The notes beneath the pieces were generated by a model. The model did no database searches, was not told where the DNA came from, and worked only from the letters and a program-made list of their open reading frames with translations. A DNA stretch of 64,000 nt. Source: Diprion similis. Its lineage: Eukaryota; Arthropoda; Insecta; Hymenoptera; Diprionidae. This document shows, piece after piece, positions 1 through 64,000 of the stretch. Every line of letters begins with the position of its first letter. Within the stretch, counting starts at the first letter, position 1. The translations under genes and the position numbers were made by a program. The DNA is taken from NCBI RefSeq assembly GCF_021155765.1, contig NC_060106.1:21850031-21914030 (forward strand), read 5' to 3'.

Positions 1-1
1 A

Positions 2-3000
2 ATTCAGCTACCTTGGCATTCACAGTTTCGTGATGCGGTGATAAACCAGTCCAATGGGACGACAACGCTGTACACGAAATACCACTATGACGACATGGTG
101 AGTAAATTTCACAAGCCTCAATGGAAATTCCATCACGAATATTCGATGACGAATAACGATCAATTGATGTCAAATTTGCAATGTTTCAGCAACGGGTGGG
201 CAGGATGAAGAGAGACTATTTCTACCAGGGCATCAATAACACACCATTTACAGTGGTGGTGTCCCTCCCGGTGCATGGTCATGGTGGGAGCTACCGGGTC
301 CATGCAATCGAGGAGATTCACCGATATCAGCACCAACGAGGCAAGCATGCTGCACCTGTTTAAAAATCATTTACGAGACACGACATCCATCATGCGTCAC
401 TGCTTTCTCTTGGTGATCTGAACAATTGAATAATTCAAGGAAATAAAATGCTTTCAGACAAAGATGCAACCAGTTACTTCTCCGGTAGCAATTGGCGGGT
501 GCATCCCAATTGGACGTACTGTGGGTGAGTGTATAATTTATTAGGTAGTGTCGCGAAATAGAGGGAAAATGCTGTAAGACTTGTTAAACCTGACTCGCAG
601 CTCTAATGTGAGGGATGAAACGTAATCCGAAGGGGTGGAAACTTTAAGTCAGTGAATATAACATCGATGCTTTTCAGGTACCATTACGATGGTGACCACA
701 CATTCCAAACGCCTGAGGAAGAGCTGCTCCACTTCCTAAAGCGGACCCGCGTACCGGGGTGGAAGTGGATGGACATGAATAGAGTTGGATCCCATCCCCC
801 GGAGCATTCGCATTCAGGATCATCGCGTGGTGAGTATCGTCGCATCGTTGCATGTCGCGTGTGCCTTTTCATATCATCCTCCTCTTGGATGATGGTCAAA
901 ACCGTTACCCGCAACGCTTCTTTAACTCTACAGTAAACACGAGCAAGGTGGAAAGGACCTCGTACTACTGTGACAGAAATCTCCTCCTGAGTCTGGTGTT
1001 CGATGCTATGGTAACTGACTGGTTTGCCAACACGAACACCACTCGCGGGGAAAAGGGGTGAGTCGTGAGTCATCAAGCGCGTTTACGCGTGGCTAAAGCA
1101 CGCTTATAATAATTATCATTCGATAATAGAAAGACAATTTGTGGCACACGCACGCATGCGCACAACACACACGCACACACACACATACACACACCTTGAG
1201 AAGACACGCAAAAATGTATCGCAAATGTAATCAGCATGTGTGTGTAATTATTTGAATATACGATATTAGTATTGTAGTGAATCCCATGATATTCGATTGT
1301 TATTTAACGGGGTAGTCCGATTTTCGTTTCATGTTTTATAATCTTCTGCAATTCATATTACTTCAAAGGATAAAGTAAATCACGCGATTGACCTTAATTA
1401 TTCTCAGTTTCGTTGTATCATTTCTCTCTCTCTGTGGCAGATGATTGCTGCGGAAGAATACAGCATCCCGTCCGTAGATTCACTTATCTTATCACAATCA
1501 CGGTCCTCTGCAGATCCGAGCACGCTTTCATAGGTATTGATTGCATGTCGCGAAAGACGATCAGAGAATAGGGATAAACTCTTTTCACTATGCATATACA
1601 GACGCCAGAATATACTTACATACGTGTGGTAGATGAATATACATATAGTTTAAGCAACATTTGTAAATATATTTTTATAATTTATTATAAAATTTTTATA
1701 ATGCACTTTGATTTGTCTTTACTAATACAGCACTTTAACGTCACGCAGACCCTTAGCTATGCTGATGAACCTTCTGTCCAGGTAACACCATCAAATAATG
1801 CACCTTACGTTCATCCGTTATAATCGTCTGCGAGTATGAGAAAGAAAATCTTTTCATTCGGTTTTTTTATTTTTTATTCCCCTCCCCACTACGTCTCTTC
1901 ATGTTCATGCCTCGAATTTCATTTTATCTCAAAGTTCCTCCTGTGTACACGTGTAGTTACTTGACTACTGCGCCCGTAGGTATAGCGGAAAACCGATAAT
2001 TCACCCATGATCGAGTCTACGTTAGAAGTTTAAATACCTACATTCATTTCTACAGTCGTCAATTTGTAAAAAAAAACTTAAATGTCAGACGATCACAATT
2101 TAGCTATGTAGACAGGGTGTCCAATTCGAATCAAGCCTAGGGTGAATATTCCGTTTTTATCATGAAAAAAATATGGCATTAGCGATGTACTAATTCGACT
2201 AAAATTCACTGATTACGTTTCGACAATTCAACAATTTTGTAATTCGACAGATATCGAATAAACAATAGAAGCTGATCAGACTCTCTCGTACTTTACAAAA
2301 AAATACAGATAATTAAATACACTATTGAATAAGTTTAATGGATGATGTTATTTTACGAAAAAAATTGAAAAGATCGTTCGGATGTTTTCATGTTGTCCCA
2401 CTACATAATGTTATAGCCTGAACTTTCTCCTGGACTCCCTATACATTACAATTTTCTTTCACTGTCGGAAGTAAGTGAGATGTAGAATGTATCATCGCAA
2501 TCTCACGATTTAGAGTATCCTTAAGTTTGACAGCGGGAAAGAAAATGGCAAATACAATGCGCAACTAATAAAAACAAAGGCTATACTTATCGTTAATTTT
2601 GCAAGTTTATCCAAGCTCATTGTCAAACGACTCGCAAGACAAGTTGTTATTCGTCACTTAAATGGCAGAGGGAATATTTCAGTGTTGGGTTGATTCGCCA
2701 GTAGTTATAAATTTCATTGGGACACCCTGTATACATTATAGGATAACGAAATCGTTCCCGTTCAATCGATGTTGGTAAACCCATTAACCTGACAGCCTTA
2801 TCCTCGATGCAGGAAAGAGTTTCAACAGCGATTCGGCTTCACCCTGGCTTTCATGGCGACCCACAGTGGCCTTACACGGTGGCTGGACTTCCCCATTGAG
2901 AACGACACTCAGCCCGAACACCACTTCGGGAAACTCCATCCTCGGGCGATTGAAGAAGTCTGGTACAAACGCGCCGTCGAGCAGTACTACGTCCAACCGG

Positions 3001-4459
3001 ACAGCTTCGTCTTCTCGGTCCCCATTGACGACGCCGGAGCGGATAACGAGACCCTCGTCACCGCGAGTCACGCCATATTTATTGGTAAGTCTCGTTTCGA
3101 TATTTCGCTTACGATTTGAAAAGATGAATTCTGTGTCTGTTACAAATTGAGCTTGAATTTAATTTAACGATGACAAACATCAGGTGTAGGAAAGGTGAAG
3201 GCCCCGGCAGCGGTCGTTGGCTTCCAATTTAAACATTCGAAGCTTCAGAGTCTCTTTCGAAACATCACCTACAGCTGCGAGGGGTTGGGTAATTGTCAGA
3301 GGAGCTGCGAGGACGAGGGTCTGCAGTGCTACCTGGTGGACAATAACGGGTACGTCGTTGCTGGTGAAAACGCGTCGGAGGCTGGTAAGTTCTTTGGGGA
3401 AATCAACAAACACGTCATGCAGAGTCTCGTCGACAACGGCATCTACGACGAGATCGCTATATACGACTATCAAGCGGTCTGCTTTCGAGATGAGAAGTCA
3501 CTTTGTAACCATGGAAACATCTTGCTGACCGTAAGTACGAGTATGCAAAAATAATATTGTTCGCAGCCATGATCGAAAGGTTTATTCGTTCCTCCTTGCA
3601 GCCCTGGAAGGCCCTCGAGCGAGCTGCAAAATGGGTGCTTGGTAGTCTGGCCTGGATGTGGGTGAAGAGCGGTATTTGGTCCTCCGCGGATTATGCGTAT
3701 GCTTACCCTTACCCGAGTGACGACGAGGATGAGCCGGTGGACGAAGAAACAGAGGATGAGGATGAAGAGGACGATGGGATAGTGGTTGAGGAGGTGAAGG
3801 AGAAACTGGACGTGGTGGAGGAGAAAGCGAATGCAGCAAAGCCACGTGAAACTGACGATCAGGATCAAGATGACGGCGACCTGGGTGTCGAAACGAAGAA
3901 CGAGAAAGACCAACCTCCACAAATCAGACGGACAAGGCCCGAAACCTGCGACGAAGAGGTGAATATCGCTTTTCTAATTACACACTGCGGATTATATCTA
4001 ATTGTAAGCATGCTTTTTATTGAATAAAATAATCCCAACGACCTTCTCATGTTCCAGATGAAGTTGTACCTACTGCAGAATGTTTCTGCAGATAAGTATG
4101 ACGTTGATTGTGTATCTGTCGACGATATTGATAGGGACTGCGAACGGCCCTACGTCGTCCAGCCAGTCGACTCGAGCAACATGATTCTCCTCGTGGTGAA
4201 CGCGATATGCCTAAAATCGGACACTGAAAAGCTGACTGTTTTTCCTAGTGAGATCAAGTACAATGACAGCTTGGCATGCTACAAAGCGGCCAACAGCCTC
4301 CCGAGGCGGAGGCCTGCCTCTTGCATCCGCAACCACACGAGAGAACGAGAGATCAAGGATCTCTGCGGTGGTGCTTCACGCGGTATCAGCATTACGCTGC
4401 TTTCAATGCTCTTGCCAATTTTACTCACTGTGCCATCCTCGATATTCGCTTTTTTTTAA
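2..4459 (+). CDS. Voltage-gated calcium channel alpha2delta subunit, 3' part (655 aa seen, N-terminus outside window)
   Basis: Auxiliary subunit that promotes surface trafficking of Cav channels; extracellular and membrane-anchored. The exons I infer are 2-97, 190-340, 458-524, 678-829, 934-1057, 2813-3084, 3184-3530, 3602-3958 and 4058-4459; together they give 1968 nt in one open frame. Seen in order: the VGCC_alpha2 region with motifs RMKRDYFYQGINNTPF and NWRVHPNWTYC, then ATHSGLTRW in the sixth exon, a cysteine-rich stretch (YSCEGLGNCQRSCEDEG), a very acidic segment of about 60 residues in exon 3602-3958, and a C-terminal cysteine block with the family-typical SSNMILLVV. The last ~20 residues are hydrophobic, as expected for the GPI signal or anchor of alpha2delta proteins. 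The VWA domain must lie upstream of the window. The intron after 340 starts with GC, not GT. Closest in feel to alpha2delta-3/straightjacket; the exact paralogue is not decided. Confidence 0.9.
1058..2812 (+). other. Large intron of the alpha2delta gene
   Basis: This 1.75-kb intron begins GTGAGT and ends TCGATGCAG. It holds a (CA/CG)-rich microsatellite at about 1149-1195, AT-rich filler, and a candidate inverted-repeat element at 2112-2730. I see no exon-like frame in it; the 60-95 aa open frames there show no recognisable motif. Confidence 0.6.
2112..2730. mobile_element. Candidate short non-autonomous DNA transposon with CAGGGTGTCC termini
   Basis: The left end reads CAGGGTGTCCAATTCGAAT from 2113. 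The right end, at about 2710-2729, is its near inverse (read on the minus strand, CAGGGTGTCCCAATGAAAT). The ~600 bp between are AT-rich and non-coding. Only about 15-20 bp of each end pair, and the flanking TA-like duplication is unclear, so this is a weak to moderate call. It sits wholly inside an alpha2delta intron. Confidence 0.4.
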
Positions 4460-4715
4460 ACATCGAATTAACTGTATCACAATCAGTGAAACGTGATTGA
4501 AATAGCAGCCGTTACAACTGATTTAAAATCGTTCTTTGAAATCCGGGAGATTATTCGAGCTTTAGCTAAAAAATATGAGCCAAAATCTATAGTGAGTTAC
4601 GTTGTTGAGATATTTATTGGTAGATATAAACAGCTTTGGTCATTTCAGTTGCCAAGTGCTGTATGACTTCGGGATTATGTTATTTGGGAAAAAACTACGT
4701 AACAGTGTAATCGTA

Positions 4716-4721
4716 AATAAA
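4716..4721 (+). promoter_or_regulatory. Candidate polyadenylation signal of alpha2delta
   Basis: AATAAA about 260 bp after the alpha2delta stop codon. A second AATAAA lies near 4865. Which one is used cannot be told from sequence. Confidence 0.4.
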
Positions 4722-5457
4722 TCGAAACGCATGACTGAAATCTGTACTTAGCGAATTTCTCGTCCGACATACTTTCTGTTTTAGTATAGTTACATCATTC
4801 CAAGGTGGGGAATTTTCAATTTTTCACTCAAAGAAGCGTTTATATAATATTATAACAAAGTATGAATAAAAATTCTTTACGTTGCGCTCCTCGATGAGTA
4901 TATCTATATTCTTTACGTATGACGGTAAAAGTTTCGCTAAGTTTTTACCAAATTCACGAAAGCTAACGTATAAGCGCTTGTACAGTTGTAGGTGCTGTAT
5001 GCGTATTGATAAAAGTTATAATAATATACATATATATATACACATATATATATATATATAGATATTATATACATTTTTTACTTGTAAGTATAAAAATGAA
5101 TATAGGTGTTCACCTAGTTCCTACATGTTTTTTCCAGTGATTATATGTATCCATATAAATATATATTTACAAGAGTGGAATTTTCGAAAGTAGATATATA
5201 ACTACAATCGCGTAATACTTATTTATGTACTATATATTATATACATAGCTAAATTTATTAAAACTGCGTGAAACCGCAACCAGACTTTGTATACTATTGT
5301 AAGCGATGTATTATATGTATACTTGTTCAAATTTTTCAAACGATTTAATCAATTGATTAGGGTAGAATGACACAAATTTGTATTGTATTTTATTTTTCTC
5401 TATTTCAATCAACCCAACGCGTACGCACTTATTACGTGGACATATGTACATACAACA

Positions 5458-5461
5458 TGTG

Positions 5462-5499
<38 letters not shown>

Positions 5500-5560
5500 T
5501 ACATAATATATTATAGTATCTGTATAATATATTATAGTGTATATATATACATAATATATT
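5458..5560. repeat. Compound TA/CA microsatellite with short ATAATATATTATAGT repeats
   Basis: A run of (TA)n merges into (CA)n and then into roughly three copies of a 15-bp AT-rich unit that is itself partly palindromic. Simple repeat, with no gene content. Confidence 0.7.
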
Positions 5561-5769
5561 ATAGTATAGGTACCTGTATTATATACGCTACGTAAAACGA
5601 TGCGTGCATAAACATATACAATACATATGGTCGTACGTGTGTGTGTGTACAGAAATCTATAAGAACACACACACACATACCTTTACAGCATATAATTACG
5701 ACGAAGTGTGCCTTTCTGACGCGCGCGGTTAGGCGAAGTCTTGTATTTTTTTCAAATAAATTGAAATAC

Positions 5770-5775
5770 TTTATT
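5770..5775 (-). promoter_or_regulatory. Candidate polyadenylation signal of the mitochondrial release factor
   Basis: TTTATT on the plus strand (AATAAA on the minus), about 260 bp beyond the release-factor stop codon. Confidence 0.4.
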
Positions 5776-6034
5776 CACAAAATATAAAATCTCCACAATA
5801 TATTGAATCGATTCCTTACGAGACAGAAAAGTGAGTTTGAACCTACGCGAAAATAACGGATTCGCGAAGGGTGGCTGTGATGATGAACTCACGACCCAAA
5901 GTATAAATACATACATGAACATAATGACGTCAATTTAACATCAATAATTACCTTTATTCGACTTATTTACATAGTTTAGAAATCCATTCTATATCATTAA
6001 TCTATGCGTGTGACCAGAACTAACATTGCCTACG

Positions 6035-7555
6035 TTAGCCTTTCTGTGCTGCGTTCACATTCTCGAGAAATACGGTTTTACGTAATTCCTCTTCCAAACT
6101 TTTTCCCAGGTTCGCGAGTACTTCTCCCCCCTCTAAAAACCCTTTCAAATTGTGTATCGTGCCGTTTACTAGCCTGTGATCCGTGACTCTGTTCTGTTGG
6201 TAATTGTACGTTCTAATTTTCTCGTTCCTAAGCCCAAGCCCTCTTTGGCTTTTCCTCAACTCCGATGTCGTCGATTGCTGCTCGGAAAGCTGTGCCGCGT
6301 AAATACGAGCGCGCAATATCTGCAGCGCCAACTTCCTGTTCTTCATTTGAGATCTCTCGGCTTGACAATCCACCGCGATCCCCGTAGGTAGGTGGACTAT
6401 TCTGACCGCCGAATCGGTCGAGTTAACGTGTTGCCCACCGGCTCCTGACGATCGCTTCGTTTCGATCTTTAAGTCCTTTTCGGGGAGGGAAATTTCGATC
6501 TCCGACGGCTCGGGCAGGACCGTCACTATAGCAGTGCTCGTGTGAACTCGACCCGATTTTTCCGTCGTGGGTATCCTCTGCACCCTATGGACACCGGCCT
6601 CGTGTCTCAATGTCGAAAACGCCCCGTCACCCGACACCGAGATCGAGACGTGACGCGTTCCGCCAAAGTCCGAAACCCCCATATCTATCAGCTGATACTC
6701 GTACCCCAAGTAGTCCAAGTACCCCAAGTACATCTCGTAGAGAGACTTGGCGAATAACATCGCCTCCTGACCCCCGACCCCGGCAGTTACTTCTAAAATC
6801 ACGTCTTTGCATGTGTCGTGGGCAGCGTTGGACAATATCGTCTCGATCAATTCCTCGTCCAGAAGCGCCAGCTGCGTTTTATACGCCACCATCTCCTCAG
6901 CCACAAGCTCCTTTATCTCCTTGTCCTTACCTATTGGCGATGCCAATTAGCACGATTACTACAACGATTCTTCAAAGAATGCGGCAGCGACTTGATAATA
7001 TCCCAAAATTTGCTAACGAGGTAATTGCATGTAATTCCCAAGTTTTTAAATTACGATGTTGATTTCATTTCGCTCTTCAATTTCAAACATAAATCGAATT
7101 AGCGAGCACGTGATTCAAAAACGTGCATACACAAAAAATAAATAAATAAATCCGTTTGATGACGTTCTTTAAAATTTGTTTCATTTCAAAATATGAAAAC
7201 AATAATTGATTAGCATAAAAATATAATTACCAAGATCGTTGAGGCTCGTCATATTTTCGACGATACTTAACCGGTTTTCGAGTAAACCGACCACCGGTAT
7301 AAGGTCTCTGTTTTTTTCAAGAACATCGTGTCCAGCCTTGATACTTTCGTACTTTTTAATTATACTGTCCAGGTATTTCCTTACTGCCGAATTTGCGGTC
7401 GTGATTTTGGCGTCGGTACTAAAGTTACTTCTATTCAGGCATAGTATAGTCGGCAACTGAAAACTTGGATAGTTTTTCGGAAGTGACGATCGTCTGTACC
7501 TGCTAATACTTCGGACGAAACAATACGTTCTAAGGCTTCCAAATAACGCGGACAT
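6035..7555 (-). CDS. Mitochondrial peptide chain release factor 1 (MTRF1L type)
   Basis: Class I release factor that recognises UAA/UAG in the mitoribosome and triggers peptidyl-tRNA hydrolysis. Two minus-strand exons, 7231-7555 and 6035-6930, joined in phase 1, encode 406 aa; the MTRF1L family is about 380 aa. The catalytic motif GAGGQHVNSTDSAVR is intact, so the GGQ loop is complete. Upstream are the PCRF-domain motif GVGGQEAMLFAKSLYEMY and the codon-reading loop RIPTTEKSGRVHTST, whose PxT tripeptide and unexpanded loop fit the MTRF1L/mtRF1a branch rather than vertebrate MTRF1. The N-terminus, rich in Arg, Ser and Leu and poor in acid, fits a mitochondrial targeting signal. The start is the ATG at 7555; the 15 in-frame codons before it begin with GTG, not ATG. 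Head-to-head with Sfmbt across 1.2 kb. Confidence 0.92.
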
Positions 7556-8730
7556 CGTACGTGGTGATTCTTTACCTAATTTAATACGATTCGAAACCAC
7601 TTATATGTAACTACACTTGGATCAACTCACGACATATCAGATTCTGTACATTACAAATATACAATTTTATTATAGGTTATGCCTGTACTTGACATCCGAA
7701 TCATACGGTTAAATAACGTCGGCTGCTCGTCTCGGGCCTAGAGTGCGTTCCGAACTTAGTTCGCAGCGCTAAAAACTCCCTAGGACAGAGCCAGAAAGAG
7801 GCAGAGCTAATCACGAACTTGACAGCGCAGCCGAGATACCAGATTATTGACAGCACTGAGAGCTAAATCGGAACGCACCCTTTAAAAGAGTTGATTGAGC
7901 TTATTATGACTCTAATTACATCGATACAGGCGCCATCTCTGAACGTTGGAGCGAAGTTTTACAGCGAGTGTAAGGGGTCGCCATGTGATTGCGGCGGCCC
8001 CTTGACGGCGGCAAAACTAGTCCAGATTGCGTACGGTACGTCGGATCGGTCGGAGCAGTTTAGTGTGCTGCGCGAGGTGCGTGAAGTAAAATTGAACAGT
8101 GTGGTGTGAGTCAGTCACTGAAAACGAGAGTCGAAATCGTGTTTGATCGGCTAAATAGTCTTCGACAAAGATAGTCTCTAAGTATACAACCACTTTCAAA
8201 GCAGAGATATCACTCGTGCGAAAGACTCATTATTAGAATTGCATGATTGTAGTGGTTTTATAAGCGGTGCAAAGGACTGCAGGGCAACACAGAATATATA
8301 TCTTATACGTACATAGATTTAACGGGCGCATTATAACGTGCGAGAAATAAAAAGAGTTTAATTCGTAATCACGTAATATAATCAGATATCTTAAGTAGAA
8401 AAGGTTCGTTATCCGTTGCGGAAACTCCGAAACACACATTTCGGAATCTTTTCTATGATTCTATCTACAATCTACACTAGATATGTACCTGTATATATAG
8501 GTACACCAGAACTTAAAATCAGTAGTTTTCGGTTGTTTTTCTCCCCCATTCTCTTATCTTGCCTATAAATGGCTTAATAGTCTGTAAATCCATGAAGCCT
8601 TCAAGACAATTATACCAATCAGCAATGCGTGCAAATTTCGGAAGACAATTACAGTATAGGAAACAATTCATGTAGTCACGAGCTTTGTATGTACGCACAT
8701 TAGCGTAATAATTAAAACCGTAATTTCACG
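7556..8730. other. Head-to-head promoter region between the release factor and Sfmbt
   Basis: 1.2 kb separates the start codons of two divergent genes. It contains a small inverted-repeat element at 7741-7880 and a GC-richer patch at about 7940-8060 that could be near the Sfmbt transcription start. The 72-codon frame at 7891-8109 resembles nothing I know and probably reflects untranslated leader. No TATA box is assigned. Confidence 0.45.
7741..7880. mobile_element. 140-bp MITE-like element with ~30-bp terminal inverted repeats
   Basis: The left end GAGTGCGTTCCGAACTTAG (7741) and the right end read on the minus strand, GGGTGCGTTCCGATTTAG (from 7880), are near-identical. Similarity continues through TTCGCAGCGCT / CTCTCAGTGCT, giving about 30 bp per arm. 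No coding capacity. The target-site duplication is not clear, so the transposon superfamily is not assigned. It lies in the promoter interval of two conserved genes. Confidence 0.6.
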
Positions 8731-11700
8731 ATGGAAGCAAACACGTCGGAAATGCGAGAAAAACCATCGGACAAAGGTAATTATCGCATAAGTATGAATC
8801 ACTCACGATTTTTTTTTCACTACAAGTATAAAAGCAAAAGTTCTAATGTGATTAAAATTATTTCAATTACATTATTATCCAGAAGCTTGTGTGTGAACAA
8901 AAAGGTTGGCTAAAAGCAGGATAAACTAACGGAAAAAATTCTGATAGCACTTTAAGGCATATTACCGTTTCTTACCACAGTTTCAATTACGTTACAATTC
9001 ACTATAGTTGATTGTTATACCATTATATTTATTTGTATTTATGCTCATTTTCTTTTGTTATTATTACGGTCTATTGTTTTTATTGTTATTATTTTCAAAC
9101 TATTTTTTTTAATTTTACAGAGGATGGATTCGCTTGGCAGGATTATTTGGATGCTACCAAGAGTTTGGAAGTTCCACAAATCATGTTTCCCCATGTGGAA
9201 CTCGGTCTGCAGAGCGGAATTGAAATTGGAATGTCTCTGGAAGTGCCTCGTTTTCTGGATCCTGATAATGAGCCTGTATACTGGGTCGCCTCTGTTGTGA
9301 TGACATGCGGTCCGCTTCTCAGGCTGCGTTACTTTGGCGGAGATGATAGATCTCTTGAGTTTTGGTGCAATCTGACCAAAGAAGCTGCACACGAATTGGG
9401 CTGGTGTATAAAGAACAACAAGAGACTCGAGCCTCCAGAATTCGTCCTAAAACACTCACCAAATTGTGTCGAACAGTTACCTGAGTTCATGAGCAATGCC
9501 AGATCTGTTCCAATGGAAATGCTGACTGGAGTTAGTAGTTTAAAAAAATATTTTTACTTGTTTCATTATGGAGATTCCATGTAGCAAATTTGGAAGCTTA
9601 TAGTTAAAGTTTACCCCAAATCTACTGCATATGGATCAATAATAACCGAAGAGTAATATTTTGAATCCTTTCAAAGTAATTATATGTTTTCGACCCAATA
9701 TAATCCAATTTTTTCACATTTTACTAGCAGTTTACTTATCAGATTTTAAAATACTTTTACAATTAATCCAATAGAATTCTTTACGAATATTTTTGTCTTA
9801 CATTAATACGAAAGTCACTGAATTTTATTTATACTTCTATTTTGTTTAATTATTTTTTGTTCTCCTAACTGTCTTCAGATTTTAATTCTAATACAATTGG
9901 TGTTCATGTCTGACAGGATGGCCTCAGTATGACTGAAAGAATTAAGCAAGGAACTAAAGTGGAAGCTAGTGATGTGCGGCATCCTTACAAACTTTGGCCA
10001 GCTACGGTAAGATCAATAAATATAATAACAACCTTTTCATGACTTGTGATGCCATTGAATTTTTTCAAATCACAAAACTAGTATGCAATTCAGTTAAAAC
10101 TGCTAAAGACATTGATGAATTTCAGATTATAGAAAACATCGGTGGTCGACTTTTACTGCGATATGATACCCCTGGATCACCCGTTAAAGATTTTTGGGTA
10201 TTCTGCACATCAGAACGTTTGCATTGTAACGGTTTTGTGAAAAATGCAGACTTAAAATGGTTTCTTGAACCACCAAGCTCAATACTAGAATCGCATAGTT
10301 ATGAAGAATGGAAATCTTTGACAGAAACAGTACGGCCGATTCAAGAAATTCAAAATAATTTATTCAATAATATACGTGAACATCCTCGGCATGATTTTGA
10401 AGTTGGTATGAAACTAGAAGCGATATCACCAACGAATAGAGTCGAGATATGCCCAGCAACAGTCGTTAAGGTATTTGATGAAAAATACTTCCTCGTTCAA
10501 GTTGATATCTACGAGGATAGTGCGAGAACAGAAGACTGCAGTGATACGAATGGCGACACATGGCTTTGCACAGCGGATCATCCATACATATTTCCTATTG
10601 AGTGGACAAAGAAAAAAAATATAAGGTGAATGTCAGAAGTTGGATGCAAAGTTCAATATTTGTATAAATATTTGTTTTGTTTCGAATTTGTATCGTTATC
10701 ATTATTTTGAATCCTTAGACTTACTCATCCAATCGGATGGATCTCAAAATCGGAAGAATTTGACTGGGAAGCATATTTAGAAGCAACAAAGTCTGAAGCA
10801 GCACCAGAGTCGTCATTTTCAGAGCGAGAAAGTGCTTTAGATGCTGGATTTGAGGTTGGCATGTATCTGGAAGCAGTAGACCCGGAGAATGAAAACACAC
10901 TTTGCGCTGCACACATAACAAAGGTCGTCGATAATCTATTGTGGATAAAATTGGATAACTACGAAGATTTCCGACCTGAGCACATAGTCTCTATGCATTC
11001 ACTGCAGATATTTCCTGTTGGCTGGTGCGAGTCCAATTCTTACACTTTGAAGCCACCCAAAGACTTTGTCGAAGTATGCAGAAAATTAAGAACACCACCA
11101 AAAGAAACCAAAAAAAATAATATTCTCGACATACCAATATCAGAGCCGAGATCTTCGCTTTGGTGCCCTAAAATATACTTCAATTATCGTTGCTTTACCG
11201 GCCCTATGATATCTAAAGGAAAGCTAGCGACACTGCCAAAAGCAGTCGGCCCTGGGCCGGTCACATTAGTCATGAGAGAGGTTCTATCTATGATAGTTTC
11301 TGTCGGGTACAGGAGTGCCAGGATATTGAAAGTTCTTCAATGCGATTCCAAGCCTGACCCAGGATATCATTTGGAAGTTCTGAAAGCAAAACACAAGAAT
11401 AACACGTACAGAGCTAGCGTTGCTGTTATTACTTCAGGAGACATGGTCCCAAAATTCTGTAGAGATATCTGCAAGAAGTTAATGGTTTGCCCAAACTTAT
11501 TCGGACCTTCCTTTATACCTGAGGATGAGTGCCCAGACAGATGTCATAAAGTTTCGAAAAATAAATTCAGTAAGTTTTTTTTAAATACCTACCGCAGAAT
11601 TTACATTAGATTAAGACGAGTGCTTCGGAGTAATATATGATACAGTAAAACAAATAGATTGTAATAACTACTTGGTTCATTGAAAAGTGCTGTGCAATCA

Positions 11701-12704
11701 AACACTTGTAATAAATTTTTAGTCTAATCACTTATCACTTCTTTTAGCACGCTCTGATTACTCTCAATAATTATTATTTCAGCTGCCCCTGTAGCAAATG
11801 GACGACGTGGTAAACCAAAAGGCTACACAAGTATTTTGGTACAGAAACCCAAGCCATGGAAAGGAGGACGCAGGAAAAAGAGAGGGCGCTGGGGAAATAA
11901 AGATAAAGACAAGGAAAAGGAGAAAGAAGCAGGCGTTGAAGTTCCTGAAGATGGAATTCCATTTCCTTTATTAGATTCAATAAAACTAAACAAAGCAGAG
12001 GAAAGCGTTGAAAACTTTGATGACAAACCCCCACTTTCTGAAATAGACATTATGATACAAAAGGGAATTGAAAAATCAGTCAAGTCTGATGATTTCAAAA
12101 ATGAACCACTGTCTAGTAATGCCTCTGATGATTCGAGAAGCTCGTTCAATGATAGGAAAAGTAAGGACAGCAATGTAAGGAGCCCAAGTAGCGAAAGCAG
12201 CAAAGTACGTTCCAAAACTGGCAATGCCAGTGATAATGTGAGGAATGGTAAAAGAGATCGAGATTGGGACACCAGCGTTGAATCCGAGTATTCGGATACA
12301 GAGGCTGAGTATCTTAGACTACAGAAGAAACAGCGAAGGCCGAAAACTAGAAAACTGGATTCAAATCCGTTATTTTGGAGCGTTGATGACGTCTTTCGTT
12401 ACCTCAGAAAAACAAACGATTGTAAGGGTATTGCTCACCGAGTGAGACAAGAGGTAAGATGATAAAAATCACCGGATATCTTTCCTTGGAGGATGCGCGT
12501 TTCTCATTTAATCACCCTTCTCATCGGTTACAGGAAATAGATGGTTTGGCGTTCTTACTGTTGAATCTGCCGTCACTAACTCAGCATATGAAATTGCGGA
12601 TGAGTTCGGCAATGAAACTTTGCCGGCATGTTGAGCAAGTTAAAGTGACTTTCTTTCTGCGCCACATAAACGAAGTGGAGCCCGAGCAATATCGTATATT
12701 GTAG
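8731..12704 (+). CDS. Sfmbt: Sfmbt: Scm-like protein with four MBT domains (Polycomb group)
   Basis: Nuclear chromatin protein; MBT repeats bind mono- and dimethyl-lysine, and in flies Sfmbt pairs with Pho in the PhoRC complex. Seven coding exons: 8731-8776, 9121-9530, 9917-10006, 10126-10625, 10719-11569, 11783-12453, 12534-12704 (2739 nt, 912 aa). MBT1 about residues 17-120, MBT2 150-245, MBT3 from about 274 (DFEVGMKLEAISP), MBT4 from about 392 (FEVGMYLEAVDP), SLED domain about 494-612 (SLWCPKIYFNYRCF, KAVGPGPVTLVMREVLSMIV), a basic KPWKGGRRKKRGRW stretch, a serine/acid-rich linker, and a C-terminal SAM domain from about 827 (NPLFWSVDDVFRYLRK). Only about 15 residues precede the first MBT, so the FCS zinc finger of Drosophila Sfmbt is absent from this model; the architecture matches vertebrate SFMBT1/2. 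An upstream alternative exon cannot be excluded. Confidence 0.94.
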
Positions 12705-13056
12705 TTGATAATTGATAAACTGTGGTAGTTAGTACGTGACAAGATCAATTGTATAAAATAATTCTAGACGGTATTAGTGTTGACAATTCAGACAAACTGC
12801 ATCTTCACGAAGAAAAATCGACCAGTTTGATCTTTGAAATAAGTAAGTACGACTTCCGATAATAATTAATTTATCGTAAATTGATATTTTGTGAAATATA
12901 AAATGACCGTGTATCATAAAACGTCAGTTTAGTTTATAAAAGAAAAAGCTGATCGGCTGTATCCAAAAGTAACGAATAATTGTCGCGGTAATTTGGTAAG
13001 GAACTTGTAGAATTAGTATGACATGTTTACAATGCAATTGTTGAAGTTTTGCGATT

Positions 13057-13062
13057 AATAAA
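13057..13062 (+). promoter_or_regulatory. Candidate polyadenylation signal of Sfmbt
   Basis: AATAAA about 350 bp after the Sfmbt stop codon, in an AT-rich 3' flank. Confidence 0.4.
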
Positions 13063-13486
13063 CAATATTTATTAAACTATTTTTCCACGAATGGTAAATA
13101 CCGCGGATAGATCAAGCAGATAATTTTAAATACCAAATCTCTCAATGTTCTTAAAACTGCTAATTCGTTCCTTGTGAATACTTGGCTTGTTATCGCGAAT
13201 CCCTTTTCCAGAAATCATGTAGGTATTCAGGTCAACATTACCATCTATTTTTGGAATTTTTCGGTACTGAAAAAATTTAAAAATTTCGATGTAATAGACA
13301 TCAATTTATTCAAATCATTTCTCCATCGGTTCTCTATCGGAAGACTAAATTTCTATACAGTGATTCGTCCAGTTAGAACAAATTTCCCTACTTAAAATTA
13401 ACATCCATATTGTTATCAATCATCTAAGATAATTTTTTGTTGACAGAAATTCATCAATTCTGGATATAATTCTATTTATATCATAT

Positions 13487-13487
<1 letters not shown>

Positions 13488-13520
<33 letters not shown>

Positions 13521-13569
13521 ATATGATATATATATATATATATGATATATATATATATATATATATATA

Positions 13570-13620
<51 letters not shown>

Positions 13621-13662
13621 ATATATATATACCTATATGATATATATATATATATATATATT
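13488..13662. repeat. (AT)n microsatellite with interspersed GATATA and ACCTATATGAT units
   Basis: About 175 bp of almost pure AT alternation, broken at intervals by GATATA and by the mirrored words TATAGGTATATA / ATATACCTATATGAT. The tract is close to self-complementary along its whole length and could form cruciforms. Frames through it (Tyr-Ile repeats on both strands) are artefacts. Confidence 0.85.
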
Positions 13663-14800
13663 ATGTACATTGAATTTACCTGTAACGACTACAAAGCCAT
13701 TAAAGCTAGTTCATTTCCTCTGTTTTTGACGAATAACGGTTCCACGGGGTTGGCGCCAAGTATGCTGGTGTTGACCCAAATTACAGTATGTTACACATTC
13801 CCAAGCCCTACGCTTATTCTGTTTTACTACGATACATAAATCAACTGTAGATACGATGTGCCGGTAGTAATATTTTACTCTATCATTATTTTTATTCGGC
13901 TAATTACCAAGGACAAGATTTATTCCACATGCATGAGGACAAAGGATAGTGAATCTGGCGGGTATGCATAATTCCATCTCTTGCCATCCATAGATGAGTT
14001 GAACGGAATTTGAACAAAGCTCTTTATTTCTGCGTCAAATGAAGATGTATTGGAATATTTTTGTTGAGAATTGCGTATAGAATGGGTACCCATATTTGCA
14101 TTTGAGATACGTAGATTTCGATAATCGGAGATATAGGTAAACGACAACGTCGAAATTGTCTAGGGCATCCCCCCTAACAGGGAAAAAGTGTGCGTCGTTT
14201 GAATTTCGGATAGAACATTTTGGTGGCCATACCAAAGGCCCAGCATATTCATTTGTTCATCCCCAGAAAAACGGCCCCGACCCTCCGAATCCCGTCACCT
14301 GGCTAAACCCTCCCTCCCTCATTGTAGCGGGTTAGGGTGGACCATTGCATTGGTGCAGGACTGAGGATGAAATATCTGCTTCTTGCATTCACGGATTGTC
14401 CCCAAGCTGAAAACTGGGAAAAAGTTTGGGAAATTTCCATTAAAATCCTGAATTTTAGATGTGTATAATTTTTTAATTTATAGTCACTGATTGACACAAT
14501 TGTAAATTGAAGTCAATTTTTTGTCGTGATATAACGGCACGCAGAAACATTTTCATCATACGTAGAAACTAGCAAGAATAAATTTCATAAGCTGAAATCT
14601 TAGTATGTAGGCTCGTGCCAAAGTTGAGATGACGACAAACTATTTCGACATTATTTTTGTTGATATTTTATAGGACTCTGTGACCCATAAATACTAAAAA
14701 CAACCGTTTTTTCGTTATCCTCATCAAATTAGCAGCTTATTTACAAGGAATTATTGTCGCTTCGCAGATACGAAAAACAATGTTCGCATTTGCAAGAATT

Positions 14801-15448
14801 GCGTTGTGTTTGTGCTGCATTGGCTATACCTATAGTCCAGTCGGAATAGCCGAAATAATTAAGTGACTTCTATTCAAAGACACCACCGCTGCGGCAATTT
14901 TTTTACAGGTTTTTTGGACCTGCAGGAACATTCCCTTAAGTTTTCGACCACATGCGAGTTGCATGTTACAATACTTCATTTAAACAATTCTGTTTCTTCG
15001 TAGTTTCAAAGCGGAGTTCCCCAAAAAAATTTTAGAAACCCTGCGCAAATTGTGCAAATGTTGTCGAACGCGCCGCGACATAATTTTAAGTGACGATGAA
15101 ATGGACGAGGAATTTTTAAAATTTTCAGAATCAGTGATAACCTTTCTGATAACCGAAAGTTCAAGGAGCGTTACTGTCAAAAGCTATACTGAGTATGAGC
15201 CAGAGTAAAAAAAAATCCAAAAAAGTAATTATTACTCGAAATTTTTAACTAAAAAAAATAGAATTTTTAATTTTTAATGATTTTCCATTGCTAAAATGCA
15301 ACTCGCACGTCGTCGATAACTCGAGGGCATATGTTCCTGTAGGTTCAAAAAATCTATGAAAAAAAAATAGCGCAGTGGTGGTGTCTTCGAATACTAGTCT
15401 CGTATCTATTCCGACTGGACTACTACGGTTCGCTATTTTACACAACGC
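14801..15448. mobile_element. Decayed ~650-bp inverted-repeat DNA transposon (non-autonomous)
   Basis: Two arms of about 135-170 bp face each other. The left arm 14801-14966 contains TAGTCCAGTCGGAATAG, AAAGACACCACCGCTGCG, CTGCAGGAACAT and GCGAGTTGCAT. The same words occur in the same order on the minus strand from 15448 back to 15290 (TAGTCCAGTCGGAATAG, GAAGACACCACCACTGCG, CTACAGGAACAT, GCGAGTTGCAT). Both outer ends carry GCGTTGTGT. The ~320-bp interior is AT-rich, with one 66-codon minus-strand frame lacking any recognisable transposase motif. It lies just upstream of the Nrg leader exon. Confidence 0.75.
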
Positions 15449-15499
15449 GTAGTGTGCGAGAGAAAAATACTAACGTAGCAGCGTAACTTGACTATTGGC

Positions 15500-15661
15500 C
15501 CGTGTGTACCAGACGGTATACAGTCGCCGTTCCGAGTTGGGTTGGTTGGCATTCACGGCAGTGGCAGTCAGTCAGTGGTTTCCGAGGATGGCTTGGTGAT
15601 GAACGCACGGTTCAGTTCGCGACAAAGTATATAGTATATCAGTTGAACAGTATTGGCACAG
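15500..15661 (+). other. Candidate Nrg 5' leader exon (non-coding)
   Basis: GC-rich sequence ends at a strong donor, GCACAG|GTAAGT, after 15661. No long frame fits a protein. It precedes the Nrg signal-peptide exon on the same strand, so I infer a non-coding first exon. The exact transcription start is unknown. Confidence 0.45.
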
Positions 15662-15960
15662 GTAAGTTGGACCCCCCTTGTTATCGAGTGTGAAATTGGA
15701 GGTGACGAATTTGAAATAAGTGGCATATACAATAACCGTGTGTCTTAATTGAATTTATATGGTGCGCGCGAGTGGTATCCAGGTAGAATACAAGGCAAGT
15801 GGTGTATAGTAAGCGATCAATGCTGTTAGTGCCTGCCAATCGTCTCTGCTATACTCTCTTGATTCTTTCGGTACAACTCCGAGGCGGGTGTGACCGATTC
15901 CTTCCTCCCGTTCGGCCCACCACCGGATTAGTGTACTCTCCTTAATTGATTCAATTTCAG

Positions 15961-16597
15961 CCAGCTACTTGGCGCGGCTTAAATCGTTACGGCAGCTCTC
16001 GCATTCAAGCTCATGCCAAAGGATAGCAATTAGGCGCGGTTACGTTTCGGGAATGTCGTTGCACTGTTCCCTGCCGCGAAGCTATTTTCGTTCGATGTTG
16101 TCACTCCCGTAAGGGACAGTCACCGAGATTGTTGAGATCATCAAACCACTTGCTCAGCCTCACCTTCGGGTGGTACCTAGCTGGTGATTCGATGATCGCG
16201 CCGTTCCAAACCCGCTGTTTCTCTATTCTCTCCTTAGACGCGAACCTGTCCAAACAAACACGGCCTCGTACTTACCTACTTACCGTAAATTGCAATCCTA
16301 TAACGGAATAAGCGTCGGCTCATGCCGACCAAAGCACACCTGCATTCGTGCGCCTCCTTCTAATTCCCGCGGACCTTCTCTTCCCCGTACACCGTGCATA
16401 TTACGTCCGAGTTCGACGACGACGACGACGCGACTCTGACACGGAGTGGAGTGCTAACCGAGCACGCCCATTTTTACGCCGCGTCTCCTGTGGCAACCGT
16501 CCATATCCGTACCAAAACAACCCTTACCTCAGCCCAAAAACAAATAAATCTGGCACACGCCCTACGACTGTATCAGATGCTAATTACCCCGAAGTTT
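15961..16597 (+). other. Candidate second Nrg leader exon
   Basis: Preceded by a good acceptor (TTGATTCAATTTCAG) and followed by a donor (GAAGTTT|GTGAGT). GC-richer than its flanks. Contains several upstream ATGs, including a 71-codon frame with a run of Asp residues from a GAC repeat; these look like leader uORFs rather than protein. It may be an alternative leader. Confidence 0.3.
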
Positions 16598-16784
16598 GTG
16601 AGTAACTAGTAATTGATATTATAACTAGGAAAAAAATAATGCATGAGTCAACGGTTAATTCGCTGCGACATTCAAGGTAGAGTTTCCGATCGTTGAAACC
16701 CTCTCGACGACTCATTCTTGCCTAGGTAATTGAACCACCTTTCAGTTTCTCCCAGCTGCAATTTGATCCTTAATCTCGTGTTAT

Positions 16785-16811
16785 CCCCCCCCCCCCCCCC
16801 CCCCCCCCCCC
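16785..16811. repeat. Poly-C tract (27 C)
   Basis: An uninterrupted homopolymer of 27 cytosines in the Nrg 5' intron. Its true length is uncertain because such tracts are error-prone in sequencing. Confidence 0.85.
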
Positions 16812-17125
16812 ACCGCTTCGAATTTTATTAAAGGGTCAGGGGCTAGTCAAGCCGCGCCAACTTCTTTTTCCGCTGCAGTACGTTGTGCAGGAGATATAAT
16901 ATCGATTACTTTGCAAATATTATATGTGTCTCTCTATTCGTCTTTTCTTCCTATTTGTATGTGGTGAAAATACCGTCGGACATTTTTGCGAGATAGGATA
17001 GTATAACATAAATTTTAGAATTTGGTTATACTTGTTGATAAACGATATATTCATTCACTTGATGAAAAAATGAACAATTCTTTAATTCGTTTTTTTCTAT
17101 TTTCAGACACTGAGGATAAACCAAA

Positions 17126-20100
17126 ATGGGGCGTCTTATACTGTGCTCAATTGCACCCCTGGCACTGACTATTCTACAGGTGTCTGCGCTGAGTGAGTGT
17201 ATTTTTAATTTTCAAGCATTTGACGATGTGGATGGTTGGCGAAATTACAATGTATAATTACCGATGTATGACAAAACTGACCATGAGAATTTAATCTATT
17301 AATACATTATTATTATTATTTTATGTTATAGTCACAATACCGGATGGTACAACAGGTGAAAGAGCTAGCATTACTTAAATCAATGTCTTGTGTGATATGA
17401 TTATTCTTTCTAAACTTGATCATTTTACTCGTTTAATAAGTATATAATTATCAAACTTGTCGGATATGAACCATATTCAAAAAGCGAGTCAAAAAATAAG
17501 TTTTGCCACCTTCCAACTGAATGCTGGTATCGATATACCCGTATGCATGTCTTGTACGCATTTGTTTATTTGCCATTTGTGCTTTTGCCATCCTACATTT
17601 GGCAAGCATTTAATGAAAACTGCACATACTGTCAGAGTACGGGATCCCTTGATCTATTGATCGATTTTATCCCGTAAACAGGTGATATATATCCGGAAAT
17701 ATGTCTTGTGAATATCTGTATAGATACATAATTATGTAATTTGTTTGCATTACTTGAACAGAGAATAGAAAAGCTCATTGAATTATTCAAATGTGCAATA
17801 TTTAACTTAAGTACTGCGTATTTATGCTTGTGAATGCTATCAGTCAATTAATTTATGTTGAATATAGCTGCAAACTTTTTTTTCTGATTACTGTCAAACT
17901 GCAGGAAGTGTAGTCAACTCCATAAATAAATTCTGATAAAGAAAACAGTCATGTTGATTGTCTGCTTTATTTATGACAAATACTTATTAGCATTATTATT
18001 ACAGTACAATCACCGCCAAGAATGGTCAAACAGCCACCAACAGATGAGCTGCTCTTTCAAGTCGCAGTCGCAAAGTTCAATGAAAACGACAGACCGTTTA
18101 TTATAGAATGTGAAGCTACAGGAGAACCCGAGCCCAGGTGAGTCGAAAACTATTGGTATGTTACAGACAAAAAAAAACAAGGGCTTGGAAATTGAGTTCT
18201 TAGGTTTTCAACACAGCATTGAAAATTTTGCCGTTCAAACTATTACTATAGTTTTAATTGTTACGTTACTTTTCCAAATCATGCTGTTTATTTATGGACC
18301 GTTTTCCATTCATATGAAGATACCTTTGAAACTTCAATGTATAATATTTTGGGTTAAACACGTGAAAGCATTCATCAGTGGGGCCTCTGTTGCTTTCCTG
18401 TGTTGTGTACTGAAGCAACTTGGTAGTAGTAATCACTCAACCAGTCTTAATTAATGAGATGGTCTTCAAGTCTGAGGGTCTATGCATTACCACTACTACA
18501 ACAGCTGAAAGTACTTTGCTAGTCATTTAGATTTTACCAGTATGTGTCTTTTTGTGTAAGTTTCATTTCCACTGGTCAGTTTATACTTTCACAGAATGCT
18601 AAATGGCTGTCCTTCTTTTCATCCAGTATATTGGGGGTGAAATTTATTTATCATATCTATATTTTTTATCAATCACTTGTCTTTACACTAAAAGTTGACG
18701 AGTGTCAATGCTTATAATTAGAAGATAGTGACTAAATGTAACACATGATTTGAACCAGATATCGTTGGGAGAAAAACGGTAAACGTTTTGAGTGGCAAGC
18801 GTACGACAATCGAATTTCACAGCAGAATGGTAGAGGAACTTTGGTAATATCGTCTCCACGAGATGAGGACTTGGGCCAGTACCAATGTATGGCAGAGAAC
18901 GAGTGGGGAACTGCGATCTCTAATTCGGTATTTGTGCGGAAAGCAGAGCTAAACTCATTCAAGGACGGACCGCCAAGGACACAAAGTGCAAACGAAGGAG
19001 ATCCCATTAAATTGACTTGCCAACCTCCAGATGGGTGGCCAAAACCAAAAGTCGATTGGCTTATACAGTATACGAGCAGTGGAATAAAGTCTATCAACAA
19101 CTCCAGAATGACTCTGGACCCTGAGGGAAATCTGTGGTTCAGTAATGTGACTAGAAATGATGCTTCGGATGACTTTTATTACACTTGTGCAGCTACCTCT
19201 GTCTTTAAGAACGAATACAAACTGGGTGATCGTATTTTGCTCAATGTTTTGTCAAGCGGGGCATCATCAAACAACAATAAACACGAACCTGTAAAGCAAT
19301 ATGTTTCGAGGAAGAACGAAGTCGCTTTGCTAGGCAAAAAAATTGTAATGTACTGCATATATGGTGGTACACCTCTACCACAAACAGTGTGGAATAAAGA
19401 CGGTCAAGTACTGCAAGCAAACGGCCGAATAACGCAAGGGAATTATGGAAAGTCATTAATCATAAAACATGTGAGCTTTGCGGACGCGGGAACATATACT
19501 TGCGACGTATCCAACGGAGTAGGCGACGCGAAATCATATTCAATAAATCTCAAAGTCGAAGCTATCCCCTATTTCACTCATGAGCCAGAGATTGAAAATA
19601 AGGCGGAAGGTGAGACAGCAATCTTCAGGTGCGAAGCTAGTGGTGTTCCCAAGCCTCAGATCAAGTGGATCCACAACGGAAAGCCTATTGAGGAGGCACC
19701 GCCTAATCCAAGGAGAAAAGTAACTGACAATATGATCATCATTGAGAAATTGGTCAAGAAGGACACTGGAAACTATGGGTGCAACGCGACAAACTCACTG
19801 GGTTACGTTTACAAAGACGTTTATGTCAATGTCCTTGCTATAGCACCACAAATTACCCAGCCACCGTTTAATGAGGCGACCGTCGATGGGAAAACTATTC
19901 GAATTACGTGCCGTGTTTTTGGTGCTCCTAAGCCTGAAGTTAAATGGATCAGAAACGGCATAGAACTCACTGGAGGTAGATACATAACACTGGAATCTGG
20001 AGACCTCGAAATAGATAATGTTAACTTCCTTGATGCTGGGACTTATACATGTTACGCATCCAACAAATTTGGCCATGACAAAGCCTCTGGTAATCTTGTT

Positions 20101-23100
20101 GTGAAAGAACACACGACCATCACTGATGAACCTGAAGATTACGAAGTCGCTGCCGGATCTACAGCAACATTCAGGTGCGTTATTTTCATATTAAAAAAAC
20201 AAATGGTCCACATTTCTTCTCAACTAGTCTAGAAGTTTCTGTTATTTTATTATATTCCAGTATTACAGTGTTTGGGTTAAATATTTGAATTCAACTTTAT
20301 TGCAGTTTTTAGTTTAAACTAATCTAATCCGTGTTCCAGATGTAACGCTGTGACAGATTCAAGTTTGACACTGACCATTGACTGGCTGAGAAATGGAGAG
20401 GAGCTAGATTTCGACAAGGAGCAAAGGTTTATTAGGAGCACCGATTATTCATTGACTATTACAAAGACGACAGAATTAGATTCTGCAATATACACGTGTG
20501 TTGCTCGCACAGAGCTAGATGAAACAAAAGCTCAAGCAACATTGACAGTTCAAGATGTGCCAAACGCACCTCGTTTAGAGGGAGTACAGTGCAGAAAAGA
20601 CGAAGCCAATGTCCATTGGGTCCCTATGGGTGACAACAGAACTCCCATCCTGCGATACACCATCCAATCCAACACCAGTTTTACACCTGATACATGGGAG
20701 GTTGCTAAGGACGATGTTCCGGCCACAGAGCAAACCCACGTCGTCCCAATGACGCCGTGGGCGAATTACACATTCCGTGTTTTAGCATGGAATAAAATAG
20801 GTAGGTATTTGAATAATTTTACCATTGTTGTGAAGTATTGGATGAGCTGAATCTTAATCGAGCTTTACCACACCACAGGGGTGTCGTTACCATCATCACG
20901 AAGCGAGGTTTGCACCACTCAGCCAGATGTACCTTATAAGAATCCAGACAATGTTGAAGGCAAGGGAACGGACCCGCAGAACATTGTCATTACGTGGACC
21001 GTGATGCCTCAGATAGAGCACAATGCGCCAAAGTTCATGTACCGAGTGTTCTATAAGCGCGATATAACGGGTGAAGAATGGACAACTGAAGATGTATTAG
21101 ACTGGAAAGTACACCGGCTTCAGATCGATAATCAGCCAACCTATCAGCGATATAAGATCAAAGTCGTGGCTATTAATGAGGAAGGAGAGTGTAGACAACA
21201 GCCAACTGAGGTCATAGGCTACTCAGGCGAAGACGGTAATTATTGATACTCAGTGTAACAAAATTGAAACTAATGAATCATGTAAAAACCTGCATCATTA
21301 TACTTTTTGTGTACAGTTTGACCATTACTTGTCTTTTTTTACTTACACAGTACCACAGCAAGCACCTGGGAACTTTACCTTGGTTAAAATAAAGGGAAGT
21401 ACGAGTGCTATTCTTTCCTGGAACGCTGTTTCTGACGAGTCCATTAGGGGAGAGTTCAAAGGATATAAAATTCAAACATGGACCGACAGAGATGGCGAAG
21501 AAGGGATGCGCGAAATTCATGTAAAGAATGATACAACCAAGACTCTCGTTTCCAAATTTGTTCCATACAGCAAAAACTACGTTAGGATTCTTGCGTATAA
21601 TGGCAGGTGCGAATTAGCAAGATTATTAAGTTTATTAACTGGTACAGAAAAGTGAAGAAATAATAATAATATTAATAACGGAAACTTTGATTTCGTCAAA
21701 TTTTTCTCAACAGATACAATGGTCCGTCTTCAGAGATACTGAACTTTGACACACCTGAAGGACTTCCAGGCACGGTTCAGGCTTTGGATGGCTTTCCTTT
21801 GGGATCTAGTGCATTATATTTGGTCTGGAAAAAACCAGAAAGACCTAACGGCATTCTCATTGGATATAAAATTTACTATCATGTTGTTGACGGTACAAGC
21901 GTTGGGCCTTTGTTAGAGAGAAAACCACACGTTACAAACCCAGAAGTGACCAGAGTCAAACTGGCTGGATTAGAACCAAATACTAAGTACAGGATTCACA
22001 TTCGGGCCATTACCAAGGCTGGGGAGGGTGAAGAGTGAGTAAAATGAATAAATTCTCTGTTTATCTCTGTTTCAATAGATTTAATAAATTCAATCTTAAA
22101 ATCATCTTGCAGCTATTACATAGAGCGTACGACGGGTAGTGCACTGCGATCTGCTCCAGAGGTGCCACACTTCACATGGGACCGTATACCCACAGACAAC
22201 GGGCTTGCAACCATTAGAGTTACTTGGCTTCCAAGTCGAGAAGGAAATCCAGGCAGTCACTTCTATGTTAAATACAAGCTCAAGGGAGAGACTATTGATG
22301 CCAGAACGCTGGACGAAATCAACAGCGACAGCACAGAGGTGCCAAAAATTTAAAATTGAATGCATGCACATATTCCAATTATGCTCCAGCTAATTGATAA
22401 TACCTATTACCTTCTTTCGCCTTTTACCTATAAATTTTCAGCGATTTGATTTTAATCATTGTTTGCTTATTGTGATGCAGATACGAGGCCTTTTGAGAGA
22501 AAAAGTTTATGTTATGTCTGTTGTCGCCATGGATGGAGATTTCTGGGCAGAAAGTTTGCCACAGGAAGTTGATACCAGCGGAGAAGGTCCGTATATTCAA
22601 CCCAACGAAACCGTTGCCACTGCCGGATGGTTCATAGGTGAGAGGGACATTCCAGTAATACAATAGAATGACGAATGGAAATAAATTTTGTCACAATTAC
22701 GTCTCATCTGAGATCTAAGAAATGCAACAAAATACCGAGAAAGTGCGTGGACTTGAACATATCAAAGATGGTATACTTATTGCTTTCGATTCAACCTTTT
22801 GTATTCCGCCCCTTAGGAATGATGCTGGCTATTGCATTCCTATTGCTACTGCTGATAATCGTGTGTGTAATAAAACGTAATCGAGGTGGAAAATATGCCG
22901 TACACGAGAGAGAACTGGCGGCAGGTCGTGGCGATTATCCCGAAGAGGGTGGCGGTTTTCATGAATATTCACAGCCCCTAGATACTAAGTCTGCAGGAGG
23001 TCGTGCCTCGCTCGCTTCTTCCTCGCACCAGGACGGAAAACATCCGGAGTCTGACACCGACTCGATGGCCGAATACGGAGAAGGAGATACGGGTCAGTTG

Positions 23101-24117
23101 ACACTTTTACATATAATTTCATCACTGTTTACAGAATGCTTAGCGCCTTTCAGTAACTATAATGAACGGCGACTGGATAATATGAGTGCTGTGAATTTTC
23201 GTAACACATTTTTATGCTTGACAACCGTGTAGCTTTGAAAACATTTCGTACATTCATATTTATTTTTATTTACTTTATTGACCATGTAAGGTTTTGGTAA
23301 ATCATATTATCATCATAGTGAATGATAATAAATGTATGAAATCATTAGTTTCATTTATTGTAAGATTGCAGATTTTTGTTGCTTTATGATTTTTGAACCA
23401 TAATCATTGTGTTATTTTTCTGATTTTTATGGTTTTTTGATGTCACCCTTTCCACCTGTTTTGATTGTGCGTGTCTGGTTCGATACAACAGAGGGTATGA
23501 ACGAGGATGGGTCTTTCATAGGTCAATATGGCCGCCAAAAGAAGCAGGAACCTAATGCACAAGCGTTTGCTACGCTAGTTTGAGGTGGGATGCTTGTTTT
23601 CATTGATTTATTTTACACCATCAATGATACTAATTTTCCTTTGCCACCCCTTCCTCCCCATTCTCATTCCAGTTTTCATGCACGCGTATTCATCTATTAC
23701 TTCAGTCCTGAGAATAGTACTGCTGGTTTGCAGCATGATAATATTTTTATTTTCTTCGGGCGTCAATACTAGTACATGTTTTTGTTTATTGGAATCAATA
23801 CGCTAGATTGGAAGTATTTAGAATTAGTAGAAACAACAAGAAATTTATTTATTGGATTCCGATTTTACGATTGAGAGACTTAATTCTCGCCATTGTACAA
23901 AGTCACAACACTTGGTACCTTACATAGGGCGAGAAGGTAATTTAAGATGAAAATTAGCAGAGAGAAGGATGCATATATAAAAAGTGAAACGTTATTGTTC
24001 CTTGTCATTTTAGGGCGTTTCACCGAAGATGGATCATTCATTGGTCAATATGGACCAAAGGGTAGGCCTGAAGAAACACCCCCCATCCCAACAGGCACCA
24101 TGGCCACGTATGTCTAA
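17126..24117 (+). CDS. Nrg: Neuroglian, L1-family cell adhesion molecule (long-tail isoform 1265 aa; alternative tail 1261 aa)
   Basis: Type I membrane adhesion protein of neurons, glia and septate junctions; its tail binds ankyrin. Common exons: 17126-17192, 17332-17355, 18005-18137, 18759-20174, 20340-20800, 20879-21235, 21351-21606, 21714-22034, 22113-22338, 22481-22637, 22817-23092. The last exon is either 23492-23583 or 24014-24117. Signal peptide MGRLILCSIAPLALTILQ; six Ig domains (Cys pairs with motifs such as DAGTYTCDVSNGVG, DTGNYGCNATNSLGYVY); five fibronectin III domains from about residue 700; membrane segment MMLAIAFLLLLLIIVCVIK near residue 1140; tail with RNRGGKY, YPEEGGGFHEYSQPLD and SDTDSMAEYGEGDT. 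Both alternative last exons carry the ankyrin-binding EDGSFIGQYG. Protein and exon order match Drosophila Nrg throughout, including NSRMTLDPEGNLWFSNVTR. Confidence 0.97.
17332..17355 (+). other. Nrg: 24-bp Nrg microexon between signal peptide and Ig1
   Basis: Flanked by TTATAG and GTGAAAG. It encodes ITIPDGTT in phase 1-1, so inclusion or skipping both keep the frame. It sits at the position of the small alternatively spliced exon 2 known in vertebrate L1CAM. Confidence 0.75.
23492..23583 (+). other. Nrg: Nrg alternative terminal exon A (non-neural type tail)
   Basis: Acceptor CAACAG, then a 92-nt coding part in phase 1: EGMNEDGSFIGQYGRQKK followed by a short tail ending FATLV and TGA at 23581. 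It corresponds to the Nrg167 (general) tail of Drosophila, which has GMNEDGSFIGQYGRK. Confidence 0.9.
24014..24117 (+). other. Nrg: Nrg alternative terminal exon B (neural type tail)
   Basis: Acceptor TCATTTTAG, then 104 nt in phase 1: GRFTEDGSFIGQYGPKG, a Pro-rich linker, and the end TMATYV, stop at 24115. It corresponds to the neuronal Nrg180 tail of Drosophila, which begins GQFTEDGSFIGQY and ends ATYV, a PDZ-ligand-like terminus. This exon is shorter than the fly's because the low-complexity Ala/Gly stretch is missing. Confidence 0.92.
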
Positions 24118-27100
24118 CCTTTTGCAGCTATCTATTCCATGTAATATTTAAACTTCATCCCAACAAAGGCTGAGGAACTACGGGTTACGTTTCGTTCTTA
24201 GCTGGCAGCATTGACAGAAGTTTTGTACTTCTCTTGATATACTTAATTGTTGGTCAGCTCTGTCTTACTCTCAGGGGATTCTCAGCACTGGTAGCTAATT
24301 ACGGAATACACCCTATGTTTTTGCCTCTTCAGCAGCAGCTATGCACCTTGCGCTGGGCGCAATGTCCACACTATACTGCCAGTTAGTTACTTTGTCATCT
24401 TTGGGTTTCATTATTCATCCAGCCGAAATGACCTGTCCAGAAAACAAACAAGAAAAATGCTTTGCTTTGAGCATTCCATACGTTTATTTCATTCGTTGAA
24501 TTTTTTCATTCTCCTGTTTCTTTCAACCAAGAGAATGTCACCCATTCCTCTTACCCCCATTATTCAAACGAACAAAAAAATCAAAAGGGTCAATATCTCT
24601 GATCGAATATGAAACCCAAAGATATTCAGATGTTGAATAGCGAGCAAGTTATTGATGGAAATAGTTCTAGATACTATTTTAGCATTGACACCAATATTTG
24701 ACAGGGTCAGATTGGACACTGAAAAGTAACAAAGTTACTTGTCTTTTATTACTGTTATTTGTCAAGATGATTTTACCGAGACTGCATCCAATCCATCAAG
24801 GGTTCTTCCTCTATTCCAGTTGTTATTTCACATTACAATTACATTTCACTGGTAATTACAAACCTTCTGAAAAGATTCAAGATTCACACAATTTTATAAC
24901 CAACAATCTAACATCAAATGGTTTTATGCAAGATGATGAAAAAACAATCACCCGCTAACACAAATAATAAAGTCAGCCGTGTTAAACGTTATCTCGAGCA
25001 AATCATAGATGTAATATCATATGTTGGGTTGGGCAGTGAGATCTGAAAAAGAAGTGTTACAATCTGGCCTCGACTGAATCTAATTTTAATTTTGAATCTC
25101 ACGTACCCAAATCTCATAGTACTTCTTCCGGGACTTTGTGCCCTTGCTTTCATGTCCGGCACAAGTAAAAAAATGTATAGGGTATCCGTCATCCGACGAT
25201 GTTCTCTATTAATAGGAATGATAATTATTACAACTATAATGATAATTAGTTCTGCAAGACGCTTTATTTAATTTTTTATATCTGATGACCGTTGGTCAAA
25301 CTTTTCTAACTATATATTACTTATTATAAATGTCGTAATGCCACGCGATAAAAAGTGACATGAGAAAACAGGTGAATTTGAATGAAAACAATTATTAATA
25401 TTCTCAAAAGATATTAATTATGGACATGATATTAATATATATTATATAATTGTAATAAATAACCTATACGATAGTTGAATAAGAACAAATGGCCTCTACT
25501 ATAATAATTGCTTTTTCTATGTAAAGCACGCTTTCGCTGAAACGAACGACAAGAGAAATTCACGTTTTTCAAACGAATATTTTTCATTCATGTTCTGTAC
25601 ACTTAGCTCTATGATATTATAGTATAATGGCTTTAGAATGACGACGATTATGATTATATGTTATTATTTAATATATATTGAAATGAAAAAAGTATATAGA
25701 GACATTATATATTAATTATTACTAAAAAAAAAATGAAAGAATAACGTTAGGACGTTAAAATACAGGAAGCGGTCAATCAAGAGGAGCTATTATCAGATAG
25801 TATATTATCATATTACATATAATTATATATATATGTATCACATTTTTATACCAATAGGCTCGTCCGTAGAAGTCGGAAGCCCATAGATTTTATTATTACT
25901 ATTATTATTATTTTTTCTTTTTATTATTTGGTGTACACGGAATAGGGAGTTCGAAATTGAAAATTTAGCAATGTATGTTAATAACGTAAAGGATGATTTG
26001 AAAGTAGCATTCACATATTTAAAGTTGTATAATTCGAAGAATTTTTATTCAAATAAGTGATACGTCCGGCAAAGTTCCGGACAACTTTGGAAACTCAAAT
26101 GTTAATATTTTTAATTTTTGATTACGTAAACATTGATTAAAGACAGTTTCATGCAGTTTTTGGGTACTTACAATTACTACGAATGGATTAATATCAGCAT
26201 CTGAAAAATTTTTCAGTTGAAAATATCAGAAATTAAATACTCGAAAAAACATATTTCAATTGTGTGAAATCTACTTTCAAACCTTTCTATGTGGTACGCA
26301 TAGTACTCAAGTGTTACTTGAGTTTTTGTCAAGTATCTCCAAAATTTGAGGTGATTGTCATTTTTTGTCCATAAATGTACAGGAAAAGTGCGATTGTAGG
26401 CCGCAATGAGTGTCTTTCGTTTTGTATTAAAGCATAGCGAGTAGAAGCGACACAGCAGTCTTAAATTGAATTTCCACTACACAGCATTACGTGGTTAGTA
26501 TATTTTGTTATCATACCATTTGCCAAACGTGTGTTTTTTCGTCAGTCCCTTTTCTTCATCGCATCAATTTTTTTTTTTTTTTTTTTTTCTTGTCGATAAT
26601 AATTAATTACCAACATGATCTGATTGTCTGTAAAGTGAAGTTTGTATTATAAAAAGCTTACCCATCATGTAATCTTTACAGTAAACTTGCAGGATTTTGA
26701 TAACGATTTTATTTTACTTTGGAATTTTTTTTTTTTTTTTTCTGATACGGTTTATTTTATTTACATGGTCATTCATCAGATGCTGAACGGGTGTGTGACT
26801 ATAACCGCAGCAGATTTTTTTTACCTTAAGCTCGCATACGCCGCTCTTTCTCGCTCATGGGTGAGATATGTTCAATAACAGGTGAATGACTCTGTACATA
26901 CTTTAGTTATATTAACATTCGTTCGGGCTATTTATGAGATTGTTTAAAAATTACAATTCCCTATTATCATGCGAACGTTGCAGAGCTGCGAGCTAATAAG
27001 ATTCATATTCTAATGAAAAATTATTTCCTTGTGCGGAAATGATTGTGGCAGCAATAATAAATTTATAACTAGTTAAAATTTGGCAGAGTTCTTTGTATGT

Positions 27101-30100
27101 ATTTTATACGACGGGAATTTCGCAATAAAGTGAATTGATTCTCGTAGGACTATACTAAAAAAATGAAGCGCATACGTAAAAACTTGAAAAATCTCAGCAT
27201 TGCAAACTGAGCGTAAAAAGTTTGAAAAATCAATTTAATAAAGGAGCAACACTTAGACCTGCCCGCCGCGATGAATTCTGTTTATTTTATATTATTTTTT
27301 GAATCAAGAGAATAAAGTATATAAGTATATACTGCTTTAATTTTTCCTCTTTTTTTTTTCTTTTGTTTCCAACTTTATTTCAATTTAACGTACGCGAATA
27401 CATTTTTTCGTTAATTTATAAGTTGTACTATTGTAATTATTAGGTACATAACTAATTGATTTGAAAATGATTTGCACTTAAAATATAAGCTGTTATTATA
27501 CAAAGTGACATCAACGAAGTCTTGCCGACGAATTAATAACTTTCATCCTATATAGGTATATCCGTTTTGCTTTTCCATATCGAAATGTAATTACTTTGTT
27601 CAAATGTACGCATAGCTGTAAAATCTTATTGATACATTAGTTACACGGATATAACTAAATATTCTGATAGTCACGACAAGTTATGTCATTCTTTTAGTTT
27701 CAATTCATTTACAATGTGCATTCCAGCATACGCCAATAATGTAACATCCCCGTGTGAATACGATTCCAATAAAAAAGAAATTCAACAAATTACATTTTAC
27801 ATATATGTATGTACTACACGTACAATATGAACATGCCTCGTTTAGTGATTTTATTCAAAACTTAAAACAGTGTGGAAATTCGAGAATATTAAGAGTCAAT
27901 AATAATCTGTTCATGTTATTGTATTACAAAAAATACACGAAGTCATTTTACAGATATTCACAAACATTCAACATCCAGAAAACACAAACACTATTCATGC
28001 AGCGCCCATCTGAATAAGTATTCTATACGTAATGCCGATTTCAAGTGTCAGTAACCTGTTGCACCGCTCGAACAATCGGTATCGATGCATGTCCGGTATG
28101 GACATGTGTATATACTATATCTGTATACCTAGCTCTACCCTACAGGCCAGGCAACGAGGCAAGTCCCACGCTGTCTGTCGGCAATCTCTGCACTCCAGCT
28201 AGAGTGCCGAGATAAGCGATGTAGACTCACGTGTTCTACATTATGCATTCATGCCGAATCAGAGCGGCTGCTGAGGATCGGCTCCGGGGTGACTGATGGA
28301 TGCGGAGCGATGAGAAAAATATACACGTACACAGTCGACTCAATGATGTATAATTATAACGCGAACGGGTTTTTCTTACGGCATCTCCGATCGTCTCGCG
28401 AACCCGTTCCGCAGCTCTTCGATGTCGAAAATCGAAGAGTCGCATACGTACACACATACATACCTACGAGAGGGGAAGAGAAAAACTCCCCTATTCGCGC
28501 AGTAAACGACGCTCGGAGATGAGCCTGCTTGTTGCAGTTGCAGTATGACTCGATTGTGTACAGACCGCATACCTGCAGGTCTCTACGCAATTCGCATACG
28601 AACGAGCCAGGCTTTACGTGCGTCGCATTACATTATATATCCTCGATCACTGCATCGCCGTGTGGTTCTTCGGCCTTGATTTTTGACATGGCAGAGCTTA
28701 AACCGCTCCTCTACAAGGAATCGTATTATACATATATGTACATACATAGCTACTACAAAGTATTTTGATGAACAATTGCGATGTGTAATTGCAGTTGCCT
28801 AAACGTTAACTTCGGTCACGACTATAATGTCTGTTGTACGGCAGCTCACACGTACGGTCTCCGGATGTAAAATCCTGTTCAATAATAATAATAATGATGA
28901 TGATAATAATATATTAGCAAATTTTCGTACCGGGGTATACCATCGTAGCCGACAGACAGTATAAATTATTATTTGTTGTGTGTCGGGGTGCGCGCGGGCC
29001 AGGCAACGGGGCAGGGAAAGAGACAGGACGAGCCAAGCCGAGTGAGAAAAAGTGTGAGACAGCAAGGGCGGGGGTAGAGAGGGAACAATGGGCCATTTGT
29101 TGGGTCACCGCCCGAAGGCCTTCACAATGGGCCCCATTATCCGAATAAAAGCTATTCATCGAGTGCTCTCTTAAACCTGTTGCACGATCGAAGCATCAGA
29201 GCTCTATAACATCCGTTCGTTCGGACGAAACGAGCGCAATATAATAACGAAGATGTTAGATAAGGGGCTGGATTCACGTCGTCTACACATCGGGCGCAGC
29301 TCCACCAACGGTGCACATACAGGTGTGCAGTCTGCGTATGCATTCGTGCATTTGCATCTGATTGCATACGCTGTGAAGCCGATTGTGTGGAGTGACCTGC
29401 AACAGGGTTCTGCAGACGTTAATTACTACCTACCGAGACTCTGATATGCGATAAGAACAGAAATAGCCTCAGAATTACATCGAGACGATCGCATCGGTAA
29501 TTATAATACAGGTTTGATTGTTTAAAAGTTGCTGATATTATAAATACTCTTCTTCAAAACCAGAGGAACCATCAACAGATTTTACATTACGAGAGAGATT
29601 TCGTAATGAGTACATTTTACGCCAAGAATGTATCTCTTCCACAATCGCTTATCTCCTCAACTCCGTGGGCGACGAAGCTTCCCGATATACGAAACTAAAC
29701 AAGGCCCGTAATAACCGTATCCGCTTAATGCGCTGATAACGTGAAGATTATATACCTACATGTATATTTATAGTTTCAAAAATTTCTTAGTAATGAAACA
29801 TATACGAAAGATAGCTAGCGAATTTATTGTGAAATTAGATTTTCAGTTTATACGTATATACATTACACAGCCATATGAATCTACCCGTTGCTTTGTACCT
29901 ACATCATTGTGCTGCAGGCTATAAAAACAGCACACAAGTCGAGCTGGTTGTGTGTGGACCCTGCCGGAGAAGTTCACGGGCAATCTGAGTCCCGGAGAGA
30001 TTAGATCGCGAAGACTTGTGAGTCTGGGTCTGGACCAGAGAACAAGCCGAAACCTTTTTTTCACCCAATTATTCGCCAGTTTGTTAGTGTAAATACGACG

Positions 30101-30798
30101 AAGTGTCCCTTGTCCTTACCGCGATGTTCTTTATAAGCATATGGCTTGCCGTGAACGTGATGATAGACGCGAGTTTGCAATACAGCAGCAGCAGCAACAG
30201 CAGTAGCAGCAAGTCGATGCTGTGATGCTGAGATCCGTCGGCATCAGAATCCCGAAGAGACCCAGACGAAAAGCAGGAATGAGCGCGAGGATACTCCGCT
30301 GCAATAGGGGGAGAATTGGGAAAAAGCGAGACGGCGAGATATCTACATCGCGGTCCATTGCAGGGCCGCAGACTCTTCGGAAAGAGGCAAAGAGGAAGAA
30401 AGCAAGTGAAAATTGGGAGAGCGCGGCGGGTATTCGGGGGGGGGGGGGGGGGGGGTAAAGGGGGGAGACGGTTATAGCGGCAGAGAGCAGCGCGTCGTCT
30501 TAACTCTCGTTAGTACAGTAGTCGCAGGCGACGCGGGTAGATCGGTGGAGATCGGGGCACAGACGTATATAGTTAGTTCCGTGGCTGCAGCAGGCCGTTT
30601 GCTGGACCGATCTCGCAGGAATCATAGCCACTTGAGAAGAGAATAAAAGTATAATCGGAGTCGAGGAAGCTAGCTACCCGAAGACGGGTGTGAGGAACAT
30701 AGCGTCGAATAAAAATTTTGAAGTTATAATTAATTAAAGCGTAAACTCGGATAATCAACCTTGAATCCCCCGGCGCGTGAAAGAGCTCGTCACGTACG
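24118..30798. other. Nrg 3' flank and shf upstream region
   Basis: 6.7 kb without a recognisable protein. About 24.1-27.7 kb is very AT-rich, with poly-T at 26567-26589 and many AATAAA-like words, and is probably the long Nrg 3' UTR plus spacer. About 28.1-30.7 kb is GC-richer, with mixed simple repeats: AAT/ATG repeats near 28885-28915, CAG repeats at 30184-30212 and poly-G at 30436. It probably holds the shf promoter and leader, which runs without an obvious intron into the ATG at 30799. Frames of 60-110 codons on both strands there show no family motif. Confidence 0.5.
30436..30455. repeat. Poly-G tract (20 G)
   Basis: A homopolymer of 20 guanines in the shf upstream/leader region, followed by TAAAGGGGGGAG. 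It could form G-quadruplex structure on the sense strand. Confidence 0.8.
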
Positions 30799-33700
30799 AT
30801 GCAGCAGGCCGTAGCCCTGGCAGCCGTGGCTGTCCTGGCCTCGGCGCTGCTCTGCTCCTTCGGGGGCCGGGTCGACGCCAAAAAGACCCGCCCACCAACC
30901 GGCGACATATCTCTGTGGATCGATCAGCAACAGGTGAAAATGTTTAGCGGTAAGTATATGTCTTCATCCGTGATTATATTATTTAACTAATCGTAAGGAT
31001 CGCGGTTGTCGAAAATGGTTGCCTACATTCAAAATACCCGCCAAGTCTTAATTCCTGTCTACGACGAATTTTGTGGGATAAAATTCTTGGCAAACAGGAG
31101 GTTCGAACATTCTTAATACTACGGGAATTATTATAAATCTTACAGTTCATTGAAAACACAACAATTTCAAGTTGATTTTACTACGTTATATCCATTTGAA
31201 CCCTTTTTTTACGCGTTATTGAAAAATTATTCGTTTTATGCCACACGTCCTATTTACCTATACAAACTATAATTTTCTACCGATCAATTATACCTATGAA
31301 ATACCTAAAATTGTTAATAATCACTTTAGAGTATATCATACATTCCTCTTTGTTCGTTCCGATATACATGTGTGTATGTGCGCGTGTGAATCGAATACTT
31401 TGTTTTTATTTTTCTTCCTCCTCGTTCTTTTATCCCTCTGCAAAGATACCGTGAACTCCTCTCGAATGATCTTGCACGGGCTCTTTGCACAAGACGGTCA
31501 ACATATATTATCGCAAGGTAGATAGACACGTTTTTCGGAGACTTCGATGCGGGCAAAAGCATATTGCAGGTATATGCATACCTATCTATATCTTAATGTA
31601 TTATACGTATATTGTATATCTGTATCGCATATTATGCGTATACGTATAATAATTATTCGACCTACGACCTGCAGATCGCACAGTTTTATAGTCACGGCCG
31701 GTTTTCATTATAACGTGGATATAACAAGCGTATAATCTCTGACCTCGTGAAACGGGCGCAAACGATATTGTTTTTGTTTTCAAATGCAATAACGAAAGTT
31801 ATTTTGATGAAATTATATCTGTATAACAATTACAATTATCATTGCAACTTTTTTGTTTTCAAACTCGTACAGGATTAGAAATTGAGATATACGCGATAAT
31901 GGACGGTACGGTGTTGTCCTACCTCCTGGACCCGGAGTTTGAGACGAAACTACCGACGATACCGAGCGAAGTGTCCTGCGTGAATTTCACGTGGAAGTCT
32001 GGCGTTAAGAGGTACTATTATAATTTTGATCTACTCAAATCGGCCAACGAGTCTATCCTCAAGACACCCTCGATCACGATCAAGCAACGAGGGAGGGTGC
32101 CAAGGAGACCGAAAGGTGAGACTTGATTTTAATTCATAATATTGAAAAGACTCAATCTATTTAATACGTGTTACATTCACAGAGATTTGAATTCTTTAGT
32201 TCGGTCACAGCGTATATCTACATGTTTATCATCTTTTCACATATCTTCTTATGAAAAGAACAGACTGAATATAGAAACTTTATCAGTATTCAGGTTGCGT
32301 ATACCAGTGTATATACCTATACATAAATCACGCGTCGACTAATAGAAAGAATTCACTGCTAATCTCTTCACTCATATTATATGCGACGTAATTATAAGAC
32401 GTGGACATATTTATAAAATATGCTTACGAAATACGTTGCTGAAACTTCTAACGTCGGGTAAAATTTACATGAATTCATGACAACAAAATACATGGAATAA
32501 TTCTGGTTAACTCGGTTGGTCATATACACGTCTGATACACGTGAGCTTTTTAGATATGATCTGATTTTTTTACATAGTCATCAGTATGAAATCAAATAAG
32601 AGACTACACATTGCTTAAACAAATTGCGGGTTTTCCAACGCTTCTATTATTGTGCTACATTTATCACGTAGATTCAACATCTCGGAATATACTCGTATAT
32701 GGCATAATTTTACAAATATTTATAAATTACAATATCTCTTCACGATCGACAGATGAAGCATTGTACAAAACTACGTACCTCTGAATGTATTGCTCTTTGA
32801 AAGTTGAGTTGTTTGATTTAATTTTTTTTTCTCCTTTTTTTTTCATTCAGGCAAAGATGATGAAGCAGGGAAGGTAAATCCTAATTTGGAAGGTTGAGAA
32901 ATGAAAGGAAGAACGCAAACATAATTCTTGTTTCTGGTTTCTCTTTTAATAGTTTCTTATGTAATGTAATCTAGTATTATAAATATGATGTAAACTATAC
33001 AAGGATTTTTAAATTGCAGAATTCAGCGTTCTTCTGCCATGTTCAGGGAATAGTTCGGGCGTTGTTCAATTCAAGATTGGGCTGGTCATCCAAACGCGGA
33101 AGGGTGTTCCCCTGAAAGGAACCCCCCTTCGCCTGAGCTTGCAAAAGGAATGCGCCCTACGCGGTGAGTGTTGCTTGCATCGATATTTTTGGCTGTGGGC
33201 TGTCACAAAATTTACGGACCCCCCCCGCCCCGCAAACATATTATCTTCCTCTTTCCTTCCTCTCACACGTGCTCTTCATTGCGCACACGACTGATTACGC
33301 CTGATTGATGTAGCCGGACAATGAGAAAAACACGCGCGATTAGGCCTAATTGACTCTTTGGACTATATATAACGTATGTAAATGAGAACGTAAAAGTTCT
33401 GAGAATTATTTCACAGACAGTTCTGCAATGCAAAAGTTTGGTGAATATTTTGAAATTCATCTCGTTTGGCGAAACATTTCTTTATTCTCCTGTGATTTTC
33501 TAATCAACTCTGAAAAGTTCTAAAGTGGATCAGACTTTAGGGGAAAATGTTTTCCAGATCTCTCGCAGTATGATGGAAAATTCGTATCACTGGTGTTAGG
33601 TGGAGATTTGGTCGATTGAAATTGTACATTTATTTTACAGAACCCAATCCTGGGCCATGTCCAGATGGTTACCTGGGACCACCGCATTGTAAGAAGGCGC

Positions 33701-35506
33701 TGTGCTATCCCAACTGTATGAATGGTGGAAACTGCACTGCACCTGGAGTTTGTTCCTGTCCACCAGGTTTTCAAGGACCTTATTGTGAAGGAGGTAACAC
33801 TACTGATATTACAAGATTGTAATGGAAAGGGTAGCGCAGAATTTCTAGCCCAATATGAAACTGTTATTCAATCAATCGAGGTTTATGAAAACATATTATT
33901 TTATTATTCAACATTTGTACAAGGATAAATTATTTACAGAAAAGCATTGTGGCGTAGCTAAGTTTGGATAAAGTATTGCAATCATTGAAAATTTCTTAAT
34001 TGTAAGTAAAACAAAGTCTAGCGCTGGGGATGTCTTTGAAGCAAAGTAGCTGTATAGGATCAATGCGTAGGTAATGTTTAGCAAATGAAAATCAGCAATA
34101 TCAGCTTCGAATGGAGTTGAGTACAATTACAAGCTTGCAGTGATATTGGTTACATTGAATCATTCTCATTTTCTGTGGTTTAACTAGGATCGATCGAAGT
34201 AGTAAAACTCATTTTACGATTCAAGTCACATGCTATAATTACGAAATTCACAAGCTCGATTTAAATGACTTTTGATATCGTTATAGCAGTTTTGCATCCT
34301 GCTTTAATAACGTTTGTCAAAGCTTGATAAAACGGTGCCTGTTCAGCACCATGATCAATTCCAGTATCGTGATGTTCCTGCTCTTCATCACGGAACTTTT
34401 GTATTGTATCCAATAACTCTTTGTCTACGTTTTCGTCATTACTGTCCATTAAAGATCGCAGCTGCTCGTTATAGTGCTCAACGATCACAGTCTCCACTGC
34501 TACAGTACAGGCCATTGCTGCCTTTGGTCCCATCAATGCTGTCCCAGCACCCAAAACGAATCCAGCTACATTCCAAAACGGAACAAGAACCGTCGGTCTT
34601 ACACGGTGCTTCCTGATTAATTCTTCAAACTTTTTGCGGTGTCGTTTTTCCTGATCCCACATATGTTGTATAGTCGGCCCCACTGATGATTTACCTGCAA
34701 AAAAAAAACCATCAGTTTCAAGCAAGTTTGCTCAATAAATAGAAGTTGGCACGGTATTGACATTGATTTGACCGCATCGGCAAAGATGATGGGTTCGGAG
34801 AATTATGAAGTCATAACTTATTGAATTGCATAGCAAACCTAAGACAGCCATTTGTCCTGCGTATATTCGGTCTGCTCCAAGTTCGCCAGCATGATCCACT
34901 CGTATAATAGCATCCAACGTTTTCCCAGCTTTGGTATTAGACGTTGCAGAAGAAGCTGTGCTCGCCAAGCGGCGGCTACTCAGGCGCAACATGTTGATTA
35001 AGAATTCTGAAAGAAAAACTAGAATACGAATAAAATTATTCCAACTCCCAAAACTAAAATAATAATTCTTTCAATTATTTACAGGTATTTGCACAGAGAA
35101 ATGCTTAAATGGAGGTAAATGTGTGCAAAAGGATACCTGTGAGTGCCCCAGGGGATACTTTGGTCTTCGTTGTGAATTTTGTAAGTACAATATAAATTCC
35201 TTGATTGACTTTTAAGCAGTATTGACAATTTTTTTTTCCCATAAATTTTGTTCAGTTACGAATGTTATTTATTTGACAGCAAAATGCGTGATTCCTTGTG
35301 TAAACGGTGGAAAATGTAAGGGAAACAATATGTGCCGTTGTCCGGCCGGATTCAAGGGTAATCATTGCGAGATTGGGAGAAGATCACCGCAGAGGTCGGC
35401 GTGTACGAGACCTTGTCGTAATGGTTCGTGCCAGCCAGACAACACATGTCAGTGTGAACCTGGGTGGTTTGGGAAATTATGTAACAAGAATAAGCCATGG
35501 GCTTGA
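30799..35506 (+). CDS. shf: Shifted, secreted WIF1-family protein (351 aa)
   Basis: Extracellular protein that in Drosophila helps lipid-modified Hedgehog spread through the matrix; the vertebrate homologue WIF1 binds Wnt. Exons 30799-30949, 31873-32115, 32851-32892, 33020-33163, 33641-33793, 35085-35180, 35280-35506 (1056 nt). Signal peptide ([18 protein letters not shown]); WIF domain about residues 35-190, beginning [15 protein letters not shown] and containing [20 protein letters not shown] and [17 protein letters not shown]. Then EGF repeats: [12 protein letters not shown]…[40 protein letters not shown]. The first EGF is only a C-terminal half ([11 protein letters not shown]). The exon 32851-32892 adds a short charged insert inside the WIF domain that the fly protein lacks. 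COQ7 is nested on the other strand in intron 33794-35084. Confidence 0.95.
34261..34992 (-). CDS. COQ7: COQ7, 5-demethoxyubiquinone hydroxylase, mitochondrial (195 aa)
   Basis: Di-iron enzyme that hydroxylates demethoxyubiquinone, the penultimate step of ubiquinone synthesis, at the matrix side of the inner mitochondrial membrane. Minus-strand exons 34839-34992 and 34261-34694, joined in phase 1. Arg/Ser-rich presequence ([15 protein letters not shown]), then the family start [20 protein letters not shown]. Iron ligands are present in both repeats: the Glu of HAGELGA, EKRH, the Glu/His of [10 protein letters not shown], and EEQEHHD near the C-terminus. Length and layout match COQ7/clk-1. The whole gene lies inside the fifth shf intron (33794-35084) on the opposite strand, so the two transcripts overlap. 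Confidence 0.95.
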
Positions 35507-35625
35507 AAAAAAGATGTTGCCGGCACCAGACAATCTTGCAATATATACCCTGCTACTCCTCCTGCCCTCCCCCCCGCCCCTTCAGAGATGTGATATGTAA
35601 AATTGTTTTACACCAATTTTATGAT

Positions 35626-35631
35626 AATAAA
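35626..35631 (+). promoter_or_regulatory. Candidate polyadenylation signal of shf
   Basis: AATAAA 120 bp after the shf stop, followed by a T-rich tract and an (ATT)n repeat at about 35647-35690. Confidence 0.5.
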
Positions 35632-35644
35632 ACGATTGTTGTTG

Positions 35645-35646
<2 letters not shown>

Positions 35647-35679
<33 letters not shown>

Positions 35680-35690
35680 ATTATTATCGT
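35647..35690. repeat. (ATT)n microsatellite
   Basis: About 14 ATT/TTA units just beyond the shf polyadenylation signal. Confidence 0.8.
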
Positions 35691-38600
35691 TTGTTATAAG
35701 ATATATTATTGTAGCGATTGTATAAAGCAAATAATAAAGGTTCTTTTTTTCCTTTTATCGAACTATTTATATTACTTAAAAATGAGATCTTGTTTACTAC
35801 AAACCGTAAATGATTAGATTAAATTCAAATAAATTTATTACCATTTGGATTTCGAAATTGGACGGGATTGAATCTTTTATCATACATTTGAGATTGCAAA
35901 CTTATGTGAAATTTCAATATAGTAATGATGAATTTACGTGTATATTTACGATATTAGTAACATTTTGTAGTTTTTTTCTCTTTGACGGTAGTAATAATGA
36001 AAAACAATTAATTTCCAGTTTAGAAACTAAATCCTCAAGTGAAGGAAGCATGCTGATTGAAGTCGAAAGTTTTGAAAGCAGTTGGAAATGTTGAACAACA
36101 AAACAGAACATTCAGGTATTAAATTAAATTAGTCAAAGCAATTTTTTGTTTTCACAATTATTTATATATCAATTTAACTTGTGGCTTGCAGAGTGTAAAA
36201 CAAGTATGGGAAGATGGATTAAACTATTCAATTGCTGCATTCATTTGAAAAAAATAATGGCATTTCAAGCTAGGAACAATCGTTTCATCATCTAACTAAT
36301 GTCTATGTTCTGGTTGATTGCATTTTACATTTCTATGATTAACTGTTAATTAGTTTATCTGTAGTTTAAAACAACCAGGCCCTGAAATAATGTCGAACAA
36401 TTCGCACAATCAAGCGACCTGGCACTAGAGAGTTGAAATTTGAATTATGCAAACTGTCCAGAGTGAGGCTTGAATGAGTGCAAACCGCACGTTGTGATTG
36501 CAAATACTTAAATGACAAAACGAAATTTTCCCGACAATGACTGATAATTTTGTAAACACAGCAACAATAGAGGGCGAAAGCTGTCCTGCTATAACGTCTC
36601 GCTGTCAGCGCAGTGTAGGTACTTAACATGTAATGCGTACCTTTTCAGGGTAGCTAAAATTTTATAACGAACGACCCGAACGACCAACTTCGAAGGGCTG
36701 CCTCGTAATTTTTTCTCCTCTAATTATTATTTGAGGTTATAAAACAACGGTATATGGTACTTGGAACAAAGTCACGTGCTTTTTGCCGCCTGGGTGGTAG
36801 AGTTTAACTCGATGGGAACCGAAAGGTTCGGGCAGAGAGCGGCGTTTGTAAAATTACGATTCGGATATGTAGATAGAATGCGGGTCGGCGGTCATGGCGA
36901 TCGCATGAATCGCCGTTCGTCTCGCAGAGTTTTTCCCGTAGGCGAGAAGGCGCCCTACGGCCTACCGACGCGAGGCGCGGGCACGGGAGAACCAATCGGA
37001 GGCCGTAAACAGAGACCGCCATGACATGTACGTCTTATTACCCAATCGGATTATTACAGGCTTGTATATATGCGTACGATGTTCGTGTTTCCGTGGTGGC
37101 GAGCGTAAATTTGGAAATAAAGTTGGTAAATCGGTGAGTATGCTAATACTAATATGTTGTGAAATATAATTTAACAAAGGCCTCTCGGGTTGCGGCACTA
37201 TTCGGCCCTCCGCGGAGCGTTAAATAAAGGGAATTTGGTATCGTCTGCTAACCACGCAACGCGCAGGCTCGCCCAAAATGGCTGCCGTATCGCGTTTGTT
37301 ATGGAAGGCCGTCCGAGGCGTAGGGCCGCGTAGGCGATCGATACGCCTGGCAAATGCCATGGTGCGTGTGACGGGTGGTGGTATTGTGATATTTACCTTG
37401 CTAAATTAGCGGTGCCCGTCGGTGGAGGCCCGTCCGGGTTAACGTTGTCCTGGTGGAGTTACTGCGTCGCTAAGAACCGTGAGAGATGGCCGTAGGACGG
37501 CCGACGGCGGCAGTCCTCCCGCAGACGCAGGCTTAAAGGTGCGTACGCAACTCGCGATTTTAACTGGGCTTGCTCCAGAGTTCTTCGGACATGAGCTTTG
37601 CCCGTCCGGGGCTCTCTTTTACCTTGCCCTGCGCATTTTGACTCGACGATCACGAGGAACAAGACGACGCCGACGTCGACGAGTCGCACGGAATTACCAC
37701 GCAGATATTCGAGGCTGCTCCGCGTCTTCTCGTCGTGCTCAAACCTCCTCGTCCTCAACCTCGGCTCGTTCGCTACTCGAGCTTCATCCCCGTACCCAGT
37801 ATCGGTTCAAACAAATCACCCTCACCTTTCCTCTCATTCGTCAAACTTATTCTTTTCTTATCTGACACTTAACCAAAAAGTTACATTTATCATTTTATCC
37901 ATCAGACAGTGTTACACCCGACTCTCAATTCTATCTCGATACTCTATTCGAGTGCGCTCTGTTCACATCATGCCATACGCTCTCCGTAACTTTCCCATGC
38001 CGCCAACTCTCCTCACTGTTTGTGCTCGGAGTCGATTGAAAACACTCGTAGGGTTTCAGCAGGATTTTCCTCCTGTTAAGTTTCACCTATCTAAAATATT
38101 CGCTGCACCCGTATATGTTTATTTTTTTTTCTTCTATGTACCGTAACACAGACGTTTCCTATCATGTGGAAAATATATGATCATGTCTTTATCAATGACG
38201 AAAAAATGAAGTAATAGGTTCTCTTTTCGTGTAATCATGTGTGTAACATTCTTGGAAAGAACTATGTTGTTCCATTTTCTGACAAATATTTACGATTATT
38301 ATACAATGTCTTTTTCAATGTAAGTTTGGTATTAAAATTAGGCCATGGTGGGTGTAGAGCCTCTTCCTCGGTCTCTAGATTGCCGTATTGATTTCTTTTG
38401 GCCATCTCCCCTCTAGTTTGTCCTTTCCCCCTCACTTTCTCCACCCCCTTTGCCCGCTCCCCCACAAGCATGCAGGCCACCCTACATCAGGCAAAGCCTG
38501 CATTCAATAAGGGGATGAGGCTGTACTTACAATTAGCCATTTTTAGCGTAGTAAGCTTTGTGGAAACAATTCTTATGCGATAATACAAAGTTATGGTTGA

Positions 38601-39574
38601 TCTTTTCATTTTTTCTCCACCTTATGCCAAACAGATACTCCTACAAAACATTTCCAAGTTCCTTTAACCCCAATATTCTTTAATTTCATCTATTACAATG
38701 GAGGAATTAAATTTTAACCAACGGCATGATAATAAACAGTTGGCTAGCAAAATTTTTATTTCCATTATTTATAATTTGTCAATACAATAAAAGTATAAGA
38801 ATATGCATACCCAACCCAATAGAAGACTTATACAGTCTAGCACTGTTTCAATTCTATCAATATTTCAAGTTTGGTCAGTACCTGCTGTCCTTATATAATC
38901 CCCAAAATCAATATCATTGGTTCTTAATTAAACTGGCACTTGTTGCGTGCAATTAAGATTCGCAATACTGTCCAACGTACTGTGCTGGGATTTTTAGAAC
39001 TGTGATACGTAGATCGAAGCTGTGTTGAAAACTCTATTTCCAGCTGTACTGCCTCAATAACTTAAAAAATGTTATTTTTGGGGTACAAGTTTTAAAGTAG
39101 GCCGTTACAAGATTGGCAAAATTGTTAATTCTCTCAGTCTATCCCTAAAGATATTCACTACCATAAATAAAGTTTCGAAAATAGTTCACAGAAGAAATTG
39201 TGTTGCGGACGGATAATGAAAATTGTTATCTTATTTCAAATCTTATTCATCAAAATTTTTAGTTTTGACAAGTACAAATATTTATCAGAATCAAGGCTGC
39301 AATGATGTATCAAAAACCACAAATAATTCTTCTGCAAGCTCATGGTAATTTATGAATAACTAAAATCACCCAATCGTATCTAATACATCGGATGATATAC
39401 AAATCACAAATAAAATTGTGTAACGAAACAATATTATGGATAATGTTTTTCACAGAGATACAACTCACGGTGATGTAGAAGAACAGAATCATTGCAAATT
39501 ACTGATACCACTGACGGGGCATTGCAATAATCAACACCTTGAAAGCCATTCAGCAGTCAAAAGTGAAGGAAACG

Positions 39575-42500
39575 ATGGTGTCGCTGCCTAGCGCAGAATC
39601 CGGAGCTTTGGACCGAATGGACCGGCTCTCGGACGAAGACGATGATGAGCCAACTAGTGGATCTGAGACGTATGAGGAGGGGGATCTTTTGTCGGCTGCA
39701 ATGGACGATGATGTTACCGCCCAGCTCGCCGCTGCAGGTTGGCAAAACAAACACGCTAATGGTGATTTCCATTTTTTTGCTTTTCCGACTTTTGAATTAC
39801 CAACTCGCGATTCTAATCTTTTAATGAACGTTTTATTCGATTGTCCAAACTTTGATCGTTGCAGGGTGCTTTCTCTGCGTCAGAGTAAAAGTCTAACATT
39901 CATAGTTATGTATTACAAACCTCATACTCATTGTCAGTAAAATTCTTGCAGCTTTGTATAGGATTTATTATCTTTTACTCGTTGTTATTTTTATACTATG
40001 CGTATTTCTGCAACTGTAGAAAAAACTATCAATAATCAAATATTATAATATGCATTTATGCATTTGTTTATATGATTTAAACCAGCTCTAGACTTCAGAT
40101 TTTTGAAACGCAAATCGTACATACACACACATATATCTGTCTGTAATTTTTGAAACAAGTTCCCCTATTCAGTCTGTCAATTCTTATTTTTTATCATATT
40201 TTAAAGAATTTAATCCAAATACCAATTTCGATTTTGCTATTATTGATAGCAAAACGTATTTTGTTCGTTGTAAAATTTGACTATTACTCTGATGAGAGAC
40301 ACCCTGTGCAATAGTACGTGTCCGAGGGAAGTACAAGTAACTTGGTAATTATTGTTTATCACTATATTACAACATTATATCTTAAATTATGATTTACATG
40401 TATTAAATATTTATTCTTATTAGTAGGAGGTAAATTTTTTGTCTGCATTAGATTATTTCAGTTTCAAATCATGTCGAGATACAGATATTGATGAATCACG
40501 TTTTTTTTATATCCTGCAAATATAAGCGAAAAGTAATTCAAATGGTACAGAACCTATATTGGCGTAGTATTTATTGGAACAAATTTTTCTTTTGTATTCT
40601 TACTTATTATTCACCATAGTTGATTGTATTATATTATTGTTTTGCGTCGTTTTTGTGCTGCTACTTCTTAATGCTTGAATTCTAGAATATGGAAAATCTC
40701 TAACGAATAACCTGATCACTATTGTTCGTATTAATCTTCTGAATCACTAATGTCACAGTGAATTGACAATCTCGTGAGCTCATTATCGAATACTCAATGA
40801 TTGTTTGAAAAATGTCAACAAAAATTGATCCGTTTCTAGTAAATGCTAAGTATTAAGCTACAGAGAAGAGAAACGATTCAAATTTTTGATAAAATTTATT
40901 TACGTGTACAAAGGCATGATTGTCATTAATATTTAACGTGAAGAGGATCAATGATATTTTTAATTTCGGTGAGATGTTCATCGGTGACACTCTTCCATGC
41001 AAGATTATCCTGTATTTTGTGTGAAATGCACAGAAGTGTTGTTCTCTAATGTTGCTTGTGCGTGTAATTTATGGTACAAAGTACACACGTGTGTTTTGTG
41101 TTTTAATGCATTTAATTATTCAACGTTGTATTAGCACAATATTGCCTTTATTTCAAGATCGGACCATTCTGTATTTAGAATTCCATTCTAATGAAGCCAT
41201 TTTCAATTTTCATTATAAATATTAATGTATTTGTGAATTGACAACGCAAGAAATGTCAGATATTTATTTTCTCTTTTCGGAAATAGATTTGAAAATATGT
41301 CAGTAAAATCGCTAAAATTTATATTTGGTCTTCAATGGCAATATTTGACTAGCACAACCTGTCCATTCTCATATTAGAGGGATTGAACAGTATCTGATAA
41401 TGAGTGTACCTAGGGCCCGTCGGGGTTGCTGCGGCCGCTGCCATCGTTTCAGCCAAGAAGCGAAAACGGCCTCATAGTTTTGAGACTAATCCCAGTACTC
41501 GTAAACGACAGCAAAATAGGCTTCTGCGAAAACTCAGGGTGAGTACAGAAATGCTATATCAACAAATTCTTGAAATATTAATAGGCTTCAACTTTAACAT
41601 TTGTTTTCACTAAAATTTTGCAGACTGAGGAAATCATGATAGTTGATTGTTAATTATACATTTCCTTACTTTTCAGCAAACGATTGACGAATTTGCAACG
41701 CGCGTTGGACAGCAAGCTGTTGTTCTTGTGGCGACACCTGGTAAGCCTAACAGCAGCTACAGAGTTTTTGGTGCCAAACCGCTGGAGGATGTTGTTAAGA
41801 ACCTTAGAAGTATGGTAATGGAAGAACTGGAGAGCGCATTGGCCCAGCAAGCACCACCCCCTGTACAAGAGGACCCGTCTCTATACGAACTACCACCACT
41901 AATAATAGACGGCATACCTACACCTGTTGAAAAAATGACCCAGGCCCAGCTTAGGGCGTTTATACCTTTGATGCTGAAGTATTCTACAGGCAGAGGCAAG
42001 CCTGGCTGGGGGCGCGAAAGTACTCGACCGCCTTGGTGGCCTGAAGAATTACCTTGGGCCAATGTTCGCATGGATGCTCGATCCGAAGACGAGAAACAAA
42101 AGGTTGGTGAATGGGATATTGCAGAGGAAAGAGAAAAGATAGTGGACTACAAATCTCGTTACGCATAATTATCTTAGAAACATTCTGAATCAGAGATTAT
42201 TTTTTCACTTCTACTATCTGCTGAATTTGAAGTAATAGGAACAGAAAACTATGCCAATTGATATTTTTTTATCAATCATTGTTTCATTGATATACTTCTA
42301 TATATATATTACAGATCTCTTGGACACACGCATTGAGGCAAATCGTGATAAACTGCTACAAGTTTCACGGCCGAGAGGATCTATTACCAGCGTTCAGCGA
42401 AGAAGATGACAAGACGACAATTTTGATTCAGCAACAAACGCCGCACTCTTCCTCGCATCAGTCACATGCTTCTAACCAAGGCCAAGGAAGCCAGTCAGGA

Positions 42501-45500
42501 CAACAACAACAACAGACGGTGGGGATTGTACGCACTAAAGCCACTTTTGCTTCTGAAGGGTAGCTTCACGGAATCCCCTATCTCTCGTTTCGTTTCATCT
42601 ACTTTATCCACAAGTTATGCGAGGAATACGAACCTAGGAAACCCTCAAACTACCGCCCGATACTCACACATTATTCTTACGCATAGTATTGAGTACGGTA
42701 ATTCAATAAATAAGAATGAAAGTATCAGGTATTCTGTGTCGTGTGGATTAAGAATTGTTCTGTTGGCAAAATCCGGTTTTATCGTCCTAATTTCTGAGAT
42801 TTCGCTCCTGCCACGGGATTGGAACATAGTAGTTGAATACCATTGACATAGGGGTGGGGTGAGGTAGGGGGTCATATTACGCTACAACACTCACATTATT
42901 CTTCTAGACATTTTTTTTTCTCTTAATTTCTTTCGGTGACATGTAATGAGTGGATTACATTCTATCAGGATTTAGTGTATATCACTGAATGTCTCAGGCA
43001 ACCCTATAAATCGTGTAAAATTTTTTTAGGTTTTTCCGAAATGATTTATGATATTGTTATATCATTTACAAAACCAGCTGGTAAACTTTTTGAAATGTCT
43101 TCAGATATTGAAATTCTCTGTATAGTCGATAAGTGGAATAATTAAACACTTTACTCGAGGAATTGTATTCTTCGAGTGGCGTTTAAGTGAAGAAAAGATA
43201 TATTTCGTTTGTGTAACGTGTTCGGCTGTGTTTTTCGTTTTGCAGATGACGGCACAATATCCAACGGCAGTCTTGCAGACGATTACAAATCCCGATGGAA
43301 CAGTATCAATAATACAAGTTGATCCAAGCAATCCTATCATAACGCTACCAGATGGAACAACGGCCCAAGTTCAAGGTGTTGCTACGGTAAGTGATAATGC
43401 TCCGTATTTTATACAATGAGGAATTATCGCCTCGCTAACATATTAAGAAAGTAGTTGAGAATAACTTGTAGAACGTAAACAACCAAAGAATGATGAATTC
43501 CAAGCGCAAGGTGGTACTTTATGCTTATAGGCCAAGCCTAGTAAAGTGCAAACAGAAACACCAGCAGGTTCCGATTCACCCTTCTTTCGTTTAGTTTGAT
43601 GAAAATCTGCATTCTTTTCAGATCCACACAAGTCAAGGTGAGGTACAAACTCTTGCCGAAGTTACGGGGGGCGGCGAGGGCGGCAGCGTTTCCGTCGACC
43701 TAAACAGCGTGACTGAGGCTACGCTGGGACAAGATGGCCAGATCATCCTCACCGGGGAAGATGGACACGGTAAAACAATTTTCTATAGGCTCTGCACCGT
43801 CCCCGGTCAGGAGCTACTCGGGCAGTGACTCGATTTGTTGGGCAGCAAACGTTTATTACTTCAGTGTAATGCACCGTTTCTATGTCTTCAAATAAAAGTG
43901 ATGCACATGTTTCCTCATTTTTACATTCGCAAATTTTCAAAGTTGTGGCTAGAAACAATTCAATTCAGTTACCACCTAAATCAGGGACCCTTGGACCGAG
44001 GAAAGCTGTGCAAAATTTTTACTTTGAGGCAGTTGTGTGTGAAACGATAATTAAAAACAGGTTTTGTTTTATTTTATTTGTAAGGATCCGTATGAGAATT
44101 CTAAATCTCAGCACTTGCTACCAAAGGATAGATACACATATCTGTTTACAAATAACTGTATACCTGTGTATGTATCACGTACATATGTATATTACATACC
44201 GAGGTCGATTCGGTACGGATTATTGTTTTTTTTTTATCCTCACTTTTTTGCTAATTAAATCATCATTTTATTATTATTATTTTTTTTTCTATTATTGATT
44301 TTCTTCCTTCTTATCTTCGCGGAATATACTCGAAAGTTTAAATGTGATGCATGTTCCGGAGAGTGAAAGATAGAGAGAGAGAAAAAGAGAGTGGAAAAAA
44401 TATTGTCGTACAAACACTTTGTCGATTCCTGATAAACAATATTTTTGCGTCTACGGAATGCCAAATGTACAAATACGCAATTGTAGTCGATGTTCTCTTT
44501 GCATAGTATGCAGATACTTTAGTTTGATAATGGATTGAAAAGTTGCTGAAAGTAGATTCCAAATATTAGATGAAATAAAAGCAACACGATAAATTACCAA
44601 GATAAATCCGTGCCGACAAAGAGAGATAGTACTAGTGAATCGAGACAGTTCGAATTGCAAAGAGAAATTTTATCTTCGTTTTATCATTATTACTATTATT
44701 ATTATCTAGCAAATATTAATTATTGATTTTAATTAAGCACAGTAAAGAAATAAATTTAATGTACATAGATTATTGTTTTATTGATGTTTCATTACTTTGA
44801 CTTTATATTCTTCATTTCAATATTCCAGGGCAGTCTTCGCCAATATATTTGCTGTGCAATAAAAACGCAGTATATATAACTTAAATTGTGTATCCGTACT
44901 GTGTGTTCTGTTTGAAGAAAAAGTAAAGAAAATAAAGCACTAGTGATGTTATTACTATCATTATTATTATCATGGTTATTGTTATTTCATTATAATTAAA
45001 GAATTCACACGTTATTGGAATAATAAATCGCTTCTCGAAGACTGCCTTAATTAGATTTTTTTTTTCAATTTTTCTTCAATAATTGTGGCATCTCTTTTTT
45101 TCGCCACGTTATACGTACATACTGTGTACATCCCGGAAGTAAAATTGCAAGGTCAGAACAAGTTATTCAACAATCATTTTAGAAGTATGTTTGTGTATAC
45201 TCTTAACAATTTATTCTGTTTTTTTTTTTTTTTTTTTTTTTACGTAGTCTCATAAACAAAACTTGAATACTGACCCGATGCTGCGGAGCGAATTATTTTA
45301 ATTATGCTTTTCAGTTGAATGTTCGTATATACCTTATTTGGTTAATTTTTATACACAAATTTAACATAGTAGATACCATGAGACAAGTGTTTTGCATGAA
45401 TCAGATGATAGCATCAAACTGTGTCGTGAACTGGAGGTCGTTTTCATATTCCATTGCTAAAAATAATATAGTGCTTAAAATTATAGATCTATTAATACGT

Positions 45501-46123
45501 AATCATAGCAATGTACTAATCTCTGAGTTCGATTTTAAATCACATTCAGCAATAGGTTTATAATGCAATTTAAAATCATGAAAAAAAATCTAAAGCAGTC
45601 AGAGGATTTCTCAAAGCGAAACATTGTAACAACCATGCGGTAAATTATTAGCTCGGTGAAAGAGGCACAATAATATTGATGCTCTGAGAAAGTTTGACAT
45701 AATTCTCCAGTTTACTATACAGCAGAAAGGCTGACGGGAGGGCACATGCAGACCGCAGAACACAGCACGGTTGATATCGGTGTTTCAGGCTATCCGGTTT
45801 CCGTATCCGGCGTAATCACTGTACCGGTATCGGCCAGCATGTACCAGACGATGGTAGCCAACATCCAGAGCGACGGTACCATGCAGGTTGTCACTCCGAT
45901 GGTCCAGGTACCTAAGGTTGAACCAGGAAACGGCGAGACCAGCATCGAGGCAGTCACTATTCAGGGACATCCCATGACTATGATCAATGCAGCTGGCGAG
46001 CACCAAGTTCTTCAAGTTATATCGCTTAAGGATGCCAATGCTCTTACCAAGGCCATGCAGGCCGAGGTTATTAAGGACGAGGACAGCCAACAGCAACAGC
46101 AAGCCGCATCTAGTCCCGAATAA
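39575..46123 (+). CDS. ewg: Erect wing, NRF-1 family transcription factor (535 aa)
   Basis: Sequence-specific nuclear activator; fly ewg acts in neurons and flight muscle, and vertebrate NRF1 drives nuclear genes for respiration. Coding exons 39575-39737, 41414-41538, 41677-42102, 42315-42518, 43246-43386, 43622-43769, 45723-46123 (1608 nt). Order: acidic N-terminus (DRLSDEDDDEPTSGSETYEE), AAAGPVGVAAAAA, nuclear signal KKRKRPHSFETNPSTRKRQQ, DNA-binding/dimerisation domain about residues 55-265 (TRVGQQAVVLVATPGKPN, MTQAQLRAFIPLMLKYSTG, GKPGWGRESTRPPWWPEELP, ISWTHALRQIVINCYKFHGR), Gln-rich stretch, then activation-region words TITNPDGTVSIIQV and GQDGQIILTGEDGH. The start is the first in-frame ATG after a TGA. 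The last intron (43770-45722) is long and U-rich, as in the ELAV-controlled fly gene. Confidence 0.95.
43770..45722 (+). promoter_or_regulatory. Terminal ewg intron, U-rich, candidate alternative 3' end region
   Basis: Read-through of the donor after 43769 extends the protein by 19 codons to a TGA at 43826, a possible intron-retention or intronic polyadenylation isoform. Inside are several T-runs (about 44225, 44281, 45056, and 23 T at 45219-45241) and AATAAA words (for example near 44745 and 44930). Drosophila ewg has the same design, with ELAV binding U-rich sequence in the last intron to block an internal poly(A) site. The ELAV role here is inferred. Confidence 0.5.
45219..45241. repeat. 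Poly-T tract (23 T)
   Basis: A homopolymer of 23 T in the terminal ewg intron, about 480 bp before the last exon; it is poly-U in the ewg pre-mRNA. Confidence 0.8.
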
Positions 46124-49100
46124 ATTAATATCCGTGGTTACACAGTTTTACTTCTCAGGCACGATACGAGCCGCGTGTTTTTCCAGACTATTTGGATATG
46201 CAGATTTGCAATTATGAATTATGAATTATTTGCAAATTGTAGCTCGATTTGATATATATCGAATATATTTATACATACACGATTGTTTAGCGGATGCTGT
46301 AGGGGGTCTTAGGTAAATTGTCGCATGTATTGGACATACGATCTAGTCAAAAAAGTGTCCAAGCAGAAAAATGGAGACAGTATTCTATGGCTGTAGAGTA
46401 AAAGCAAACGTGCGCAAGCTGCCTATGTCAACATACCTATTTGAGAAATTCCGTGATCGTGTTATTTTTGTGAACGGCGATGTACTCGCATGAATATGTT
46501 CTTCTCAATCTATAATCATATACTTTGATAAGAAAGAGATAAATTTTATCAAAGAATCAATCGAAGAACTAAATAAATTAATCATATATCATTGAAATTG
46601 GAGGAACGATATTCTTTTAGAGTTACAAAAATGTTACAATGTGGAAGTTTCGTGGGAAAAAATGACTGCTTTTCTCTTGTGCATAAAGCATTGTCGAATA
46701 ATTCGCTCATGTTTCTACGTTTCCCTTATAAACGATAATTGCCAAAGTTACATGCAATTCAATTCCACTGTTTTTCATATACTTAAATATACTATTAGCA
46801 TCATGACATCTAACAAAACCTTGTTCAAACTACTGATAATTTATTATAATTTTTGTTTTAGTGAAAAAAAAGAAAACAAATTATTAAATCTTCAATTACA
46901 TGAACCTTTATTGCATAGTTTAAAACTTAGTTATTTTTCTCGACTTTTTAAAATAAATTTCTTGACCATGTTGTATGCTCGACATTCTAAATGCTTGATG
47001 AATCACAACAGGTAATTTTCATCCAAATTATAGATACATACTCTCTGTGAACTAAATTTAAAAAAAATTTGGTACAGGATAAGTCTACTGAAGTAATTTT
47101 GCATGCTTTCACATTGATTGAAATTTTGAAATATAAATGACATATATTAGAATCTTATGACATGATTACAGTGTTATCATTATTGCAATTATCGCTGAAG
47201 CTTTTAGAATTTAAAAATTTCAAAGTTATGTTAAAAAACAATCAGTTGATGTATTTTCATTTAGTAACTTGAAGTCTATCATTGAAAGAGGAATTCACAA
47301 AATTCTATACCCTTTTATGCGGAACATTAGTTTACTATTTTCGTGTATGATATTATGTATTGCATCGTCGTCAATGCATCATATGTTATACAGCGTTGAG
47401 TAAATAAAGGGATGAGGCTAGAAATACTCGAAAGAATGTTCATACTCTGCTCGAGAAATCGTAATGGACTAATGAAATACAGCTTTATTTGGGCGATTCA
47501 TTGAACTACGTATACAACGAGTACACACATGGCATGTGTAATTCGTGATCTAGGATACAAGGCGTGGAGTTGATAAAACGATTTAATCGTCGTTCATCTA
47601 TTTTTACATAAACAATGAGTTTTTTCTCTCTCTCTTTGTTAGTTTAATTTTTTGCAAGAATTTTGTTACCTTCTAAATGTGTACCGGATAACAATACGTT
47701 ATTTTTCGGGGCATTCGTTAACATGTTTTTTTTTTTTTTTTAATTTTATAGGTTTATCATAATTTCTCTACCTCTTGTTATATTATGTACTGTATATCGA
47801 ATTGTTTATGTTGTAGCGATAATTTGTTCTAATTCTATCTGACCATCGTAATTCATTGATTCATTTTTATATTATAGCATAATGAACGATATTATTATGT
47901 GCTCGTTATGCCTTATGTAAATTGCAAATCAATCTACATACGAATACTTTGAAGAAGAAAAAAAAAACAGAAAAATTATTAATTAAATATAAAGAGTTTT
48001 ATGTACTTCATCGCAAAAGGGGAACAACGCATTATGGTACGCGCGGCTCGAGATAGATTGCTTATTGTGCACACGGTGAACATTGATCTGCCTACTACTT
48101 GTTTAACAATATCGTGCCATGTAAATATATTTAAAATGGAAAAACTACGTAGACGCGTATATGTACATGAATCGTTAAGGTATGTATGCGAGTGTGTGAG
48201 ATACAGTATGTGCAGCATGTGAATTTGTGTACGGTACGCGGAATCTCAAGACGGAAAACAAAGGAAATAATGATTTTACAAACATTCTGCTCGAAACATA
48301 TTCACCGTTGCTTTCATTATAACACCACTGTGTGAGTCTGTACACATAATGTATGTATGACGACTTTGTTGCGTATGAATAGTCAATTGTACAAAAAGAA
48401 AACAAAAACACAAAAAAAATTTTTAAAATAAAAGTAGAATAAGGCCAGGATGTGGGTTTGCCCGTTTAACCGTCATTTACTGAAGACGATTTATTCTAAT
48501 ACCTGATTTTTTAACATAAAATTAAAAAGAAAAGATGAAAAAAAACAGCAAACTTAAAGTAACATGTTGAAACACTATTATTATATTATTGTATGCGAAG
48601 CGCACACATGTCAGGTGTACCGATGCAAACAAACAATAAAATTGAACAAAATCCAAGAAGCGATGAAAAAATGTTTTTTATATAATAAAAGAGGTGTAGT
48701 TTTAAATTACGACCGTAGGCAAAGATTGTCAATAGGACAGAAAACTACTATTAAGAAAATTAACTAACTGTATACTATTTAAACAAACATGGCCACTAAG
48801 AATTCATATAATTATTATTCTTATTATTATTATTATCATTGTATATGAAGATATCTGTATGTATAATACTATGATTGTAACGTATGATTTATGTAGTATG
48901 CATACGTATTTGTTATGAAATTTCTGAAAGACTTAGTTAAGGTAATTTGTCATTTCGAGAAACCGAAAAAAAAATCTATATCAACGTTTCACAATTAGAT
49001 TATCTTATATTGTAGGAATATAGATGTATATGAATTTAATGCCGTGTATGATGTAACGTGATTTGTAAATATGTCGTCATTGTGTTGTATTTTTGCTTCG

Positions 49101-49888
49101 TTTACTTCTCAATGTAAAAAAAAAAAAAGCAAATTGAGTCGTTAATATCTATAATTAATACTTAAGGTGTAATTTAAAAACAGAAAAGAAATGATACAAT
49201 TAAAAATTTAAATATAGCGATTTACGTGTCGAGTCATATTTTGATCTATGATCCTTCTGAGCAAATTTTAATCAACAATATCGAAACCAATCTATTGATT
49301 AAAGTTATGCTCATTTTCTACTATTACCAAAAATAGAAACTGGAGTACATTATACTTATTACACAACACAAACAGCTCACCTTGCCTTAGTATACCATCA
49401 GGCAGGGCAGTCGAGCATGACCATCAAATATGTATCAGTTGCCCTGATGACTCTTAAGACAATTGCAGTTCTTTCTGATGTTGTCAAGATAGCTGTAAAA
49501 TCTAATCTTAGACAACAACGACATGAAATCCCTAGTAAATGAAAATTAATGATTTAATTAAATTTTCATTTATGATTTTTATTTAGGAAACTCTTGAGGG
49601 TACATGTTCTCGGTAAAAAAAATATTTAAATAAATTGATTTGTGATGATTTCTTAGATACGAAACGTATCTGTTATAACTCCCAATGAGCAACCGGAGTA
49701 AACAAAACAAAGTGACAAAAATTTGAAAAGAATGAAAACTACCCGTACTCAGTTTAAATAATTATTTATTTAAATTTTTATACTGTACATGGTGTGGTTA
49801 ACAATAGAATGTTTAATTTAAATATTGATTCAACGGTTCCGAATTTCTATGTGTTGATAAGGAGACTAGCTTGACGGCTTGGATCAAG
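46124..49888. other. Convergent 3' region of ewg and COX5A
   Basis: 3.8 kb of AT-rich sequence with no recognised coding region. Most of it is probably a long ewg 3' UTR; it contains U-rich tracts (47729-47744, 47950-48000), many AATAAA-like words and (ATT)n near 48810-48840. A 124-codon frame at 46641-47015 is composition-driven (Phe/Leu/Lys/Asn-rich), with no known motif. Confidence 0.45.
49765..49770 (-). promoter_or_regulatory. Candidate polyadenylation signal of COX5A
   Basis: TTTATT on the plus strand (AATAAA on the minus), about 120 bp beyond the COX5A stop. Confidence 0.45.
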
Positions 49889-50831
49889 TTAGTGGATATC
49901 GTAGACTGATTGAAGGGCCAACTCTGGCTTGTCGTATCCCAATTCCTCAGGTGTGTTGATACCCAGCTCCTCCAATGTGGGCTTAATGTTTTCAAGTAGA
50001 TACGGATAAATCTCTCCCACTTTGGGTCCACATTTTTCCTTTACAGATTCTAGATATCTTACAGCTAGGGCAAAATCGTTGAGCCTTCGGCAAGCCCTTA
50101 ACGCAGCACAGATGATCCTTGGCTCAGGGACGAGATCCATACCTGAAAAACGATTGTGAATATGAATTTTTTGGAGACAGTGAATCGGTAAAGTGTTTTT
50201 TTTCTGATTATTAAATACCACTCCGCAATTTACCATCTGCATTAGAAACCTTGCAAAATTGCAATACATGAAGGATAAGTTTGGATCATTTCGAAGTACG
50301 AAAATTCTTGCATTTCAGACGAAGAATTGAATAAGACTTCAATCTGGGACCATAAAATCATTACTGGACCAATCTTTTCAGTTCGGAAAGCTTTCGATTT
50401 TTTCATCAAGGACCCGAACGGAGCGCATTTCGTTTTGCATTCGGTAGGATTAACAGGTTAGTACCATTACCCTTGTTTTCATGTAGTTTTTGTGTGGCGA
50501 AAAAATAAAAGTAGAGGTTCGAAGGTCTCGACAGTCAATTGCGACGAGTTACACAACGCTTTCAACCGTTCTAGATGCGATTACCGATAACTAAGAGATT
50601 AAGAAGTATACAAGTATTGTTACCAGCGAGATCGTTCATCGCCTTTCGAATTTCCCATGCATCTATGTCCGGGCGGTTGAAGAAGGCCTCGTATCTGGCA
50701 TCGAACTCCTCGTCGGATTCCTGAGGACCGCCATGGGAGGCACGACTGTTTTGAAGACCAACAGTCGCTGCCCGAGGGATGAGCGAGCTCCTCATCGCCG
50801 AAGCAACGCGGCCAGCCACAATTCGCAGCAT
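49889..50831 (-). CDS. COX5A: Cytochrome c oxidase subunit 5A, mitochondrial (153 aa)
   Basis: Nuclear-encoded matrix-side structural subunit of complex IV. Two minus-strand exons, 50624-50831 and 49889-50142, joined in phase 1 (462 nt). The first ~40 residues are a basic presequence ([20 protein letters not shown]). The mature part has the family words [66 protein letters not shown] and the end [20 protein letters not shown]. The length matches the family. Head-to-head with p47, with 1.25 kb between the start codons; convergent with ewg. Confidence 0.97.
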
Positions 50832-51340
50832 TTTTCACACTGGAAATTTGATATCACTTGAAGAACCACCTAGCCTTACTCCGAAGCGATGAAGAGAACT
50901 CGGCACGGCCCGACCACGAACACCACTTGTCTCAGAAAGTTCTCTTTTTCTCTTTCGTTCCGTTGCGTAAAAGACGATGAGATCCCTGGATGGTTGACCG
51001 GAAACGAATTGGTGCCAACCCTCTACTTTGAGATCAGCAATTCATTACGCAATAGCCAAAGTCACCAGAAAATAATTGACAAACGCTCAAGTTGGCACAA
51101 TTTGCGGCAATATTTACCGCACGAGTGTTTTATTTGCCATCCTTAGAAAATGAAATAACTGGAAAGAGTTAAATGATTGTATAGCTTCCTGGGAAAATCC
51201 GGACAATATACACCTGGTGAGAAAGGGAGAGAGCGAGTGTTAGCATAGAATTTGCGTATGTAACAGATGAAAACGGATGAGAACAAAATACTTAAGTATT
51301 GCAGTTAGTGGTAGTCACAATTATTATGGCCACTTTCCTT

Positions 51341-51451
51341 TTACGTCAATTTTATGACGCAACGCGACATTACGCGATTTTATTGGCCTATTCTGTTACA
51401 TCCAACCAATGAAATCACTTTCTGTCGAGTTGTGTCAGAAAATTGACGTAA
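51341..51451. mobile_element. 111-bp fold-back (hairpin) element
   Basis: The left arm begins TTACGTCAATTTTATGACGC. The right arm, read on the minus strand from 51451, begins TTACGTCAATTTTCTGACAC. Pairing continues, with a few mismatches, for about 50 bp per arm up to a loop of about 10 nt near 51390-51402. It could be a MITE of the fold-back kind or an expressed hairpin. Confidence 0.6.
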
Positions 51452-51464
51452 TTGCACTTAATTA

Positions 51465-51677
51465 AAACAGGATAGCGACAATCGGGAAAACCGGAAAAAT
51501 CTAACTCAGGGAATTTCGTTCAATTGGGAAAACCCAGGGAATTATGATGGACCATAGGGAAAAACGTATTTTTTTTTTGTAAATAGTAAATTTCCTGGGA
51601 AAAAGTCAGGGAATTGTGAATTATTTGACGGGCAAAGTCAGAGAATTTTGTTTCAGCAAAATTTGTCGCCACTCTGT
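51465..51677. mobile_element. ~213-bp MITE-like element rich in CAGGGAA words
   Basis: The termini are AAACAGGATAGCGACAAT on the left and, read on the minus strand from the right, AAACAGAGTGGCGACAAAT. The interior repeats GGGAAAA and TCAGGGAATT about six times. No coding capacity. It lies immediately next to the fold-back element at 51341-51451. Confidence 0.5.
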
Positions 51678-52085
51678 TTATCTAGTATTTAGACTAGTGA
51701 TTCGAGCGAAAATTGTATTAAAACATTTTTGTCTTATACTTCCAATTGCAGGTTAATCCTAGCTTTTGTAAAAGTACTATTATGGTTCACCAACCAACGA
51801 CGCATTTACACTCGTTTTGACTCAACTAACATGAGAGGCATGTATGTAGCACAGGTATGTAGCATCACGCTGCGTCACATATACATGTGTGTCGAGTAGT
51901 TGCGTACGTTTTGGTGGTTGCACTCATACGGGATGACAGCTGATTGAAGCGAAAATTTTGCAGAGCTCTGATCATTCGATGTAAATTAGTGACGGTGAAC
52001 ATCGAAACGAACGATTCCAGTCGATCACATTGTTCGTACATAATTCATCCGGGATCTCACCCAGGGCCGTGGATTTATCGTTGAG

Positions 52086-54395
52086 ATGGCAGATCGGGAG
52101 GAATTGGTCTCCCAGTTTCGCGACGTGACCGGCACTGATGCTGAGAGGGCACAATTTTATCTAGACTCATCCGCTTGGCAGCTAGAGGTGAGACAGCATA
52201 TTTTCTTTGTATCGTAGTAATTTATATCTCGAAATGTTGAGTACGTTTTTGGAATCTACGATTTGAACGACGCGCAACGTAACTACATGCTATAATAAGT
52301 ATATTGTGTTTAATCGAAGTTTACTTCTGACAGAGTTTTTACTGTATATAAGGGTTTCACTGATGAATGATCGAATATAATAGACATTAACTCAACTTAG
52401 CATAAACCAGATAAACAAGAAAATTTCATTGTAAAGGTTGCTCTAGCGAGTTTTTATGAGAATGATGAGCCAGCTGGCCTTGTCAATGAGCCGGTCGAAG
52501 AAGTTGCATCTGATGATGACGTCGGGGGCCTGCCACGTCCAAAAGAACCAACTCCTACAGAAATTAAGCCTTCTCAGCCTCGGCCGAAGCCAAAAGCCAG
52601 GTTTGGAACTATTGCAGACTTACAAAACAGGGATAGTAGTTCAGAGGAAGAGGAAGGTCAAGCATTCTATGCTGGCGGCTCGGAACACAGCGGTCAACAG
52701 GTTTTAGGACCAGGAAAAAAAAGTGACATTGTAGGCGAAATGTTCAAATCTTGTCAGGAGCAAGCAGTTTCTTCCGATCCTAGAGTTACCTCGCAACAAA
52801 GGCCCAGTACTTTTGGCGGAACAGGATATAAACTGGGACAAACTAGCAGCGACACAGAAGGTATTAATAGCCATCTCGTAGTGAATTCAATCACTCACCA
52901 ATATTCAGTTTTATGTTGTTTCATAGAAGAAGTATATTTTGATATTTCGATCGAAGAAACTTACAATTTTGCCAATGACATATCTTGAAAGTTCTAATGT
53001 CCCCTTGTCAATTACACACAGTAGCAGAAAACCCATTACATTGTATACATAGTACTCTTATGCCTTGGATACAGTTTAATTCAATATTATGAAACATTGT
53101 TGTCACTAGTAACTCCCTCACCATCTACTCAAGAAAGCAATACCGGATTGATTACGTTGAAACTGTGGCGAGAAGGGTTCACTTTAAACGATGGTGACAT
53201 TAGACCATATAACGATCCTGGTAACCGAGAATTTTTGGCTGCTATAAAGCGTGGTGAAGTTCCCATGGAGATACGCCAAGAAGTACAAGGTGCCGAGGTT
53301 AGACTGGATATGGAAGATCATCGTCATGAAGAATTCGTACCACCTAAAGTCAAAGTAAAGGCTTTTACTGGGAAGGGACACATGCTAGGAAGGTTATTAA
53401 CTATTTTCAACCACTAATTTGATTTTTCAAAATGACCCACAGAATTGTCTCGTTTTCAACATTTTTGATAAATCAGATTTGTAAAGTTTTTACGTTACTT
53501 CGAATCCGACACTTATAGGTATAATCTCAAACTCTATTGACCCAATGACCAGGAAAATGTGATGTTCATACTTCTCATGGCATGATCACACGTTAACAAA
53601 TCTAATTACGTGTTTGCAGCCCATCGCCAGCAACGGTAGGCATGACCGTTCCAGTTGATTCTGTAGATCAAACAGCGAATGAGTCACAAGCCAGAAGGGA
53701 ATTGAATTTAGATTCTTCTCAACCAGTGACAACAATTCAGATTCGATTAGCAGATGGAAGCAGCGTCAGAGCTCAGTTTAATCTGACGCACACAGTTTCT
53801 GACATCAGACGTTATATTTTGACGTATCCTTTGATATCAGATTTTTAAAAAGAATTCATATTTCAGTATGAATACTCGATTGCTGATGTATGTTTTTATA
53901 TTACAACGGCGAGCAATCAGGGGATTTCGCGTAACAACATAAACAAGTTCTCTGTGCGTGAAGAGCAAACGTTAAGTCAAAGAAATGTCACAGCAAAGAT
54001 AAAATCAGAGAAAAGCAGATGTAATTGAAATGGATGCTCTCGTTTTACAGCCTCGAGACTGATTGTTCTTACAATAATGTTCGTTGATTCAGTACTCATA
54101 TATAATATACATAAAGAAATGATTGAATAGCTGATGATGAGTTAATATCTGTAACGGCATGATCCGTGCCAGGGTGTATAACAGGTGTGAACACAGCTTC
54201 CTTGCTATATTATGTATAGGTATAAGTTTTTAAGTTTTTTCAAACTTTCCTCAACTTTTTATTAGCATGAGACCCCAGTATGCGTCTTGTAATTTCCGCC
54301 TACTGACGTCATATCCGAGCAAGGAGTTAACTGAGGACAGTAAAACTATCGAAGAAGCTGGACTTAAAAATTCGGCTATAATGCAGCGACTGTAA
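52086..54395 (+). CDS. p47: p47 / NSFL1 cofactor, p97 (VCP) adaptor (380 aa)
   Basis: Adaptor that recruits the AAA ATPase p97/TER94 for Golgi and ER membrane fusion and for handling of ubiquitinated cargo. Exons 52086-52187, 52437-52860, 53110-53392, 53620-53823, 54266-54395 (1143 nt). N-terminal UBA-like domain, residues 1-45 (VSQFRDVTGTDAERAQFYLD); acidic linker with RFGTIADLQNRDSSSEEEE; SEP domain about 180-255 (LKLWREGFTLNDGDIRPYND, REFLAAIKRGEVPMEI); C-terminal UBX domain about 300-380 (TTIQIRLADGSSVRAQFNLT, the FR loop region at MRPQYASCNFRLLTSYPSKE, end AIMQRL). All family parts are in the usual order and the length is close to mammalian p47 (~370 aa). No oddities. Confidence 0.96.
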
Positions 54396-55762
54396 TAGAA
54401 AACGTTTATGACAGAAGAAAAAAAATTGCCTAACTCCATAAAACTGTAATTCTTAGTTTAATGAATATACATTTGATCGTTTCTAAATCAGGTTTTGTAC
54501 AAGCAACTAGCGAGAGTTATTTATGTTTGACAGAACTCATTTACCAACATCAATTTCACATCAATTTATCCAATAGTAAAAAACATTTCCATTTTTTTGT
54601 GGAGAATTTCGTTTAAAAATATCATTTTTTGCAATGCAAACTAGTCTAGTTACGAATGGTTACGGAAGGAAGAGCTTTGTATAGCAATCACAGGAGCGTG
54701 GATTAGAGTGAGTTGAAGAATGTATACATAAATTTGAGAAACTGAATACATGACTTCAAATTTAATAGTTGAAAGGTTTAAGTTTATTGTACAAAAAATA
54801 CCAATGAACACTTATCACTCAGTAGTGAAAAGCCAAAATTCGATTATTTATATTACGTACAAAATAGAAAAAGAAGCCAGAATGCTTCAATTTACAATAT
54901 GACAACATTTCATCTCATTAGTCATATCACGTGTATAAATCTTTAGTACTTTCAAAAATATAAATATGTAAGCATATTGCAGCAATTTTTGTGAATTCAG
55001 AGCGAATAGTGAATAAAATACAGGCCATATGATTGTGTATAAAAATTGTCGTGCCTCTTTTGGTACGAATATGCCAATTGTCTAGATACAAAAAAATGTT
55101 CTACTCTCACTTAATTTTTGTGCTGTGAATTAATAGATGATCCAGAAATAGTTTCCTCCGATACTCTACAAATTCCTTAGTAAAATCTATTTAGCAAGGG
55201 CAGTAATTACCCAAGGGAATAATTTTCAACTTTATTCCCTTGTTACGTATTACAGTTAACAAAGAGAATCATATATATATACGTATATGCATATATATAT
55301 ATATACACACACGCACACGCATTTGCGATATGTTCATTCAGTGTCGAAAATCTTTTGGTCAGATATTATTTCTAATAACAGTGACATTTTTTTATTTCAC
55401 AGTTACGATTATTCTGTCTTGGCTATCAGAAGTTTTTTCCCTTCATAAGGTGATCAAAATTAAACATGCGGAAATGTATGTGTGTAAACTTTGGAATTTT
55501 TCATTTCATTGATCTATTAGATAAATTTTTTTTCACCCTGGAATTTACGAGAAATCGATTGCTTAAAATCTGTTTAGCAACTCAGTTTGGCTTAGGAAAA
55601 TGTGGAACATCAACTGGTCTCGAAGGCCGGTTGTGTGGCCAGTCCTCTTCAGTCTTAGGCTGACATCCATTGATCCGTACAACCATTCGTCACATTTAGG
55701 AATCAGTTCCTCATTGGGAATTTTATATTATGTACATTCACTATATAGTAATTAAAAAATAA
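54396..55762. other. Convergent intergenic region between p47 and the GT92 gene
   Basis: 1.4 kb of AT-rich sequence with the two 3' ends. It contains a TA/CA microsatellite near 55269-55315. The 90- and 65-codon plus-strand frames at 55240-55663 show no family motif and start in the microsatellite; I do not call them genes. Confidence 0.5.
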
Positions 55763-57184
55763 TCACTTGCTGATTGAGCTTTGTCTGGTCATGTATTGTT
55801 TGAAAATTGGTGCATTTAATATATTTTCGGCAAATTTTGAAATCGATCTATCATTTGTATAGCTCATTTCATTTTCTGAATTTGAACAGTACTGATAATG
55901 ATTTACATTGATCAAGTCTGCACCAGATGAAATATACTTATCAATATCAATATTGTCTGTGATCCAAGTTTTGTCCGGTTTGCTAATAAAAACGTGACGA
56001 TTTTTCATGCTACCCTCGGAAAACCGGCGGGTTTTTTCGAAAATCATTAGTGTGGTGTTTCCAGTTTGATAATAGTTCTCTTGTTGGGTACAAAACAATA
56101 ATGTATCCAAACGATAGTGATCACTAGCTAATAAGCCTTTCTCAAAATCTATTAATAAGTCTGCCAGAGTATGATGATACTTTAAAACGATATATTCTTC
56201 CCAGTACAAAGTTATGCTATATTTAACTTTATTGTATGAACGATAAAGACAGTCCCGTTCAGCAATTTCCCCAGAAATGCTCGGAGAAATTCTAGTATAG
56301 GGAAAATTCCATGGTACAACAGTGAATGTGACATTAAGCCCTTGGCTATTCATTATTTGTTTCATAGTATCAGTAAATATACTTGGAATACCATAATCGT
56401 AAACGATAAAATGGTCAACTCCAATCATCTGATGAAAATTTAAGAAGGTCATCATATCCATACGAGAAATAGATCTGTTTAATGGCGGAGCTATGCATAT
56501 GGCTATATCATTCGTTATGTGATTATGTGGTAAATTTTGCACACTTAAAATTGGATATTCACTTTCAAATACGTCCCTCTTATTGAAAAAAGACACGCCT
56601 TCAGGAATACCAGGCTGCGAATATTCGCAGATGAAGTTGTAAGCGGCATACTCTAAATTTTGCGTGGATTGGCTTTCGAGTGAGTTGGTAATTCTTGAAT
56701 GCTTAAATATCCCCAGAACACGCTGTTCCACCCCTTGGATAAATACATGGCAATTTATGTTTGAAATGGTATATGTTTTGCCGAATGCGATCCCTCGGAC
56801 TTCATTTGTGTTTGCATGGTAAGCTGCGTAAACAAACAAGTCATCGTTTATTCTTTGCCAAGACGGAAGTGGTACGTCGAACTGGAGATGAAGGTTTTCA
56901 GAGACATCAATCCCTCCTAAGCGGTTGATATCAGGATCTTTAGCTCCTCGATTACCAAAGAAGCTTATCACTTCGAGGACGTATCGCAGTTTGTTGTATT
57001 CATGTCTATAGAACAGTAGTGACACCACACTCACCAGAGCTGTGATAAATAATGCCGCTTGATAATATTTTCTCATGCTGCTGTTATTGGGACGATTTGT
57101 AATTATTATAATCGGTGCAGGACGTATGGTACCACAATTATGTCTCAGATGGGCCTGTGCGACATCAAACCCATTTTTTATCAT
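55763..57184 (-). CDS. Glycosyltransferase family 92 (DUF23) type II membrane protein (473 aa)
   Basis: Family 92 enzymes are Golgi glycosyltransferases, including beta-1,4-galactosyltransferases acting on N-glycan core fucose in worms. The coding part is a single exon. A short N-terminal cytosolic stretch is followed by one membrane segment (AALFITALVSVVSLLFY, about residues 41-57) and a lumenal domain. The GT92 region spans about residues 215-420, with MMTFLNFHQMIGVDHFIVYD, then AERDCLYRSYNKVKYSITLY and EEYIVLKYHHTLADLLIDFE, the place where the family normally has a D-x-D-E-F motif. Start: ATG at 57184, just after a splice acceptor (CTTCTTCCCCAG ending at 57203), or ATG at 57076, which leaves only about five residues before the membrane segment. 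The upstream exons 57279-57330 and 57674 onward seem to be its leader. Confidence 0.8.
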   Translation of the reverse strand: MIKNGFDVAQAHLRHNCGTIRPAPIIIITNRPNNSSMRKYYQAALFITALVSVVSLLFYRHEYNKLRYVLEVISFFGNRGAKDPDINRLGGIDVSENLHLQFDVPLPSWQRINDDLFVYAAYHANTNEVRGIAFGKTYTISNINCHVFIQGVEQRVLGIFKHSRITNSLESQSTQNLEYAAYNFICEYSQPGIPEGVSFFNKRDVFESEYPILSVQNLPHNHITNDIAICIAPPLNRSISRMDMMTFLNFHQMIGVDHFIVYDYGIPSIFTDTMKQIMNSQGLNVTFTVVPWNFPYTRISPSISGEIAERDCLYRSYNKVKYSITLYWEEYIVLKYHHTLADLLIDFEKGLLASDHYRLDTLLFCTQQENYYQTGNTTLMIFEKTRRFSEGSMKNRHVFISKPDKTWITDNIDIDKYISSGADLINVNHYQYCSNSENEMSYTNDRSISKFAENILNAPIFKQYMTRQSSISK

Positions 57185-57278
57185 ACTAATTTGGTTATCA
57201 CCCTGGGGAAGAAGATGTATGGTGTAGGTAATCACATGTTTATTGTTGTCGATGTGAAATGAATAGTTCAAAGCTTAC

Positions 57279-57835
57279 CTGATCTAAATAACTCTTTGGT
57301 TTTCCGTTCTTCAATCAAAAAGAAAAGAATCTGCATGGAAAATAAATTCGAATGTGGTTACTACTGAATTGTACATCTGTATGTATGTATGTCAATGGAA
57401 TTGATCTATTTAGAATTTAATTCATGCCGGTAGAACAAAGTAAGGCAAATAACAAACACAGACGCACCGTAACATTTTCTCGGAAGCAAAGTTGTGGAGA
57501 TTTTTAGATTGGCATTCAAATTTGGTTATGATGACAGTAATCAACACTGACGGCCATAGACTTAAGTCTATGCTGACGGCTTGACATGCATTGAATTGAT
57601 ACGTGTATGGCAGCACTAAAAGTTATTCTCCGTCTCGCTCGGATCCGTATACTAGCCCATGACTATTACTTACCCCGATTGTATTTTCCTTCGGGAATGG
57701 TTTGTGAATTGTGTGTAGATGAATAATAGCGTGATACCGAAGTTTATAGTTTAGAAGATCATTCATAAGAATTAAAACAAATTCGTCTAGGGAATTAAAG
57801 TGACGGTGGCGCACGTATGCGTTTGGGCATGCCAT
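57279..57835 (-). CDS. Candidate small spliced ORF (72 aa) in the leader of the GT92 transcript, unknown function
   Basis: Exon A (57674-57835 for the coding part, from the ATG at 57835) ends at a strong donor, ATCGGG|GTAAGT. Exon B, 57279-57330 (52 nt), is bounded by TTCCATGCAG and GTAAGC. Both stay open in one frame: MACPNAYVRHRHFNSLDEFV at the start, LHTIHKPFPKENTIG at the end of exon A, ILFFLIEERKTKELFRS from exon B. Joining to the GT92 exon at 57202 gives one Gly codon and then TGA (within 57199-57201), so the frame closes just as the next exon starts and cannot fuse with GT92. The frame is open upstream to a stop at 57887, so an earlier start by another exon is possible. No known family is recognised. 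Confidence 0.4.
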
Positions 57836-58008
57836 CTGCACTAAATACCTCACTGTCCGGCTAACTAGATTTCGTTCCAAATCAAATTATGACTTTGATT
57901 CTATAGCAATACACCTCTGCAAGATACCGTGTAATAATGTGATGTATGATATTGTATTGTCACTATTTCATGTAACCTGGATTGGGATGAATAAAAAATC
58001 AATTTTCT

Positions 58009-58632
58009 CCGCATTTTCTTTAAATTTATTCCTCAGCAGTTGATTTCGCTGATCCAGATGCCTTCTTCAGAATCCTGAGAGACCCCTTCGTTTGGTCCGG
58101 AGAGGGTCATGCTATTCGAATCTTGGATGAAAGTTTTTTGTCCTAAAAAACAGTCGGGCAAACCCCTTTGCATTTTCGGTGAAAAAAAATGCTGTAAACG
58201 ATTCGTTACTGCACTATTCCGACGTAATTTTGCAAGAAAAATCGATGAACATCGAAGTTACAGCCAAACATCTGAAGACTGCCTTTCGACGTTGTTCTGC
58301 TGCTGGTCATTCCTTCGTTATTGCTCTGCCGTTCGTCCTACGGTCTTTTTGGTGTGTTTTCTGCGTTCCTGGAAGTGCATTTCGTAAGAGAAGGGCCATA
58401 CGAATCGATTCCAAGACCAAAAGTTTTTCGCTCAAGAAAAAACCCAGGCCCTATGCATTTTTAACGAAAATTTCAGCGATTTTTGAAAGAGCTGCAAATA
58501 ATTCTATAAGGCTCTATTCCGACGTAATTTTGCGGGAGAAATCGATTGGGCGCAGTCCCAATACGCTGCGAGCAACGCCTGAGGAGTTACAGGCGAAAAA
58601 CTGCTTATTTTCGTCCTCATTTCTCTGCTGTT
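58009..58632. repeat. Divergent edge copies of the 312-bp satellite (about two monomers)
   Basis: The period of the main array extends leftwards for two more units, with decreasing similarity. In 58321-58632 the right half is nearly canonical (CGCAGTCCCAATACGCTGCG) and the left half is altered. In 58009-58320 only patches remain (CACTATTCCGACGTAATTTTG, AGGGTCAT, AAACCCCTTTG). The start of the array is therefore fuzzy, somewhere near 58000-58080. Decay towards the edge is usual for satellite arrays. Confidence 0.8.
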
Positions 58633-61600
58633 GGTCCTAGGCTCTCTTTCGTGTGATTTTTGAGTTCCTGGGGGTCGATTTACTTCGGAAAGGGTCATAC
58701 AAATCGATTCCAGAACGAAAAATTTTCGGCTCCGGAAATGAGGAAAAAACTAAGGCTAACCCCTTTGGATTTTTGGCCAAAATTTCGAAGAGTTTGAAAA
58801 GTGCTGCGATTAATTCTTTGAGGCACTATTCCGACGTAATTTTGCGAGGGGAATCGATTGAGCGCAGTCCCAATACGCTGCGAGCAGCGCCTGAGAAGTT
58901 ACAGGCAAAAAACTGCTGATTTTCGTCCTCATTTCTCTGTTGTTGGTCCTAGGCTCTGTTTCGTGTGATTTTTGAGTTCCTGGGGGTCGATTTACTTCGG
59001 AAAGGGTCATACAAATCGATTCCAGAACGAAAAATTTTCGGCTCCGGAAATGAGGAAAAAACTAAGGCTAACCCCTTTGGATTTTTGGCCAAAATTTCGA
59101 AGAGTTTGAAAAGTGCTGCGATTAATTTTTGAAGGCACTATTCCGACGTAATTTTGCGAGAGGAATCGATTAAGCGCAGTCCCAATACGCTGCGAGCAAC
59201 GCCTGAGGAGTTACAGGCGAAAAACTGCTTCTATTCGTCCTCATTTCTCTGCTGTTGGTCCTAGGCTCTTTTTCGTGTGATTTTTGAGTTCCTGGGGGTC
59301 GATTTACTGCGGAAAGGGTCATACAAATCGATTCCAGAACGAAAAATTTTCGGCTCCGGAAATGAGGAAAAAACTGAGGCTAACCCCTTTGGATTTTTGG
59401 CCAAAATTTCGAAGAGTTTGAAAAGTGCTGCGATTAATTTTTGAAGGCACTATTCCGACGTAATTTTGCGAGAGAAATCGATTAAGCGCAGTCCCAATAC
59501 GCTGCGAGCAACGCCTGAGGAGTTACAGGTGAAAAACTGCTTATTTTCGTCCTCATTTCTCTGCTGTTGGTCCTAGGCTCTTTTTCGTGTGATTTTTGAG
59601 TTCCTGGGGGTCGATTTACTTCGAAAAGGGTCATACAAATCGATTCCAGAACGAAAAATTTTCGGCTCCGGAAATGAGGAAAAAACTAAGGCTAACCCCT
59701 TTGGATTTTTGGCCAAAATTTCGAAGAGTTTGAAAAGTGCTGCGATTAATTCTTTGAGGCACTATTCCGACGTAATTTTGCGAGGGGAATCGATTGAGCG
59801 CAGTCCCAATACGCTGCGAGCAGCGCCTGAGAAGTTACAGGCAAAAAACTGCTGATTTTCGTCCTCATTTCTCTGCTGTTGGTCCTAGGCTCTCTTTCGT
59901 GTGATTTTTGAGTTCCTGGGGGTCGATTTACTTCGGAAAGGGTCATACAAATCGATTCCAGAACGAAAAATTTTCGGCTCCGGAAATGAGGAAAAAACTA
60001 AGGCTAACCCCTTTGGATTTTTGGCCAAAATTTCGAAGAGTTTGAAAAGTGCTGCGATTAATTTTTGAAGGCACTATTCCGACGTAATTTTGCGAGAGGA
60101 ATCGATTAAGCGCAGTCCCAATACGCTGCGAGCAACGCCTGAGGAGTTACAGGCGAAAAACTGCTTCTATTCGTCCTCATTTCTCTGCTGTTGGTCCTAG
60201 GCTCTTTTTCGTGTGATTTTTGAGTTCCTGGGGGTCGATTTACTTCGAAAAGGGTCATACAAATCGATTCCAGAACGAAAAATTTTCGGCTCCGGAAATG
60301 AGGAAAAAACTAAGGCTAACCCCTTTGGATTTTTGGCCAAAATTTCGAAGAGTTTGAAAAGTGCTGCAATTCATTCTTTGAGGCACTATTCCGACGTAAT
60401 TTTGCGAGAGGAATCGATTGAGCGCAGTCCCAATACGCTGCGAGCAGCGCCTGAGAAGTTACAGGCAAAAAACTGCTGATTTTCGTCCTCATTTCTCTGC
60501 TGTTGGTCCTAGGCTCTCTTTCGTGTGATTTTTGAGTTCCTGGGGGTCGATTTACTTCGGAAAGGGTCATACAAATCGATTCCAGAACAAAAAATTTTCG
60601 GCTCCGGAAATGAGGAAAAAACTAAGGCTAACCCCTTTGGATTTTTGGCTAAAATTTCGAAGAGTTTGAAAAGTGCTGCGATTAATTTTTGAAGGCACTA
60701 TTCCGACGTAATTTTGCGAGAGGAATCGATTAAGCGCAGTCCCAATACGCTACGAGCAACGCCTGAGGAGTTACAGGCGAAAAACTGCTTATTTTCGTCC
60801 TCATTTCTCTGCTGTCGGTCCTAGGCTCTTTTTCGTGTGATTTTTGAGTTCCTGGGGGTCGATTTACTTCGGAAAGGGTCATACAAATCGATTCCAGAAC
60901 GAAAAATTTTCGGCTCCGGAAATGAGGAAAAAACTAAGGCTAACCCCTTTGGATTTTTGGCCAAAATTTCGAAGAGTTTGAAAAGTGCTGCGATTAATTT
61001 TTGAAGGCACTATTCCGACGTAATTTTGCGAGAGGAATCGATTAGGCGCAGTCCCAATACGCTGCGAGCAACGCCTGAGGAGTTACAGGCGAAAAACTGC
61101 TTCTATTCGTGCTCATTTCTCTGCTGTTGGTCCTAGGCTCTTTTTCGTGTGATTTTTGAGTTCCTGGGGGTCGATTTACTGCGGAAAGGGTCATACAAAT
61201 CGATTCCAGAACGAAAAATTTTCGGCTCCGGAAATGAGGAAAAAACTAAGGCTAACCCCTTTGGATTTTTGGCCAAAATTTCGAAGAGTTTGAAAAGTGC
61301 TGCGATTAATTTTTGAAGGCACTATTCCGACGTAATTTTGCGAGAGAAATCGATTAAGCGCAGTCCCAATACGCTGCGAGCAACGCCTGAGGAGTTACAG
61401 GCGGAAAACTGCTTATTTTCGTCCTCATTTCTCTGCTGTTGGTCCTAGGCTCTTTTTCGTGTGATTTTTGAGTTCCTGGGGGTCGATTTACTTCGAAAAG
61501 GGTCATACAAATCGATTCCAGAACGAAAAATTTTCGGCTCCGGAAATGAGGAAAAAACTAAGGCTAACCCCTTTGGATTTTTGGCCAAAATTTCGAAGAG

Positions 61601-64000
61601 TTTGAAAAGTGCTGCGATTAATTCTTTGAGGCACTATTCCGACGTAATTTTGCGAGGGGAATCGATTGAGCGCAGTCCCAATACGCTGCGAGCAGCGCCT
61701 GAGAAGTTACAGGCAAAAAACTGCTGATTTTCGTCCTCATTTCTCTGCTGTTGGTCCTAGGCTCTCTTTCGTGTGATTTTTGAGTTCCTGGGGGTCGATT
61801 TACTTCGGAAAGGGTCATACAAATCGATTCCAGAACGAAAAATTTTCGGCTCCGGAAATGAGGAAAAAACTAAGGCTAACCCCTTTGGATTTTTGGCTAA
61901 AATTTCGAAGAGTTTGAAAAGTGCTGCGATTAATTTTTGAAGGCACTATTCCGACGTAATTTTGCAAGAGGAATCGATTAAGCGCAGTCCCAATACGCTA
62001 CGAGCAACGCCTGAGGAGTTACAGGCGAAAAACTGCTTATTTTCGTCCTCATTTCTCTGCTGTCGGTCCTAGGCTCTTTTTCGTGTGATTTTTGAGTTCC
62101 TGGGGGTCGATTTACTTCGGAAAGGGTCATACAAATCGATTCCAGAACGAAAAATTTTCGGCTCCGGAAATGAGGAAAAAACTAAGGCTGACCCCTTTGG
62201 ATTTTTGGCCAAAATTTCGAAGAGTTTGAAAAGTGCTGCGATTAATTTTTGAAGGCACTATTCCGACGTAATTTTGCGAGAGGAATCGATTAAGCGCAGT
62301 CCCAATACGCTGCGAGCAACGCCTGAGGAGTGACAGGCGGAAAACTGCTTATTTTCGTCCTCATTTCTCTGCTGTTGGTCCTAGGCTCTCTTTCGTGTGA
62401 TTTTTGAGTTCCTGGGGGTCGATTTACTTCGGAAAGGGTCATACAAATCGATTCCAGAACGAAAAATTTTCGGCTCCGGAAATGAGGAAAAAACTAAGGC
62501 TAACCCCTTTGGATTTTTGGCCAAAATTTCGAAGAGTTTGAAAAGTGCTGCGATTAATTTTTGAAGGCACTATTCCGACGTAATTTTGCGAGAGGAATCG
62601 ATTAAGCGCAGTCCCAATACGCTACGAGCAACGCCTGAGGAGTTACAGGCGAAAAACTGCTTATTTTCGTCCTCATTTCTCTGCTGTCGGTCCTAGGCTC
62701 TTTTTCGTGTGATTTTTGAGTTCCTGGGGGTCGATTTACTTCGGAAAGGGTCATACAAATCGATTCCAGAACGAAAAATTTTCGGCTCCGGAAATGAGGA
62801 AAAAACTAAGGCTGACCCCTTTGGATTTTTGGCCAAAATTTCGAAGAGTTTGAAAAGTGCTGCGATTAATTTTTGAAGGCACTATTCCGACGTAATTTTG
62901 CGAGAGAAATCGATTAAGCGCAGTCCCAATACGCTGCGAGCAACGCCTGAGGAGTTACAGGCGGAAAACTGCTTATTTTCGTCCTCATTTCTCTGCTGTT
63001 GGTCCTAGGCTCTCTTTCGTGTGATTTTTGAGTTCCTGGGGGTCGATTTACTTCGGAAAGGGTCATACAAATCGATTCCAGAACGAAAAATTTTCGGCTC
63101 CGGAAATGAGGAAAAAACTAAGGCTAACCCCTTTGGATTTTTGGCCAAAATTTCGAAGAGTTTGAAAAGTGCTGCGATTAATTTTTGAAGGCACTATTCC
63201 GACGTAATTTTGCGAGAGGAATCGATTAAGCGCAGTCCCAATACGCTGCGAGCAACGCCTGAGGAGTTACAGGCGAAAAACTGCTTCTATTCGTGCTCAT
63301 TTCTCTGCTGTTGGTCCTAGGCTCTTTTTCGTGTGATTTTTGAGTTCCTGGGGGTCGATTTACTGCGGAAAGAGTCATACAAATCGATTCCAGAACGAAA
63401 AATTTTCGGCTCCGGAAATGAGGAAAAAACTAAGGCTAACCCCTTTGGATTTTTGGCCAAAATTTCGAAGAGTTTGAAAAGTGCTGCGATTAATTTTTGA
63501 AGGCACTATTCCGACGTAATTTTGCGAGAGAAATCGATTAAGCGCAGTCCCAATACGCTGCGAGCAACGCCTGAGGAGTTACAGGCGGAAAACTGCTTAT
63601 TTTCGTCCTCATTTCTCTGCTGTTGGTCCTAGGCTCTTTTTCGTGTGATTTTTGAGTTCCTGGGGGTCGATTTACTTCGAAAAGGGTCATACAAATCGAT
63701 TCCAGAACGAAAAATTTTCGGCTCCGGAAATGAGGAAAAAACTAAGGCTAACCCCTTTGGATTTTTGGCCAAAATTTCGAAGAGTTTGAAAAGTGCTGCG
63801 ATTAATTCTTTGAGGCACTATTCCGACGTAATTTTGCGAGGGGAATCGATTAAGCGCAGTCCCAATACGCTGCGAGCAGCGCCTGAGAAGTTACAGGCAA
63901 AAAACTGCTGATTTTCGTCCTCATTTCTCTGCTGTTGGTCCTAGGCTCTCTTTCGTGTGATTTTTGAGTTCCTGGGGGTCGATTTACTTCGGAAAGGGTC
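58633..64000. repeat. Tandem satellite array, 312-bp monomer, 17 complete copies plus a partial one, open to the right
   Basis: Using GGTCCTAGGCTC as the start of a unit, copies begin at 58633, 58945, 59257, 59569, 59881, 60193, 60505, 60817, 61129, 61441, 61753, 62065, 62377, 62689, 63001, 63313, 63625 and 63937. Every spacing is exactly 312 bp, so no net indel has accumulated. Copies differ by scattered substitutions that sort them into a few classes, and the order of the classes repeats (see findings). Monomer landmarks: GGGGGTCGATTTACTTCGG, GAACGAAAAATTTTCGGCTC, GGATTTTTGGCCAAAATTTC, CTATTCCGACGTAATTTTGC, CCCAATACGCTGCGAGCA. The 88-codon frames found in some copies are by-products of the repeat. 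The array reaches the window edge, so its full size is unknown. Confidence 0.97.

Follow-up and report, generated by a model that had tools for sequence, protein, structure and literature searches.

A block-duplicated 312-bp satellite array among genes of Diprion similis and its dispersed, spacer-linked family

The 312-bp tandem repeat at the right-hand end of the window (the whole stretch of 64,000 nucleotides of Diprion similis DNA that was analysed) is a short satellite array among genes, in which duplication acted on blocks of monomers. It probably belongs to an ancient, dispersed, non-coding composite satellite that spread to many places and was re-amplified locally in blocks. A block-duplicated dispersed satellite is a type of repeat already known.

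TRF reports one array of period 312, with 17.7 copies and 96% matches, that starts at position 58482 and reaches the window end. Identity at lag 312 is 0.91 across 58001-64000; other lags tried from 300 to 324 give 0.22-0.34. The homogenised part of the array in the window (58633..64000, forward strand) holds exactly 17 complete monomers followed by 64 bases; each monomer is 312 bp long, as the first-pass annotation had counted them, and 21 of their 31 variable columns are informative. The array runs past the window end to 73157 (window numbering), reaching a total of 47 full-length monomers and about 15 kb. The first of the 47 has decayed to 80%, and the 46 monomer spacings are 312 in 43 instances and 299, 311 and 313 once each. 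At the left edge lie a decayed monomer (58254..58632, forward strand), 80% identical to the array consensus over 58335-58632, and a strongly decayed one (58008..58248, forward strand) in which blastn detects only the block 191-229, at 90%. The array is flanked by a gene on either side. An ORF of 502 amino acids with a GT92 domain (55763..57271, reverse strand), which is context outside the satellite and the closest gene found, has its 5' end 0.7 kb from the first decayed monomer; on the other side, ORFs belonging to a dynein heavy chain gene lie about 13 kb beyond the array end. The observed/expected CpG ratio is 1.1.

This long head-to-tail array, non-coding and of a high-copy family, has the properties of satellite DNA. 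No open frame was found in the monomer: each of the six frames holds two to seven stops per monomer, which rules out a coding tandem repeat. A dimer of a shorter unit is also ruled out, the consensus matching itself at no more than 33% (lag 150) when shifted by about half its length, as is a structured RNA, the window having neither a tRNA nor an Rfam match at gathering score. Conservation within the monomer is highest at consensus positions 194-247 (first complete instance at 58826..58879, forward strand), a stretch that gave p = 0.026 in a conservation test on 11 arrays; eight C1 arrays found via a monomer motif, the short loci L057, L059, L061 and L064, which had no usable copies, and monomer copies below 74% identity were excluded from it. 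Such a stretch may leave room for a selected function. Literature searches returned no paper for short monomer strings and no 312 bp satellite DNA of Hymenoptera, and a search for an insect 312 bp monomer led only to toads and a bivalve; these results do not show the satellite to be unpublished.

Linked markers sort the 17 monomers into five classes that run A B C A B A D B C A D E D E B C A along the array, in letter-for-letter agreement with the first-pass reading when that reader's own markers are used. The B-C-A trimer indeed occurs three times on the forward strand, at 58945..59880, 60817..61752 and 63001..63936, and D-E twice in tandem at 61753..63000 (forward strand), all assigned by class markers. 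Among 100,000 shuffles of the 17 class letters, 0.016% had at least three BCA, 0.28% had a DEDE run and none had both, frequencies that flatter the block order because the classes were picked after looking. The proposed class-specificity of the C and E markers gave way at two of them: GAGAGAAATCG, assigned to C, recurs in monomer 14 (E), and GGCGGAAAAC, assigned to E, recurs in monomers 9 and 16 (C). These crossings indicate that classes C and E are close relatives. A further variant, CTTCGAAAAGG, had been attributed to the A copies that follow C; this holds for three of its four carriers (A copies 4, 6, 10 and 17), copy 6 coming after B.

Block duplication extends over the whole array. None of the 45 interior monomers has an adjacent copy as its nearest relative, the opposite of an array in which neighbours are always closest, and this bears out the earlier suggestion that duplication acted on blocks rather than on single monomers. 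The nearest relative is most often six monomers away (16 of 45), and six is also the strongest of the 24 lags tested, with 1 of 2000 permutations as low (uncorrected for the number of lags). Successive monomers match at one difference or fewer over runs of up to six, the maximum in 1000 order shuffles being four. The unit that stands out most clearly is the hexamer E-B-C-A-A-D, of which BCA and DE are parts. Its first copy spans 62689-64560 (in-window part 62689..64000, forward strand), and a tandem second copy, outside the window at 64561-66432, differs from it at 1 of 1872 bases. Blocks of monomers are therefore more alike than the neighbours within a block, as in a higher-order repeat. It is very improbable that this order is an assembly artefact, by collapse or misjoin: tandem arrays are prone to such errors, but the contig continues from the array into genes in either direction and has TTAGG at its end, and a collapse would delete a near-identical tandem duplication of 1872 bp rather than produce one.

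The array studied here (C2a) was compared with three others of the family, C2b, which lies 150 kb away, C4 and C8. Clear higher-order order is present in three of the four, each with a pattern of its own: C2b is ordered at lags 2, 17 and 19 (also 4) and C4 at lags 3, 6 and 7 (also 9 and 10). C8 has little order, lags 2 and 8 giving p 0.02-0.03 uncorrected and the run test falling within shuffles. Class A is private to C2a, the 15 places that match its 46-mer at one mismatch or fewer all being in this array. In a tree of 140 monomers, clades unite 46/46 monomers of C2a (support 0.76), 31/31 of C2b (1.0) and 28/28 of C8 (0.96); those of C4 form no clade. The arrays nearest to C2a among the four compared sit on other contigs, the differences per 312 being 21.3 for C2a-C8, 21.8 for C2a-C4 and 50.0 for C2a-C2b. 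Decayed monomers are found at all six array edges seen, and the two arrays with both ends seen are 9 and 15 kb long.

The family is abundant and scattered. A monomer 28-mer has 21,620 + 20,362 = 41,982 matches at two mismatches or fewer (control 0), and 17,795 matches are exact. Among the matches listed and the loci studied, monomers occur on at least ten contigs (C1-C4, C6-C10, C12), and the matches listed place C1 arrays at 0.97, 1.18, 2.92, 9.92 and 10.35 Mb. Such places on several contigs, with nearby genes examined at C2a only, are those of a dispersed euchromatic satellite. The block pattern had been described as typical of centromeric or pericentromeric satellites, and C2a could in principle be an outlier of such a family, its order reflecting centromeric amplification. 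The great abundance of the family fits this, as does the higher-order order described for primate centromeric alpha satellite (PMC8122249), and a large centromeric array may exist elsewhere, the places known being those among the matches listed. We nevertheless hold a centromeric origin to be unlikely and do not retain the earlier description, since C2a measures only about 15 kb, lies among genes and stops 0.86 Mb short of the contig terminus, where TTAGG fills the final 3 kb, and since the family is scattered over several C1 arrays and other contigs among the matches listed. The 9-base core of the CENP-B box was matched at best at 6/9 bases in the array consensus, which says little, since the box is known from mammals.

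The composite nature of the satellite is indicated by a spacer linked to the monomers. A partial copy, comprising its 3' part ('b') with AATAAAAAATCAATTTTC near the 3' end, lies at 57906..58058 (forward strand) beside C2a; the spacer is conserved and precedes monomers at other loci. The spacer 3' end is accompanied by a monomer-profile match in fixed orientation at 9/9 loci (L041-L049). Among 12 further spacer copies, nine have a monomer at most 400 bases away, all on the same strand, compared with 0/512 control windows; the match at L055 is weak (12 bits), and L058, L062 and L063 lack a monomer over that distance. With blastn on ten spacer loci, L047 had no monomer and the nearest at L046 was about 850 bp off, only the profile finding a close one. 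Weak minus-strand hits are seen upstream at L047. The monomer match starts at 277-294 in 8/14 spacer-to-monomer boundaries and elsewhere in 6/14, either through decay or since the junction is not unique. The spacer is at least about 450-500 bp long, the left end of its profile having been cut by hand. Its 32-base core has 11 matches at three mismatches or fewer, so the spacer is diverged and, as detected, far rarer than the monomer. On C10, seven spacer matches are spaced by 2165, 4958, 2479, 4958, 5272 and 2793, each of which agrees to within 2 bases with 607 + n x 312 (n 5-7) or with a pair of such units; the 607 was fitted from one of these spacings, and the unit is deduced from spacing alone. 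Repeat 'X' (>700 bp), upstream of the spacers at L043 and L044, was rejected as part of the unit: it is a separate repeat with 135 first-look candidates genome-wide, and 4/4 other copies had no spacer or monomer within 1 kb downstream.

Spacer and array could together be a mobile element carrying tandem repeats, an improbable explanation in our assessment. HINE elements insert into T-rich sites without duplication. The nearest known analogue, Cg_HINE of the oyster, comprises non-autonomous Helentrons with satellite-like arrays of mostly two or three monomers (PMC7492417), and has a similar look: arrays dispersed in the genome, each with a conserved flank. Of the two HINE features scored, one, the constant orientation of flank and repeat, was found at 9/9 loci and at the 9/9 matches among the 12 further copies, with order also kept, and two genome searches gave tens of dispersed spacer candidates (62 and 82). 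The other feature, sub-terminal inverted repeats in the left and right flanks, was looked for in ten spacer copies with hand-cut left ends; no terminal inverted match is common to these ten, six having none and four having different ones of 12-17 bases. Three right flanks share spacer and monomer sequence only, with no separate right end; the longest stop-free stretches in spacer copies are of 54-103 amino acids. Compared with Cg_HINE (PMC7492417), the present arrays are longer, and monomers flank the spacer on both sides in nine regions.

We privilege the dispersed composite satellite. Its ancestral unit would have consisted of the spacer followed by 312-bp monomers in fixed orientation. Composite copies sit at many places, some among genes, where monomers beside or between spacer copies would re-amplify locally through unequal crossing over or gene conversion, unequal exchange being the presumed mechanism; the blocks involved comprise 2 to 6 monomers in the arrays tested. 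Such local growth would yield short arrays with decayed edges whose variants and higher-order patterns are their own. Spread from place to place crosses chromosomes, most likely as copied array pieces carried by putative extrachromosomal circles or by template jumps. No selected function would be needed.

Known systems share parts of this picture. In Drosophila, the 1.688 euchromatic satellites form short arrays among genes, with array-specific variants, and are concentrated on the X. The present family likewise forms short one-family arrays among genes with array-specific variants, whereas it extends over the ten or more contigs given above. The TCAST1-10 satellites of Tribolium castaneum are dispersed euchromatic and mostly single repeats that do not generally cluster by place (PMC5844308). 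They resemble our family in monomers of a few hundred bp spread over chromosome arms, partly near genes; unlike them, arrays of tens of monomers cluster here by array (3/4 tested) and a spacer accompanies them. As in primate alpha satellite (PMC8122249), diverged monomers were amplified as blocks whose copies are far closer than the neighbours inside; unlike it, the arrays here are short, not centromeric as far as seen, and without a CENP-B box.

Most work on higher-order arrays concerns centromeres, and there selection, size and difficulties of assembly obscure what is seen. In the present genome, small assembled arrays of a single family sit on different contigs with their own block patterns and variants, and a common spacer anchors their descent. 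Such arrays would allow direct study of how block amplification begins and of how satellite pieces pass between chromosomes. More tentatively, spacer and monomers may be one transmissible module, a 'seed' dispersed as a whole through the genome, and from each seed a higher-order array would grow anew and independently among genes. Were this possibility true, the genome would be a set of many replicate experiments on the start of higher-order satellites outside centromeres.

A single 312-bp tandem array, placed by TRF from 58482 to the end of the window, is found in this part of the assembly (C2:21850031-21914030; 269 Mb in 60 contigs in all). From the start chosen in the first-pass annotation it comprises 17 complete monomers, each 312 bp long, with 31 variable columns. 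The linked-variant markers proposed there for classes A to E return the same letters throughout, but they are not exclusive for C and E, which have markers in common. The variant CTTCGAAAAGG, attributed to A copies that follow C, has four A carriers, three of which fit this description and one of which does not. Shuffles of the 17 class letters yield three B-C-A trimers in 0.016% of trials and D-E-D-E in 0.28%; the classes having been defined on inspection of the sequence, tests on raw distances are to be preferred.

Reading of the next 170 kb shows that the array, C2a, stops at 73157 (window numbering continued) after 47 full-length monomers, the first of which is decayed (80%), followed by a partial one. 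With x for a monomer without class, the order is x A B C A B A D B C A D E D E B C A A D E B C A A D for monomers 1-26 and B C B A D C (A) B C A B (A/C/D) B A B A x B A D x for monomers 27-47. A neighbour is among the nearest relatives for 0 of the 45 interior monomers, shuffled orders averaging 3.8 (p 0.048), and distance 6 is the most frequent nearest-relative spacing (16/45). At lag 6 the mean difference is 8.3 versus 11.0 by permutation, with 1 permutation in 2000 as low; lags 5 and 12 are also low, at p 0.03 uncorrected for the 24 lags tested. Monomers 15-20 (62689-64560) and 21-26 (64561-66432) differ at one position in 1872 bases, the monomers preceding them at 2/312 and those following at 6/312. 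Order, lag and hexamer comparisons thus establish that the B-C-A and D-E blocks first noted are real, and a tandem duplication of hexamer E-B-C-A-A-D, spanning the window's end, stands out as the clearest recent event.

Arrays on contigs C8 and C4 were located by monomer search, and a second array of C2 (C2b, ~150 kb off) by reading onward along that contig. The order test is low at lags 2, 17 and 19, and also 4, in C2b; at 3, 6 and 7, and also 9 and 10, in C4; and weakly so at 2 and 8 in C8, whose longest run is no greater than in shuffles. For a 46-base class-A marker, the 11 exact matches and the 4 with a single mismatch all fall within C2a; at ≤3 mismatches there are 194 + 383 matches and, among those listed, the ones with more than one mismatch lie outside C2a. 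Mean differences per 312 bases from C2a are 21.3 to C8, 21.8 to C4 and 50.0 to C2b. The tree of array consensuses unites C2a, C4 and C8 (support 0.999). The tree of single monomers resolves C2a, C2b and C8 as clades, but not C4. The differing lags, private class A, distances and trees therefore indicate that arrays evolve largely as units; in this small sample their relatedness tracks neither distance nor chromosome. Two arrays of C1 are a length variant of the family, a 304-bp spacing replacing 312 in 4/5 spacings at C1:9923100-9925100 and in 4/7 at C1:2924400-2927400.

The left edge of C2a contains non-monomer sequence, a conserved spacer with a partial copy at 57906-58058. The segment 57700-58080 has 40 genomic matches, its own copy counted, among 62 candidates. 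At eight of nine other spacer loci blastn detects either an array or a decayed monomer to the same side (~850 bp away at one of them), and at L047 no monomer beside the spacer; a monomer profile finds monomer sequence at the spacer 3' end in all nine. A spacer profile built from these loci, its left end trimmed by hand, places the 3' part at the left edge of C2a and the 5' part at the right; spacer also flanks C8 on both sides and, at the one edge read of each, C4 on the right and C2b on the left. It is absent from the array cores read, though C10 may differ. The match starts at monomer position 277-294 in 8 of 14 spacer-to-monomer boundaries and elsewhere in six, and monomer sequence stops shortly before the spacer in nine regions. 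Independently, the 400 bases downstream of 12 further spacer copies hold monomer in nine cases, all on the same strand (weakly at L055), and none at L058, L062 and L063; control windows, taken where the 234 kb of sequence read hold no array, give 0/512. At C10:19559097-19581832 lie seven equal-score spacer matches whose spacings agree to within 2 bases with one or two units of 607 + n x 312, where the value 607 was itself derived by fitting one of the spacings. This stretch of C10 may therefore be a composite higher-order array, with a predicted unit of one spacer and 5-7 monomers. Across ten spacer copies with hand-trimmed left ends there is no long reading frame, and the ends share no inverted match. 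A different dispersed repeat, itself diverged, occupies L043:226-962 and L044:1-712, beside a spacer in each case, and has 135 first-look candidates across the genome, mostly with 70-76% identity to the query.

Within the monomer, conservation varies among windows in 11 arrays not picked by motif (variance p 0.022), and the best conserved 30-base stretch begins at position 194 (98.2% majority, p 0.026 versus column shuffles). In the left-edge C2a copy blastn detects monomer 191-229 alone, at 90%, which is this same stretch. These comparisons are suggestive only of a possible constraint.

At ≤2 mismatches a monomer 28-mer matches 21,620 times on the forward strand and 20,362 times on the reverse, and its reversed control not at all; exact matches number 17,795. 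One monomer per match would amount to ~13 Mb, or 4.9% of the assembly; within the sequence read, 139 of the 220 matches taken at ≤4 mismatches are exact copies of the 28-mer. Among the matches listed, monomer sequence occurs on C1, C2, C3, C4, C6, C7, C8, C9, C10 and C12, and spacer alone on C11. The last 3 kb of C2 (C2:22780664-22783663) are filled by TTAGG repeats (99% matches), as are 2 kb at the start of C1 (C1:1-2000).

The multi-monomer amplification had been read in the first-pass annotation as typical of centromeric or pericentromeric satellites. A centromeric reading is unsupported at the C2a site, which stands between an ORF with a GT92 domain on its left and, ~13 kb to its right, two dynein heavy chain ORFs (86402-90612) adjoined by a 1519-aa ORF at 81767; that the family as a whole is a centromeric satellite seems unlikely. 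Eight of 10 ORFs right of C2a for which a family was sought have none. Elsewhere in the window, ORFs have release factor (6035-6946), MBT/SLED (10861-11640), Ig (18841-20232; best solved relative neurofascin), COQ7 (34261-34725), Nrf1 DNA-binding (41647-42168) and COX5A (49889-50269) domains. A (TA)n tract covers 189 bases at 13473-13661 (91.5 copies, 86% matches), and a run of 27 C lies at 16785-16811 amid 40% GC.

The 312-bp satellite is tandem, non-coding and scattered; its block patterns are private, and a spacer is linked to it. We privilege as probable the explanation of a scattered, spacer-linked satellite undergoing local block amplification, with confidence slightly tempered by the hand-set left end of the spacer and by the distance to the gene on the right. 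Within arrays, unequal exchange would proceed by blocks of monomers; between chromosomes, pieces of arrays may make rare jumps. One account reports circles of Tribolium freemani satellites and proposes them as a route of spread (PMC13081366), and another proposes mobile-element carriage of satellite arrays in oyster (PMC7492417). Circles may likewise have spread the 312-bp satellite, and mobile-element carriage of it seems unlikely.
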